Position numbers and translations under genes: made by a program | From: Polytrichum commune | Taxonomy: Eukaryota; Streptophyta; Polytrichopsida; Polytrichales; Polytrichaceae | DNA: 64,000 nt | NCBI GenBank assembly: GCA_950295325.1 | Contig: OX485804.1 | Location: 22,568,001-22,632,000, forward strand | Direction: 5' to 3' | Shown here: piece by piece, positions 1 through 64,000 of the stretch | Position numbering within the stretch: position 1 is the first letter of the stretch | Layout: each line of letters starts with the position of its first letter | The notes under the pieces: generated by a model | Seen by the model: the letters and a program-made list of their open reading frames with translations, nothing else | Database searches by the model: none | What the model was told of the DNA's origin: nothing

Positions 1-99
1 TTTGGACTTTTAGCTTGGCCTTTGGAGGCTTCACACTAGGGTTGTCCAAGTTGAGAGGCCGTGGGAGTTCATGGCCATGGGACTTTGGACTTTGGGCTT

Positions 100-260
100 G
101 GCCTTTGGAAGCTTCACACTATGCCTGGCTGAACGAATGCTCCAATTCCTCTATTTGATTGACTATTTTTTAGGCCATTTCTTTTGAACTCTCAACAAAA
201 TTTGGCCATTCAATCCCACTACTACCTCTCGACTTGAGCAGCCATAGTGTGAAGCGGCCC
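100..260. mobile_element. Short foldback/MITE-like element, copy 1
   Basis: The left arm reads GCTTCACACTATG and the right arm CATAGTGTGAAGC followed by GGCCC, giving an inverted pair about 160 bp apart. The motif TAGTGTGAAG-GGCCC recurs at the ends of larger elements in this window (15786-16283, 20791-21854), so this may be a deleted relative of them. No clear target-site duplication was seen. Confidence 0.5.
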
Positions 261-549
261 TTACAAATGGCAATGGGATGAAACACTTCCCAAATCAATC
301 CGATGCTTGTAAATGCGTGTAGAGTTGGAAATGGCCACAACCGGGTCACGTAACTTAACTTAACTTAGTGCAGCGTTGAAGAATGGAAAGGGGGGGGGAC
401 TAGGCTAGGGAAGTTCAGGAGTCCTGACACAAGTGTTTATGTGGTAATATCAAAGTCAAATGGATGCATAAAATATAAAAAAATTACAAGATCTTGGCCG
501 TTAGATTGGAGGGGTTGTTTCAGACTTTGGACTTTGGACTTTCAGCTTA

Positions 550-709
550 GCCTTTGGAGGCTTCACACTATGCCTGGCTGAACGAATGCTCGAGATCCTC
601 TATTTGATTGAATATTTTCCAGGCCATTTCTTTTGGACTCTCAACAAAATTTGGCCATTCAATCCCACTACTACCTCTCGACTTGAGCCACCATAGTGTG
701 AAGCGGCCC
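550..709. mobile_element. Short foldback/MITE-like element, copy 2
   Basis: This is the same inverted-arm element as at 100-260, carried in the second copy of the tandem duplication. It therefore most likely arose by the duplication rather than by a second insertion. Confidence 0.5.
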
Positions 710-3037
710 TTACAAACGGCAATGGGATGAAACACTTCCCGAATCAATCCGATGCTTGGAAATGTGTGTAGAGTTGGAAATGGCCACAACCGGGTCACGT
801 AACTTAACTTATTCGTGCAGTGTTGAAGAATGGAAAGGGAGGGGGGGGGGACTAGGCTAGGGAAGTTTGGGAGTCCTGACACAAGTGTTTATGTGGTAAT
901 ATCAAAGTCAAATGGATGCATGGTGGGGGGGTGGATGAAAAAGGTAAAGAAAAGGAGCCCCCTGTGTAAACATAATGGCAGAGATTTGGTGAATCTCTGG
1001 ATGAGTTAGACCCCTTTACTGACAAAAGTAAATTTGTCAAATAGATGGATGAAATGTATGGACCAAATACATCCTACCAAGATGACCCTACACTACCGGA
1101 TGATAGTGCATGGCAACCGACCGCTAGTTGCGCTAGTTACAAATGACCCAATTGAGTTTAAGAAATAGTGGATTGAAGTTCAATACTTCAAGGAATTTAT
1201 CAGTTGCTTTTTATTTAAGGATATGTAGAATATGCCTTGAATTAATAAAAAAAAAGGTCACAACATGTAACCGGTTGGACTTGGGAACACTAGGATTTTG
1301 ACCGATTATGTCAAAAAATCTCATGGACACTAGATAATGGAGAAGTACCCAAAACTGAATAGATTGGTTGACGGTTTGATCCCCAATTCAAAAATCTTCT
1401 CTCTTCTTGACAAGAAAAATAGCAAGGTGGCCACCTGCCTCCGTCAAATACACGTATCCTACTTTTGTCAAAAGAGGCGAAATCCTCATTACAATGTAGC
1501 AGTAAACAAAGATGATTTGAATCAATGTTGGTTTTCTATATAGGCGAATGCATGGTATCAATAATCAACATCAAAGTACGTGCCCACATGTTTCAAAAAA
1601 TTGCAGTATGTTGACGGGTATCTCAAGGTGAAACAATCCTTGAACCCAAGCTTTTATTCATATTAACACGATTTTAACTCAAAATCATGTTGATAGTAAG
1701 ACGATGTTGCCCAGGTATAAAGATTCTTGCATGGTAAGTATATGACCGGAACGGTAGCGAGAACAAAATCATCTCCAAATATTCATACCCTTACTAATAT
1801 CAAAAATTTGTGAAACCCTCATTATAGATACCCGAATTGGTTTGTTTACTTGAACAAAACACGATCCCACTCCAACACTGGGTTTGGAGCAAAATGTTAG
1901 TGTGGACAGATGGATGAATTTCCTGAGCAGGAGGGGAATTGGTGCACTGTGTCATCCACTAATTTCACTAGATCCTGTGTGTGAGGAAAAGTTGGAAGGA
2001 CCAGGGCAACAGGCGGTTAGGGTCAAATGGATGAAATGAATCTTGGTTTAGTGGAAGGAGAGGAAAACGAAGGCGAGGTAATATACATATATATATGGAG
2101 GGGTAGGGGTAATGTCCTATTAGTACTACCAGGGCTACTAAGCTGTCCCTGAATTAATAAAGATCATGTCCACAGGTGGCAGTTGACAGTCAGGTCTATG
2201 ATAAGTACATTAGGAGTGTCCGAGTGTGTATAGTGGAGGCACCTATTTCCAATCCGGACCCCATTGGCAATCTAGAGGGTACCGTCATTTCAATCGGGCT
2301 GGGACTCAATATCAATAAGTTATGAATTAATAATGTCATCACACATCTCCTGGTCTTGGGTGTTAAAGTGGGGAGGATGAGCAGTTTCGAGCATCCACAA
2401 CGCGCCTGCCAACATCGCTTGGCAGGCGTGGCAATTTTGGCGCTCCTCGACGGGCTCAGGATGACTCCCGTTAGTCTCCCGTGTCTCGCCAAATACCTCC
2501 CGGTCTCGGCAAGTTTTGTCCCTTTGTTTTGCCATGAGCTTTGTTCCTCTTGCTAGACAAAATCAATGCCATGATGGCAGTAGTAGCTGCGTTTTTGCCG
2601 AATTCGCAGCTCTAGCTGTTTTTTTTTTTTTGGGGGGGGGGGGTCTTTCTTGATTTCGCACCTATAGGTGCATTCGAAAATAATATTGCAACTCCCTGTT
2701 GGTTTCGCAACTACAACAACATTTTCATATTTTTTCAGCCTTGGTCGGTTGATGTTACAACTACAACCGTGGTTTTTAAAAAAATAAAAAATAAAAAATT
2801 TCTTTGTCATGGTTTCATGTCTTCTTGATCATGATTCTTTTGGGTGTTTGTTTCGTGTCTCGATGCCGGTCTTATCTTTTGCTCTTTGTTTTGTATCTTT
2901 GCTGACCTAATTTTTTGCTTTTCGTTTCATGTCTTTATGTTGCTATTTTTTTTCCATCTTCGTTTCATGTCGTGATGTTGGTTTCGTTTTCCATCTTCAC
3001 TAAAATCACAATCGCATTAGTGAGTTATGATTAATGC

Positions 3038-3064
3038 GACTAATGCCCTAACAAGGCATTAGTC
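3038..3064. repeat. Perfect 10-bp stem hairpin
   Basis: GACTAATGCC (3038-3047) pairs with GGCATTAGTC (3055-3064) across a 7-base loop. Further copies of GCATTAGT lie just to the left. It could be a foldback remnant; no function is implied. Confidence 0.6.
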
Positions 3065-4690
3065 ACATTAGTCACAATGTACTAAATATCCATAACTCTC
3101 ACATATTCATTCTAAATTTCATTGCAATTGTCTATTTTAAATTACTTTTACTTTTATTATGATTTGTGTATGACTTTGTGATTTATAAATTTGTTTCATT
3201 TTTGTGATACTCTTTGTGCTTTTACAAGCCCAAGCCACCGTGGCCGCCCTTCGGCGCCAACGTGGCCTTGGGAATGGGTACCGGGACTGCATGGCGGGCG
3301 CCACGTTGAGGCGCCTGCCCCGCACCTCCCCACGCCACTGGCCCACACTGCCATGGGGGCCCGTCAAATGACCTTTGACCGGCGCATCTAACGGAAACCC
3401 ATTGGCGATGCTCTTAGATGAGCGGTTCTGGTAGACTTTGGACATTTGCAATATGTACAGGCCAACTTTTAGGCTTAAAAAATCCGTAATAATTTCAATT
3501 TCATGAAAAGACTTACTGAAAAATTTACAGTACTCCTAATTTCTAGACGGGATAATTCTGCTCTACCTTATGTTTTTCCAAACCTAGCGCAAAACCTCTT
3601 AAGTGATCCCCCCTACGGCCCGCCCCGCCCATGTAAATTTGTTCATCATGAATGAATCGACCCCAATTTTTGTTTTTTTAATGCTATTTACTTGTGCTTA
3701 GCTTATTTGAATCAACTCCTATGAAAATTGACTTCAATAATTAATGGCATGTTGAATCCCAATTTGACTAAAAACACAAAAGACATTATAAATTACATCA
3801 CTTCGTCTTTGCCTTATGAATGGATGAGTCTACATGGTTGGGGCGACCCAATATACGCAGTTGCATGTGCTTTGTCCACTTTTCCTTGGGCGTGCATCCC
3901 GATGAATCGGAAATGTGAAGCCCTTGACATTGAGGGCAATTCAACCCATTCCCACCAACATTTTTTTGTTAATAAATAAATATGTATTTAGATAAACTAG
4001 TCATTTTGTCTGTGGAATCAAACAAATGTCATAGTATTACTATGTAAGGGTTGTTTGCTTTCTTCCCCAATACAATTGCCCTTGTTGTAGCTATCTAATT
4101 GACAATTGTTTATGATAGTAGGGCCCTTGTTGTGGAAGAAATGGGGTAGGAAACAAGTAGCCAATGTTGGCATTCAAGTACCTTGAAATGTCTTCAGATG
4201 GTGGGGCCTTGCCGTACATGGTAGGTACAAGTGAGCTTTGGGGCACCTGCCATGAAGGTCATGCAGGTGGCAACTAGCACACAGTTCCAATACTAAGGTC
4301 CAGTGTGTGCAAAAGGTGGAAATCCTTAGAATGATCCCTAAATCCACAAAGCGCAAGCAAGGGGTTGAGTAATGTTACGGTATGAGGGAACGATAGTATG
4401 TGCCCAAGTGTTCATTGGCATGGGACCCACAAATGAAGAGGTCAAAGTCCCAACATGAATGAGTGGCCTGTGTGAGGTAGCGTAGGATTTCGACCAAGAA
4501 TGTAATCCTAACAAACTTAAGATCAAATGAGCAAGTTTGAATGACATGCTCTCCACCAATGAGAATGATCCATTATTTGAGTCCATGAGGGCTGATTACA
4601 CAAAACCACAACCACCATGGTTGACACATTAGTTCACTACATTGGCTTTTGCTTATTAACGATAAGAAAAGATGAAATGCAGTGAATTTA

Positions 4691-4713
4691 ACCATCACCA
4701 CCACCACCACCAC
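4691..4713. repeat. (CAC)n microsatellite
   Basis: This is a run of about seven CAC/ACC trinucleotides in intergenic sequence. Confidence 0.8.
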
Positions 4714-5659
4714 AAAACTACTCTTAATCAAGTGCACAATCAAAGATGGTTGTGATAGTTCGAACTTCCTTATTTGGTTCTACTTTGTTTGTAATTACTC
4801 CATGGCACCGGGAAAGAACCTTGAGGCCTAAACACGGAAGATGAATTGCCGAGGGAAAAACTCTTTGACAAGTTTTCTTGCACTAGAACCCACAATTTGC
4901 ATGTCTCCATTTCACATATCACAACAATTAGAAGTGATGAGAGTTGTCGACGATTCGTCCCAAATGACCTCGATTACACTAATTCGGATCTTTAGAACTA
5001 ATTATGATGTCAGATCAACTAAGAAAAGTAACTTCCGAACTACATATTGTTTCAAGGTTTTTATGTCGGATGAATGAGAGGTTTGCTTGTATACGATACT
5101 TCCCTCTTTGTAACAGTGACCCTTCAATCTCTAGATCCACACAAAAGAGGTGTCCGTTTAAGACAAGTAACTCAATTCGGCTCATGTACCTTAAATACAC
5201 CCCAAGTCCTTTAACGATTGGCTCCTAAAGGACCAAGGCATAGTTGCAATAGTAAAATGACTTAAGACCGAAGGCTTGATGAATTCTAGAGTTGTATATG
5301 CATAAATACAATGTGTCGGAATCCATTGAAGGATTGAACATCCATATGGTTGCATGCACATAGACTTGTGTTGTGGAGAAATCCACAATTCCATGCTTTT
5401 GATATTTAGATTTCACGAGTTGTGATTGCACCGACTCCAAAAACAATGTGCTTCTTTTCATACAAAGTCTACAAGCTATTTAGCCCAACAAAAGCACGAT
5501 CACACGTGACAACGGTGGCCACATATACTACACATCAAAGCAAATTAAAACTCGCATATTTGCATGTACTTGGTTATGTGATGATGCTTTGTTCTCACTC
5601 AAAACACATGTATTGAAGCAATTGTATACATAAGATAGGAGAATCGATTATTTTGAGAT

Positions 5660-6565
5660 AGGGTTTTAGTTGGGAAATAAACAACTAGGAATATACATTT
5701 CCCTTTTGTAACCAAGTGTGTCGAAAAGTGACCCTTCCTAAAACTGACACGTTCTTCGAGTACACTTCTTAGATTAGTTCCTTGCTGTTATTGAAACTTT
5801 GGGTTAAAATATACAGTCTAGGTGCCCTTGGACACAAATAAAACTTAGTACCGGTATTCTAAGCATCAATAAGTTATCACATGTGAGCATACTTTAGTGT
5901 TCTCTCTGACCTAATAAGATGATGTATAAATTAAAAGTTTCAAACCGATAAGGGCCACTTCACACACGAGCCAAGAGCCGTGACCACGAATTTGTGAGAG
6001 CCCAAAGGAAAGTGTCCAAAGGCCGTCTCACCACCCTCCAAAACCATGTAGTGTGGTCACGAACTCTCAAGTACACTCCTTCTTACGCTCACATCAATTC
6101 ACATGTGGTCTGAAGAGTATAGTGTCTAACCCTCCCTGCAAAGGGTGAAGTAGTTCTACATCCAACGATATTGCCCTTGGGCGTGGCTAATAAGGATGTT
6201 TTACGAACATACACTTTATTCACTCCGGCCTCTTTTGTAGACCGGAGTTCTTCTTCTTCTAGTATGAAGAGTCCAACCCCTGGGGGCGTCCCCAAGCATA
6301 CTAACATATTTGAGCTACATAATTTAATTTTTGGCCAATTGTGTTAAAAGTGACATTATCTAAAAGCAACTTATGCTTCAAGTGCATTATTTGAATAAGT
6401 GAAGCATTTGTATGTTATTCAAGCTTTAGGTATGCAACTTGGGTGCCTTTAGATGCAAATACATACGTTGCATTATGATCACCAAAGTCTAATAAGAGTA
6501 TATTTTGATTTTCTCCTCTAACATAAGACAATGTATGTAATCACGTTTCAAGCACACATATACAT
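5660..6565. repeat. Diverged direct repeat pair
   Basis: The block at about 5805-5950 resembles that at about 6420-6565: both contain a GGTGCC-TT(G/A)GA-ACAAAT-type segment, then a CT(C)T-ACCTAATAAGA/ACATAAGACA-type segment, then GTATAA/TGTAATCA. They are separated by about 610 bp and partly filled by the inverted-repeat element fragment at 5952. The similarity is partial and gapped, so this is an old duplication at best. Confidence 0.35.
5952..6067. mobile_element. Left-end fragment of GGGCCACTTCACAC element
   Basis: GGGCCACTTCACACACGAGC and the ~110 bases after it match the left end of the complete element at 15786-16283. The shared features are the words CCAAGAGCC(G/A)TGACCA, GAGAGCCCAAA and CATGTAGTGTGGTCACG. 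No matching right end was found nearby, so this copy looks truncated. Confidence 0.7.
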
Positions 6566-7559
6566 AAAGTATGATTTATGAGCTCGGTGAAACCTATATA
6601 AATCATGTATATGGGGGTAGATTTAGACCCCACATCCTTCAAGGGCTTGAGATTCGTGCCATCTACATGAAACTCATCGATCGTGGATGAAGGGGCTCGT
6701 GTAAAAAAAAAATCCCCTGCAAGATCAAGGGCCAATTCATTTCAACTCAACATCGGTAGACTAATTCGGGGCCTCTAACTCTATTGCCAGAGTCAAACAT
6801 TTTTAAGATAACCGTTTTAGAGGTTATAATAAAATTCATTGCGTTTTCACCTTCGCAGTGGACGAGTTTACTTAGGGCTAGTTTAGACTATCATGAACAA
6901 GTGCATTAGTTGGTCAAGAGGTTCAGCCCAAATGAGATGGTTATTTGAGGCAATGGTTGGAATGGTGGAGGAGATGACAAAAAAAAAACAATAAAGAAAT
7001 GCATGAAGTTGGAGTTCTATGAAGACCAAGTTTCTTGTCCACGGGTTTGAGATTGCCCAAGAAACTTGACATGCAGAGAACTCCCCTAGCAAAAAGCTTT
7101 GCTGTGTTAACATTCATTTCATTTTTTTACTCATGCTTTGAAGCAACTCTCCACCAAAGAAGTCTTGGCCAGAGTGTAAATCCCAAGCAGTGAAGAACTC
7201 CTTTCCCTAGCCAATGAAATTGCTCCATTCCCCTAAAATTCTCGACCAACGGGTGCACTTGGTCACTGTAGTCCAAAGTGGCCCTTAGACACCACAAGTC
7301 CGTAGCCCTCTTTAAGGGTTAAGAGCTTGGCCATAACTAATGTTAGGGAAGACAGTTAGTTAAGTTAGTGGGGGAATTGTACTTAGCTAGAAAGAAGTGG
7401 GGGAGTGGCGGGGATGGATGAGGGGGGAGGGAAACGGGGGAGAATGTAGGAAGAGCCATGGATGAGAATTCCAGGCCCTGCGGAAGGGGGCGGGGGGGGG
7501 GAACGACTAGTCACTAGACGAGAAAGGGGAGAGGGGGGCCGCCATAAAGCGCAGTCATG
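6566..7559. other. Gene-free stretch
   Basis: No gene, RNA or clear repeat was recognised. It runs into the GC-rich leader of the zinc-finger gene and contains a 10-base G run at 7492-7501. Confidence 0.4.
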
Positions 7560-8513
7560 AATTAATGAATGCGGCGACGAGCTTTTGGGGACAGTCCCAT
7601 GCATTTCATCCGTCGCAGCGGACACCCCGGCCGCCAAACCTCATTGCTCGCTTCAAGCTCGCAAGCCAAGCCAAGGCAAGCAGCCCCCAACGGCACCCTG
7701 CCAGCCAAAACCCATAAAAAACCTCCAACTCTATCTCCTCCCTCTCCCATCCTCCATTCTCCTCTCCGCCTTCCTCCTCCAAAACCACGCACAAAACTCC
7801 CGCTAATCTTCCCCCAGCATTGTCCCCATACCCAAATGCAAATTCACAAACACAGATGCAAACACCCACAAACAACCACTAACAACCGCAACCGCAATCG
7901 CATCCCAGTCGCGCAGGGTTTTGGGTTTAGGCCAAGCACGGGATCCAGCTTGGTGCTTGCTCTGATCGGTGGCAGACGTGAGGGCGATGGCCATGTAGCA
8001 AACATCAGTTCGTTGCAGAAGATGGCAGGCAGCCAGGCCAGGACAGGCAACGCCAGGCAAGGCAAGGCAAGGCAAGGGGGAGGTAGTGTGATGAGATAGA
8101 GAGATGACGGTGCTGATGTCGCATCATCCTGTGCCCCCATTTAGCTTCGGGGGCAAGCCGTCTCCATGCACATTCATCCGCGAGCCTTCTGCATTGTCTC
8201 GTGCGCAATTCTTGCTCAGAGTGGCGGAGTTCGAGTTTGTTGGTGTTTGTAGTGTTTTTGGTGGTTTTGGGGGGTTGGGGTGGGGTGAATTGTTGTTGGA
8301 AGTAGTGTGATGTGGAAGTGTGTCTGTGTGTGTTTGTGTTTCTGGGGGTGTGTTGCTGGGGATCGGGTGGAGGAGTGCCAGGAGGAAGAGTGCTGATTGT
8401 TGGAAGCTTTTTGTGTGTGTTTTTGCGTTGGGTTAGTTGAGAGAGGGAGAGAGAGAGAGAGAATTGGTTTGTGTAGGTTTGGTTTTCGGTGAGGACAAAA
8501 GGGGAAATCTGGA
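7560..8513 (+). promoter_or_regulatory. GC-rich promoter / 5' leader of the zinc-finger gene
   Basis: Base composition shifts sharply to GC- and CpG-rich at about 7560 and stays so to the ATG at 8514. This is typical of a plant promoter plus 5' untranslated leader. It contains a short (GGCAA)n tandem run at about 8058-8077, C/T- and CA-rich tracts, and a GA repeat near the start codon. Several overlapping ORFs on both strands here reflect low stop-codon density, not proteins. I could not place a TATA box or transcription start. Confidence 0.5.
8437..8462. repeat. (GA)n tract in 5' leader
   Basis: A GA-repeat lies about 55-75 bases upstream of the ATG at 8514. GA/CT tracts are common in plant core promoters and leaders and can bind GAGA-binding BBR/BPC factors; a role here is inference. 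Confidence 0.6.
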
Positions 8514-11500
8514 ATGGAGGTTAGCAAGAGAGCAGCAGGAGTGATGGGTGGGGCTTCGGAGGGGAGCCCCAGGCAGATGAAGCTGTCCGAGACCTACCGC
8601 ACCGTGAAGAAGAATTCGGTGTTTGGAGAGAAGAAACAGGACTTCTTTGGTTACAAGGAGGAGGTTGGAGGGGGAGGAGGAGTGGCGCAGGCAGTTTATT
8701 TGGCACCTGGTAGATCTGTGAATGTGGAGGCGGGACATCTTCCTTTCATGAGCAACACCGTGTTGTCATCCTTCCCTTCTCCTCTTGGAGTGCAGACAGG
8801 TTACAGCACCTTCCCTGGAGTCCCTCGCAAAGGGCAACCACCGAGTTTGGGTCTCAAAGGAAATACCAAGGTGGAACCAATGCCAAACCTTATGTTCGGA
8901 AATGTGAAAGCGGAGCCCGTTGATCATCTACCCCTCTTCTGCTCGCCCGCTTTGGCAGGCATTCCGAAATTGGGGAAAGGCTCCAAACCAGAACCCTCTC
9001 CTGTTGTCCCCAAGGCCAATCCTGCAGTCTCGGTGAATCTTAAGCATTACGTGGGCCCCGAACAGGCAGACGGGATGCCAAAGGTGGCGCCCTTTTCGTC
9101 TCCGCATGGCCTACCACTCGAGAGGATGAAGCATCAGCAGCAAGAGTCGGTTGCTGCTGCTGCTGCTGCTGCTCCTCCTCCTCCTCCTCCACTTGTGATG
9201 GTGCTGGAAGACGATTCGGTTCCTGGGAAAAGAGCAGACACAGCAACAGCCACCGTTGCTGCTTCTGCTGCAATGGGGGGAGTCAAAGGGTTGGGTTATG
9301 TGAAAGTGGAACCGGTCGAGAAGTTGTTCACTGCCTTGGACATGTTCCCGGGAGGAGGGGGTACTGATGCATCAAGTAACCCACTGCCTTTTGCATTAGC
9401 GAAGGAGCTTCCACCACTGGCAGAGATCGTTGTGAAGGAAGAGAATTACCCGGTGGGTGAAGCCTCCCCCATCCCCAACAACAAGCTGATGACAGCACTG
9501 GACATGTTCCCTGCTGGAGAATTGGGTCCCCAAGAGGCACATCATCACAATCATCTTCGCGGTGGACTGTCATCACCGAACTTGATGATGAGTACTGACA
9601 CTCTGGGTGATGATGCGTCAGAGACTTTTCATGGCATCATTCGTCGTGTTAAGAGCGAACCAGAGGCTGGTGTTGGTGGTTTTGGAGAGAAAGCAACAAC
9701 ACCTGGGTCATCCTTGGAGAAAATTACAAAGGACATCAAAGTGTCAGAGATCATCCAGAACGCAGTCGCACGTGCGGAGTGTCCACCAATACGCACAGAT
9801 AATCTCCCAACCGGAGTGTTTACCGATCGCAAAGCATTCCAGCCTGCACCTCCACCTCAAGTGTTGTCTGGAGAAGAGTCTGATGAGTATAGCTCATCAT
9901 CGACAGAGTCTGATGACACGGATGATGAAGAAGAAGAAGGTCTGTCCAAAAAGGAGAGAAGAGACGGAATCAACGAGGCGATCGAGAGATCACTCCAGCA
10001 GAAGCGCCAGAGGCCACAAGAGGATGTGGAGAAAAAGCACAGGAACAGCAACCCAGGCCGGCGTGTGCAGGGTGGCCGGCTGTATGACTCATCATTTGGC
10101 ATCACATGCCATTGGTGCCGACAGAAGACGGTGGAGCCTCACGTGAAGTGCAGGGAGTGCACCATCCACTACTGTGGTCCTTGCCTACTTAACAGGAACG
10201 GTGAGAATATCAAGGAAGAGTTGTGCGATGGTGTGAGATGGCTTTGTCCCAAATGTAGGAACGGCTGTGGGCCAGGCTGTGACAACTGGTATGTGGCCAA
10301 ACTCCACTTCTGCATCTTTATTTTATTTTATTTTAATTTAATTTTTAACTCATGTGGTCACTTGATCCTGTAGCAGAGCAGCATATGGGTTATCAGGTTC
10401 TCAGTTGAAAAATTTACATTCCATCTATCCTATGCGTGAAACTTCCGGTGAGTGAGGATGTGTGGAAAGTGCGGAAGGTTTGCAGTCCTTGTAGTAATTG
10501 CGTCTCCACATGATCAGAGTAGATGGAGTCTTGTGAACTGTTGTCATGGTTAGTATTGTTCAAGCTGTGATAACGGGTATGGGTCAAAGTCCACGCCTGC
10601 AGCTGTTCATTTCACGTCCATCTACCATAGGTATATCATATATTTGAAACCTCCGCCATTTGAGGATGTGTGAAAAGTAAGGAAGTTTTTTTCTTGGTAA
10701 GGAGTGCAATACTCCGAGTTGCAGTGCTTGTGGTAACTGCATCTTCGCATGATCAGAGTAGAGTCTTGTGATTATTTGTCATGGTTAGTGTCGTTCAAGC
10801 TGTGACAACTGGTATGTGGTCAAACTCCACTTCTGCATCTTCTATCTTATGTGTTCACTAATCCTGTAGCACAGCAGCATACGCGTCAGTGCAAAGCACT
10901 ATCAGGTTCTGAGTCTTAAGCAGAGAGGTTCATGTTTGTTGAAAAATTTGCATTTCATCTATTCTATCTTCAAAACCTGCAGCATTTGAGGAATTTTTTT
11001 CTAGGTAAGGAGTGCAGTACCCGGAGTTCCAGTTCTTTTAGTAACTGTATCTTTTTCATGAGCAGAGTAGTGTGGTGAAGTGTTGCCATGGTTTGTTCGT
11101 TCAAGCTGTGACAACTGGTATATGGTCATAGTCCATTCCTCCATCTTTTAATGGTGGTCCCAACTTATGTGTCACTGATCCTGTAGGAGAGCAGTGTCAG
11201 TGCAAGACACTATCAGTTTCTGCGTTTTGAGCAGAAGTTTATGTCTGTTGAAAAAGCTGTATTTCATTATATCTTATCTCTGAAACCTCCAGCGTTTGAG
11301 GGTGTATAGAAGTGCTGAAGATTTTTTAAATAAAAAAGAGTGCATTACTCCAGGTTGCAGTCCTTCTGGAATGACTGCATCTTCACATGATCAGAGTAGG
11401 GCTGCCAAAGCCTTGTGAACTGTTCTCATGGTTAGGATGGTCGAAAAGTCCTACATGTGCTTCTAAACAAGGGCACATTAGGATTATTGCACTCCTATCA

Positions 11501-14500
11501 CTGATCTTACCACTATTAAAGAGTGTTCTTAATATTTACTGATGTTTGGGGTTGGTTGGTGGTTTGGCAGCTGCAACTGTGGGCCTTGCCGGAAGGCAGA
11601 TGGGAAGACCCCAACAGGTCAGTTGGTTGGCACTGCACGCAGTGCAGGGTTTATGAATGCGCATGACTTTCTGGTGCACCTAGAGACTGGTGAGACACCA
11701 GCTGTGATTGCCCGACGGAAGGAGGGGCGAGATTGGACCAACTGTGGAAGGTTCCAATGCGAGGTTGGGTCTGACGCCTCTGAAGAAGGTGTATCCTCCG
11801 GTGAGGAGGGGGAAGAGTTTACCCTGAATGCAGAGACGAGTACGCAGCTACATGGTGGGAAACTTGGCATGAAGCATGTGAGGAGATTAGTTGAGGTATG
11901 TCTCTCTACCTCCCTTACAATCAAAGTGCAGGTCATCTGAGAACATACTGAATACTGTGAGAAATGCATGCAAAAGTTGTCTATCTGTTGATGAGGATGT
12001 GTTCAAGGTGCACCCTTCAAACAATTGGAGTGTTCTAAGTAATGCACCATTTATAATTGGGTTATATTCACCTGTTCTTCTTGTATGCTCTTCAGCTTAT
12101 TGACCTACTATGCTATAAGTTTGTTGGCATTTGTGTGGTAGAGCTCTACTTACTGTGTTGTATTTACTGGCACAGCAGTCGCAGAAAAGGAAGCGGGGGG
12201 GCATGCGTGGAGCGTTGCCTCCAAAGTCAATTCCATGCCAAGCACCCTCATCATCTGCACGTGTGAATGATATTATTGCCAAACTCAAGAACCCTGTGAA
12301 AAGGCCTAGCCCCAGTGTTCCAACCAAGACAGATGAGGTGCACATCATGCCAAAGCCAGAGCCCATGGAGGAGGACTATGCAGGAGAAAAGTTGATGCAG
12401 GATAGAGTCAGCAATGGCTCCATGGTTAAACGAGAATGGGAGGAGGTTGACGGCCATCAAGTTGGGGTGTCTAATATGGAATTTAGGCCACCTAAAAGGA
12501 TGAAACGGGGAGGTGTGGAATCTGGCTATCATTTAGGTATGCAACTTTGAATCCAGTTCATAATGGGCTGGTGGTTATTGTTCTGCAATTTCGTTTCCCA
12601 CATTTGTGTATGTTCTACCTGTTTTTGTTTCCCTTCAAATATTGAACAGTTGTTGGGGAGCTGAATGATATTCTTATGTGGTTTTCATCTCCTTTTCGTT
12701 GTGTCAGGTGCTCAAGGTTCAGTTCATGAGGTTGGTCGTGCAAACCAGGAACCAAATGTGAAGAAATCAGATTGTGGTATTGCTGCAAGTACATCTCCTG
12801 GGTCCACGTCACTGAGTGCTTCAGCTGAACTAACTGAGCTGCTTGATAAAGTGGCAAGACGTGGCCAAGAAATGCCTTCTGGCTTGGACAGTGAGCTCAT
12901 CTTAAAGACAAGAGGAGTGAGTGTCCTCCGCGGTCCCAAAGCTGGGCTATCGAATCTTCACAGTCAAAAGGCACCTGAACACCGAGTGATGGTGAGTGCA
13001 ATCCCTTGATGGCCAAAACAGGTGGCTTACATTGTGTTTTACATTGAGTAACATGGGATTCTTTTAGACCCATGTTAAAGTAAATGATTTTCCATTCTCA
13101 AGCAAACCCTAAGTAAATAGTAAATGGTTGTGCAGGAACCCCCAGGTGACTCTCAAGGAAATGAGTATCGCATGAAACTGAAGTCTGCACTCGCAGAAGC
13201 CTTTGATGAGAAGGAGTTACAGGAATTGAGTGAACTTGCTGAATGTCGCAAACCTCTTCAACGGATGCGCCAGATGCGGGGTCGAGTGGTTGATGTGGTA
13301 ACTACTGCTGAGGGTCTTTCTTACATGGATCATCACCAAGGTACAGCACCCCCCTTCTTCATGTTCATCTTTTTCTTTTTTCCCTTCTGTTGGTTAAGGT
13401 GGAGCTGAGTCTTGTGGTTCTAGCACAGGTCGATTCTTGTTATATTATTGACATGTGAAAGGGTACAGACTTTGCAGCAAGGCTGGCGGAAGCAGTCTGT
13501 GCATCAGAGAAGTTGGCACTATTGCGTGGATTTTTCTTCTGGCTTCAGGTACATCCCAAACCCTTGATTACCTGTAAGGAGTATCTATCAGGAGATGCTT
13601 GATAGTATTCTCTAAACCCTAACGATTTGCTTGATTTAATTTCCTAAGTCAAAGGCAAAGAGGTCAGTGTAAGGGCAGCCTATTCCTGTTGGACTCATCA
13701 GGCGTCCTTTTGTCTGTGCAGCATTCGTGTATGGAGGGTGCTTTCCGACCTTGGAGCCCACAAGCAGAGCCCAAAGTTCAAAGTGGGGATTGCATTGAAA
13801 CTGACGGTCCAGAATGCCAGGTGTCCACCAGCATCCCTTACCAAGACAATGATGTTGTTCTGGTTAAGTAGAATGGGGATAGTTGTCACAACATTTCATG
13901 TTGGCAGGAAAGCTTGATTTAGGCTGACAGATCTGTCTGTCCTCTTTGCAAACTGCCTTCGAATGTCCCCGGCATGGCCAAATCTTAACAACATTCTGTG
14001 GTGTTTGTGTATAGGTAACCGCTGTTGTTGTTCAACTAGATGAAGGGAAGGAGGTCCAACGCCATCGGCGTAAGTATGTGAAGAGGCCTCCGCGACTTGA
14101 AAAGAGTTTCAGTGAGCTTCTCCAAGTAGAGAAGAGCCCTAAGGCTTTATTGCCAACACTAGACAAACATCAGCCAGTTAAGTCGAGGACGAGGAAACAA
14201 TCAAATACCCAAGCGGAATCCAATTATCGGGTGGTCCTGTGCTTACCTGCTCCAGCACTATGCAAGGTACTTGCAAGTCGCTAATTGATGCTTTAATGTT
14301 ATGCAATTTCTGACAAAAAGATAGCTGGTTTTATGTAGTTTGTGACAAGTATTTCCATGAAACCTGTCTCGATGTTTAGATATCTCTGGAAGATGAATTA
14401 TAGGATGTAATAGTAGGGGAATGACAATCTTGAATTGGTGCTGTAAAATTGTGGTGTTCAAGGATGGCAGAGTTCATAGCCATTTATGATTCTTTTTTAT

Positions 14501-14520
14501 CTCCTGTGTGACAGGTTTAG
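8514..14520 (+). CDS. zf-4CXXC_R1 (CDCA7/R1-like) zinc-finger nuclear protein, nine exons
   Basis: Inferred exons are 8514-10288, 11571-11895, 12176-12536, 12708-12991, 13136-13340, 13469-13548, 13722-13862, 14015-14266 and 14515-14520. All have GT-AG borders and phases that join, giving about 1142 residues. The cysteine-rich domain runs from residue 532 (CHWCRQKT) through CRECTIHYCGPC, WLCPKCRNGCGPGC and, across the first intron, CNCGPCRKADGKTPTGQL. This is the zf-4CXXC_R1 fold of CDCA7 and monoamine-oxidase-A repressor R1 proteins, which act on chromatin in the nucleus. The loop between the second and third CXXC pairs is short compared with true CDCA7, so it may be a plant class II relative. 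The N-terminal 450 residues are low-complexity, with Ala7/Pro6 runs at 214-226, an acidic Ser/Asp/Glu stretch at 453-475 and repeated VKxEP motifs. The last exon may instead read through to a stop at 14281-14283. Confidence is high for the domain and moderate for distal exons. Confidence 0.85.
10276..11470 (+). repeat. Tandem repeats in intron 1 copying the exon 1 splice-donor region
   Basis: The exon-end and donor words GCTGTGACAACTG|GTATGTGG at about 10276 recur, diverged, at about 10563, 10799 and 11104. The intervals are about 287, 236 and 305 bp. Each copy is followed by the same blocks: a ...TCCAC-TCTGCATCTT segment, a GTGT-CACT-GATCCTGTAG segment, a GTTGAAAAA-TT-CATTTCATCTA segment, and a CATGATCAGAGTAG segment. 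Three extra donor-like sites thus lie inside the intron. Confidence 0.85.
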
Positions 14521-15079
14521 CCAGTGATTGGGGATGTTGGTTTATGTTTTGTGTTATGGCAATAACACCTCGATCTCATCAACTCACAAGGGTGAGCATT
14601 GTATCAAGTAGCAACAGTCTGTTGCGGATGTATTGTAGAAACAATTTTTTGTCCTCAATAGCTTACCCCAGCAGTTGTATAGTACAGCTCAAGATTCTGA
14701 GCAATTTTCTTTTTTGGATAAGAAACTGAACAAAAGACGTGAAGGACCATCAAGGAGTAAATTCTGTAACCTGGGTCCATTTTTTCCTTGTAGCTGGACG
14801 ACAGGAGCATAGCATAAAAGATGAGACAGTAATTTTCTCACCAGCGGTTTACATTCAGTGAACCTGTTGATATCATTGTATAGGTTTGTCACCGCCCAAT
14901 TGTTTAGCGGCATGAACTCGTCTTGTTTCAGAGGCTAGAGTTCTCCATTATTGGGAGCCTTAAGATTTTTGTTGCTTGCAACTTCCCGATTTCTTTCCAT
15001 CCATCTGTAATGTGTGACATGTGCAAGCAATTGAATATTTTGGAGCTTGCCCTTGATGACATTGCATGAATCATGTAGG
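14521..15079. other. Downstream flank of the zinc-finger gene
   Basis: AT-rich sequence with no further recognisable exon; probably the 3' untranslated region and spacer. No polyadenylation site could be fixed. Confidence 0.35.
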
Positions 15080-15433
15080 TTAGCATGACATATCTCCGTT
15101 TTTGGACATGTCTCCTAAGGGCTAGCATTTTGCTTCTTTCCACTCTTCCATCAACTCCCTCTTCATACTTTGAAGCTTTGTCAACATGCACACACAAGTC
15201 GTACAATTTCTAGACATTCCAATTGTTGTGAGAATCCGTTTTTCAAGCAATTTGGACATCTATTTTGCACTTGCTACATCCAACTGAACAGCATGTAGGT
15301 TTCTTGAATTCATTGATTTCTCTCTGAATAAATGCAGATTCACAGAAGTGTGGTGGTAAGACTGAGCAATGATGCCGGCCTTACTATTGAGACTGAACTT
15401 GTATACATCTGGGAACTGGAAGATCATACAATG
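15080..15433. repeat. Dispersed repeat, copy 1 (pairs with 24637-24957)
   Basis: About 350 bp match the block at 24637-24957 in the same orientation. Shared words include AACTCCCTCTTCATACTT, CAACATGCACAC, AATTGTTGTG and GCATGTAGGTTTCTTG, followed by TGCAGATT and TTGA(G/A)ACTGAACTTG. Both copies lie a few hundred bases beyond the end of a gene. No coding function was recognised; it could be an old retroelement tail or a segmental duplicate. Confidence 0.75.
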
Positions 15434-15785
15434 GCCGTGCTTTTTATTAGCAAATGTATGTATTATTATGAAAGGACACTCCTGAGTTTCTCAAGGATCA
15501 CTTATCTAGGATAATTATGAAAATCAAGGTTTTAGTGGGTTCAAAGTTGACATTCTCCATCTCAATTTCCAGTGGGAGAGTTTAGATATTGAAGGTGAAG
15601 TGGCTGAAGTCTTAATGGAGGATGGAAGTGAAGTTTGTGTTTTATTGCAGGTAATGACTGGTTGAAAATCTTGGTTGATTTTGATTATCGTGTGGATGTC
15701 TTTGGCACCTTACATACTGCTGCCAAATTGCTTAGTATGTTGAATGCGTTGTTTATGATGCTCAGAATTTTAGCGATCACCTGTA

Positions 15786-16283
15786 GGGCCACTTCACACA
15801 CGAGCCAAGAGCCATGACCATGAAATTGTGAGAGCCCAAAAGAAAGTGTCCATAGGCCGTCCCAACACACCTCCAACATCATGTAGTGTGGTCACGGATC
15901 CTAAGTGCAGTGTGAAGCCGTATGTGACCGGGCCCTCAACCAAATGCTATTTCAATGAATTTCTATTCATGCGGGTCCTCACGCATGATAAAATAGAATA
16001 AATCAGCGCTTGTGAGCATTCGGAAAGCCATGGTTTCCCAATTCTATGTTAGACCTACCTCCAAAAGGTGGTTTTTGACAATAGTCCAAGTGACCATGAA
16101 ACATGATCCATTCGATGCCATGTGGGAATCCATGTGGACTTTACATCCATCTTGCATTCACATACTCCTTCGGTCCCTCAAGCGTAGTGTGAAGTGAACT
16201 TGGACCGGCTCCGCCTTTTCCACCAATGAGAGTGCTTGAAGTGTAATGGTCATGGGCTCTCAGTCTCGTGTGTGAAGTGGCCC
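15786..16283. mobile_element. ~0.5 kb terminal-inverted-repeat element (non-autonomous)
   Basis: It starts GGGCCACTTCACACACGAGC and ends with the near-perfect reverse complement, CTCGTGTGTGAAGTGGCCC. The arms extend inward about 40 bases (AGAGCCATGACCAT against ATGGTCATGGGCTCT). The flanks are GTA on the left and TTA on the right, so a 3-bp TWA-type duplication is possible but imperfect. No transposase is encoded. Related ends occur at 5952, 20791-21854 and 33091-33204. Confidence 0.85.
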
Positions 16284-16363
16284 TTAGATCGATCCTGCCC
16301 ACCTTCCAATTTGTGGAAATTGTATAACATTGAGTGAGGAAATAGTTTTAGCAATTGACTATA

Positions 16364-18454
16364 CAGTCTAACCTTGATAATGTCACCCTTGTTAATGGGA
16401 CACCTTGATACTGTCACCTAAAAGTTTGAAACCGATTTTCTTAGTGTAAAACTCCCTCGTTATTATCCCTATCACCCTTGTTAATGTCACTATTTTTTTC
16501 CAAAATCCGTAGTGTAAATGTGATAATATCAAATATGGATGGATTGTATGTGATGGTTGGATGTATGGATTGTATGTGATGGTTGGATGGACATATTGTA
16601 GTAGCCAAAAGGGTCATGAGCCACCCCTGTGATAAATGCAATGTTATTCAAAGGGTCATGAGCCGCCTCTGTGCACCAACCCTGAACGGTGCTGTCTATA
16701 CACGGCACTCAAAGGTGTTGTCTTTGACGGTGCTGCCAAGACTTCTTGGCCTCTATGCACCCCACCTTCCGTCACATGTGTTCACCTATGTGTCTTTGAG
16801 GGTTTCAGCTTGTGTGAAGTAATTTAGGATGTTAAGTTCTACGGTTTAGCTGAGCTAGTACAGAGAAGTGTCGACTTAAGCTAAATTAGTTCAATTGGTT
16901 TGCAATGTAGAAATCTCAAGATATGTGGCACGGTCTTCACTGTTTCTATAGTCAATAGTCGCATAGGAGAATCTAGTAAGATCATAAGTGTTAGCCGCTC
17001 ATCCTAAGTGGGCATTCAATTAGGAACAATCTTCTAGATTAGTTAGTCAAGCTCATAAGTAGAAACAATCTTCTAGGTAGGTTAGTCAAGCTCATAAGTA
17101 GAAACAGTCTCCTAGGTATATAATGAACCATTGGGGCTTTGCACTAATATCTCAGGGAAGGAGCGATTGAAGCTTGTCTTCATTCACAAATCAACACGTC
17201 CCAGATGCTTTCCTCGGAAGTTTGATCCAAATAGTATAGTACACTATTATTCTAACAATTCAGCCTGGATGAATGGTGATGTTTTTACACATTGGGTGAA
17301 GAGTGAGAACCGAAGAATGGCATTGCAAGATAGAAAAATTTGCATTATTATGGATAATGTAGGAAGCCATGATATTCATGGTGAGGTCAAAAAAGTTATA
17401 GATGGATTTAATGCGTTTGTACTCTCCCATATCACTATCTTGTTTCTTCCACCAAATGTGACTTCAGTTGTTCAGCCTTTGGATCAAGGAGTGATTGCAG
17501 CATTCAAAATGTGCTATAAACGCAAGCTTGTTGCCTGGACTTTGCAACAAATTGATAACTCAAATGAAGATTTGGGGAAACTGAATGTTGATCTATTTCA
17601 AGCAATGCTATGGTGTGTGGCGGCATGGCATGAATTAGATGATCAAACCATTAGAAATTGTTGGAGAAAGTCTGCCATATTGCCTGCAGCGTGGAATGCA
17701 GATATCAACAATTCTGATGAACGTATGAAGTCCAAAATGGAGGAAGCAGCTTTGGAATTGGGCAATCTCATCGCCGCATTGAATTTGGGTTTGGATGTTG
17801 AAGGCAAGCCTATAGAAAAGCTTAGTCCTTTAGAGTACATAAACATGGAAGGTGAAGATAATTTTGAGGTGGAATATTCTACTGAGGAGCTTGTGCAATT
17901 AGTGCAAGATGGCGAACATGTACTTGATTCCATGGAAGAAGACCCATTGATTGTTGATAGCAATGATGATGAGTCTAAAGTAGTGAAGCTAAGCGATGCA
18001 CAAAAATATGCTAAAGATGTTTTGAATTTTATGGCTAGCCAAGGTTCTCAGATTTTCAACACTCATGAGTTGTTAGGAATGGAAAACATCCATGACAAAC
18101 TCATTAGAATTGGTGTTGGACATTTAACATCACTAAAACAATGTGACATTAGAAGCTTCTTTGTCTCTAGTGAGAGGTCTTTACCTGATCTCAATGACAC
18201 ATTGTGATGTGCTCATGTTGTTATTCACAATTTTGAATTATATTTTACATTCAAAAACATTGAAGTCTTGTGTTTGTTTTTTTTTTTAATTTTTTTTTTA
18301 CATTGTAATTTCATTTTGATTTTCTACCTTTTTTTTTTGATAATATCACATTATGCACAAATCTTCAAAATGTGACATTATCAAATATGTCACACCTTGT
18401 TTATATCACACTTTATGGTGAAACGGATGGTGTGATATTATCAAGGTTAGACTG
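16364..18454. mobile_element. Tigger/pogo-type DNA transposon (Tc1/mariner superfamily), 2.1 kb
   Basis: The left end CAGTCTAACCTTGATAAT and right end ATTATCAAGGTTAGACTG are exact inverted repeats. Both are flanked by TA (16362-16363 and 18455-18456), the target duplication of this superfamily. The words (TG)TCAC and TAATGTCACC repeat just inside the left end. A transposase remnant fills 17131-18207. Internal short direct repeats at 16533-16588 and about 17030-17116 mark later local duplication. The intact ends suggest a fairly young copy, although the gene is broken. Confidence 0.92.
17131..18207 (+). pseudogene. Tigger-type DDE transposase remnant, N-terminally truncated (358 codons)
   Basis: The frame carries the C-terminal half of a pogo/Tigger transposase: KSTRPRCF (20-27), SAWM (44-47), IIMDNVGSH (72-80, second catalytic Asp at 75) and FLPPNVTSVVQPLDQGVI (105-122, third catalytic Asp at 118), then an acidic tail. 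The N-terminal helix-turn-helix DNA-binding region and the first catalytic Asp are absent. Between GKERLKLVFI and HKSTRPRCF the usual connecting segment of the family is missing, which points to an internal deletion. A family member would normally be about 450-550 residues. It sits inside a 2.1 kb element with intact ends, so it probably cannot move itself but could be mobilised from elsewhere. Confidence 0.85.
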
Positions 18455-18513
18455 TAGATGGTAAAAATTGATGAAAGTTGTCTGACAATGTCTTGCTATG
18501 GGCTCTGTCTTGC

Positions 18514-18834
18514 CCAGTGTATATGTTTGACAAAGTGTTTACAAGTTTTTGACATTTGACACGCCAAAACTTGCATAAAAATAAAATGCACGTCAATTGC
18601 CATGCATGATTTAGATTTTGACATATAGTGTGACTTGTTAAGAAAAAAACCATGTGTCAATTGACATTTTAGAAATTTGAAATGACACATACTACTAGGC
18701 ATGTGACATTGAAGTGACATTTTAGAAGAAAATGTAGATGTCAATTGACATTCATTTTCGTTTTTGAAAACGTCACTTGACACTTTAGATTTGAAGTTGC
18801 ATGTCAAATGAAATTTGTCAAACATACACATTGG
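18514..18834. mobile_element. MITE with CCAGTGTATATGTTTGACAAA ends
   Basis: Left end CCAGTGTATATGTTTGACAA and right end TTTGTCAAACATACACATTGG form an inverted pair of about 22 bases. The same six bases, TCTTGC, flank both sides, consistent with a target-site duplication. The interior repeats the palindrome GTCAATTGAC several times. A second, inverted copy lies at about 31201-31535. Confidence 0.85.
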
Positions 18835-18920
18835 TCTTGCCCTTTAGGATGGTTGCCAATGAAAGGGTCTTGTGAAAAATTGCTTCTTATAGATTAGTCA
18901 TTAATTCATTCAATTGGGTT

Positions 18921-19918
18921 CCACTACAGTATGGTTTATGGTATCTAGTGTCACTTACTATTCGGAGTTACGCATTGCTATAACATTTTATTGTCGATGT
19001 AATTTTTTACCAAATAAAGATGTTAATGCTATATATTGTTCTCCCTCTTTAGTATGACACGTTTGGGAAACACAAAAAAGTTGTATTATCGAGATGTTGT
19101 CTTCTCATTAATATGACAAATGGCAAAAAGTTGTTGTATTATTGAGGAAATACGAAAACATAAGTAATATGGGCTTAAAAATATATATAGAGTTTAAGCA
19201 ATATAGGCGGTATGAAATGATAACTTATAACTCCAAACAAATACAAATAATCTCAAGAACTCTTGAAATAGGAGTCCAAAGATCTTTGGTGTTGCCTATC
19301 CAAGTTAGCAATTGTCATCTTATCTAAATTTCCTACTAACTTTTGCACACTAATAATTTCATTAACACCAAAATATAAAGAGTTCTCTAATGAGAAACTA
19401 GACAATAATGATGCATGACGTTTAGCATCAAGATACTGGTGATACTATATCACCATGAGTACAAGGCAACATACTTGGAAGGAGGCCCTCTAACCCTAAG
19501 CATGTCCATTCTACACTAGTAACCCTAATTATCATTAACTTCCCAATGATAAGTGAAGTTCCCAAGTAGTTCCCAAATGAAAATGGGTGTATTTTAGATG
19601 TACGTAACATAGATGAAAAGAATTTCAGCATTAACTACCTCTTTAATATGACAAAATGGAGATTTTAAATGTCGCATTATCGAGTGTTGTAATCATATAA
19701 AAGAGGGAGTTTTAAACTAAAAAGTTTGGTCTCGCAAAACTATGTCATAATATCAAGGGTGTTGTATAAACGAGTGTCATATTAATGAGGTTAGACCATA
19801 GTGTCCAAACAAACCAATTTTGCCTTTGTTGGTAAGAAATGAGATCCATAGTAGAAAGTTATAGCACAATGTAAATCCAAATAGTAAATGACATTAAATA
19901 CCATAAATGGTGTAGACT
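18921..19918. mobile_element. MITE of the CACTAAATA family, split by a nested insertion
   Basis: The left arm (18921-18985; TATGGTATCTAGTGTCACTT, then GGAGTTACGCATTGCTATAA) and right arm (about 19850-19918; TTATAGCACAATGTAAATCC, then AAATGACATTAAATACCATA) are long inverted repeats. They match the arms of the compact element at 31590-31826. The ~760 bp between them is a different element at 19036-19798. Confidence 0.75.
19036..19798. mobile_element. Pogo-like non-autonomous element nested in the 18921 MITE
   Basis: Ends TTGTTCTCCCTCTTTAGTAT and ATATTAATGAGGTTAGACCA form an imperfect inverted repeat, each flanked by TA (19034-19035 and 19799-19800). The right end and its neighbour, with ...AAACTCCCTC..., resemble the left end of the Tigger element at 16364 (GTCTAACCT-ATAATGTCAC). 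It is thus probably a deleted relative. It carries no transposase. Confidence 0.7.
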
Positions 19919-20101
19919 AATTTGTGGTCTCTCATATGTTAATTTTGGAGTTAGAGAAACTAGAGAAAGTAAAGTATGTGTTAGAATAGGTGTAGTTGAC
20001 TGCTTAGGTAAGATCAGTGGGGGCCCAACACAAAGAGCACGATAACTATGTGTAGAAGAAACCAAATTAAAGTATATGGGTCATAACATTTCTCAACGAT
20101 G

Positions 20102-20200
20102 TGGGCCCCATAATATAACAGTTGGATGTTGGGAATTGAGTTAAAATTTGAGTCTCCCCACACAACTTTTCGAGCATCCGACTATTATATTATGAGGGCC
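20102..20200. repeat. ~100 bp foldback element
   Basis: TGGGCCCCATAATATAACAG-TTGGATG (20102-20128) is nearly the reverse complement of CATCCGACTATTATATTATG-AGGGCC (20175-20200). The two 26-base arms have few mismatches and a loop of about 46 bases. Confidence 0.75.
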
Positions 20201-20790
20201 AATTGAACAAGCACTAAGGTGTTGAATAATGTTATGGTCTTATGTGGATATATCTTCTTATGTGTGAGTGGCATGTGGCAAGGCTTGAATCAATAACAAC
20301 CACCAAAAGGACATGTGTTGAAAGGAAACTAGATCATGCGCTCAACATAAGTTAATTGTTCTAGGTTTGATAATATACATAATTTGGAAGGCCTATGCAG
20401 TCGTTTAGAATTTATAATATTTATTTTGGAATCTTATATCTTTTGCATCTCAACTTCAATTATGAAACTTGAGCTGGCAACCTATGTGATTCTCAATTGC
20501 TCACAGGTGAGACAATTCATGATCCAATCCAGTGGCATGCAAAGTTTGTGGAGTTGGAAGTGCTTCCAAACATGACCACATTAACAACATGTTAGAGCTA
20601 AAGTGTAACACTCACCCACATAAACAACTTGATCACAATATAAGTATGTTGCTTAATACAATATAGTATACACTTATTTTATCTAAATGAAATATCTAAA
20701 TTTCTCAAAAATGATGAAAACTTTTTGCAAGTCTAGGATCATGCTATTGTGGGCATTTCCAACTCCATAATTCTATCAGTGACATGCAGT

Positions 20791-21854
20791 GAGGGCCACT
20801 TTTCACTATGGGCAAGGGCCATGACCATGACATCGACGGCTGTGGAAACTCATTCAAAGGTTGTACCATGGAAATTTGAAATAGAAATTTGATGTGGTCT
20901 TAGGCCTTCAAGTGTAGTGTAAAGTACTATGCAATTGGGCTCTTTAACCCTTAATTTTCTGGTGCATATTGTGGTTTCAATAGATCATCTAAAAAGTAAG
21001 CCATCTAGAGCTCAATTTTTATTGTGTGTAAACGAAAAGTTGTTGCTAATCAGTTTATGATCACATAATACGGTAGAAATATTTAGAATTTTTTTGGTGA
21101 TGTGTTTAAATTTGATTTTGAATAATTAAACTTCAAGAAATTACGATAAATATATATAATAAAATTACAATCCAAGCTTTCAAGATTATACTAAGAATAG
21201 ATATATAATTTGAGGTTAGAAAAAGAGTCCATAGAAAATTGACAATTTTGCATCAAAATAATATGACAAATGTTATATATAGAAATGTATCAACAAAGGA
21301 AAATGTTAATTCTTGACTTCAAAATTTTTTTGTGTACAATTATCTTTTCATATTGGAATGGGATCATTGCCATTGACAAGAAAATTTCACGAGGAACACA
21401 ATGATACATGTTGTGACCTTCCACCTTCTTTTCGGATGAGTTTGCCTTCAAAGGCCATTCATAAGCCCAAAATGGGTCTCTCAGGAAGGTAAGGGCTAAG
21501 TGAATGCTTTTTCAATATAAATTCTATCAATGTGCCCCCCTTTACATAATGAGAGCTTTTTAACAAATCAAGGGTTGCGAGATTTTGAACTCCCACAGTC
21601 TCCTGCATTTGAATTAGATCCACCTCTTTGAGGTGGACTCAACACAAGATATAGTAAACCTTGAAACAATTATCATTGCATGCCATGGAGAACTCCATGT
21701 AAGTTTGTAATATCCCTTCAAACTTCCTTGGTTCTTTAGGCCTTCAAGCACTAGTGTAAAGTGAAGTGGGACGGTCGCAACATTTCCACCAATAGGGGAT
21801 TTTAGATATCAATGATCATGATGAGCCCTTGAGCCCTAGTGCAAAATGCCCCGG
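20791..21854. mobile_element. ~1.06 kb relative of the GGGCCACTTCACAC element
   Basis: The left end GAGGGCCACTTTTCACTATG with GGCAAGGGCCATGACCATGA faces a right end containing ATCATGATGAGCCC-TTGAGCCCTAGTGCAAAATGCCCC. Subterminal blocks (GGCCTTCAAG-TAGTGTAAAG at both ends, GACGGTC and CCACCAAT near the right) match the elements at 15786-16283 and 33091-33204. The AT-rich interior has no ORF of note. Confidence 0.65.
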
Positions 21855-21861
21855 AGCCCAA

Positions 21862-22190
21862 ACGCCACATTTAACGATACCCATGTTGCTAGGGTAGAAT
21901 GGGAGTGTACGAATGTTGTATGGGTTTCTAAGTTCAACCCGTGTATCAACTAGGACATGTGTATGGGTATGAAATACCGATCCGATTGGTATTATCGTAT
22001 CCTTCAATACCCATATTGATACCCACTTGATAGTTTCACATATAGCATTGCAAAGATCCATGGTACCACATTTATACCCTTGGACAATACTACGAGAGTA
22101 TTTCCATTACAAATACCCGCCGGGTATCAGAACCTAGTTCCGTTTCAATACCCTTACCCGGTACAAAAGACGATACCCGCGCAACCGTAC
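21862..22190. repeat. Cluster of ATACCC/GGGTAT motifs upstream of the 22416 gene
   Basis: At least eleven TACCC or GGGTA words occur in both orientations within about 330 bp, for example ATACCC, GGGTAT and GATACCC. The cluster sits just 5' of a GC-rich promoter. It may be the remnant of a foldback element or a set of protein-binding sites; the sequence alone does not decide. Confidence 0.5.
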
Positions 22191-22199
22191 GGGAGTATA

Positions 22200-22415
22200 T
22201 GCAAGCCCGACTCTGTTCCTACCGCCGGTCGCCCTGTTCCATGTATGGGCGACCATCGGTCGGGGGAGGAGTAGCGCTTTGGAGCATTCACCCCCGTAGC
22301 TCACTTGCGATTGCGCGCGCGCGAGAGAGAGAGACAAAGCTAGACTGGAATCCCAGGTCTCGGAAGGATTTCGCATCGACATCATCAACTCGGAGTACCT
22401 AATCATCAAGGCACC
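22200..22415 (+). promoter_or_regulatory. GC-rich promoter/leader of the small complex I-like gene
   Basis: Composition turns CpG-rich about 200 bp before the ATG at 22416. It includes a (GC)n(GA)n stretch at about 22311-22333. The start context GGCACCATGG is a strong plant initiation context. Confidence 0.5.
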
Positions 22416-23889
22416 ATGGTGGCCACCGCAACCATGGTGGGCGCCATCATGGGATTGAGTTGCCAGCTCTACTCAAACGGTGTCCGCAAGCTCCCTCTCA
22501 TGCGCCGTAAGCATCTCCCCTCAACTCTCAATCGCATGTATATACGCATTCATTCGTTTCGCTTCTCTTTCGCTCAATCTCTACAACCTCTCTGACAATT
22601 CGTTGCATTTTGGCACTACCATTTGGTTGGAGCCCATTGTTGCAAAGTTTCTGCTATTTTTGATAAATAGGGTTTAGGGTTAGGTTCTGTTGTCGCATAA
22701 TGCGGTTTAGGAGACGAGTGGATTAAGGGGGTGACTTATAAGTAAGGTCTTAACCCGGATCCAATGGGAAGTCCAAGGGTAAGCTGCCTAAGTCTGGAAT
22801 ACTGCTCGGATGGGCGACCTTCGGAGCACTTGATTTCTGGTGCACCCTACCACCCAATTGAAGTGGGAGTATATGAGTGAACTGGATATTTGCAACCAAC
22901 CATGTGGGAATCTAGGGGCTTGCCCTTGGGTAAATATTGCTGAATTAATTATTTTGCCTAAGGCTGGAATAGTACTCGGCTGGGTGACCTTCAGAGCACT
23001 TGATTTCCGGTGCACCCTTCCACCCACCTGTAGTCCACCCAATCATAGTGGGAGTATTCGGTTGAACATGATATTTTGACCAACCATGTAGGGATCTAGG
23101 GCTTGCCCTTGATAGAGATTGATAGGTACACAGCGACTTGTCTGAGCATGTATGTTCAAGGTGTTCACCTTTGAAAGGAGGATATTTGGGGTCCATATGA
23201 TTCTTTGATGCCCATTTTGAGACTACATAACATATAGACTTAGACCAACTTGAATATGAAGGAACACCATAGTTCATGCTGGTGGCAGTATGGGATTCAT
23301 CTCTTCTTTTGAGTGGATTGATTGCACTAATCTAGTTTTTTCTGATGTTTGTTCTTTTGCTGGTATCAGGTCATGTTTCTCACACGAGAATGTGAGAGTG
23401 TGCTCTGGTTTGTAAGACTGTGAATGAGTCTCTTTTCTGTGTCCAATTGTGTTGCGAGGGTAATGTAGTTGCTTGTGGGAGACTATGCAGATCCATGGGA
23501 GCATGTCATCGCGATTGGGTTGGGGAGTGCGTTTGGGAATGCAGTGGCCAATTGGGAAGTTAAGTTGCAAGAGGATCTAGACAAGAAGTTGCAAGAAGTT
23601 TCATCTGCCAACAAGAAACGTTTCATTGGTACATATGATCTCTGCTTTGTACCCTCTGCTTTCCACATTTGTGCTTTTGGGGTTTAACCTACCTTCAGTT
23701 GTGTTTTGGGACATCTTCTTTGTGTAGTAGCTCTTCATGTGGTTAGAAAATGTCAACTGTTATCAGTCTTTAGGCATTTGTTCCTTGCTAACTCTGGAAA
23801 CAAATGAGCTCAATTATCTGCCTCTGTTACAACCCTGAGTGTTGTTATTGTACATGGTTGCAGGCACCATGAGAGCTGTGGAGGATTGA
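22416..23889 (+). CDS. Small mitochondrial complex I subunit-like protein (NDUFB4/B15-type), three exons
   Basis: Exons 22416-22506, 23491-23628 and 23864-23889 join in phase (1 and 1) with GT-AG borders to encode 84 residues. It begins MVATATMVGAIMGL, then YSNGVRKLPLMRHPWEHV. It has a hydrophobic segment at about 36-51 and an amphipathic acidic/basic tail (KLQEDLDKKL... ANKKRF). This layout (short N terminus, YSN..RKLP.MRHPWEHV, one membrane-associated segment, LQEDLD..L) is that of a small plant protein found in mitochondrial NADH:ubiquinone oxidoreductase, in plants usually equated with B15/NDUFB4. The subunit name is from memory and less certain than the family match. No single ORF spans it; intron 1 (984 bp) carries 5S-derived repeats and a telo-box-like site. 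Confidence 0.75.
22669..22685 (+). promoter_or_regulatory. Telo-box-like AGGGTTTAGGGTTAGG in intron 1
   Basis: Two TTTAGGG-type units lie about 160 bases into the first intron of the complex I-like gene. In plants the telo box (AAACCCTAA) near transcription starts marks many translation and mitochondrial genes. The match is visible; function is inference. Confidence 0.4.
22729..22848 (+). repeat. 5S rRNA-derived sequence, near full length (120 bases)
   Basis: The segment has the size of 5S rRNA and its landmarks in order: CCCGGATCC, GGGAAGTCCAAGGGTAAGC, AATACTGCTCGGATGGGCGACC (interrupted matches to box A and box C of the internal promoter) and the terminal GTGCACCCT. The first ~25 bases and the region after GGGCGACC are diverged, so it is not a functional rRNA gene. 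It lies within an intron. It could be a pseudogene, the 5S part of a Cassandra-type TRIM or a 5S-derived SINE. Confidence 0.75.
22849..23125 (+). repeat. Second 5S-derived head plus repeated tail (tandem unit, ~170-210 bp)
   Basis: After the first 5S-like copy comes a tail (CCACCCAATTG, AGTGGGAGTAT, GACCAACCATGT-type, GGGCTTGCCCTTG). Then a second 5S 3' half follows at 22956-23018 (GTACTCGGCTGGGTGACCTT and GGTGCACCCT), and then the same tail again to about 23115. The 5' half of the second 5S copy is missing or replaced. The head-tail-head-tail order shows that 5S sequence and tail were duplicated as one unit. Confidence 0.7.
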
Positions 23890-24636
23890 TTACGTTATCC
23901 TATCAATCTTGTAATTGATGATTTCTGAGATAGATAATATCTGTGGGACGTGCACCTTAGAAGTTTGCACATGCCCCTTTGTCTTGACCATAATTCAAGC
24001 TTTGCCATTCGGCCTTCTCAGCAAGACCTTTGTTCCAGTTTGGAGGTTCTTAAGTTTACCATTCTTCTTGTCCAGTTTGAAGGGCTTGGCCAATTTTAAT
24101 CAAAAGATTTTATGAATTTAAGTACTGGCCATTGGAGACAGCCAAATACATGGCTGGACATGTCCATGTGTATAGCATGTTATTGTCAATGATGGGGTTT
24201 CATGTTCAGAGTGCAGGAGCCCCAGCTTCTACCTTTTCAGTGGACCTCCCAGATTGTCAAAATGGGATTTCTTGCTGTGCATGATGAAGGTGACAAGTCC
24301 CTCACTCAGGAGTGAGGTAGGAATACACATTCCACGCATGGAAGTAATGCACTTAGTCCAGGGCTGATGTCAACTAGTGGTGGTTCCTTCATATATAAAA
24401 TTCAACCTCCCTGTCTCTATTGAGCTTTTGCTGGGCAATAACCTGTGAACCTTACAAGTTCACGCTTGCAAACAGTTGTGTTGTAAATTTGTTCGAAAAA
24501 AACTTCTTCAGAGATCTTATGAGGCAACCCCAAGTCAGGGATCTTATGAGGTATCCCTCAAAGATTGCCACTCAAAGATATTGCTCAGGATTATGTGTTA
24601 CTGTAACTTGAATTCCTTCTCTTCTCCTAAATAGCA
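23890..24636. other. Flank downstream of the complex I-like gene
   Basis: Probably 3' untranslated sequence then spacer. A ~20-base word ending AGGGATCTTATGAGG / AGAGATCTTATGAGG is duplicated at about 24511 and 24537. No gene recognised. Confidence 0.35.
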
Positions 24637-24957
24637 TGAGTCCTCCTTTTTAAGCATATCTCTAAAGGTTAAGCATTTCGCTTTCCATTCTTTATCAACT
24701 CCCTCTTCATACTTCAAAGCTTTGCCAACATGCACACGCAAGTCATATAATTCCTAGATATTACAATTGTTGTGGAATCTGTTTTTTCATGCAATTTGGA
24801 TTTCAACTTAATCCCCCCTGTTTTACTACACCCAACTGAGAGGCATGTAGGTTTCTTGGTTTCTTTGATTTCACTCAATACATGCAGATTAACGGAAGTC
24901 AGGTTGTTATTGAAACTGAACTTGTTTTATACATCTGAAACATGGAAGGCCATGCAA
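24637..24957. repeat. Dispersed repeat, copy 2 (pairs with 15080-15433)
   Basis: Same orientation and order of blocks as copy 1, with about 20-25% visible mismatch and small indels. No terminal repeats or target duplication could be defined. Confidence 0.75.
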
Positions 24958-25739
24958 TACATGTCAAATAAACTCTAGAGTGACTAATGTCAAGCAAGCA
25001 TTTGCGGAGCACTTGCATTGTAAACCAGTTGAGAGCACACTCCCATGTTTGAATTAATTCAAAAATAGCTAACTGTGTTGAATCTAAATCATCCACATGG
25101 CACAACATAGCAGACCTGAACATGAACAAGAGTAGTTGAAATAGTCTAGAAACCATTTGAACGTGGTATCGAATGGGTGAGAGCGATCTGACTATGATCA
25201 TATTATGGTTGCATAGGACATTAGGGTTTGAATTTTCATCATGTGTAAATGTCACAATCAATTGCCCATCCAAGTGAAGAATAGCTTCAACAACTCTCTT
25301 GCACTTTTATGTCCACACATAGGACATTTCATCTATCATCTTCGGTTAACATCCATGAACAAACCAATTACACCCCATAACGAATGGGAGTCGTCCACTC
25401 TCCTCTGACCCCTTTATGTACTTAATTCATGGCATGAATAAACTAAGAAAATATCCCGCAACTTATTACCAAGGTATGCGGATTGCTATTTTTAAATATC
25501 GGAATGGGTTAATGGAATTGGTTGATAAACCGGAAGCCATCCGGAACCTCCCAAGAATCCGGAGACAATGCTCCAATGAAATGGCTTCATGCGGATCTTG
25601 GGCAAAAGAGTGTGAAAAATGTGCTCAAGGGTAAGATGTGAGAGAGGTGGTACTTGCCAAAGGAAATGCCATGTGGAGGGAAGCCCGATTCACCGGTTTT
25701 TATAAGTAATATTTTAAAACCAAATAAGTTAATGCAGGC

Positions 25740-26060
25740 CCTAACCAGTTACCGTTAATACACTCTAAACTCCGTAATATCACGCTTGTGGCAACCAAAG
25801 TGCACGGGATATTAAGGAGGTATGTAGTGTTAACATGAAGGCGTATGTGATAAGAGACAATTGATGATGCACGTGACATTATGGAAAACATATAGTCAAC
25901 GTTGCAATAATGAAAATAATCATAGTGATGCGTGCCAGCGTGCGGTTTGGATTCTTTGGTGGTTTATTTTAATGTCAGACCCGTGATACATGGGAGGGAA
26001 ATGCGATAGTGAGGAGTGATATCTAAAATGAGGACATTTGTTCTCTAGGGTTTGGGGGTA
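25740..26060. repeat. Distant copy of the 45-46 kb hairpin-bearing repeat
   Basis: Matches the repeat at 45830-46130 over about 300 bp. It includes CTTGTGGCAACCAAAGTGCA, GATATTAAGGAGG, GACATTATGGAA, GTCAAC(G/A)TTGCAATAAT and TGGTTT-(G)A-TTCTTTGGTGG. It has the same internal foldback (about 25768-25820), diverged. Confidence 0.75.
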
Positions 26061-29000
26061 TAAGAGAAGGAGTGGCATTGAGGGGGTTGATATTATGGAG
26101 TTTAAGAGTGTAACACAAATCAACAAGAAATCATAACATTATCAAGCATCTACATGATGGTGTCTTTTGAAAGAAAGAGTATGCAATTAAAAAAACTTTG
26201 ATAATTTAATTTATAGTTGCTTGTCAAGAAGTACATAGTACATAATACACAACTTGACTGCTCCCCATAAACGGAGAATCCTTGAATCGAAGGAGAATCA
26301 TGCTCATGTGATGCTTGGTCCCGCATAACACACCCAAGGAGTTGTGAAATGTTATGATATGCCCATGGAGTCTCAAGGCATTATAGAAACGTGGCTTTAA
26401 GGCCAAGGATTTGTGGTGTCTTCATAAACTCATCCATTAGGAAAGTGAAAACAGAACAATTTTTTGTATACATTTGAGAAAAATGGACATTTATATATAG
26501 TTCAACTTTGAAAATGATATCAGAGTTTCTAATTTAGATTGGTGGGGTCTAACTTGAATGAATTGGCCCTCAATCTTTATAGAGGATTTGTTTTTACTCC
26601 TAGGGGTACACTAAATTTTCATGTTTGTAGCACGTGGGCGCACAAAATGGGTATTAACTATGACTATCATATACAAAAAAGAATAGGACTAGGATTTTTT
26701 TATTTTTTTATTTTTTTCTTCTTCTTTCCTCTTAGCAAGGTATATTATGGGTATGTTATGCCCTATGGAACATCAAACCTATAAATAAATATACAACAAG
26801 GGTGTAAATGTATAGGAGATTATAGAACGTTAGGTAGGGGTTGAGCTAGAGATAATAACCCAAATTCTCCAAAATTACATCCAATCAATGAATGGCTCTC
26901 CTACCGCAACCCATGTCACCAACCAGACACCCTAGGGATTGAGGTTTGGTTTTGAGGTTTTGTGAGGTCTAGAGCAAACATCAAATCTCAAGTGACTCAA
27001 CGTGGACTTATGATTTCATCAACCCACATTGTGGTAGAACTGAAAACAGTAATCGCGTTGACTACAATGACATTTATGATAGAGACCAATTTGTATGAGT
27101 TACATCCAATGAATGAAAGAGGCCTCCCTAACTTCATCAAACAACAAAGATGTATATTAATTAATGAAGGGTGCACCCTTGGGTTTGGATTGTAACTTCT
27201 TTCATCCGAGATAAATGACTTTACATAGCTGTGGCTTTAGGATTGCATTGTGTATGGTATTTAGTGTCACTCACTCAATAGTGTCATGGTTGCTTACCCG
27301 TTACTTAGTATTGAAGCTTATGTATATTTACAATAACAGAAAACACATGCTCCCATTCAGTGTACTCACAAAGAAGAAAGTAAAATCAAACTTAAAAAAA
27401 GAATGTAGAAAGTGTATTGGTGGAAATATGAGATATAAATAATTTAGTATTTAACTTTATTCTTTTATGGTTTAAAGAGAGATCAAAAGGGTCGGTTGCC
27501 AACATCTGGTGGTTAACCTCAAGTTGTCAAGTCACTTCTTTACTTCACTCTTCATTTCTCACTCCTTAGGTAGATGAGGCTAATATGGTTAGCTTCCTTA
27601 ATCGGATACTTGTTTTTGGTTCCTAATCGGCAGTATAATTGTTTTAATTTGGTTTGTGGTAATACATGATGATTTAGTTGCCGCCCTAATGATATTTGGG
27701 TTAGTCACGTTTGCAAAAGTCAAACTATACCCACCATCCTTCATAATGAGGAGTGATATTCATTGAGCTAAGACACACTTGATTTTTGTGCCCAAGGTGG
27801 GCAAATTAGAAGGTGGCATGTGGCTGTGAGGTGCCAACCAACTTGTATTATGGGTATTTTATAATGGAAAATAATAATTCAGCAACATTTTGTATTACAT
27901 GTGACCACTTTACAAACATGACAAAGGCCAATATTAGCATTAAACTTGGTTTTCATTGGCAAATGACTCATGTTGAACTTGCTAATGATATTTTCCACTT
28001 ACACAACATTAAACGATTCCAACACCTTCCTCAACTCCAATTTCAACGATTTCAAATTGTTTGATCTTGATTTGCAATTGCTAACGTGCTCAAGCTTCTA
28101 ATGCTTGAATCCATTGGCTGAATGATTCTCCAAAAGTAGGAGGTGTCCATATTAGCCTTATCTACCTCATCTACATTTCGCATTTTACAAGTTGTTCATT
28201 CAAAGAATCTCACTTGGATAACACAATCCCCCCTATCTATACCCTGACACATGTACAACATGGTGCTAATGCCTCGCCTAGCTCAAACCTGACAACTTAT
28301 TCATTGCTAGCACCTCCCCCATTAATACCACCCACTACAATCCACACAAATCCAACATACATTTCATCAAATTCCACTTATGCTTTGATTGTGACCTCAC
28401 ACCAACAACACATCGCAAAAGAACTTAATTACCAACTATTGTTCAATACATTGGAAGATGCCTGATGGAATGTCAATCTCACTATCCTTAGGATTGTCAT
28501 CCGGGGAGGCATCCACACCAACTCTATTAAGAACATATCCAACAATGTTACATCGACCCATGCATGGATGCAACAAATCCACTTAGTAGCCATTGAATAC
28601 CCCCCCCCCCTTCCCTAATTTATGCTCAATAAAGGTAGACTAGAAGACCCCCCCCCCTTCATCCACCTAAACATCACAACAAGGATCTATGCCCAAGTAT
28701 CAAAATCCCAAAGATGAATAATATTGTAAAAAGATGCCCAAACCAACCCACTTAGCTTAGTTAAAGGGATAGACAAGAATCAAATTTAACACACGTTGAA
28801 ACCAATAAAGACACCTCGCCACCAAAACACTCAACCTCAAGGCGCCCACACAAACACACACCACACTAATATACAACTTAAAAGACCACCATGGGGGCAA
28901 GGCCAGGCCCCTTCTTTACCCAATTACTAAAAAGGACAACCTTCGACATGTGGCAATAACACTTGTCCCATAGCCATGCTCCCTAACCCATTTCATATTT

Positions 29001-31200
29001 ACATATGAGCCTACAAATACAATCAATGATGAAGTGGTTGTTATTCACGCCAACTTAGGGTTGGTGTTATCTCTGAGTCTCTATTATTACATATGTTGAC
29101 AAATAACACCATCATAACGATTAGTGGATGTGAGATTTCTAGAGTTGTAGATGTTTAAAGCATAGTTGTTGGTAAATAAAGTAAATAGACTTCCCTTTAC
29201 TTTATAACGTTATCCCTTTATTTTAACTCACTTTTTCTTACAAATTTGTGAATGCCCTTCCTCCCCCCCCCCCCCAAAAAAAAAACAAACTCTCTAAACA
29301 TCTTTATGCTTGCATATGTGTTTGTTGACCTCAAACGTGCCCTTTGGAGTTTGCATATAGGAAGCAATTATTTCAAAAAATATGTCAACAAAAATATGGA
29401 CCCTCCCAAAACCCAATTGAATTAGTGGTAGGTGGAGAAAGTGATTTTTTTTTGGGTTGTGATGTGACTCTGATGGAAGGCGAAAAAAGGTTAAAATGTG
29501 GTGGCCAACCAATTTCACTTTATGATGTTGCTTTATGATATTTTTGCCCATAATGTTTTGGGGTCAAGGTGGGCTTAGAATTTAGATAAGATGATTTTTC
29601 ATTCTCTTTCTTGAAACTTTCTATTCTTTATCATGAAGATGTTTCTCTTCATCGACCTTGCACCTCCAAAATGTTGGGTTGATTAGTTTTTCTTTCAGTT
29701 GTATTTCATAAATCTATGTTTATGGCAATTTTGGACTTGGGTTGCATGTGAGGCCATGCATTGGAAGGAAGGAACCATGGCATGGTTGTCAATGGCCATA
29801 CAATTCATCTCCCATACTAAGTGTCTTATGTGATAGAGGAGGGGGGAGTATTTCAAGATTGGTAGGTGAGGTGACAATTGCAAATGTACAATACCAAAAG
29901 TTGGGGCATTTATTGTGCCGTAATTTTTCTTGCACATGCTATTGAACTGCTAAAATGATCATTCGTGCATCATTAAGCTTTTCAAGCATTCGCTTTTACT
30001 CGTCTTCAAAAAAAAAATGCATTAATCTATTGGAAGACACCAATTTTATTTTATTTCTAAGAATATGAACATGTTGGCGTTGGAGGCCATGGGGAGCCGC
30101 AAACTTCTCATGCAAAACTTCTCTTGAAAGTTGGTTGAAAGGTTACACGATTTGTTGGCTACTAGAACCCCAAAATTTTGATCATCCATATTGGCTCATT
30201 ATCCATCAAATGAGGTGTGTAATATACCATTGAAAAGCTCTTACAAATATATTTCTAATGATGTAGAGCGTGCCTCATTGTCCAAATAAATGAATACACA
30301 CAAAGCCTCCAAAGTTTGTTGTTGTAGTTTTGAGGGATTTGAGAGAAAGGATGGAAGAACAAACGGAATGGATGGAAACGAACAACATGAACGAGTGAGA
30401 CCAAGGTTGAGACAATCCAAACAAGGCCACAAATCCCTTTTAGTAAGATCTAATGGGCATCCTAAAAAGGCGAACTAAAGCAAAAGCAAAAGAACAAAAA
30501 GAACAAAAAAGACTATCATGGATTATGTGATTCAAGGTATTTGTATTTGCAGAGATCGGGTTAAATGAGGTGGACAAAATTGGATACTTTGCAAGCCCTT
30601 AAAGCTCCTTTGTTGTCTTCACACAAGGATGCCTCTTTCACATTTATATTTCTATTGTTAAGAAAACAAAAATATGGAAAGTTATCAATTCTTGTGTGTG
30701 TCTGTGGACGTGTCCCAAGCTTAAAGTTCCGGGTTTTAAAATGTGTTTTGATATTTTTTCAGAGTGATTTGAGCAGAAAACCTTTGTGAAAACCAACCTA
30801 GTGGGTGGGGAAAAAAATCGTCATCAAAATCGTCATCAAAATGTGCCTTTGTAGATATATGGATGATTCAAACTACATGTAAATTCATCTATTTCAATGG
30901 ACTAATTCATAGTCTGTGATCCCGATTTAGGTGTAATTTGGACTAAAAACGATCAGTATCGGACTCTACATGCAAATCAATGTAATCACCCTCCTTCATT
31001 GGTTAGGTGTTGTGAGCATATATATATATATATATATACCTGTGGATAGCCACTTGCATTTGTTACAATGGAGAGTCGATCCTCCATACAGAGAAATGAT
31101 GAAAATATACATTTATGAAGAAGTCAGAATATAAAAGTGTGATATTTTCAGAATAAGACAAATCATACAGAAATACATACTCTACCACTGACACCTAGAG
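26061..31200. other. Gene-free stretch
   Basis: AT-rich DNA with only short ORFs lacking recognisable domains. Landmarks are C runs at 28600-28610, 28648-28657 and 29263-29275, the last followed by an A run, and a (TA)n tract at about 31018-31038. A word resembling the CACTAAATA MITE arm (GTATGGTATTTAGTGTCACT) occurs alone at about 27252. Confidence 0.45.
31018..31038. repeat. (TA)n microsatellite
   Basis: An uninterrupted TA dinucleotide run of about ten units. Confidence 0.85.
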
Positions 31201-31535
31201 CCAGTGTGTATGTTTGTCAAATTGTAACATTGTATGTTTCACAAATTTCATTTCATGTGCAAATTAATGTAAATCCAAAGTGTCACCTCACATTTTCAAA
31301 GACAAATTTTGAATGTCAATTGACATCTAGATTTTCTTTTAAAATGCCGTCTCATTGTTACATGTTCAGTAGTACGTGTCATTTCGATTTCTAACGTGTG
31401 ATTTTTTTTCTTCACAAGTCACAGTACATGTCCATATTCTAAATTATGCGTGTCAATTGATGTGCATTTTTTTTGTGCAAAGTTTGGAATAGTTGCACAA
31501 TGTCCGAATTTGCGTTCAGTTGACACCTCCAAAGT
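31201..31535. mobile_element. Second copy of the 18514 MITE, inverted
   Basis: Starts CCAGTGTGTATGTTTGTCAA and follows the reverse complement of the element at 18514-18834 for over 280 bp, including TGTCAATTGACATCTA and ACAAGTCAC. The far end is degraded, so the boundary is approximate. Confidence 0.8.
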
Positions 31536-31589
31536 TCTTGATCATCCTCATCATGCAACAATAATCTTCTAAAATGTGTTCTATTTGTA

Positions 31590-31826
31590 GGGTGGTACAC
31601 TAAATATAGTATTTAGTGTCACTTAGTATTTGCGATTACGCAATGCTTTATTCATTTACTGTAAATCTCATATTTTACCAACATATGTCAAATTGGTTGT
31701 TTGGACATTATAGATTATTACCAACTTTACTTGGTAAAAACTTACATTAATACGAAAAAAATAGCATTGTGTAACTCCAAATAATAAGTGACACTGAATA
31801 TCATATTTAGTGTAGTTGCACCTACC
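31590..31826. mobile_element. Compact MITE of the CACTAAATA family
   Basis: Inverted arms of about 55 bases: left (TACACTAAATATAGTATTTA then GTGTCACTTAGTATTTG and TTACGCAATGCT), right (AGCATTGTGTAACTCC then AATAAGTGACACTGAATATC and ATATTTAGTGTA). If TA is taken as the target duplication, the element runs CACTAAATA...TATTTAGTG, as in Tc1/mariner-derived MITEs. The terminal word is itself a small palindrome. Confidence 0.88.
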
Positions 31827-33090
31827 TTGAGTAACTTTTACATTGTGGCCAAAGGAGATAATTTCATGTGTTTCCAGGTTATGTAAGTAAGGTGGATGGC
31901 TTTGTATTTTTTGTATTTTGTATTTTTTATTTTTTTCCAACTAGCCCACTTCTCTTAGGATACATATCACGCGATTAGTACGAGATGGTTTGCAAATTTG
32001 AATTAAGCTTGCATACCTTTATTCATACCTTTTAGAGCTCATATGGATATCTTATTCATTATCATAGTGAAGATTCATTTGCTTTGTAAAATGGTCATAT
32101 GGCCCCTTCCCCCCATTGTTTTGACTATTGAGCTTAGAATGGTTATCATATTTTGAGCATGTAGTCCAACCTCTTTTAAACACATGTCTTTTTGGTGACC
32201 ATTATTGGAGCCACACCAAACCAAATACCACTCAATTATAAGTCTAAGTTTCAGATAAGTAAATGAATTGGGCACAATGTCTACCGTACACATATCATGT
32301 ACATTTTTATTGTTGTTCCACCACTCCACTAAACTTCTAAACATATTAAATGAATACTAGATGATATGCAATTTTTATGGAGGACCAAGGGTGAGCTCCA
32401 AATAGTAAGCCACTTGCCCATCAGATTCTAGTGGAAATAAGGATAAAGCCGCCCAAATGTAGATGAATTGTGGTGGGGCCAAGTGGGTACTCTCATCTTG
32501 TCAAATCCGCCCCCCCCCCTTGCTTACCTCCTTCTCTAGGTTAAAACCTCTTCCTCTAGGTTAAAAACTGGTCTTCAATCCTTCGGTGAACAATACTATT
32601 AGGTTAAAAAGTGCCTTAGTGGGTGCGTGGAAGTCTAGAAGCTTGTGTTCACAACCCTCCGCATTCTAGTAGGCCACCAAAATGTGGTTGGTTGATGGCT
32701 TATACTTATCTACATGACACCTCAAACCCACTATTATCTAGAATGTAGTGGGCAAGCAATCTAAAAGGAACTCATCCTAAGCAACACTTTGATTTGCATT
32801 AATCAAAGTTTCTATGAAATTTTCAACACAATTTAAAAGTACCAAGACCATGAGTCCTATTATGAAGGAGAAGCAACTGTAGTAATGGATTGGATTATCC
32901 TTACATGGTGTTAACTTCTTACATTAACCATCTACTTTCTTGGGTATGCTTCAATATTGGACGGTTGGGGCGAAACAACATGTACACTGATTCCTTGGAG
33001 GCAAGGGTTTAGGCATCCAACAAGGAATGAGTGTATGGATTGGTTCACCCAAATCAATTTTGGACTAGCTTATGAAATATTGGTCCCTTT
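31827..33090. other. Gene-free stretch with old repeats
   Basis: No gene recognised. Sequence at about 32396-32470 (TAAGCC-CTTGC, TAGTGG-AATAAGGA) and 32600-32720 (CACAACCCTCC-CATTCTAGTA) recurs, diverged, at about 34160-34230 and 34500-34560. A C run occupies 32510-32519. Confidence 0.4.
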
Positions 33091-33204
33091 GGCCCTCAAG
33101 TTGTAGTGTAAAGTGAAGTGGGACGGTCTCAACAATTTCTATGAACAACAAAATTTAGATTTGAATGGTCACGGACCCTCTGTCTCTAGTGTAAAGTGCC
33201 CCTA
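33091..33204. mobile_element. Right-end fragment of the GGGCCACTTCACAC element family
   Basis: CCCTCAAG-TAGTGTAAAGTGAAGTGGGACGGTC, an AT-rich segment, then AATGGTCACGGACCCTCTGTCTCTAGTGTAAAGTGCCCCTAA in interrupted form match the right ends at 16169-16283 and 21737-21854. No left end was located. Confidence 0.7.
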
Positions 33205-35540
33205 ATTCGTAGGTCATTTGAGTTGAATGATTGCATGACATGTGGCATATAGATGTGAGAACCTTTTTTCCCCAAAGAATTTGTGTTCTCGTTGGATGCA
33301 AGATCCAATGAAAAGGAACTACTCTTTCACATTGGTAGCACATTTGTCATGACAAACAATAACTCCAAGTATGAAAAAATGACATGAGTTTCATTCACAA
33401 GTATACACATGCCATCTATTGCAACCACATACAAAAAAACATAAAAAGCAAATGATCTAAATGACTTCATTTGCATTTCTATCCACCACCCAAATGTGTC
33501 TCACTTGCACATAAACAAGAAGACGTTGTGGACTTTTAAGTGTTTGCTTTCAATCGACTTGGAAATCATTATTCAACGTACAACTCTCACTCCATGGGTC
33601 TTCATAATATACATGTGAGATGTTCAAAAAGTTGTGCAAGGAGATTTATATTCATATTAAACTTCCAACATCTCAATGTTATATTCGGAGGACCCAAGTC
33701 GTTGAGTAATGTTATGTGGACTTTAAAGTTTTAAAAGCTTAAAAAATAAGAAAAAATTGTTTGAAATGTAGAAAGTAAGAAACAATCTACTAACTAGGAT
33801 GCCATGTCAACTATGTTGCTGACAAGCTCGTAGCTATTACTACTATGGTTTTGGCTATTGGCTATCCTAGAATACTTGGTTGCTCACTTGGTGAGTATGT
33901 ATTTCCATTTTCCACACTATTTTTGCATATTGTTCTCCCTCCCAAGCCCAACTTGAATACCGTACTATTAAGTGTGGGTGCTAGAGAGAGAGAGAGAGCT
34001 CAGAGAGAGAGAGAGGAAATTATCGCATACAAGTGCACGTCTCATCCATCATCTCATGCTTATATGTTGAATGAGAATGAGAGGTGCATTCATATTGGAT
34101 AATTCCTTACCTCAAGATGTATTAAATTTTACCATTCAATGGAATAAGGGTGCGTTTCCATGTAAGCCGCTTGCACACTAGACGTTGGTGGGAATAAGGA
34201 CAAATGTAGATGAAATATGTTAGGATAGTGTTTGTGTGTGCCAACCAACAATCATTAGTTCAAGTGTTTAGTGGGCACCTAGAAGTCTAGTGACCCACAT
34301 GACATTACTCAAACCCTCTCTCTTTTGTGTTTTTATTTATGGTCAACAATGAAACCCTAGGTACATAGGGAGGCTCAAGTTCAAACTGAGCTCTCAACAC
34401 GATTCGCAATCCCATGGTCTTATTCTAACATAACTAGCACTACTTCCTTAAAGCCCACAGAATGCACGCACATATATCGTTGTGTAATGTTTTTGCATCA
34501 TGGTCACAACCCTCCACATTCTAGTAGAGCAACCATATTGTGGTGGGTAGCTTTGTTTTGTTATCTTCATGAGAACACAAACAGCCAACCCAGTATTGAA
34601 TGGCTCACATAGAAACTCAACCTCAATGTGTTATGATATGACTCTCAAACAAATGAAACTAGGATGCTGGGTCGTCTACAAAAATGAGCAAGAATGCTGA
34701 AGTGATATGCGGATTCTGGTTCCGAAGTCACCTGTGTATGCTATGAAGGTGACATGTCCTACAACTGGGTAGCAGTTGACTTTACAGACTAGAATATGAT
34801 AATTTGAGTGTCAATGATCTCCCACGATGACCACTGCTGCTGCTGCTCCAGGCCAAAAATAACCTCACTCTGAGGTAGGTAGAGTAAATTCACTTTGTTG
34901 AGAGGTAAGGAGGTAAGTTGTGGTTGTGAAAGGTTGGACCGTTGGAGTGGGAGGGCGAGGCGTGTCCCTTGGGTTGGGGGTGAAGGAACAGCGGCTCCTT
35001 CAGCAGCTTGGCCTTGAGGAGTTTGGAAATATTTCATCATTATTTTTAATAAAGATGCTGGCAGCCGATGGCAGGTGGGTTTATGCGGCGTCTCGTCCAA
35101 GAGTTGTCATGTGTGGCAGTTTAGATTTCGCCCAAACTGGGGCTGCCCTGGTAACCTGGGCCCCTCATTCAGATTTCTCCTCACTTTGAGGTCATCCGGA
35201 TTCCTTCCTACCCCCTTTGCTAGAAAAGGCTATGCTCACTCTCTGGGCAGCCGCCAAGGTCCGCTTCTGCATTGTTTGAATTCAAGTTGCAGGAGGAGGA
35301 GGAGGATTGGTACGACTTCATCACCATCGGCAGCGGGTCATCAACTTTCATGTTGAGTTAGCTTATTACCACTGGATCGCTTCAGAGAACAGCAGCGCAC
35401 TCATTGATCATGAAGGGAAGGAGCGGTTCATTCCGAATTGATCAAATTGCACGTCAATCTGGAAGCCAGGTGAAGTACCGAATCGTCCTATCTCATCACC
35501 ACTACTATAACTCCGCTGTTTTGTGGATAATAATCCTATT
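33205..35540. other. Gene-free stretch upstream of the ammonium transporter
   Basis: No gene recognised. A GA-rich microsatellite lies at about 33984-34016. From about 34800 the DNA becomes more GC-rich, with CTG and GGA trinucleotide runs. This may be distal promoter or a lost gene, but no ORF has family features. Confidence 0.4.
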
Positions 35541-36020
35541 AACCTACATGTGATCATCATAACCTGGTATTTTATTAATTCAATGTCTTCGCCCATCCTC
35601 ATGTGGAGTGTGGTGACTCATGGTACTCTTGTACTCATCATCCTCAAGTTTTCATCACTTTGCATAAAGTTGATCTGGAATCTGCACCTGATGGAGTGAC
35701 ACAAACAGCGGAGGTCAGTCAGCTCATATCGTTTTGTGAATGAACCTGAACCTACATGTGATCGTAATGTGGTGTTTCTAATTTCAAAGTCTTCGGTCAT
35801 CATGTGAAGTTTGGTGACTCATGGTACGACTTGTACTCAACATCCTTAAGTTTTCCCCACTTTGCGTAAGTCGATCTAGCCTGACCTACCTGTGATCATA
35901 ATCTGGACGTATACATCATCTCCAAGTTTTCCTATCGAGATGAGGAGATCATTGCGAGGCTAATCTCTGGCGCCCTACTACCTAATTAGTGTGGTGACTC
36001 ATGGCGGTTACATGTGGTAT
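35541..36020 (+). repeat. Tandem repeat in the promoter/leader of the transporter gene
   Basis: Blocks ACCTACATGTGATC, GTGTGGTGACTCATGGTAC, CTTGTACTCA, CATCCT(C/T)AAGTTTTC and CACTTTGC-TAA-GT(C/T)GATCT occur at about 35545-35675 and 35750-35875. A third, partial copy continues to about 36018. The period is about 205 bp. It ends within 170 bp of the ATG at 36186. Confidence 0.75.
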
Positions 36021-36185
36021 ACTTGTGCAGATGGTGAGGACGATGGCGCCACAGTTTCGTTGAAAATTAGAGCACCATTTTCAGTTGCAAAACTGAGATC
36101 TTAGCCTGCCGAAAACCATCACGGTCGATCTCAACCAATACATCACCAACACTCGGGTTTCTAATTCTGTTTGAAGAAGTTGAAG

Positions 36186-39100
36186 ATGGCAAATTTCACG
36201 GTGCCCTCGGGCTACCTTAACAAGGGGGGAGTGGAACCGGACTGGCTGAACAAGGGAGATAACGGATGGCAGTTGGCGGCTGCGACGTTGGTAGGAATCC
36301 AGTCCATGCCTGGGCTGGTTATTCTCTACGGCAGCATCGTGAAGAAGAAATGGGCTGTGAACTCTGCGTTCATGGCACTCTACGCATTCGCAGCGACGTG
36401 GCTGTGTTGGGTGGTGTGGGGTTACCAGATGTCATTCGGTGAGCAGCTTCTGCCCATCTGGGGTAAGGCAGGGTCAGCTTTGAGTTACAAGTATTTGTTG
36501 TCACAAGCTGTGTTGCCATCCACCGCGCATTACCACAAGGATGGCACCCTGGAGACAGCTGCCACAGATGCCCAGTTCGGGATGGCCGATATGGTTATCT
36601 TCCAGTTCTTCTTCGCCGCGCTCACACTCATCATGCTGGCGGGTGCTGTGCTCGGTCGGATGAGCTTCCGTGCGTGGATGATGTTCGTGCCTCTGTGGCT
36701 CACCTTCTCCTACACCGTGGGAGCCTTCAGCATGTGGGGCGGTGGATTCTTGTGGCAGTGGGGGGTCATCGACTACGCTGGCGGCTATGTCATCCATGTC
36801 TCCTCCGGTGTCGCCGGCTTCGTCGCTGCTTACTGGGTATGTACATTGCCCACCTCACACTAATTTGAAAAGAGTACTGTGTCTGTTGAAGGTATGTGGG
36901 CTTGTACATTGCATACCCCAAACTTTGAACGATCTCTGTTGCATCCACACCCAAAACATTCAATATGTATGTTTGCAGTGGATACAACAGATAACTAGCG
37001 ATACATTCAACATCCAACAGGTACCTATCGATGTCTGGGCCGTGGATCCACACCTCCACAGTCAAAAGGTAGCTGTTGCAGGTGTTTGGGTAGACATTGC
37101 ACACCCCGAACTTTGAGAGCTATCTGTAGCAAGTTCTTGGGTATGAAAGCACAGCCCAGACTTGCAGAGCTCTCTGTTGCAGGGTTTTAGTATGCATGCA
37201 CCGGTCCCCGAAACTTTATAGGTCTCTGTTGCAGATGTCTGGGTATGCATGCACACCCCAAACTTTATAAGGACATAGTTTTAGGTGTTTGGGAATACGT
37301 CGCACACCCAGAACTTTCATGAAATCTATCTGTTACAGGTGTTTGGGTATGAATGCACAGTCCAAACTTCGAAAGCTCTCTGTTGCAGGAGATTGGGTAC
37401 GCATGCACATCCCAGAATCGATGGGTCTGTGTTGTGGATTTTGAAGCCCCTCATTGATGTGATCTTCACACATTTATCTCATGCGGATTCTGACGAGCGG
37501 TAGTAGTAGTACCGATCAATGTGTGTAGTCGACTGTGACAGTTGTTTGAAGCTGGTGGATCCAGATTCAGGAAATGATCAGATTTTGAATGTGTCTCGAA
37601 TTATATCACTTGTATCCAAATTCACCATAGAAAGTGGTTCGTCTACCACCATCCTAGTTATCGGGACAGTGGTGATGAACTACTTCATGGCCCTGTGTGC
37701 CCTAGAGCACCCACTAGTTGCCTCCGCACTTTCCCTAAGTAACCCGGCTGAAATGATACCTCAACAGAATGGCTTCAGTGGTGTAACGCCAGCCACTGAG
37801 CTAATTTGAAGGTATGGGCCAGTCTGCGTTTTTCCTGCTGCATTGGAACTTTGCATGTATCAAGCTTGCAATGGTGGCTAATCGGTGTTGAATGTGTTGC
37901 AATGGATTTTGCTGCTGCAGGTGGGTCCGAGGCTACCGAAAGACAGGGAACGGTTCCCCCCCAACAACATGCTGCTGGTGCTCACGGGCGCGGGGCTGCT
38001 GTGGTTGGGCTGGTCTGGATTCAACGGAGGAGCGACATTTTCCGCCAACTTGATTTCGGGCTTAGCCGTGCTCAACACCCATGTGTGCGCCGCCGCCAGT
38101 CTCTTGACATGGACCACGCTGGACGTCATTGTGTTTGGCAAGCCGAGTGTCATCGGTGCGGTGCAAGGCATGATGACAGGACTTGTGGTCATCACACCCG
38201 CAGCCGGTAAGCCACAATGCGTGCATCACAGCTCACATATTGCACTCACATTCATCAAATTCTTCAGTATTACGGCACTGGCCCACTGCCGGTTGGAGTA
38301 GAGTCACCACTGATATTATTGAATGAATCCTGCATTTTGTCCGTGTACGTGCCGAGAGTAGTGCCATGTGACATGTGAATATAGAACCAAGTTATAACTT
38401 GGAATTTTCTGTGAAGAAGGATTCCTGGTTATCTGAACAAAACTGGGAGCTTGGTGGAATTGATCTGTTTCGTTCACATTAGAAGGAATATCTCTTAGAT
38501 TATCAACTCTGACCTGATTTTGATGCTTGAAGAATGTAACTGCGGAATGTGGGAGTAATCTTTTAGTGTTGGCGGGTGAGAGAAACTGACTTATCGGCTT
38601 TTCGGTGACCTAATTTTGAGGTCTGGAGAATGTAACTTGCGGAATGTTGAGGTAGTAACCTCTGTAGTGCTGGTGGACTAGAAATTGTGACATTCCATAC
38701 CCGGTGAAACCTATTTTTGAGGTCTGAAGAGTGTAACTTCGAGATGGTCAGGTAGTAACCTCTCTAGTGTGTGGAATTGTTGATGTTGTGTATGCAGGTT
38801 TTGTGCCGGCATGGGCCGCATTGATCATGGGGATCCTAGCTGGGAGCATTCCATGGTGGACGATGATGGTGCTGCACAAGCGTTGGTGGGTGCTCCAGCA
38901 AGTGGACGACACCCTGGGGGTAATCCACACGCACGGAATAGGCGGCATCCTGGGGGGCATCTGCGTGGGCCTGTTCGCGGAGCCAGCGCTGTGCGACTTA
39001 ATGGAGGTCGCGGTGACGAACTCCAATGGGGCATTCTACGGCGGCAACGGAGGCATTCAGATCGTGAAACAGATCGGTGGCGCCTGCTTCATCGTAGCCT

Positions 39101-39339
39101 GGAATGTGGTTGCAACATCGCTCATCCTGTTCGTCATCGGGCTGGTGACACCACTGCGCATGTCTGAGGAGCATCTGCTGGTTGGAGACGACGCGGAGCA
39201 TGGCGAGGAAGCTTATGCGTTGTGGGGAGATGGCGAGAAGTATGATATCACCCGCCACAATGCCCCTATAATCATGCAAACCGAGATGGCGGAGGATCGA
39301 TCCCACTTCGCTGCCCGCGGTACCACCTTGCACATCTAA
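36186..39339 (+). CDS. Ammonium transporter, AMT2-type, three exons
   Basis: Exons 36186-36836, 37921-38206 and 38798-39339 join in phase (0 and 1) to give 492 residues, normal for AMT2/MEP-type carriers that move ammonium across the plasma membrane. The pore signature is visible: [17 protein letters not shown] holds Asp196 and the first pore His204, eight apart as in bacterial AmtB, and [10 protein letters not shown] holds the second pore His at 358. [24 protein letters not shown] and the C-terminal [12 protein letters not shown] (allosteric tail) followed by ITRH are AMT2-like. About eleven membrane segments are expected. The ATG at 36186 was chosen because the reading frame upstream has only a TTG start and [11 protein letters not shown] fits the family N terminus. 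Tandem repeats occupy the leader and both introns. Confidence 0.95.
36887..37430 (+). repeat. ~51-bp minisatellite in transporter intron 1
   Basis: At least seven diverged units of about 50-54 bp follow the pattern CTCTGTTGCAG, GTGTTTGGGTATG, CATGCACACCCC, AAACTTT(G)A. Units begin near 36887, 37071, 37121, 37170, 37224, 37275, 37328 and 37378. Most units pair an acceptor-like TGTTGCAG with a nearby donor-like GTATG. Confidence 0.85.
38500..38797 (+). repeat. ~95-bp tandem repeat in transporter intron 2
   Basis: Three units (starting near 38517, 38612 and 38706) share TTTTGA-G-CT-GA-GAATGTAACTTGCGGAATG and GGTAGTAACCTCT-TAGTG in interrupted form. The last unit abuts the exon 3 acceptor. Confidence 0.75.
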
Positions 39340-40546
39340 TGAGTATATGATGAGTCTTCTTCCAGAGCCATCTATAAATGCCACTGCAACCATCTCCAAG
39401 AGAATTGTTGCAGCTCCAAGTTGAATTTCATCACGACAGATCAATTTCGTCCTGCACATCTGATCAGCAGCGATTAAGATCCTGCTGCAGCTTCTACTTC
39501 AGCCACCGAATTCCACTACAATCTACAATTTAACCTTAAAACCCTAAACTCTAACCTGCTTCGTTTGGTCCCCGCAATGGAGTTTCGCTCTGCAGTACCG
39601 TGGTAAACTGGCCGAGATGACCTGAAATGTCCACGGTTTCAACTTTTTCGATAAATATCATGATGCTCTGGAAATATATTCGACTCGTTGTGGATACAAC
39701 TCTCATCGCTTACGTCGGCTTGCCGTTTGCGCTAGTTGCTAGTCACGACACTCTTGACACCCGCTAGCTCAGATTCGTCTAGGACATTTTTTTAATTAAC
39801 ATCGCATTTGTGACATTACGACGATAGTGATAGCACTTCCACCACATTTGATTAGACTTGCATGATTTGCAATGAGTTCTACAGAATAAATGTTAGACTT
39901 GCCCTCGGCAGATTCAGAAATTGTAAGATATGAGGTTGAGTTGCAAGCAAGAAGTGGCCTCCTCTGAGTTACAAATTTGTAAGAGATGATCACATTCAGT
40001 TCAGCTTCCAATGTACTCCTTTTGAACAAGTGTACCGAGTGTTTCTTACTTCCAACAACTGCACATGAGCATTGACATGACTCCGTTCCAGTAAGATTAA
40101 TAGCACATGACTAGTCGATGTTGCACTTTGACCATGTATACTCCATTGAATCAGATTGTAGCAAGTGCTACGACCATTGTGTGCATGGTTGTAAAAACTC
40201 AACGAAATGTAATTCAGTTTCGTCAGGTGTAGAATATCTGCAACCTCAACCCTCATCATTCCCACCAGAGGATTATCAAATCACAGACTGCAATGCCGCG
40301 ACAATAGAAATCTGTACTCGGATCTGAGCTCGTATTTCAGCCAATATAACGTGTCCGAGTCCTCTTGCGAGCCGAGACGTTACAGAACCTATAAGATCAG
40401 ATCTGCAACTTCCAATCTAAGCTATGCCTCTCGAGCAAGTTCAGAACTGATGGTGTTCCTGAAATTCTTCCAACCTACGGCTTCCATCTAAAGTCAAGTC
40501 ACATGCAGGAACTGACATGAAACCAGCTATTTCCAGCTGTGAATTA
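39340..40546. other. Downstream flank of the transporter
   Basis: Probably 3' untranslated region then spacer. No gene recognised. Confidence 0.4.
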
Positions 40547-41485
40547 GGTACTAGATTATTCTCAACCCTTTGGTAAGATGAATTCACAGAGGTGCAAACT
40601 CAATTTTATGATTTTACAAACCAATTTAGCAATAGATTCTACCAATTTCATTGGAATCATGACAAACAATTTAGCTTGAACTTTCAATCAATTTCACTAA
40701 CATGCTGTGAACAATTTCATAATTTGATACCCATATTCACAAGATCAATTTCATGAACTATACTACTGTATGTCACAAAGAATGGTATAAAATCAATTTC
40801 ATGAACCATATTACTTTATTTCCTAATCTCTCCCTATGACTAGCTCTACCAAAATTTTGATTGACCTCTCTTATCCAACCTTGGACCGTTCAAACATTCC
40901 AAACATGTTATGCGCTTTGCTCACACGGTCAACACTCTTCCCACAATCAAATCCACAATGTTCAACATTACACTTTCAAATCCACAAGATTGCGCACTCC
41001 AACTACATTGGGTTTGTGTTGCTTACTTTGTTGTACAATAATCAAAAGATCACAAAAGAACCAACATTGCTTGCTTCCGGCTTTGAGGTATTGTAATAAA
41101 AACCATAGAAAAAATGACATCAAGGATGCAAGCTTCCAAGCAAATACAAAACAAAGCAGAACCAGATGACCAACAAGAAGAAAAAGAATGCAAAACAAGG
41201 AGGCGAGAAGTTCAGAATACGAAAACTACCTAGTGCGAAAAGATTTCTGAAATTGGTTTGGAAGATTCATGAAGTTGCTAGAGGTAAAAGTCCACTCTAA
41301 TGAAATTGAGGTGTGCCACATATCAAGTTGGTTTAGAAGAATCATGAAGTAATTTAGAAGGTTCATGAAATTGGTAAAACACTTTGATAACATCGATTGG
41401 AAAGTTCATGAACTAGCTTGGAGCCTTCATGAAATTGAGTTTGCAATTTTGTGAGGTCATCATCTTACCAAAGGAGTACATATGA
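40547..41485. mobile_element. ~0.94 kb foldback element with TTCATGAA-rich interior
   Basis: Left arm (CCCTTTGGTAAGATGAATTC, then GAGGTGCAAACTCAATTT) is inverted on the right (AAATTGAGTTTGCAATTTTG, then GATCATCATCTTACCAAAGG-type). The subterminal regions are crowded with CAATTTCATGAA or TTCATGAAATTG words on either side, at least seven in all. Ends and target duplication are not resolved. Confidence 0.6.
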
Positions 41486-44400
41486 GACCCTTATCTAAAT
41501 ATGTCTTGCAATTTCCAGCACTGAGAAATCATGCCAACTAAATAACTTGCTTGTGTACTTATGTTACTAGGAATGCATGGAGTGAAAGGAGGAGGTGCCG
41601 ATAAAAAAATGGAGTGCCCATCAAATTAGAGCTTCAATTTCAACACTTTTTACAGAAAGACATGTAGAATCCATGCTCAGGCTCTAATCAAAGTCCAAGA
41701 ACACACTGTTTTCATCCACGCCACTGGCCGCCAGCGATCTTTGTGACTGGAATCCTTGCATTCAAGACACCAGGGCAATTATGAATTTGCAGATACATTT
41801 GTTCTCATGGAATTGGGTAATTTATGTGTAAGCTCTAATGCAAATCATATGCATCGACATATGTCAATGTGAGCATGCACTTTGTTGTGATCAATTTCTG
41901 TCTGATTTTATTTCTTAATCAATCCACGGACTTGGGCTTGGGCAGACAATTGTAGAGCTCCAGAGTGTGTGTGAAATGAGTCGTGGGTGGGACCCTTTCA
42001 ACTTATGTCAGTCTTCCTCTTTTCTTTCTTCCCTTTTTTCACTACAAATCCTTTTTTTTTTGCTCTTCTCATGTATGGTTGTTGTTACATGTATTGCAGA
42101 TTGATTTGAGCATTCAATTTCCGCATGTATCTATTATATGTGAACATAGTTCATGATGTTTATGTAAAATTAAGGTTGCAACACGTGTATTACAAAGTTG
42201 GGGTTGTGGTATATTAGAGTCTTGAATGAATGTCAAGTGTTGCGAAATTAGGGTTGTGATGTCTTTGCTTGCAATTGACACACTTACTTGTAGGGATGCT
42301 TTTAAAGAAGTCGTGTTTGAAGAGATTGGTTTGTACACTAGCTTTGAATTACTTGGGCTTCAAACACATCGCAAGGGTTTTGCTTGTGAAATTCTTTATT
42401 AAAGTCTCTAAAGTGATCACTATACATCTGTTGTACCAATGACTCTAAGAGAAGGTCTTTGTGTTCATGTAGTTTAGGGTTTCAATACGTGTATTGCAAA
42501 ATTACAGTTGCATCGGTTAGCATCTGATTAGCAATTGCCAATCACAAAGATTGTCGTTTCAAGTCTAAGTGTTGAAGTCCACATGGAAAAGTTATAAGAG
42601 TGAATATTCTCGTGCTCTTTGACCTCTTTGAACATCCCTTGATTGTTGTCAACTACAAGCCTTGCCATATATGACTCAAGTATAGGTATTTAATAAGGAA
42701 GAGTGACCACATGAGGCCCAAAAATGATGAGGCAAATGGATATGCACACAATTTGGATCATTTAATCATCTCACACTAATTGTGTGTTTCATATCCTACG
42801 AGAAGTGGGTGCAAAGAGAAAAGCATCCAAATAACACACATCTACCTTATGTGTTGCTCTCTCCCGGGTTTGATATGGAAACTAACAACCCTAATATGTT
42901 GATATCTTCCAAGAAGTTTTGAGCATTATGGAACCTTATTTGGTTGAGTTCTTGGCGAATCTAAGCTTATCCGTTAAAGTTCCACAATTATCCATGAGTG
43001 ATAATGCAAATGCAAAACTCTATATAGGCGGTCACCATAAGCAGTCCAATTCCAAACCCAAACCAGGTCTCGAATTGGATGCAACTAGTAGTAGCATTGC
43101 TTCAATAACATGTTTGGAGATCCAACATGTAGTGCTTTGATAGGGTAGTTTTTTGCATCCTTGCATGAATTAGCAAGATTTTAGATCAATAGGTTTGTTG
43201 AGGTTTTTTTCAAATAGGTACTAGTTGTTTGATACACCCCGTCATGAACTCACTATAATATATGTCGGTTCAAAGAGTATTTAAATAAAATAAAATAAAG
43301 AACACGATTGTCACTCTTTATTAACATACAAAAACTGCTAGATATTGGGGCCATGGTATAAAATATGGTTGTGTAGACAACACATGAAAGAGAAACATGA
43401 CGTATGGATTCCTCACAATACAGGGGATCCTCCAACAAGAAATGATGGTCCAAGGAAACAAGATCATTGAAAGATGACCTCACTTGTTCTTTGAAATTAT
43501 TTAAGGTGGAAGCGGAAATACGAGTGGCAATATGAACGTCATTGGTTAAGAATTGCAGAGAAGAAGTGGAATAAAAATTCAAGAAAACACTTGATGATAA
43601 ATTTGCTCTTGAAAAAAAAAATTGTTCAATCTAACCATACCCTAAATAATGGCTTAGGATTGAAGACTGGAGTGTGGAAGATGTAAGCATTTCTAAATTA
43701 GAGGGATTGGAAGAAAATAAGGCACTTTTGGACCTCATTGCTAAATCCAAATGGAATTATAAAATCGAGGCACTAAATGAGGCATTTGACTAAAAATCAA
43801 ATAAAAATGGGATGCATAGAGAAAAACTAGAAAGTCGTGCATTCAAGACTTCTTAAGGTTTCATTCAAGTGAAACAATATGAACTCCTATGAAGATTGAA
43901 CAAAGATTGGTTGTAACATTATATAGCAATGAGAAAACGGATTCATATTGAAAAAAACCCTCTATATGAATATTTATATTTAAGAAACACTGGACAAATA
44001 CTACACTGAACATCCAAAATTATTATGTTTTGAGTGAAGATGAGAATGTGAAAAATGAAGATTACTAAATAGTTTCTATTTTTATATATATATATATATT
44101 ATGGATATCAATTCTACACAAAAATTTCTCCATAATTATTGTACATCTCTTGAATTAAAAGTCTTATAGATGCACTTACCAAAAACAAATTCTAATGAAA
44201 GTACGAAGACAAGAATTTTACATTTATTTATGTGTTGCAAAGAAGACAATCTCAATACTACAAACTTCCCCTTCCATAAGAATGGCAAAACAACTCAATT
44301 TTGAATACAATTTTCATCCGTTACATGTTCGAGGTGACATGACACACATATTGCTAACATTGTAAAAATGCCTCTATTTGAAACCTCATTGGGTACATGT

Positions 44401-45059
44401 ATTACATGTGTACCAATTCCTTAAGGTGACTAATTTCAAAGACGTATAATACTAACAATGTAGTAATCTATGTGTAATAACAATGTGTGAGGAACTTTTC
44501 CAAAATGTGTATGTTAAATTTGCAAGTTAAGTTGATATACCATAAAGGCCTCTCTATTCCAACAAAAATTACTTGCTTTCCTCTCATTTTCTTGGTGCCA
44601 TGTGACATTCATGCTTTGGTTTAGACACTCGTATCCCATGTGGAAACTACGTGGACACAAGGAGGGATGAAACAAAGTGTTGTCTATGGTTGACGTAAGG
44701 TTAAGCCACCCTTGTAGATCTCAATATTGATTAAGGGCCATGGTGTAAGGCAAAATCTCTAGTTTTCTAATTTCAAATTAAACAATCTAGTTATTACATT
44801 ATTTATTGTTCTAATTGTTACATGCTCCCAATTATTATATTGCACCTATTGATTTTGTTGACAATATAGTTTGTGACATATCATAGAGGGCTCTCTATTC
44901 TAACGCAAATTAATTATTTGTCCCTCAAATTTGGCCATGTGTCGTGCTCACATTCGCAAAGACCCACTTGTGTCCCATGTGGAAAGTACATTCCGGCACA
45001 GATAAAGATGAAATAGAGAGCCCTCTACGGTAATGTGAAAAAAGGAGCACAAGTGAATA
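41486..45059. other. Gene-free stretch
   Basis: AT-rich; ORFs are short and unrecognised. No inverted-repeat element with convincing ends was found by eye. Confidence 0.4.
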
Positions 45060-45844
45060 ATGTGAGAGCAGCATGGGAACTCCAACCGCACCTCCAGAAT
45101 TTTTGAGAGATGATGGGATGGAAGACCTAGGTGTTGGATGAGAGTGTAAACCTTGCTTTCATTTGCAAGGGCACGAATGAGGGGATCCGTTCATCCAAGG
45201 CTCGGTCTTCGATTTGACGGTTCCTACTACTAACGAAATATGAAACTGAATTGATAAGTGGGAGACCCGAGTGACGGATGAAGTCATATTAGGATCCAAA
45301 CTTGCTTTCATCCGTTAGGTACCAATGAGGGGTTGGTCACACCAGCCAATTCTGGCACCATCTGTCGACATCTCCAGTTGTAATAGTGTGAAAAGTGGTG
45401 GGCCAACATTTATTTCTCAACATAATCCCCCATCAATTCCATGACTTGAACCAGGCGGAAACTTTGGTGTGATCGGGGTATGAGGGGTTGATCACACCAA
45501 CCAGTTCAAACACCATCCATTAGCATCTCCAGCTGTAGTAGTGTGAAAAGTGATGGGCCAACATCTATTTCTGAACATAATCCCCAACAATTTCATGGTT
45601 GGAACTGGACCTAAACTTTGGTGTGATCGGGGCATGAGGGGAGTCCGTTCGCCCAATGAGTGGTTTTTGACTTGACAAGGTTTCTATTACTGACAAAGGT
45701 GAAACTAAAACAATAGGTGGGAGACTCGGGGGATGGATGAAGTTGGATGGAAATCCCAAACTGTGCTTTCATTTGCTAGGTAAGAGTGAGGGGTTCCTCC
45801 ACCCAAGCACGGTCTTTGACTTGACGGTTCCTTTTCCACTCTAA

Positions 45845-45896
45845 CCTCCCTAATATCTTGCTTGTGGCAACCAAAGTGCACGTGATATTAAGGAGG
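45845..45896. repeat. Foldback within the 458-bp repeat, copy 1
   Basis: CCTCCCTAATATC (45845-45857) pairs with GATATTAAGGAGG (45884-45896) with a single G-T-type mismatch, around a 26-base loop containing TTGTGGCAACC. Equivalent foldbacks lie at 46304-46355 and about 25768-25820. Confidence 0.7.
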
Positions 45897-46303
45897 GTTT
45901 GTAGTGTTGACATGGATGCACGATAATAGATAATCAATGTAACATGTGACATTATGGAATAACATAAAGTCAACATTGCAATAATGGCAATAATAACGAT
46001 GATGACAATGTGTTGCGTGCGAGTGTGTGGTTTGAGTTCTTTGGTGGATTAATTCAATATCAAAACCCATGACTTATGAGAGGGAAATGTAGCAACAAGG
46101 AGGGAGATTTAAACTAAGCACATTTATTCCCTTCATGGTTCTTGTTATTGACAAATGGTGAAACTGAAACAACATGTGAGAGACCCGGGGGACAGATGAA
46201 GTCGGATGGAAATCCCGAACTGTGCTTTCATTTGTTGGGTATGAGTGAGGACTTCATCTACCCAAACATAGTCTTTGACTTGACGGTTCCTATTACACTC
46301 TAA

Positions 46304-46355
46304 CCTCCCTAATATTTTGCTTGTGGCAACCAGAGTGCGCATGATATTCAGGAGG
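46304..46355. repeat. Foldback within the 458-bp repeat, copy 2
   Basis: CCTCCCTAATAT pairs with ATATTCAGGAGG; the loop keeps TTGTGGCAACCAGAGTGC. It lies 459 bp from copy 1. Confidence 0.6.
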
Positions 46356-46930
46356 GTATGCAGTGTTAACATGGAAGCATGATAATAGAGAATTAGTGTA
46401 ACATGTGATATCATGGAATAACATGAAGTCAACATTGCAATAACAACGATGATGACAACATGTTGCATGCGAGCGTGTGGTTTGAGTTCTTTGGTAGATT
46501 AATTCAATCTCAGAACCCATAACATATGAGAGGGAAATGTGACAACAAGAAGGGTGATTTAAACTGAGCACATTTGTTCCCTTCACGGGTCCTGTTATTG
46601 ACAAAAGGTGAAACTAAAACAACATGTGTGTGACCAGGGTGACAGATGAAGTCGGATGGGAATCCCAAACCTTTGCTTTCATATGCCGGGTATGAGGGGC
46701 TGATCACACTAACCAATTCAAACATCATCCATCGGCATCTCTGGCTGTAATAGTGTGAAAAGTGATGGGCCATCATCTATGTTTGAATAGAATCCCCAAC
46801 AATTTCATGGTTGGGACCGGACGGAAAGTTTGGTGTGATTGGGGCATGAGTGATGAGGGGGTCCGTCCACCCAAGGCTGTGTGGTCTTTGGCTGGGTGGT
46901 TCCTATTGCTGACAAAAGTTGAAACTGAGA

Positions 46931-47604
46931 GGAGGAGATGAAACTGACACGAAAATGAGAAAATCTGGCACAGTAAGCTCTGGCACCGTGGCTTGGCGCG
47001 GTTGGCTAAGCTCCAATTTAATGACCTACGTGGCCCTTCAAAAAGACGAGGTGGCAAGCCACGCGGAGGGGCCTATGTGAGCAGGCGAGGGGGGTGAGCC
47101 AGTGGAAGAGCGAGAGGTGTCACTTCGTCGTCTTGTTGGAGATGGCAACCTGTGTGTGGCCCGATCAGCATCCTCCGCCTCCCATTAGATTCTTTCCACC
47201 ATCGCCGTCATCGCCATAATTGGCACAAACCAACTGCAACCAAATTTGGCCACCACCTCACGCTACTAGGGCTAAATTTGATCCTTGCTTAAGTTGGAGC
47301 TCCCTCCCTCATCAACCAAGCAAAGCCTACATTTACTCATTCCAGAACGAGGGTGAAAGACTTGTGATGAATGCTGGAACGGTTTGCAGGGTTACCGGAA
47401 CGATGGCGACGAAGACTAAGATTCTGAAAGGTTGAGAGTGGCAGCAGCAAGTTGAGTGGGCAAGTTCGTCGTGACCAGCGGGGAGCTTGGAATCAAACCT
47501 TTTTGTGTGAAGAAAGAAAGGGAAGCCAACGTGTGCAGTTGTGTGTTTGGGAAGAAGTATTTGTGAAGAGAGTAGGGGAATTGTTGTGGTTGTGAATTGT
47601 GACC
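46931..47604 (+). promoter_or_regulatory. Promoter and 5' leader of the RSH gene
   Basis: Composition becomes GC-richer after the repeat cluster. A short upstream ORF of about 22 codons (ATG at 47367, stop at 47433-47435) precedes the main start at 47605 and could reduce translation if it lies in the mRNA. No TATA box was assigned. Confidence 0.4.
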
Positions 47605-50600
47605 ATGGTGTTGTATTCGAGCTCCCCGCCGGCCACTTGGACCACACCTTACTCCATGAGCAGTAAAGCTTCAGCGATGGTAGACATGGACATTCATTTC
47701 CAAACCCATCCCCAGCAGCAATATCATCATCATCACCATCACTCCTCATCACGACCGCCTGTGAAGGGAGGGCTTTCAAGTCTATTCTCCAACAACTCAT
47801 CTCGGCCGCCTCACCAACCTTCTTCTTTCTCTGCGAGTGATGTGTTAGATTCAGTTGGCTCTCCACAAGGAAGCTGTCAAAGTGATGTAAATTGTGGTTT
47901 GAGACCGTCCGAGGGTCTAGACAGCCGGTCAGTGGCTGTCAATATTCCCAAATCTTCATCATTAAAGTTTAAGGAGAGGAGTCCGGTGTCAGTGATCCAG
48001 GGGCCGGTTGCTTGTAGCAGCAACTATGGGTCACCCCTGAGTGCATGGGAAAGTGCAGGGACTAGTAGTGGAATTTCTCAAGTAGAGCGAGGGCCACGAA
48101 GGAGATCTTCTTTCTCTGATGTTGCAGAAAGAAGGCCTGTCTCGAGGAGTTTAGGGTTTGAAGTAGGTAACAACAGCAGCAGAAGCATCAGCATCTCCTC
48201 TCGTGGTGACCATTATCATCAATCCAGCTTGAAGGGATGCCGAACTGTGGACCCCCGAACGGTGTTGAGCTCTTCAGCCCCCTTACGGGTGGAAGGGTTT
48301 GACTCCTGTGCTCGCCACAGTAAAGTGGGGTTTTCGAGCACCCTGCAAAGCGAGGCTCCTGGGATGATGGAAGCTAGGGAAGAGGTTTTGTCGTTAGCAG
48401 AGCATGTGAATGGTGTCTCTTCAGCAAACATGGAGGAGGCTCTGATATCCTCAAAATCTGCCCCCATGTCTGCAGAGGAGCTGCTGAATTACGCACAAGC
48501 GAAGCACAAAGTCTTTAATGACCCCTGTGTTGTGAAAGCCTTCAGGATGGCAGAGGAGGCCCACAACGGGCAAGTAAGCATCTGTTGTTCATCCAAATTC
48601 TTAGTAATCTTGTGAAGCTCAACAGTACGCATGTGCATTGCAATGCGAAATGCTTTGTTTTGTCATGCTAGCTGTGTGTTCCTCCCACATCTAGCTCATC
48701 CTTTCTGTCTGTCTTAATAACCTGTAACTCTCTCTACTTTGTTTCTGCACTGGGTTAGCACTCCATTTCCAGGCAGAAAGTCATTTGCTTGCCAAATGTT
48801 TTAGGTCTGATGCTGTATATCTATTTGTAATTAAGGAGAAACTGCTATTTGCTAATGGAACAGGTCAGACGAAATGGGGATCTTTACCTTGCACATTGTG
48901 TAGAAACAGCCATCATCTTGGCGGCAGCTGGTGTAGGTAGTACAGTGGTGGCAGCAGGTTTGCTGCACGATGCTCTTGACGATTCCAACTTAAGTCTGCA
49001 GTCACTGCGTGCAGCGTTGGGGGAGGATGTAGCAAGCTTGATTGTAGGGGTAAGTAATATTGAACTCATTCAACATGCTCAACAGATGAACTTGCGTCTC
49101 AATATACAAGTAACTTTGCTACAAGAATAGTGTTTTGTGGTTTTTATCAAGCTTACTACCTAATTCGTCTATTCTTGTGAATGGCGGGTGGTGACCATTT
49201 CGAGTTGGCTACCATCAAATGATTTTCTTTGAATACGGGGGTGACCATTTCTGGAATGGTCACCATACATCAAAAACAAGAAGGGAAGAACATTAACAAC
49301 ATGGTGGTCGGCCATTTCGAATTGCCAAACCGTCCTTTGCGAGTGGTGTATAAGACTTGCTCCAGACTTTCTTATGTGGATTTAGTGTCACAGTGTGCAC
49401 AGTTGACGATGTTGTGTTGTTGGAACAGGTGTCAAAGTTGAGTCAATTTAGTGCACTTGCCCGAGACAATCAGACAGTTTGCGATCCATTAGAAGCGGAC
49501 AGATTAAAAACAATGATCTTGGCAATGGTCGATGTTCGTGTTGTACTGATAAAGATTGCTGACCGGTTGCACAACATGAGGACACTAAAGGCCCTTCCAC
49601 CTTGCAAGCAAGTTGGTATTGCCAGAGAAACTTTAGAGATATATGCACCCTTGGCAAATCGCCTAGGTGTGTGGAGCTGGAAAGCGGAGTTGGAGGATCT
49701 AGGTTTTGAGTGCTTGAATCCCGTGGAGCACCAAGAGTTATCACTGAAGCTGTCAGAGCAGTGCGAAGAGGAAGTCGTGATGTCCTCAATCAAAGAACTG
49801 CACAAGGCCTTGCAAGTGCAGGGAGTGCGATGTATCGATCTTTCCGGACGGCCAAAAAATCTTTACAGCATTTACAAGAAAATGATGAAGTAAGTTGTAG
49901 ACAATATTCTTAATCAACACTTGCTTGCTTCCAGTGTCTCCTCAGAACTTGACATTGTATAGAGGTTCCTCTTCATCTGAGTTCATTTATCTAGTAATTC
50001 TCTATATGGATTGGTGTGGCTACGCTGCCCCATATTGTGTTTGGTTTACAGTGATTTGGACGTTGTGAAATGTGGTATTTAAAGAATCAATGTGATTCTA
50101 CTGTATGTGCAGGAAGGGTAAGAGTGTTGAGGATATTCTTGACGTTCGTGGATTACGCTTGATTGTCCCTGATGAAAAGAGCTGTTACGCAGCATTAGAG
50201 GTTGTCCGGCAGCTTTGGAAACACATCGCTGGAAAGTTCAAGGACTATATTGTGGAGCCAAAGTGCAATGGGTATGTCTTTTTACTATGTTTCTGTTAGC
50301 TTCCTACGTTGTTTTAATATCTGACGGATAAGGGACTTTTCTGTCCTATTAGCAATTGTCATACTTCTAACATTATTTGACCTGCACAGGTATAAATCTC
50401 TCCACATTGTAGTCATTGGAAGTGATGGGTATCCACTAGAGGTGCAAATTCGGACGAAGGAAATGCATCATCAGGCAGAGTATGGCTTAGCAGCCCATTG
50501 GAGATACAAGGAAGACAACACTGAGCATTCCGCATTTAGTCTGGAAAGAGTTGAGTGGGCAAGATGGGTCTTGACATGGCACAGTGAGATTTTAGACACC

Positions 50601-51897
50601 AAGTTGCGGGTTTCACCAATGGGACCTGATTTGCGGCCACCATGCCCCTTCCCTGTACATAGCAGTGATTGCCCTTACGTGTCTTGCTCTGGACCACCAC
50701 TGAAAGAAAATGACCCAGTGCTGATTATCAAAGTGGAAAATGATAAGGTAAGATACTTTCACATAATGTGTCTGAAAAGTGTTACATTGTCCTTGAAAAT
50801 TTGGGCCAGCTGCTGTGACTTCTCTATAGGATGAAGCATTCTCATGGAGAGAATAACAAAGAAGTCAGTCTCTTGAGAGGGAAGGACTTAACAGATTGCT
50901 GATCAACACTAATGTGTTGTATATGTGCAAGGCGGTAAAGGACACATCTTAGAAGTCGTCTGTGGTTTCAATAAATGTTGATGGAAATTTCAATGACTTT
51001 CTCACAATCAACAAAGCTCAATTCTAGTTCATTTTGTAATAAATAAAAATTAGGGTTTAGAGTTATAGTCTACACTGATATAACCTGTAAGTAATCGTGG
51101 CTCATTCAGCACATGAAGTAAGTGGGCCTAATCCAGTTACTTTATTCTTAATCGGACACCCATATTTGAGTGGTGTGTGGTGTGGTGGATCTAAGAACGG
51201 ACACCAAAAAGACGTGTGTTTGAAAAATGTTTGACTACGTGCTCAGAACTTGTTAATTACTTTAGGTTCAGTTCAGGAACATAATTGGGACCTATATGAT
51301 CAGTCAAGAAAGAGAATCTCCACTTTGATAATTAATTAGACAAATCATATGAGCTCCAAAAGTTATGAGGAAAAAGGCTATGGCCTCAGTTCAATTATCT
51401 AAGCTTCTTGTACTAATCGCATCTTTAATATCCTAGGATAAGTGTTTGCAGAGCTGAAAGCGTCCATTCTAGGCTTACTTACCTTACATCAAATTGTGCT
51501 GCAGATGGTTGTGCAAGAGCTGCCTGCAAATTCAACTGTCAGGGACCTTATGTCTAGGAAGATGTTAGATGTGGACTCTTTATTAGTGAACGCAAGCTCA
51601 AGTAGTTGGGAGGAGCCAACAGTGAAAGTGAACCATCAATTGGTTGACAATCCAGAACAGAAGTTGAAGATGGGCGACTTTGTGGAAGTTATGACAATCC
51701 CTGGAACGATTATTACTGAAAGCAGCCCAGTGCACTTGTCTGCCGAAGAAAGGATAGCCATAGAATTTCAGCGGGAACAGCTTAAGCGGCTGTACCTGGA
51801 AGGGGGAAATCGCACCAAAGAATTGAGAACCGCATCCGCAGGCCTTGCAAGAGAACTTGTGGCTGAAAATAATGTATATCTAGAAATGAGATACTGA
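47605..51897 (+). CDS. RelA/SpoT homologue (RSH2/RSH3-type), chloroplast (p)ppGpp synthetase/hydrolase
   Basis: Exons 47605-48573, 48864-49049, 49429-49889, 50113-50271, 50390-50747 and 51505-51897 join in phase to encode 841 residues. The N terminus ([17 protein letters not shown]) resembles RSH2/3 transit peptides. A 300-residue Ser/His-rich region follows. The HD hydrolase domain shows the metal ligands His334 (HCVET), His358-Asp359 (LLHDALDD) and Asp430 (ADRLHNM). The synthetase domain has [51 protein letters not shown] (591-597) and [26 protein letters not shown]-like C-terminal part starts at about 712 ([14 protein letters not shown]). Plants make the alarmone (p)ppGpp in plastids with these enzymes. 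HDxxED reads HDALDD, as is usual in plant RSH2/3. Slightly longer than typical (~710-740), mainly at the N terminus. Confidence 0.95.
49240..49264. repeat. Perfect hairpin in RSH intron 2
   Basis: GGTGACCATT (49240-49249) and AATGGTCACC (49255-49264) are exact complements around TCTGG. The half-word GTGACCATTTCGAGTTGGCT occurs again about 50 bases upstream. Confidence 0.7.
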
Positions 51898-54800
51898 CAT
51901 TGTGCAGTATTGGTTTGTACATATCATTTGTACATGATGTCTTATTAAGAGTTGGGTAGAATTCATTCTTTGCCATGGAAAAGATGGTATTGCTGACACA
52001 CCACATCTGGTTCTACATGAAGAGATGTAAGGCCTATTTGCATACTTGAAGGATGTGAGTTGTCTTGCAATTGAACTATGTGTACAGACAAGAAAAGCCA
52101 ATTGGCTAATTTGTAAAAACAGGAAAGTGGAATGCGTCGTTTCCTTATCTTGCATATCCTCTTTGTTCTGTTTCTGTGTTCTGCTACGTCTAGTGTCTTT
52201 TGTTGATGAGGACGACTGTACATTAAAAACCACTATCAATCTTGCGATTTCAGTTGTAGACTTATAAGATCTCCATTTGTCATTCCTTCTCGAGTCTATT
52301 GGACTATGGAGTCTCAGGGTCAGCAATGAAGCTTTCCCCAGATTGGACACATGGTCTTCTAGTGCTGTCCTTATTAGACTCGGCCCCCGATTGTTTTGGG
52401 AATACATGCGCAATACAGGAATCCTTTGTACTTCACTCGTTAACAAAGTGTCCACAAAGAAAGACCTTTCTTTCAGGATTATCTGGAAACAACGTCACAT
52501 GGACCATCAAAGTCCAGAACATTTTGGAAGTCCCGTGCATAAGTTCCATGGGGTTGAGGGCACTCTTTGATGAGAATGGCCCAAGCCATGTGCATGGTAC
52601 ATGATTCCTTCTTAATACCCCTTTATTGACTAGAGTGAAGATTGTACATACAAAGCGTAGACTACATAACAATCTCATGTATGTAAACGAGAATTTTATT
52701 ATCCTAGAGCAAATTGTCCCCTACTTGTCTTAATTGTTTATTTCAAAAAAATAAGCATCAATTGGAAGAAAAAAATCAGGCATTCATTTGTATAAATGCT
52801 CATTCTTATGGACAAAGTCATTGTAGTACATCACTGGGGATGACACGTACTGCTTCGTGGATGAAAACATATAAACTTTTGGAAGGTATAAGATATATAT
52901 GGATGAAACAAACTCCTTTTGTTGAGAAACCTTAGGAGGGCCTTAGGATACATTTACTTCTCCCTCATAATTCATACTACCCAATATATTGCTACGATCC
53001 CATATGGATACATTGGAATCCAAATTCTCATCGAACATATCCTTTTGTATACGCACGTGGTATTGTATGGGCTACATTGAGTACCCTCCCTTAGGAAGGA
53101 AAGTGCCAACTAAGAAGTAACCTTCTTTCACACGTGGTACTAGGCATCCACCTCCAAATCAATCAATCAATCAATCAATATTAATTGATTGTTGCCCGGT
53201 TTTCGACACGCTATTGACAAGGTATAATGTCCCTTGTAGTTGATTTGAGCTTCATGGTTTTAAGGCTCTCATCTCAGTAAATGTATGTATCTTTAGGATA
53301 TAAATACGACCGAAAACAAGCTTGGTAATGTTCTCTCTTCTTCACTCCATACTGCACATATCTCTAGAATCGGCAAACATGGTTGGCAGTCCTAGTAAAC
53401 TTCAAACGTTATGACATGGTCAGGTGACAAAATCAATCTCTTACATGGTTAGTATAATACACAATGTGTGGAAGATGATTTGATTTACGACTTGACGAAA
53501 GATATAACCTAAACGTGGCATTTAACATGGTGACAAGCAACTCATTTTGATTGATGTGAGGATCTCGCCTCCGTGTACTTGGCGTTAGTTAAGTGGCCCA
53601 GCTTGATACTTACTTGGGTAATGTTTAGTGCAATTCCACTACAAAATAGTTGTGGCTTGGTTATGACTTGCAAATAGATAGGAAGATAGAAACAACGGCT
53701 CTTTGAGATAGCAAGTGTAAACCGCTACAAGCATATGAGTCTTGGGCAATTCACCTCTTTGACTAAGAGATCGTCCTACATTATTGAAAAATATGCAAAT
53801 TTTATCACAGCGGTAGATTTGCACGTTTCTCTCACCGACACAAGACTCGTATGCTAGTAGTGAATGGAGAGCCTCTTCACCCGCGGGCTAATACCACATT
53901 TTAGTACAAGGTTGTGCATTTGCAAGGATGGCGTATGTGTCTCAAACATGTTGTTTGTGAGTGTGGCTCTGTGAAGATACTATGGGGACTTTGTGTCACT
54001 CGTTGTTGTGAATATGGTGTTCTTGACATACTTTTGTTTGTGGGGTTTGCTGCAGGTGCACTCTTGATTGTAGAGATCTCCCATACATACGATTAGCTCA
54101 GCTGGTGGAATTCCGACCTTCATCAACAAATAGCAAAGCTACTTCAATGGCGTACCTTCTTCAAATCAGAACTCTTCTCTTGGTACAGGGTAAAGTTTAC
54201 AACATTTTGAGGATGTATTGCATGGACTTCTTTCTCATGCCCATTTACCTTTCATATATATTTTTGCATTGTCTAACCACTCGTGACTTATTCCAATCTG
54301 TAACATGCATTAAGGTGAATGCACTATAAAGAAATGTGATCTAATAATAGATTCTAAGATATAGAGGTACATACGCAACTCTGAAATCATGTGCATCTTT
54401 GGAAGAAAACCATTTGTAGATCATCTATGAATTTCACTTCAAGATTTGAAGAACATATTCACCTTGACTTCAAAAATAACATTGTAAACTCTTAGGTTCT
54501 TTGACATTTGGATTACTTAATGTGCTCATGTAATGATATAATTTATCAAACCCTACAAGTGATGAAATTCAAAAAGTTCCATAGCGGTCAACCCAAGCAG
54601 TTTGTTGATGTGTCTATTCTTGATTGAATACCAAAAGGCACATTATCACCCATAATTGATGACCTTGCCTTCGCATGACCAATATGTCCAATAATAAACA
54701 CATGTCTCCTTGCCATCGGACGGAGTAGGCATCCTGGCACATATGTCGCCGTTGCCATGGCTATATATGTAGGTTGGGCGCCTATTGAAGCCCATGGCAT

Positions 54801-54943
54801 GGCACCTAGCATCCACTACCTAATTCAAAATAGGTGCAATCACTTGGTAGACACTCTTAGTCCTTTGATTGTTGCAATCTCACTGAATTCATCCTTTTCG
54901 CCAAGCACTTCCTCCTCCATCATCCATCATAAAGACCCAGCAA
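51898..54943. other. Gene-free stretch downstream of RSH
   Basis: The first few hundred bases are probably 3' untranslated sequence. Two overlapping ~100-codon ORFs at about 52277-52604 have no recognised domain. An (AATC)n microsatellite is at about 53156-53180. Confidence 0.4.
53156..53180. repeat. (AATC)n microsatellite
   Basis: Five to six tandem AATC units. Confidence 0.8.
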
Positions 54944-54944
54944 C

Positions 54945-55265
54945 TACACTAAATAGGATATTTAGTGTTTGATACACTAAATACAAACGCATACACAAAA
55001 TATCAATAACCTCATGAAAGTAAGTAACATTAAATATTATCTCAAACACTAAATCTCAACTATAGTAATATGTGGAAGTTACATGTTTGAATTTAGTGAT
55101 AGTAAAAATATGAAAAAAGGGTATAATAAGGGAGGTGGCAGTAGGGAAGGTAGCGGCACATTTATGTCTAACACTAATTGTCAAGGAATTGAAAATTTAT
55201 ATCGAGCAGGGCACGGTGGTAACAACACTAAATATAATCAAACACTAAATCTCCTATTTAGTGTA
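54945..55265. mobile_element. MITE of the CACTAAATA family, ~320 bp
   Basis: Left end TACACTAAATAGGATATTTA then GTGTTTGAT; right end ATCAAACACTAAAT then CTCCTATTTAGTGTA. The inverted arms of about 30 bases agree with the 31590 element at the very tip (CACTAAATA). TA flanks both sides if the element is taken as CACTAAATA...TATTTAGTG. The interior differs from the 31590 copy. Confidence 0.82.
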
Positions 55266-56670
55266 CTCTACAATTTACTACGGGGACGATTCCTAGGCGG
55301 AATTGCCCACTTTAGAACATGGATGGCTGTTTATTTCCAAAATGCCCCATTGTCAATCGAATTAATCCGGGCCGTTTAAGTGGATTGGTCTCCATGTTGC
55401 TAGGCTTTGAGGTGCTTTTAGATCTTGACACTTGGCTAAGTGTCATGGGTTCCTTATTCCGGCGATGCCACCTAGCATGGCCTTCAACTAACAACTCGTT
55501 GAGGTGTTTTTAGGGCACTCGCCTCACCTACTACACTGGGCATGTGTAATATGGTTGCCTTCGCAAATAGGTTACCTCTTTGCCCATGTAAATCACCTTG
55601 GATCAATATCGGATTATAAAAACTCTCATTGTATTTATTCATTCATATAGCAACCTCACTAAAAGAAGAATTCCATGTCATTTATTAATGCGAGAATAAG
55701 CATTCAACAATTGTGTGGAATGTCAATAAATGAGTGTTGTAACGTTCTCAAATATTATGAGATTCAAGAGGCATGTTCCTCCCAACCTTAGAGCTTATAT
55801 ACTAGATACTACTATGAGTTGAGGCCACCTCCAACTAGTAGTTAAGTATATGCTAGCAAGCTCTCCCTCCATGCCTTTAGGATAATTCTAAGTGCACTTA
55901 ATTAATGGTCGTTACTTACGAGGTAGAACCAAGTGTAAAACCATAGCTTCAACTAGTTAACTCCCTTTACCTTTAGGATTGCTAGAGCACTCAGGGTAGC
56001 GCCTCTAGTCTTCTAGTAAAGGAGTCCTAGTTGAATGAGAGGTTGTAAATAAACAATAAACAATAAATATGTAATACACGTTACAAGTGTCATGTAACCT
56101 GATTGTATATATCCATGTGGATTCGTACTATTGGTGCTCTCATACAAGATGGGAATACATACAATATGGTTGTTGGTTGCATGGTAATATTAAGTGGGCA
56201 AGTGGTGGTAGTGGTTCTAAATTAGGGTAGATGTTAATCTAAAATATTCCTAAAGGTTATATAATGAAGGGGCAAAGAACATTGGGTCCAGAAAACATTG
56301 TCCACCTTTCACCTCAATTTACAAACATTTACCTTATGTTAGGGGATAACAATGTTCAAACACCCAACCTTTCTAATGTTTGAAACGTTCTTTCAATTAC
56401 TTGATTATAATGCCCCTTTGTAGACCCTCTACTTATTTGAATTTGGGGAATAAAGTGGTCTAAAGGTCAATCTTGTAATGGCTTTGAACAGATTTTTTGT
56501 TGCACCAACAAAAGAGATGTTATGTTGCTTTAGTGCCCTTAACAACGTGCACTTGTGTGCATAATCACCCCTGCCTCGGACATGAGAAGCATGACTTTCT
56601 TGATTATCAGTTCTATCCATATGTTAAACACTCCGCCTACAGAGTACAGTTCATGAGCAAGCTCATGTAT
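55266..56670. other. Gene-free stretch
   Basis: AT-rich, no gene, RNA or clear repeat recognised. Confidence 0.4.
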
Positions 56671-57040
56671 AGGTGTTCCTCGGGGGGGGGGGGGGGGGGG
56701 GGGTAATCATTGGTTGGAGTAGCAATATACGTGCGAACAAATGATAGGGTATTTTAAAAACATGGGGGCAAAAAATTATAAATGGACTTAAGAGTAATAT
56801 AGGGTATCAAAAATGACATTGGACATCTTTAAAGTACTATAGGGTATGGAATAATAGGTAATTTGGAATTATAAGTAATGCAAGCCATTTTTCTATTAAC
56901 CCAAAGTAGAAATTTACATAATGATAGCATGTGAAAAAAAAAAGAGAATTAAAAGTAATACCCCCTTGTAAAATAGTGGTTGTTCGCACCTATATCCTTA
57001 ACTTTTTAACACACTGCCCCCCCCCCCCCCGAGAGGTGTT
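56671..57040. mobile_element. Element bounded by a 22-base G run and a 14-base C run
   Basis: G(22) at 56682-56703 faces C(14) at 57017-57030. Just inside, TGCGAACAA on the left (56731) and TTGTTCGCA on the right (56983) are inverted. GGTGTTCC lies outside both ends. A few hundred bases between are AT-rich. This looks like an inverted-repeat element whose ends have become homopolymers, but boundaries are uncertain. Confidence 0.45.
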
Positions 57041-57505
57041 CCATCTCCGTTGAGTAGAGCCCCATTACCACGGAATGGACAAGCAAAAACATTACTTGCA
57101 ACTTGTGCCCAAGGGGAGGATTTTTTTTGTTTTTACGTGTTGCTCGACCTACCCAACTTGCCTAGGGGGAAAATGAGGAACGAACCTTGAAAATGAAGTC
57201 TACAATTTTTTTTAATTCTATGTCACCATATATTAAACCACATTGCTAAAAACGTGTAACTTCTTTTATGCATCTGATAACTTCAACCACAACAAAATTA
57301 TAATTCTTCTATATTTTTAATGTGATAATAAATATTAACAAGAGTGTGGACGGTAGATATATATATAGTTGAGGGCAAGCCTAAACCAAGTGGTCGTAAG
57401 TAGGTGTGCACATAAAATACCCAAAAACAAAATAGAAACAAAAGAAATGCCAGGCTTGGAGCCCAACCCATAATGTCCATAACCTACACTTGAGTTGAAT
57501 GCCCT

Positions 57506-57735
57506 AAAATCCATGACAGGCACGTGCCAAGGATTTTAGACCACATTGAGGAGGAGAGCAAAAAAATTAGAAACAAAAAAAAACAGTCCAATCCTTGAAG
57601 CTAAAAATAAAATATTTGATATTTGATATTTAAAATATTTAAAATTTGAAAAAAAACCCAAGCCCAACACCTCAAATCTTTGGTAGGCACATGCCAAAGA
57701 ATTCAAGCCACATTGAGGAGGAGAGCTAAGGCCGG
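57506..57735. repeat. Direct repeat pair, ~166 bp apart
   Basis: The words GGCAC(G/A)TGCCAA and CCACATTGAGGAGGAGAGC occur in the same order at about 57520-57562 and 57686-57728, so a ~166 bp unit was duplicated. Confidence 0.7.
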
Positions 57736-58640
57736 GGGTAATAAATTATTTCTAAGATGAAAAAAAAAATAAATCTCTAAATCATTTAATTATTTTAAAA
57801 TTTAAAATTCCTTATTTGGAAGCCTAGTGCTCCTTGCACATAACCCAAGTTAGGCGCTAGTGAAGAGTAGTGCCATGTGGAGGGGGGGGGGGGACTCAAG
57901 AAGCCATATGTCATAAAAGCTAATGCAATGATTATTTCTAAGTCTATCATCAAAGAATGAGCATAATCGTATGTCGGCTTATTGATGGGTGGTCCATCAG
58001 GTCAATTGGATCCCTATACTCTACCCAAAAAAAACCAAATTGTCTACACATCCTATAATCCCTCCTAACAAACCAAACCTTAAATTGAAGTTGAATTTCT
58101 TGCTCTACCTCGTTTAAAAATATTATTTATATAAAAAATAAAAATAAAAAAATTTAATAAAAAAAAGCTTCATATGTGTTCAAGAATACAATATAAATCA
58201 CACCTAAGATTTAATATAGTATCATGGTTTGGAGTTGTGAGGAGTTCAAGTCTCATATATGAATTGGCAACCTTAATCCAAGTCATTCGATAATTGAGTC
58301 GGATTGCCATTTAATTGACTAACAACGTACTTTTAGAAGTTCTAGAATCTCCTACCTCTACATAAGCCACAATGAATTTCATATGAGTCTATTATTTAGT
58401 TTATTGCATGGTTTATTGAATGGAGACTAAGTCTCTTGCATGGTTGATTGAGTTTATCCCAAAATCACATGATCTTGCATTTGCATGGAATTTGGACATG
58501 TATGTTATTCAGAAGGCAATCACTACCTCGGGACACGTGGACTTGTAAGTTTTATCCTTTTCTTCAAAGTACCAAGAATTGCAATCGCAATATAGCACCA
58601 CGCTTCCTGAAATTGATGACATTTGTGAGATTTTTGGGAC
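57736..58640. other. Gene-free stretch
   Basis: AT-rich with a 12-base G run at 57882-57893; nothing coding recognised. Confidence 0.4.
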
Positions 58641-58669
58641 AATTGAAGGTGATGGCATGACCAAGACCT

Positions 58670-59182
58670 AGTGTTGGTGAAGAGGGATCAAAATGGCAAC
58701 AGTAAAAAAACAACAGTGTTCATCTTTCAAAATCACGTTGGCTTCAAAGTGTTTCGTGAATGTTTTTATACCATCCTCCCTAAAACTAACCGCACATTTG
58801 ATTTCGGACTGGCCAAGAATCAAGACTTGTTTGTTATCAAAAAAATCTATCACTGGACCCACCTGTGCTACAAAGATTTATGTTTTGGATGGGAGCACCA
58901 AGTTGAGTAGTTTCAAGCTACAGACAAGTATGCCTCTTTTAGAGATGGACCATGCTTGGAAATTCTTGGTAGCCAAAAATCGAGATTTGATTGCGATCAA
59001 GAAATCAAACACCAATAGCAAGAAAACATAAATTCATGTTCTCACTGCAACCTCAGCTTACCCAAAGCTTCGGAGTTCAAATTCGTAGTACCATTCTGGA
59101 GGAAACTGATGATGCTCGGGACTTTCTTATAGCTCCCAACGACGACTTGCTTTTGCAATTCACAAATACAACACCAAATTGA
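58670..59182 (+). pseudogene. Decayed coding-like region with two similar modules
   Basis: Three overlapping frames in turn (starting about 58671, 58693 and 58991) look coding but are broken by shifts and stops. The text pattern NSKK, then an F-rich segment, then (A/V)AKN(Q/R)DL(F/I) and IKK occurs at about 58698-58850 and again at 58970-59035. A third, looser IAPNDDLL follows at about 59130. I recognise no family. It may be an old tandemly duplicated domain or chance. Confidence 0.25.
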
Positions 59183-59638
59183 GTCACGCCGAAATCAACG
59201 TGCTCTTGTCGAAATCCAACTACCAAGAATTCATGTTCATGATCTCCGACTGATTTACCTGAGATCGACTGACTACAATAACTCATTCATACTCACTTCA
59301 GACCTCACCTTAGTACCCTTCAGGAAATTTGCACATCCGTTCTCTTGGAACGTGGCGCAATCCTAGAATTCAGAAAGTAATATCATGTTTATGATGGTTC
59401 TTTCTTAGCACTTTTTTCTAAACATAATCCTTCTACTCCCCACATATCTTTAACTCTCATTTCATCTCATTAGGGTTCAAGAAGATGTATCTAGTTCCAA
59501 TGTCAGATGGACAGAGAGAACTGAAGAAACTCACTCGGCGATTGCAGAACTTTAAGCCAATATCGGAGATTGGTACGTCTCATATAGTCTGGAGTGATTG
59601 TGTTCAGCTCACTGAATGCAAGCTATGGAGGAAAGGAT
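59183..59638. other. Flank 3' of the O-fucosyltransferase gene
   Basis: Probably the 3' untranslated region of the minus-strand gene plus spacer. Forward ORFs overlapping 59485-59809 are shadows. Confidence 0.4.
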
Positions 59639-61063
59639 TCAAGGACTTTCCGCCAGGAAAGAAGGAACTTCTTCATCGCAAATGTAACCATCACAAGTGG
59701 CAGCACTGTCCCATTCGTTGCGGATCCGTTGAATGTCATCAGAAAATGTGGAGCCGCGGGTACCAATGAACACAACTCCCATTGCAGCAATTGCTTTGTC
59801 CAACATTGACATGACTGCAGGATCGGACTCTAAACCCTTGCGCCATAATAGAGCATCCCACTTCGCTTCTGGTTCATGCGACATGGTCCTCATTACGAGA
59901 GGTGCAGACACCAGTGCCTTCAGCTCAGTGATCTCACTTTCGGATGCATCTGTGCTCATAAAGATGATGGTTGTGTTTGAGCGTTGCAGCTGCTTTTGGA
60001 TGCATCTGGCCACCTGCGGGACAGGGTAGAAGCAACTAGGCGATTGCCTGTTGCAGAACACCAAGAAGCCATGCCGCCGGAAATGGAGGGACAGAAAATT
60101 GGAGCCCATGTAAGTCTGCACAAACCTCTGGGCAGTGAGGACGATGAGCCGGTGTGGTTGTACAAGGTTTTTGCATTTATGAGAGACTGGAAGTGATTCA
60201 GTGTCTGGAAGATTGGCGTAGTATAAGTCACCCACTGCGATCACTTCGTCCTCGCAAGAAAATCTTGTCAAAATCTCGTTTGCCAGGATGTGGGAATTTG
60301 GAAAGGAACTGGATTTGAGGTCATCGCTCGGCCATGCATCTTGCCGGTTGCCGAATGTAAATCCTAATGTTTCCCACTTCGCTTGATGGTCGCTGTCGAA
60401 GTAACAGTTTGGCATATAGCAGATGAGCTTATCGATGTGCAGAGATTTGTTCCTCGTGCGCTCCTCAAACTCCTCGAAGGATATCACTCTGTTATCTCCC
60501 AAACACTTCTTGATGTGGGCCATGTCCAAGAGATGTGCGTACTTGTAGTCGAGACTCTCATGCGGCAGCACGAGCGTGCGGTTTAAGAGAGCTCCAAACA
60601 ACATGTGCTTCTGCAAACATATCAGATGGTTTGTCACCTGACCTGAATTGCATAACATGATCAAGAACCTCCCCTCATTCAATCGCCATGCGACCTCTTC
60701 AGCAGGTCTTCCAATCTCTTCTGCGCTCAGTTTCTTGCAGCCAAGAGAATCCACCTGCACCTGCAGATTAGCATTGCTCTTGGAAAGAATGCGTTGCAGT
60801 TCCTGAATCTTCTTAAGCTCATCCACCAGGTACTTCTCCTTTTGGGCTTCTGTGGTGGAGTTTAACGTTGCCAGTAGCTGTTCCTCTTGAATTTTTAAGA
60901 ACGAGAGGGCTTTCACATTTGCCTGCCATGGGGTTAGAGTTTCGGTATTGGAGTACAGATGTGGAACTGGAACCCACAGCCAATGCTGCAAGGAAGTCGT
61001 TAAGGAGAGCGCCAAAAGGATGACCGGCAAAAGGAGGAGCACCACAGAACATCTCCTATCCAT
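59639..61063 (-). CDS. Plant O-fucosyltransferase family protein (O-FucT, OFUT23-like), intronless
   Basis: A single uninterrupted frame of 474 residues. A signal-anchor segment at about 5-23 (VVLLLLPVILLALS) predicts a type II Golgi membrane enzyme. A coiled-coil-like stem spans about 55-105. The catalytic region has GRFLIMLCNSGQVTNHLICL (131-150), NRTLVLPHES, FLSLHFRRHGF (323-333, the basic HxRR donor-binding motif), FYPVPQVARCI, FMSTDASESE (368-377) and GSTFSDDI (437-444). These are motifs of the GDP-fucose protein O-fucosyltransferase superfamily, which moves fucose from GDP-fucose to an acceptor. The closest plant group I recall is O-fucosyltransferase 23; its acceptor is not known to me. 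NxS/T sites lie at 68, 161 and 205. Lack of introns contrasts with the other large genes here. Confidence 0.9.
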   Translation of the reverse strand: MDRRCSVVLLLLPVILLALSLTTSLQHWLWVPVPHLYSNTETLTPWQANVKALSFLKIQEEQLLATLNSTTEAQKEKYLVDELKKIQELQRILSKSNANLQVQVDSLGCKKLSAEEIGRPAEEVAWRLNEGRFLIMLCNSGQVTNHLICLQKHMLFGALLNRTLVLPHESLDYKYAHLLDMAHIKKCLGDNRVISFEEFEERTRNKSLHIDKLICYMPNCYFDSDHQAKWETLGFTFGNRQDAWPSDDLKSSSFPNSHILANEILTRFSCEDEVIAVGDLYYANLPDTESLPVSHKCKNLVQPHRLIVLTAQRFVQTYMGSNFLSLHFRRHGFLVFCNRQSPSCFYPVPQVARCIQKQLQRSNTTIIFMSTDASESEITELKALVSAPLVMRTMSHEPEAKWDALLWRKGLESDPAVMSMLDKAIAAMGVVFIGTRGSTFSDDIQRIRNEWDSAATCDGYICDEEVPSFLAESP

Positions 61064-62620
61064 AATAGTGAACCTTCAAAAATTGGTGCAAACCGGTCAG
61101 AAATAGTCGAGTCTTCTTCTCTGTTCATACCTCGCCATCCAATTACAACCGGCTATGACCACCTCCTGTCTACGGCGAATTAGCCCCACATTGCCACCTC
61201 CGAAGACTGGAGAGCAGATCCTTTTATGCTACATTTCATCTGTTTTGACATGATATAGACATGAGGACAAAACATTTACTACAGGATTGTGCACCATCTT
61301 CACCTTCTCTGCTTCCAACATCTTTTTGCTCGAGTTTTCCGCAGTCATCAATGCCACATCAATTCGACTGCAATCCACAACAACTCCAACAGGATGAGTT
61401 TCGCGCAACTCCTTCAAGCTATGGGAGAGGAAAGAAGGATGTGCATTCTAACTGGCAATGATCCACCCACCTACTCCGAAGATGGAGGCCTCTCCTTCCA
61501 AGGCCTACGAAAACAACACAGGTTGATTCGGAAGTAATGGCTACTCTTAGATGGCGATTGACGTAGGTCGGTTGTTGGGTATATGTTAACCTGTTACTCT
61601 GTTCCAGAATAAGTAGACCGGTGTATGTTTACAATTGGCAAATTCAGGTTGTAATTGTAACGCCTGCAACGGCCTCCTCATTCTTGAAGCACACTTCTCG
61701 TGAGACCGACACATGGCAATGGTTGGTAACCCAAAGCTCGAATGCTTTCGATCGCTAGATAGTGGCAACAAGCTTAGATTTTTGAGTGACAGTGCTTTGA
61801 CAAGTTGAGAAATCATGTCGATGGGATGGTGAGGTTGCGCATGTTCCATAATTCCCATCAAACAGGAAAATGTCTGTCTGACCATATCAACCTCCACAAT
61901 GAAGACTTGCCTATCAGTGAATGTTATGCAAGAGGTCCTCCTGCAACTTTTATGTCATATAGATTGTTTCGAACATCCTAAGTAGTTTCAAATCTCCTGA
62001 CTTAGTTTAAAAGATTGGCTAACACCTCCTATGAACCAATTGGATACTTGCATCACTCAAGCTGACTGTCTACCAGAAAACATGGGGTTTCATCACAGAA
62101 TCGTACTCAAATCGTTGAAATTTTAAAAGAGTCCCAACAGATTACAGGAAACACTTAAGAATTCAAGGTCAACAAGTTTCAGTTCTTCTATTTCAATGGC
62201 ATGCACCGGTTTACATCGGAGGCATGTTCCTGTTTAAGGAAAACAGGATGCAGAGTTCAGAAAATGGAAAATTGAGGTCACTTGTAGAACAAAAATAACA
62301 CAAATGGCTAACTCCTCCTATATACATGGATGCACTCGAATTCCGCTCTCGGAATGTACACATATATCTTCACAAAATCTTTGGATCGGACCAAAAAGAT
62401 GTCACCGTGCTTCTGCAGCTGCAACTTCATCGGGTAATTTATTAAGCTATCCTGTCTAACCCTCCAGCCCCCATCAATTTGTGGCTCAATCGTTTGTTGA
62501 ACCAAATCCGTCCTCCCTTGCCATCTGCTACCGCGGGTGACATTCAACATGATGTGGAATTCGATGCTCCTCAGTTGATATCTGGATAAAACCAACTCAT
62601 GTCTCCATCCAAAACATCAC
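61064..62620. other. Spacer between the two minus-strand genes
   Basis: Likely holds the promoter of the O-fucosyltransferase gene (immediately right of 61063) and the 3' untranslated region of the gene at 62621. Short minus-strand ORFs at 61229-61417, 61586-61897 and 62308-62595 have no recognised features. The last two look weakly coding-like but start at non-ATG or isolated codons. Confidence 0.35.
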
Positions 62621-63028
62621 TCACTCGCCACCGGCGGGCTTGGAAACTTTGGATATATCATACCCTACACTCTCCAGGCTCTCTTGCTCGAGAGGCCTTT
62701 CCTTATGCTCATCATGCGTATCATTCGCCACCTTATGCTCATCCTCCTGAACCGTTCCGTAGCTCCTGGTATCGGCTTCCACCGCGGGAGGGGCAGCAGA
62801 GCTCCCTGGAGATGTGGGATATTCAGCGCCTTCCTCTGTCGTTGATGAAGTTGAAGACCATCTCCGTGAGGCTCCGCCAATCATGGAGAACACTTCCTTC
62901 TGCTTCTTCCACAAGAACGAGGAAGATGTCTGCCGTGAGTAGTAGACAGAGCGTACCAACGCTTGCCCCGTTGACATAATGTTGTACAGCCTCTTCGTTG
63001 TGACTTGGCTTGCAACCTGGGTAGCCAT
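62621..63028 (-). CDS. Small unknown protein with organelle-targeting-like N terminus
   Basis: The frame from ATG at 63028 encodes 135 residues. It begins MATQVASQVTTKRLYNIMST and continues through a stretch rich in Arg, Ser, Thr and aromatic residues with few acids. This is like a mitochondrial or plastid presequence. The C-terminal half is hydrophilic and charged (EDEHKVANDTHDEHKERPLE) and ends VSKPAGGE. I recognise no domain. The build, together with an ABRE about 380 bp upstream, recalls small LEA-type stress proteins, but that is inference. A strong GTGAGT donor overlaps the stop codon, so an additional exon is possible. Confidence 0.45.
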   Translation of the reverse strand: MATQVASQVTTKRLYNIMSTGQALVRSVYYSRQTSSSFLWKKQKEVFSMIGGASRRWSSTSSTTEEGAEYPTSPGSSAAPPAVEADTRSYGTVQEDEHKVANDTHDEHKERPLEQESLESVGYDISKVSKPAGGE

Positions 63029-63407
63029 GCGACACCGATATTCCAAAGCCCCGAACCAACCTCCTTCGATAACTCAAACTACACAAACTAGTTATACACA
63101 AGCAACAAAGGGATCCAAACGACACTCCAACGATGCCCTGTGAGTTACTGAAGGGACGCAAAGCCGATCGCAACTCGCAATGGAGCCACCAACTGAAATC
63201 TCGCCACAAGACAGCACCAGAAATTTCAGAAAAAAACTTTAGTATTCGTCTCGTTGCCAGGCTTCTGAGTCTACGGCGGTGCATGAAATCGCGTCTTGGC
63301 TCACCTGTCCTCGCGGGAGAGGAGCGAGAGTGGAGGACGTGAAGCTCTAGAGAGACGCCAGTTGGCTCGCAACGTGTCACCAAGGGATTTGCCATAGTGG
63401 CTTTTCT

Positions 63408-63419
63408 GTACACGTGGCT
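63408..63419 (-). promoter_or_regulatory. ABRE/G-box (ACACGTGGC)
   Basis: The palindrome CACGTG at 63411-63416, with the context ACACGTGGC, is the abscisic-acid response core bound by bZIP factors. It lies about 383 bp upstream of the ATG at 63028. Presence is clear; activity is inference. Confidence 0.4.
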
Positions 63420-64000
63420 GATTATTTGAGACCCAGATGGCAGAATAATCTCCTTTGGGAACACTCCAGATACTATGTGCTCACTTGCGGTGTAATGCAA
63501 CCCCCACACTTTCAATGACATCCAGTGTCCGGGGAGATTTGTGGACATAATTGGTCAAAATCTTAGTGTTTCCAAGTCCAACCCCTTACATATATGTTGC
63601 AATCTTTCGGTTTTCCTTTATTAATTTGAGGTAGGGCGGGGGTTGGTATCAATGGGCCGGGTTGTTCTTGTGGTGCACCTTGGATATACATTATGCCAAG
63701 GCGAATCTTACACAAGTCGAATAACTTATCATATCTTTGTCAATAATAAAACATCAAAATAAACAATCTTGTGCTTCAAAAAAGCTAAATACAACACATA
63801 TCATTATACCTTTAATCTATTAAACCCTCTTCTATGTTTATAAGTTGAAAAATACATGAAAATGTCTATAATTTTATTTTATTCTTTTCACATACCAGTT
63901 GGTAAGAGCATTAAAAATATGATATTTGACGTATCATGGCATTAAAACATATTCATACTATGTTTAAGAGTTATATAAATGATAATATGAAATCTTACAA
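63420..64000. other. Gene-free right edge
   Basis: GC-rich up to about 63540, then AT-rich. Nothing recognised. Confidence 0.4.

Follow-up and report, generated by a model that had tools for sequence, protein, structure and literature searches.

SINEs of the SINE3 type, which are headed by 5S sequence, are described in animals and a fungus. In plants, the described 5S-bearing TRIM is Cassandra, and the available portions of two reports on it give it a 5S core of about 70 bp, with three boxes, near the middle of the LTR (PMC7215508, PMC10853983). The same portions describe tandem arrays, some of them with incomplete end units, and a primer-binding site (PBS), TGGTATCAGAGC, which in ferns lies 8 nt from the 5S sequence; they give LTR lengths close to 200 bp for Polypodiales and Piperales and report the element as absent from gymnosperms (PMC7215508, PMC10853983). 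In the accessible part of a TRIM survey, which found TRIMs in 43 plant genomes, 5S sequence is reported in no TRIM family except Cassandra (PMC4717578). The Ajax elements of nemerteans, in the part of the source available, have retained only the promoter region of 5S (PMC10886601).

We have analysed a 5S-like locus in a 64-kb stretch of DNA from Polytrichum commune (the window; all positions are counted from its first letter). An earlier note on this DNA, here called the original prediction, had placed a tandem 5S rRNA-derived element in an intron at this locus. Below we ask of the locus how much of it is 5S, how its two units are related, and how it compares with the systems above.

Results

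Host gene

Three exons joined by reading (Table 1) encode a protein of 84 amino acids, which matches four distinct solved-structure chains labelled B14.5b/NDUC2. The best match, 7a23_i (E = 2.6e-27), spans residues 3-77 of the 84. We take the matched structures to be those of plant complex I. Two of the four chains are also or solely labelled 'Excitatory amino acid transporter', which we take as a mislabel by the depositor, and at E 0.001 the protein matched no Pfam family. The protein alone points to a land plant or a close relative as host, and its divergence gives an impression of a host outside the flowering plants. What the original prediction had called a complex I-like gene is identified by these matches as that of the complex I subunit B14.5b/NDUC2 (NDUFC2), and its intron 1 contains both units in the sense direction.

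Table 1. Features of the NDUFC2 locus and of the two 5S-like units in its first intron (positions in the window)
Feature	Position	Strand	Basis
NDUFC2 coding exon 1	22416..22506	+	Reading; structure-chain match
Intron 1 (GT..AG) of NDUFC2/B14.5b, holding both units	22507..23490	+	Reading; joined exons match
Claimed 5S 1-27 part of head, not supported	22729..22754	+	6374/18258
Unit 1 5S-like core (5S 28-93: A box, IE, C box)	22755..22820	+	47/65 identical; ranking
Unit 1 weakly 5S-like 3' part (5S 94-120)	22821..22848	+	230/18258
Unit 1 tail, common to unit 2	22849..22939	+	Pairwise alignment; repeats D2, D3, D5
TTTT at unit 1/unit 2 border, first possible Pol III stop 3' of unit 1 core	22952..22955	+	List of T runs of at least 4 in 22701-23489
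Unit 2, with 5S 65-93 core at 22962-22990, then tail	22955..23121	+	Alignment
15-nt insertion in unit 2, resembling adjoining CCACCCA	23019..23033	+	Alignment gap; sequence
NDUFC2 coding exon 2	23491..23628	+	Reading; structure-chain match
NDUFC2 coding exon 3 with stop	23864..23889	+	Inferred by reading

Extent of the 5S similarity

The reference for the 5S alignments was a plant 5S sequence. None of 2000 dinucleotide shuffles of either proposed head (22729-22848 and 22940-23018) reached the observed 5S score, under each of two scorings. When the window was cut into 160-nt tiles at a step of 80 nt and both strands were scored, the three tiles with the highest 5S scores were those over the units.

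Individual parts of 5S were then ranked against 18258 stretches of the window, taken every 7 nt on both strands with the locus included. The part 28-64 of 5S, at 22755-22791, was equalled or beaten by none of them, and the part 65-93 by one for unit 1 and by none for unit 2. The part 94-120 was equalled or beaten by 230 stretches (unit 1) and 786 (unit 2). At the other end, 5S 1-27 is at chance level, with 6374 stretches scoring as well or better, and under a laxer end-gap setting the count was 1806 of 4916 plus-strand stretches. By this ranking, clear homology to 5S extends over some 66 nt of core in unit 1 (5S 28-93, that is the internal control region and its upstream flank) and over 5S 65-93 in unit 2. 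The original prediction had described a 120-base 5S-like copy; its first 27 positions are at chance level and its last 27 are weak. A 5-bp complementarity (GGGTG/CACCC) between the ends of the claimed head was discounted as evidence, since 5S 1-27 is at chance level.

Within the unit 1 core, 47 of 65 ungapped positions are identical to plant 5S; by element, the identities are 10/14 in the A-box stretch, 9/15 in the IE stretch and 12/14 in the C-box stretch (80-93). The box A and box C remnants noticed in the original prediction are visible in comparison with plant 5S, whereas the pair by itself is unexceptional. Against the published Cassandra boxes (RGTTAAGYRHGY and RRRATRGGTRACY, with 15-25 between them), box A shows 4 mismatches, and each unit's box C shows 2. 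Pairs at this level (4 + 2) have 24 starts in the window, counting both strands, of which 3 fall within this locus. No exact box A with a box C of at most 3 mismatches was found in the window. We rejected the box pair alone as evidence of 5S on account of the 24 starts; the boxes are insufficient, and the 5S case depends on the longer alignment.

Covariance model and folding

The Rfam 5S model RF00001 (gathering score 38 bits) had no match at gathering score in the window, and no 5S match at E <= 10 was returned over the window or over 22715-22865 (unit 1). Its best score, from a search of 901 nt, was 14.9 bits (E = 5.3) at 22924-23013, with the 5' arm of the match within the tail of unit 1. 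The original prediction had named the lack of a 5S covariance-model match as one of the results that would speak against it, and at the gathering score there is no such match. Failure of RF00001 is, however, expected of a decayed partial core, because the model covers the whole 5S fold. The other Rfam matches, namely mir-1538, mir-1322, HYMAI and sR52 in the window and a ribosomal protein leader in 22715-22865, were far below their cut-offs and were set aside as chance.

Folding was examined in five head and tail stretches by energy only, the pairing of 5S helices being assessed by the covariance scans, and the energies are unremarkable: 17, 133 and 33 of 200 shuffles folded at least as well for the heads, and 158 and 186 for the remaining two stretches, with z from -1.31 to 1.55.

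A 5S mimic exon occurs in plant TFIIIA genes, and the sense orientation of the units within an intron would suit a working intronic 5S RNA mimic that controls splicing. We consider such a role at this locus practically negligible in probability. No covariance score reaches threshold and the heads fold with ordinary energy, the host gene encodes a complex I subunit and no 5S-binding factor, and 5 of 29 core positions are different between the two units.

Two units in tandem

A gapped alignment of unit 1 (22785-22939) with unit 2 (22955-23121) spans 171 columns, of which 129 are identical, 22 are substitutions and 20 contain gaps. Twelve of the 22 substitutions are transitions, and 15 of the 20 gap columns form the single insertion in unit 2 listed in Table 1. 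The divergence of the units is about 15% substitutions (22/151). Self-BLAST of the whole 64-kb window recovered the pair at E = 8.7e-27, and an ungapped repeat search recovered it as repeat families D1, D2, D3 and D5; it was absent from the output of the tandem repeat finder at score 30. Head-to-tail doubling of a 5S-derived part together with its tail, as put forward in the original prediction, is borne out by this alignment. That prediction had the doubling consist of a second 5S 3' half and the same tail; the tail does recur and 5S 65-93 is clear in unit 2, whereas 94-120 is weak there. Compared with unit 1 as originally drawn, unit 2 is without the first 56 nt.

No third copy of the unit was found by self-BLAST within the window. 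The best match outside the pair joins 22932-22955, the AT-rich end, to 27868-27890 on the minus strand (22/24, E = 0.003), and all other window matches of unit 2 have E = 0.10 or weaker. We rejected 27868-27890 as a third copy, as it is AT-rich, has different flanks and does not extend into tail or core. A single local duplication would explain both adjacent copies, which are the only ones in the window. Searches with exact patterns taken from the end of the 5S-like part that both units share found no matches in virus and prokaryote contig collections, a result that is uninformative on plants.

Changes before and after the doubling

Departures from 5S that the two units share occupy 4 of 29 positions of the core (5S 65-93). 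In the part downstream (5S 94-120) they occupy 14 of 27 in the best one-gap alignment (Fisher p = 0.004 against the core) and 9 of 26 in the gapped alignment most favourable to 5S (p = 0.11 against the 4/29 of the core). Changes confined to one unit, or positions at which all three sequences disagree, amount to 5 in the core against 2 downstream, and the resulting contrast between changes before and after the duplication has p = 0.058 in the one-gap alignment and 0.16 in the alignment favourable to 5S. Since both units share departures from 5S, the unit that was doubled was an already diverged 5S core with its tail. The pattern is suggestive, in a way that depends on the alignment, of a promoter that may have been kept under selection before insertion and left to decay freely afterwards.

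The main rival to a mobile-element origin has to be weighed against these counts. The units could be a plain fragment of a 5S rRNA pseudogene, derived from retroposed 5S RNA or from part of a 5S array whose spacer became the tail; it would have entered the intron, decayed and been locally duplicated with no mobile family involved. It is a serious alternative, though we hold it to be somewhat unlikely. It agrees with the presence of two adjacent copies only in the window, with a contrast between regions that loses significance in the alignment favourable to 5S (p = 0.11) and with the lack of mobile-element ends described below; 5S arrays, in the portions of the Cassandra reports available, likewise consist of 5S and spacer head to tail (PMC7215508, PMC10853983). 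A pseudogene accounts less well for a core that survives while the 5S ends are missing or nearly so, and for departures from 5S that the units had in common before splitting. Moreover, unit 2 is without the 5' half of 5S, which any intact array unit would have.

Search for marks of a mobile element

The tRNA-Met PBS TGGTATCAGAGC was sought after each C box, and the best sites have 5 mismatches both in 22829-23035 and in 22999-23205. Five mismatches is the commonest background value, obtained in 1046 of 2000 random stretches. The window contains 38 PBS-like sites with at most 3 mismatches, where 48.7 would be expected. The intron's one site with 2 mismatches, at 23361 (TGGTATCAGGTC), was dismissed as chance, being 240 nt past unit 2 and of a kind that is not enriched. 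No purine run of at least 9 precedes unit 2; a search of 22601-23489 found a single such run, at 23173, which lies beyond unit 2. No TG in 22600-22735 could be paired with a CA in 23090-23150 so as to give an exact 5-bp duplication; among 1000 random places, 6.7% offer one or more such combinations.

Direct repeats flanking the composite of both units were not found at 6, 7 or 8 nt exact, at 9/10 nt with one mismatch or at 12 nt with two; a 5-nt repeat occurs once, against 3.4 expected. None flanks either unit alone, at 6-8 nt exact or at 10 nt with one mismatch. The PBS, polypurine tract and flanking duplications that the original prediction proposed to look for thus came up empty (best PBS 5 mismatches after either C box; no purine run of at least 9 before unit 2; no repeat of at least 6 nt). 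As for the 3' A/T tail that it also named, an AT-rich stretch with TTTT lies at 22942-22955, after unit 1 only. The TTTT may have served as a Pol III stop.

These results bear on two more specific origins. If the element was a Cassandra TRIM, the units would be remnants of its two LTRs, or a tandem array with a truncated end unit. Cassandra is a described 5S-bearing plant TRIM that forms tandem arrays with some incomplete end units, and its LTRs of about 200 bp in Polypodiales and Piperales are near the length of the unit here, as far as the available portions of the sources go (PMC7215508, PMC10853983). We nevertheless judge a Cassandra origin unlikely, given that no PBS follows either C box, that the 8-nt spacing given for ferns in those portions is not seen, that the 2-mismatch site at 23361 lies 240 nt past unit 2, that unit 2 is preceded by no purine run of at least 9 and that the published box pair fits only with 4 + 2 mismatches.

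The second origin is a plant 5S-headed SINE, which would end in the AT-rich stretch and TTTT at 22942-22955. The unit does run from 5S core to a TTTT exactly at the border, and short T runs end some plant SINEs according to the part of the source available (PMC3747384). Against it, no target duplication was found around unit 1, unit 2 or the composite, and the 5' end of 5S, where the head should start, is unrecognisable. Among the matches listed, a search of open-licence literature found no plant 5S-headed SINE, which is weak evidence. We regard this origin as quite unlikely.

With about 15% substitutions between the units, short hallmarks may have been hidden by decay, and their absence is compatible with a Cassandra or a SINE origin. 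We assign the unit neither to Cassandra nor to the 5S-headed SINEs.

Other repeats and genes of the window

In the tile scan for 5S, the next tiles by score after those over the units, at 21761 and 21841, had 24 against 30 and 33, with 22 next. Both tiles reach into the end of a repeat with two dispersed copies, 21728-21852 and 33080-33202, which are 74.6% identical, lie on the same strand and contain GTAAAGTGAAGTGGGACGGTC; no relation to the 5S units was seen. Further dispersed pairs are 5951-6061/15785-15896 (91%) and 15094-15357/24643-24907 (78% identical). A tandem pair with a period of about 450 bp occupies 80-469 and 529-921 (92.9% identical), and direct repeats up to several hundred bases long overlap one another in a cluster at 45148-46926, to which a copy at 25756-26046 is related.

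An open frame at 17116-18207 (+) has a transposase-type DDE_1 domain (PF03184, E = 3.5e-34), as in pogo/Tigger-type transposons. The stretches 18564-19039 and 31231-31814 are related, with opposite orientation over most of their length, and 31596-31814 is also similar to its own reverse complement; the pair could be a MITE-like or foldback element. Genes recognised elsewhere in the window are those of a zf-4CXXC_R1 protein (PF10497) at 8493-10373 (+), an ammonium transporter (PF00909) at 36165-36863 (+) and an O-fucosyltransferase-like protein (PF10250) at 59639-61075 (-).

Discussion

The reading that we favour, at a probability a little above even, is that the two units are the decayed relic of a small 5S-promoter retroelement (a Cassandra-like LTR or a 5S-headed SINE) which was later doubled in place. 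The Cassandra and SINE origins weighed above are sub-cases of this relic, and their probabilities are not to be added to it. A relic of a promoter-bearing element is favoured because the clear 5S similarity is limited to 28-93, where the internal control region lies; a full 5S gene that had recently died would not look like this, with similarity in the core only. Retention of a promoter core is also what is described for Cassandra and Ajax, and in the one-gap alignment the changes shared by both units are fewer in the core than downstream. The same reading is weakened in that no mobile-element hallmark besides the core was found and by the restriction to two adjacent copies in the window, and also because the contrast between core and downstream part is lost in the alignment favourable to 5S (p = 0.11).

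If the units are such a relic, the element would have been transcribed by RNA polymerase III from the 5S internal promoter (A box, IE and C box). Its arrival would have been by retrotransposition at some time in the past, the copied unit being either a 5S-headed SINE or an LTR of a Cassandra-like TRIM. The second, 5'-truncated copy would then stem from a subsequent duplication in place, some 155-170 bp long, and both copies would have decayed since. No present function is apparent, and the units are spliced out with intron 1.

The unit might instead represent an undescribed plant family of 5S-promoter retroelements free of LTR marks, the counterpart of the 5S-headed SINEs of animals and fungi; we look on this proposal as quite unlikely. 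Were the unit one of many in the genome, it would extend the short list of 5S-promoter elements by a lineage-specific one and could help to explain how Cassandra captured its 5S. As a two-copy intronic relic it is mainly a note for annotation, the remains of dead mobile elements being an ordinary find. It also carries a caution: weak 5S similarity within an intron of a plant gene can come from the relic of a promoter core and not from a copy of 5S.

Set beside the known systems, the locus resembles 5S rRNA pseudogenes in its decayed 5S sequence and lack of visible function, and differs from them in that little or nothing remains of the 5S ends and a shared tail adjoins the core. With the Ajax TRIMs it has in common that the promoter region of 5S alone is kept, although the host of Ajax is an animal and Ajax, in the part of the source available, possesses LTRs, a PBS and 5-bp duplications (PMC10886601), whereas the search here found none of these three. 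The comparison with SINE3 is hampered by a 5S 5' end that is unrecognisable, and no target duplication was found, whereas the order of a 5S-derived promoter followed by a non-5S tail is the same, and TTTT stands at the end of unit 1. In contrast to Cassandra, no PBS, polypurine tract, TG..CA ends or target duplication were found at the locus, and both of its boxes are decayed. It is like Cassandra in its 5S promoter core of about 66-70 nt, its plant host, its tandem layout with a truncated unit and a unit length of about 200 bp.
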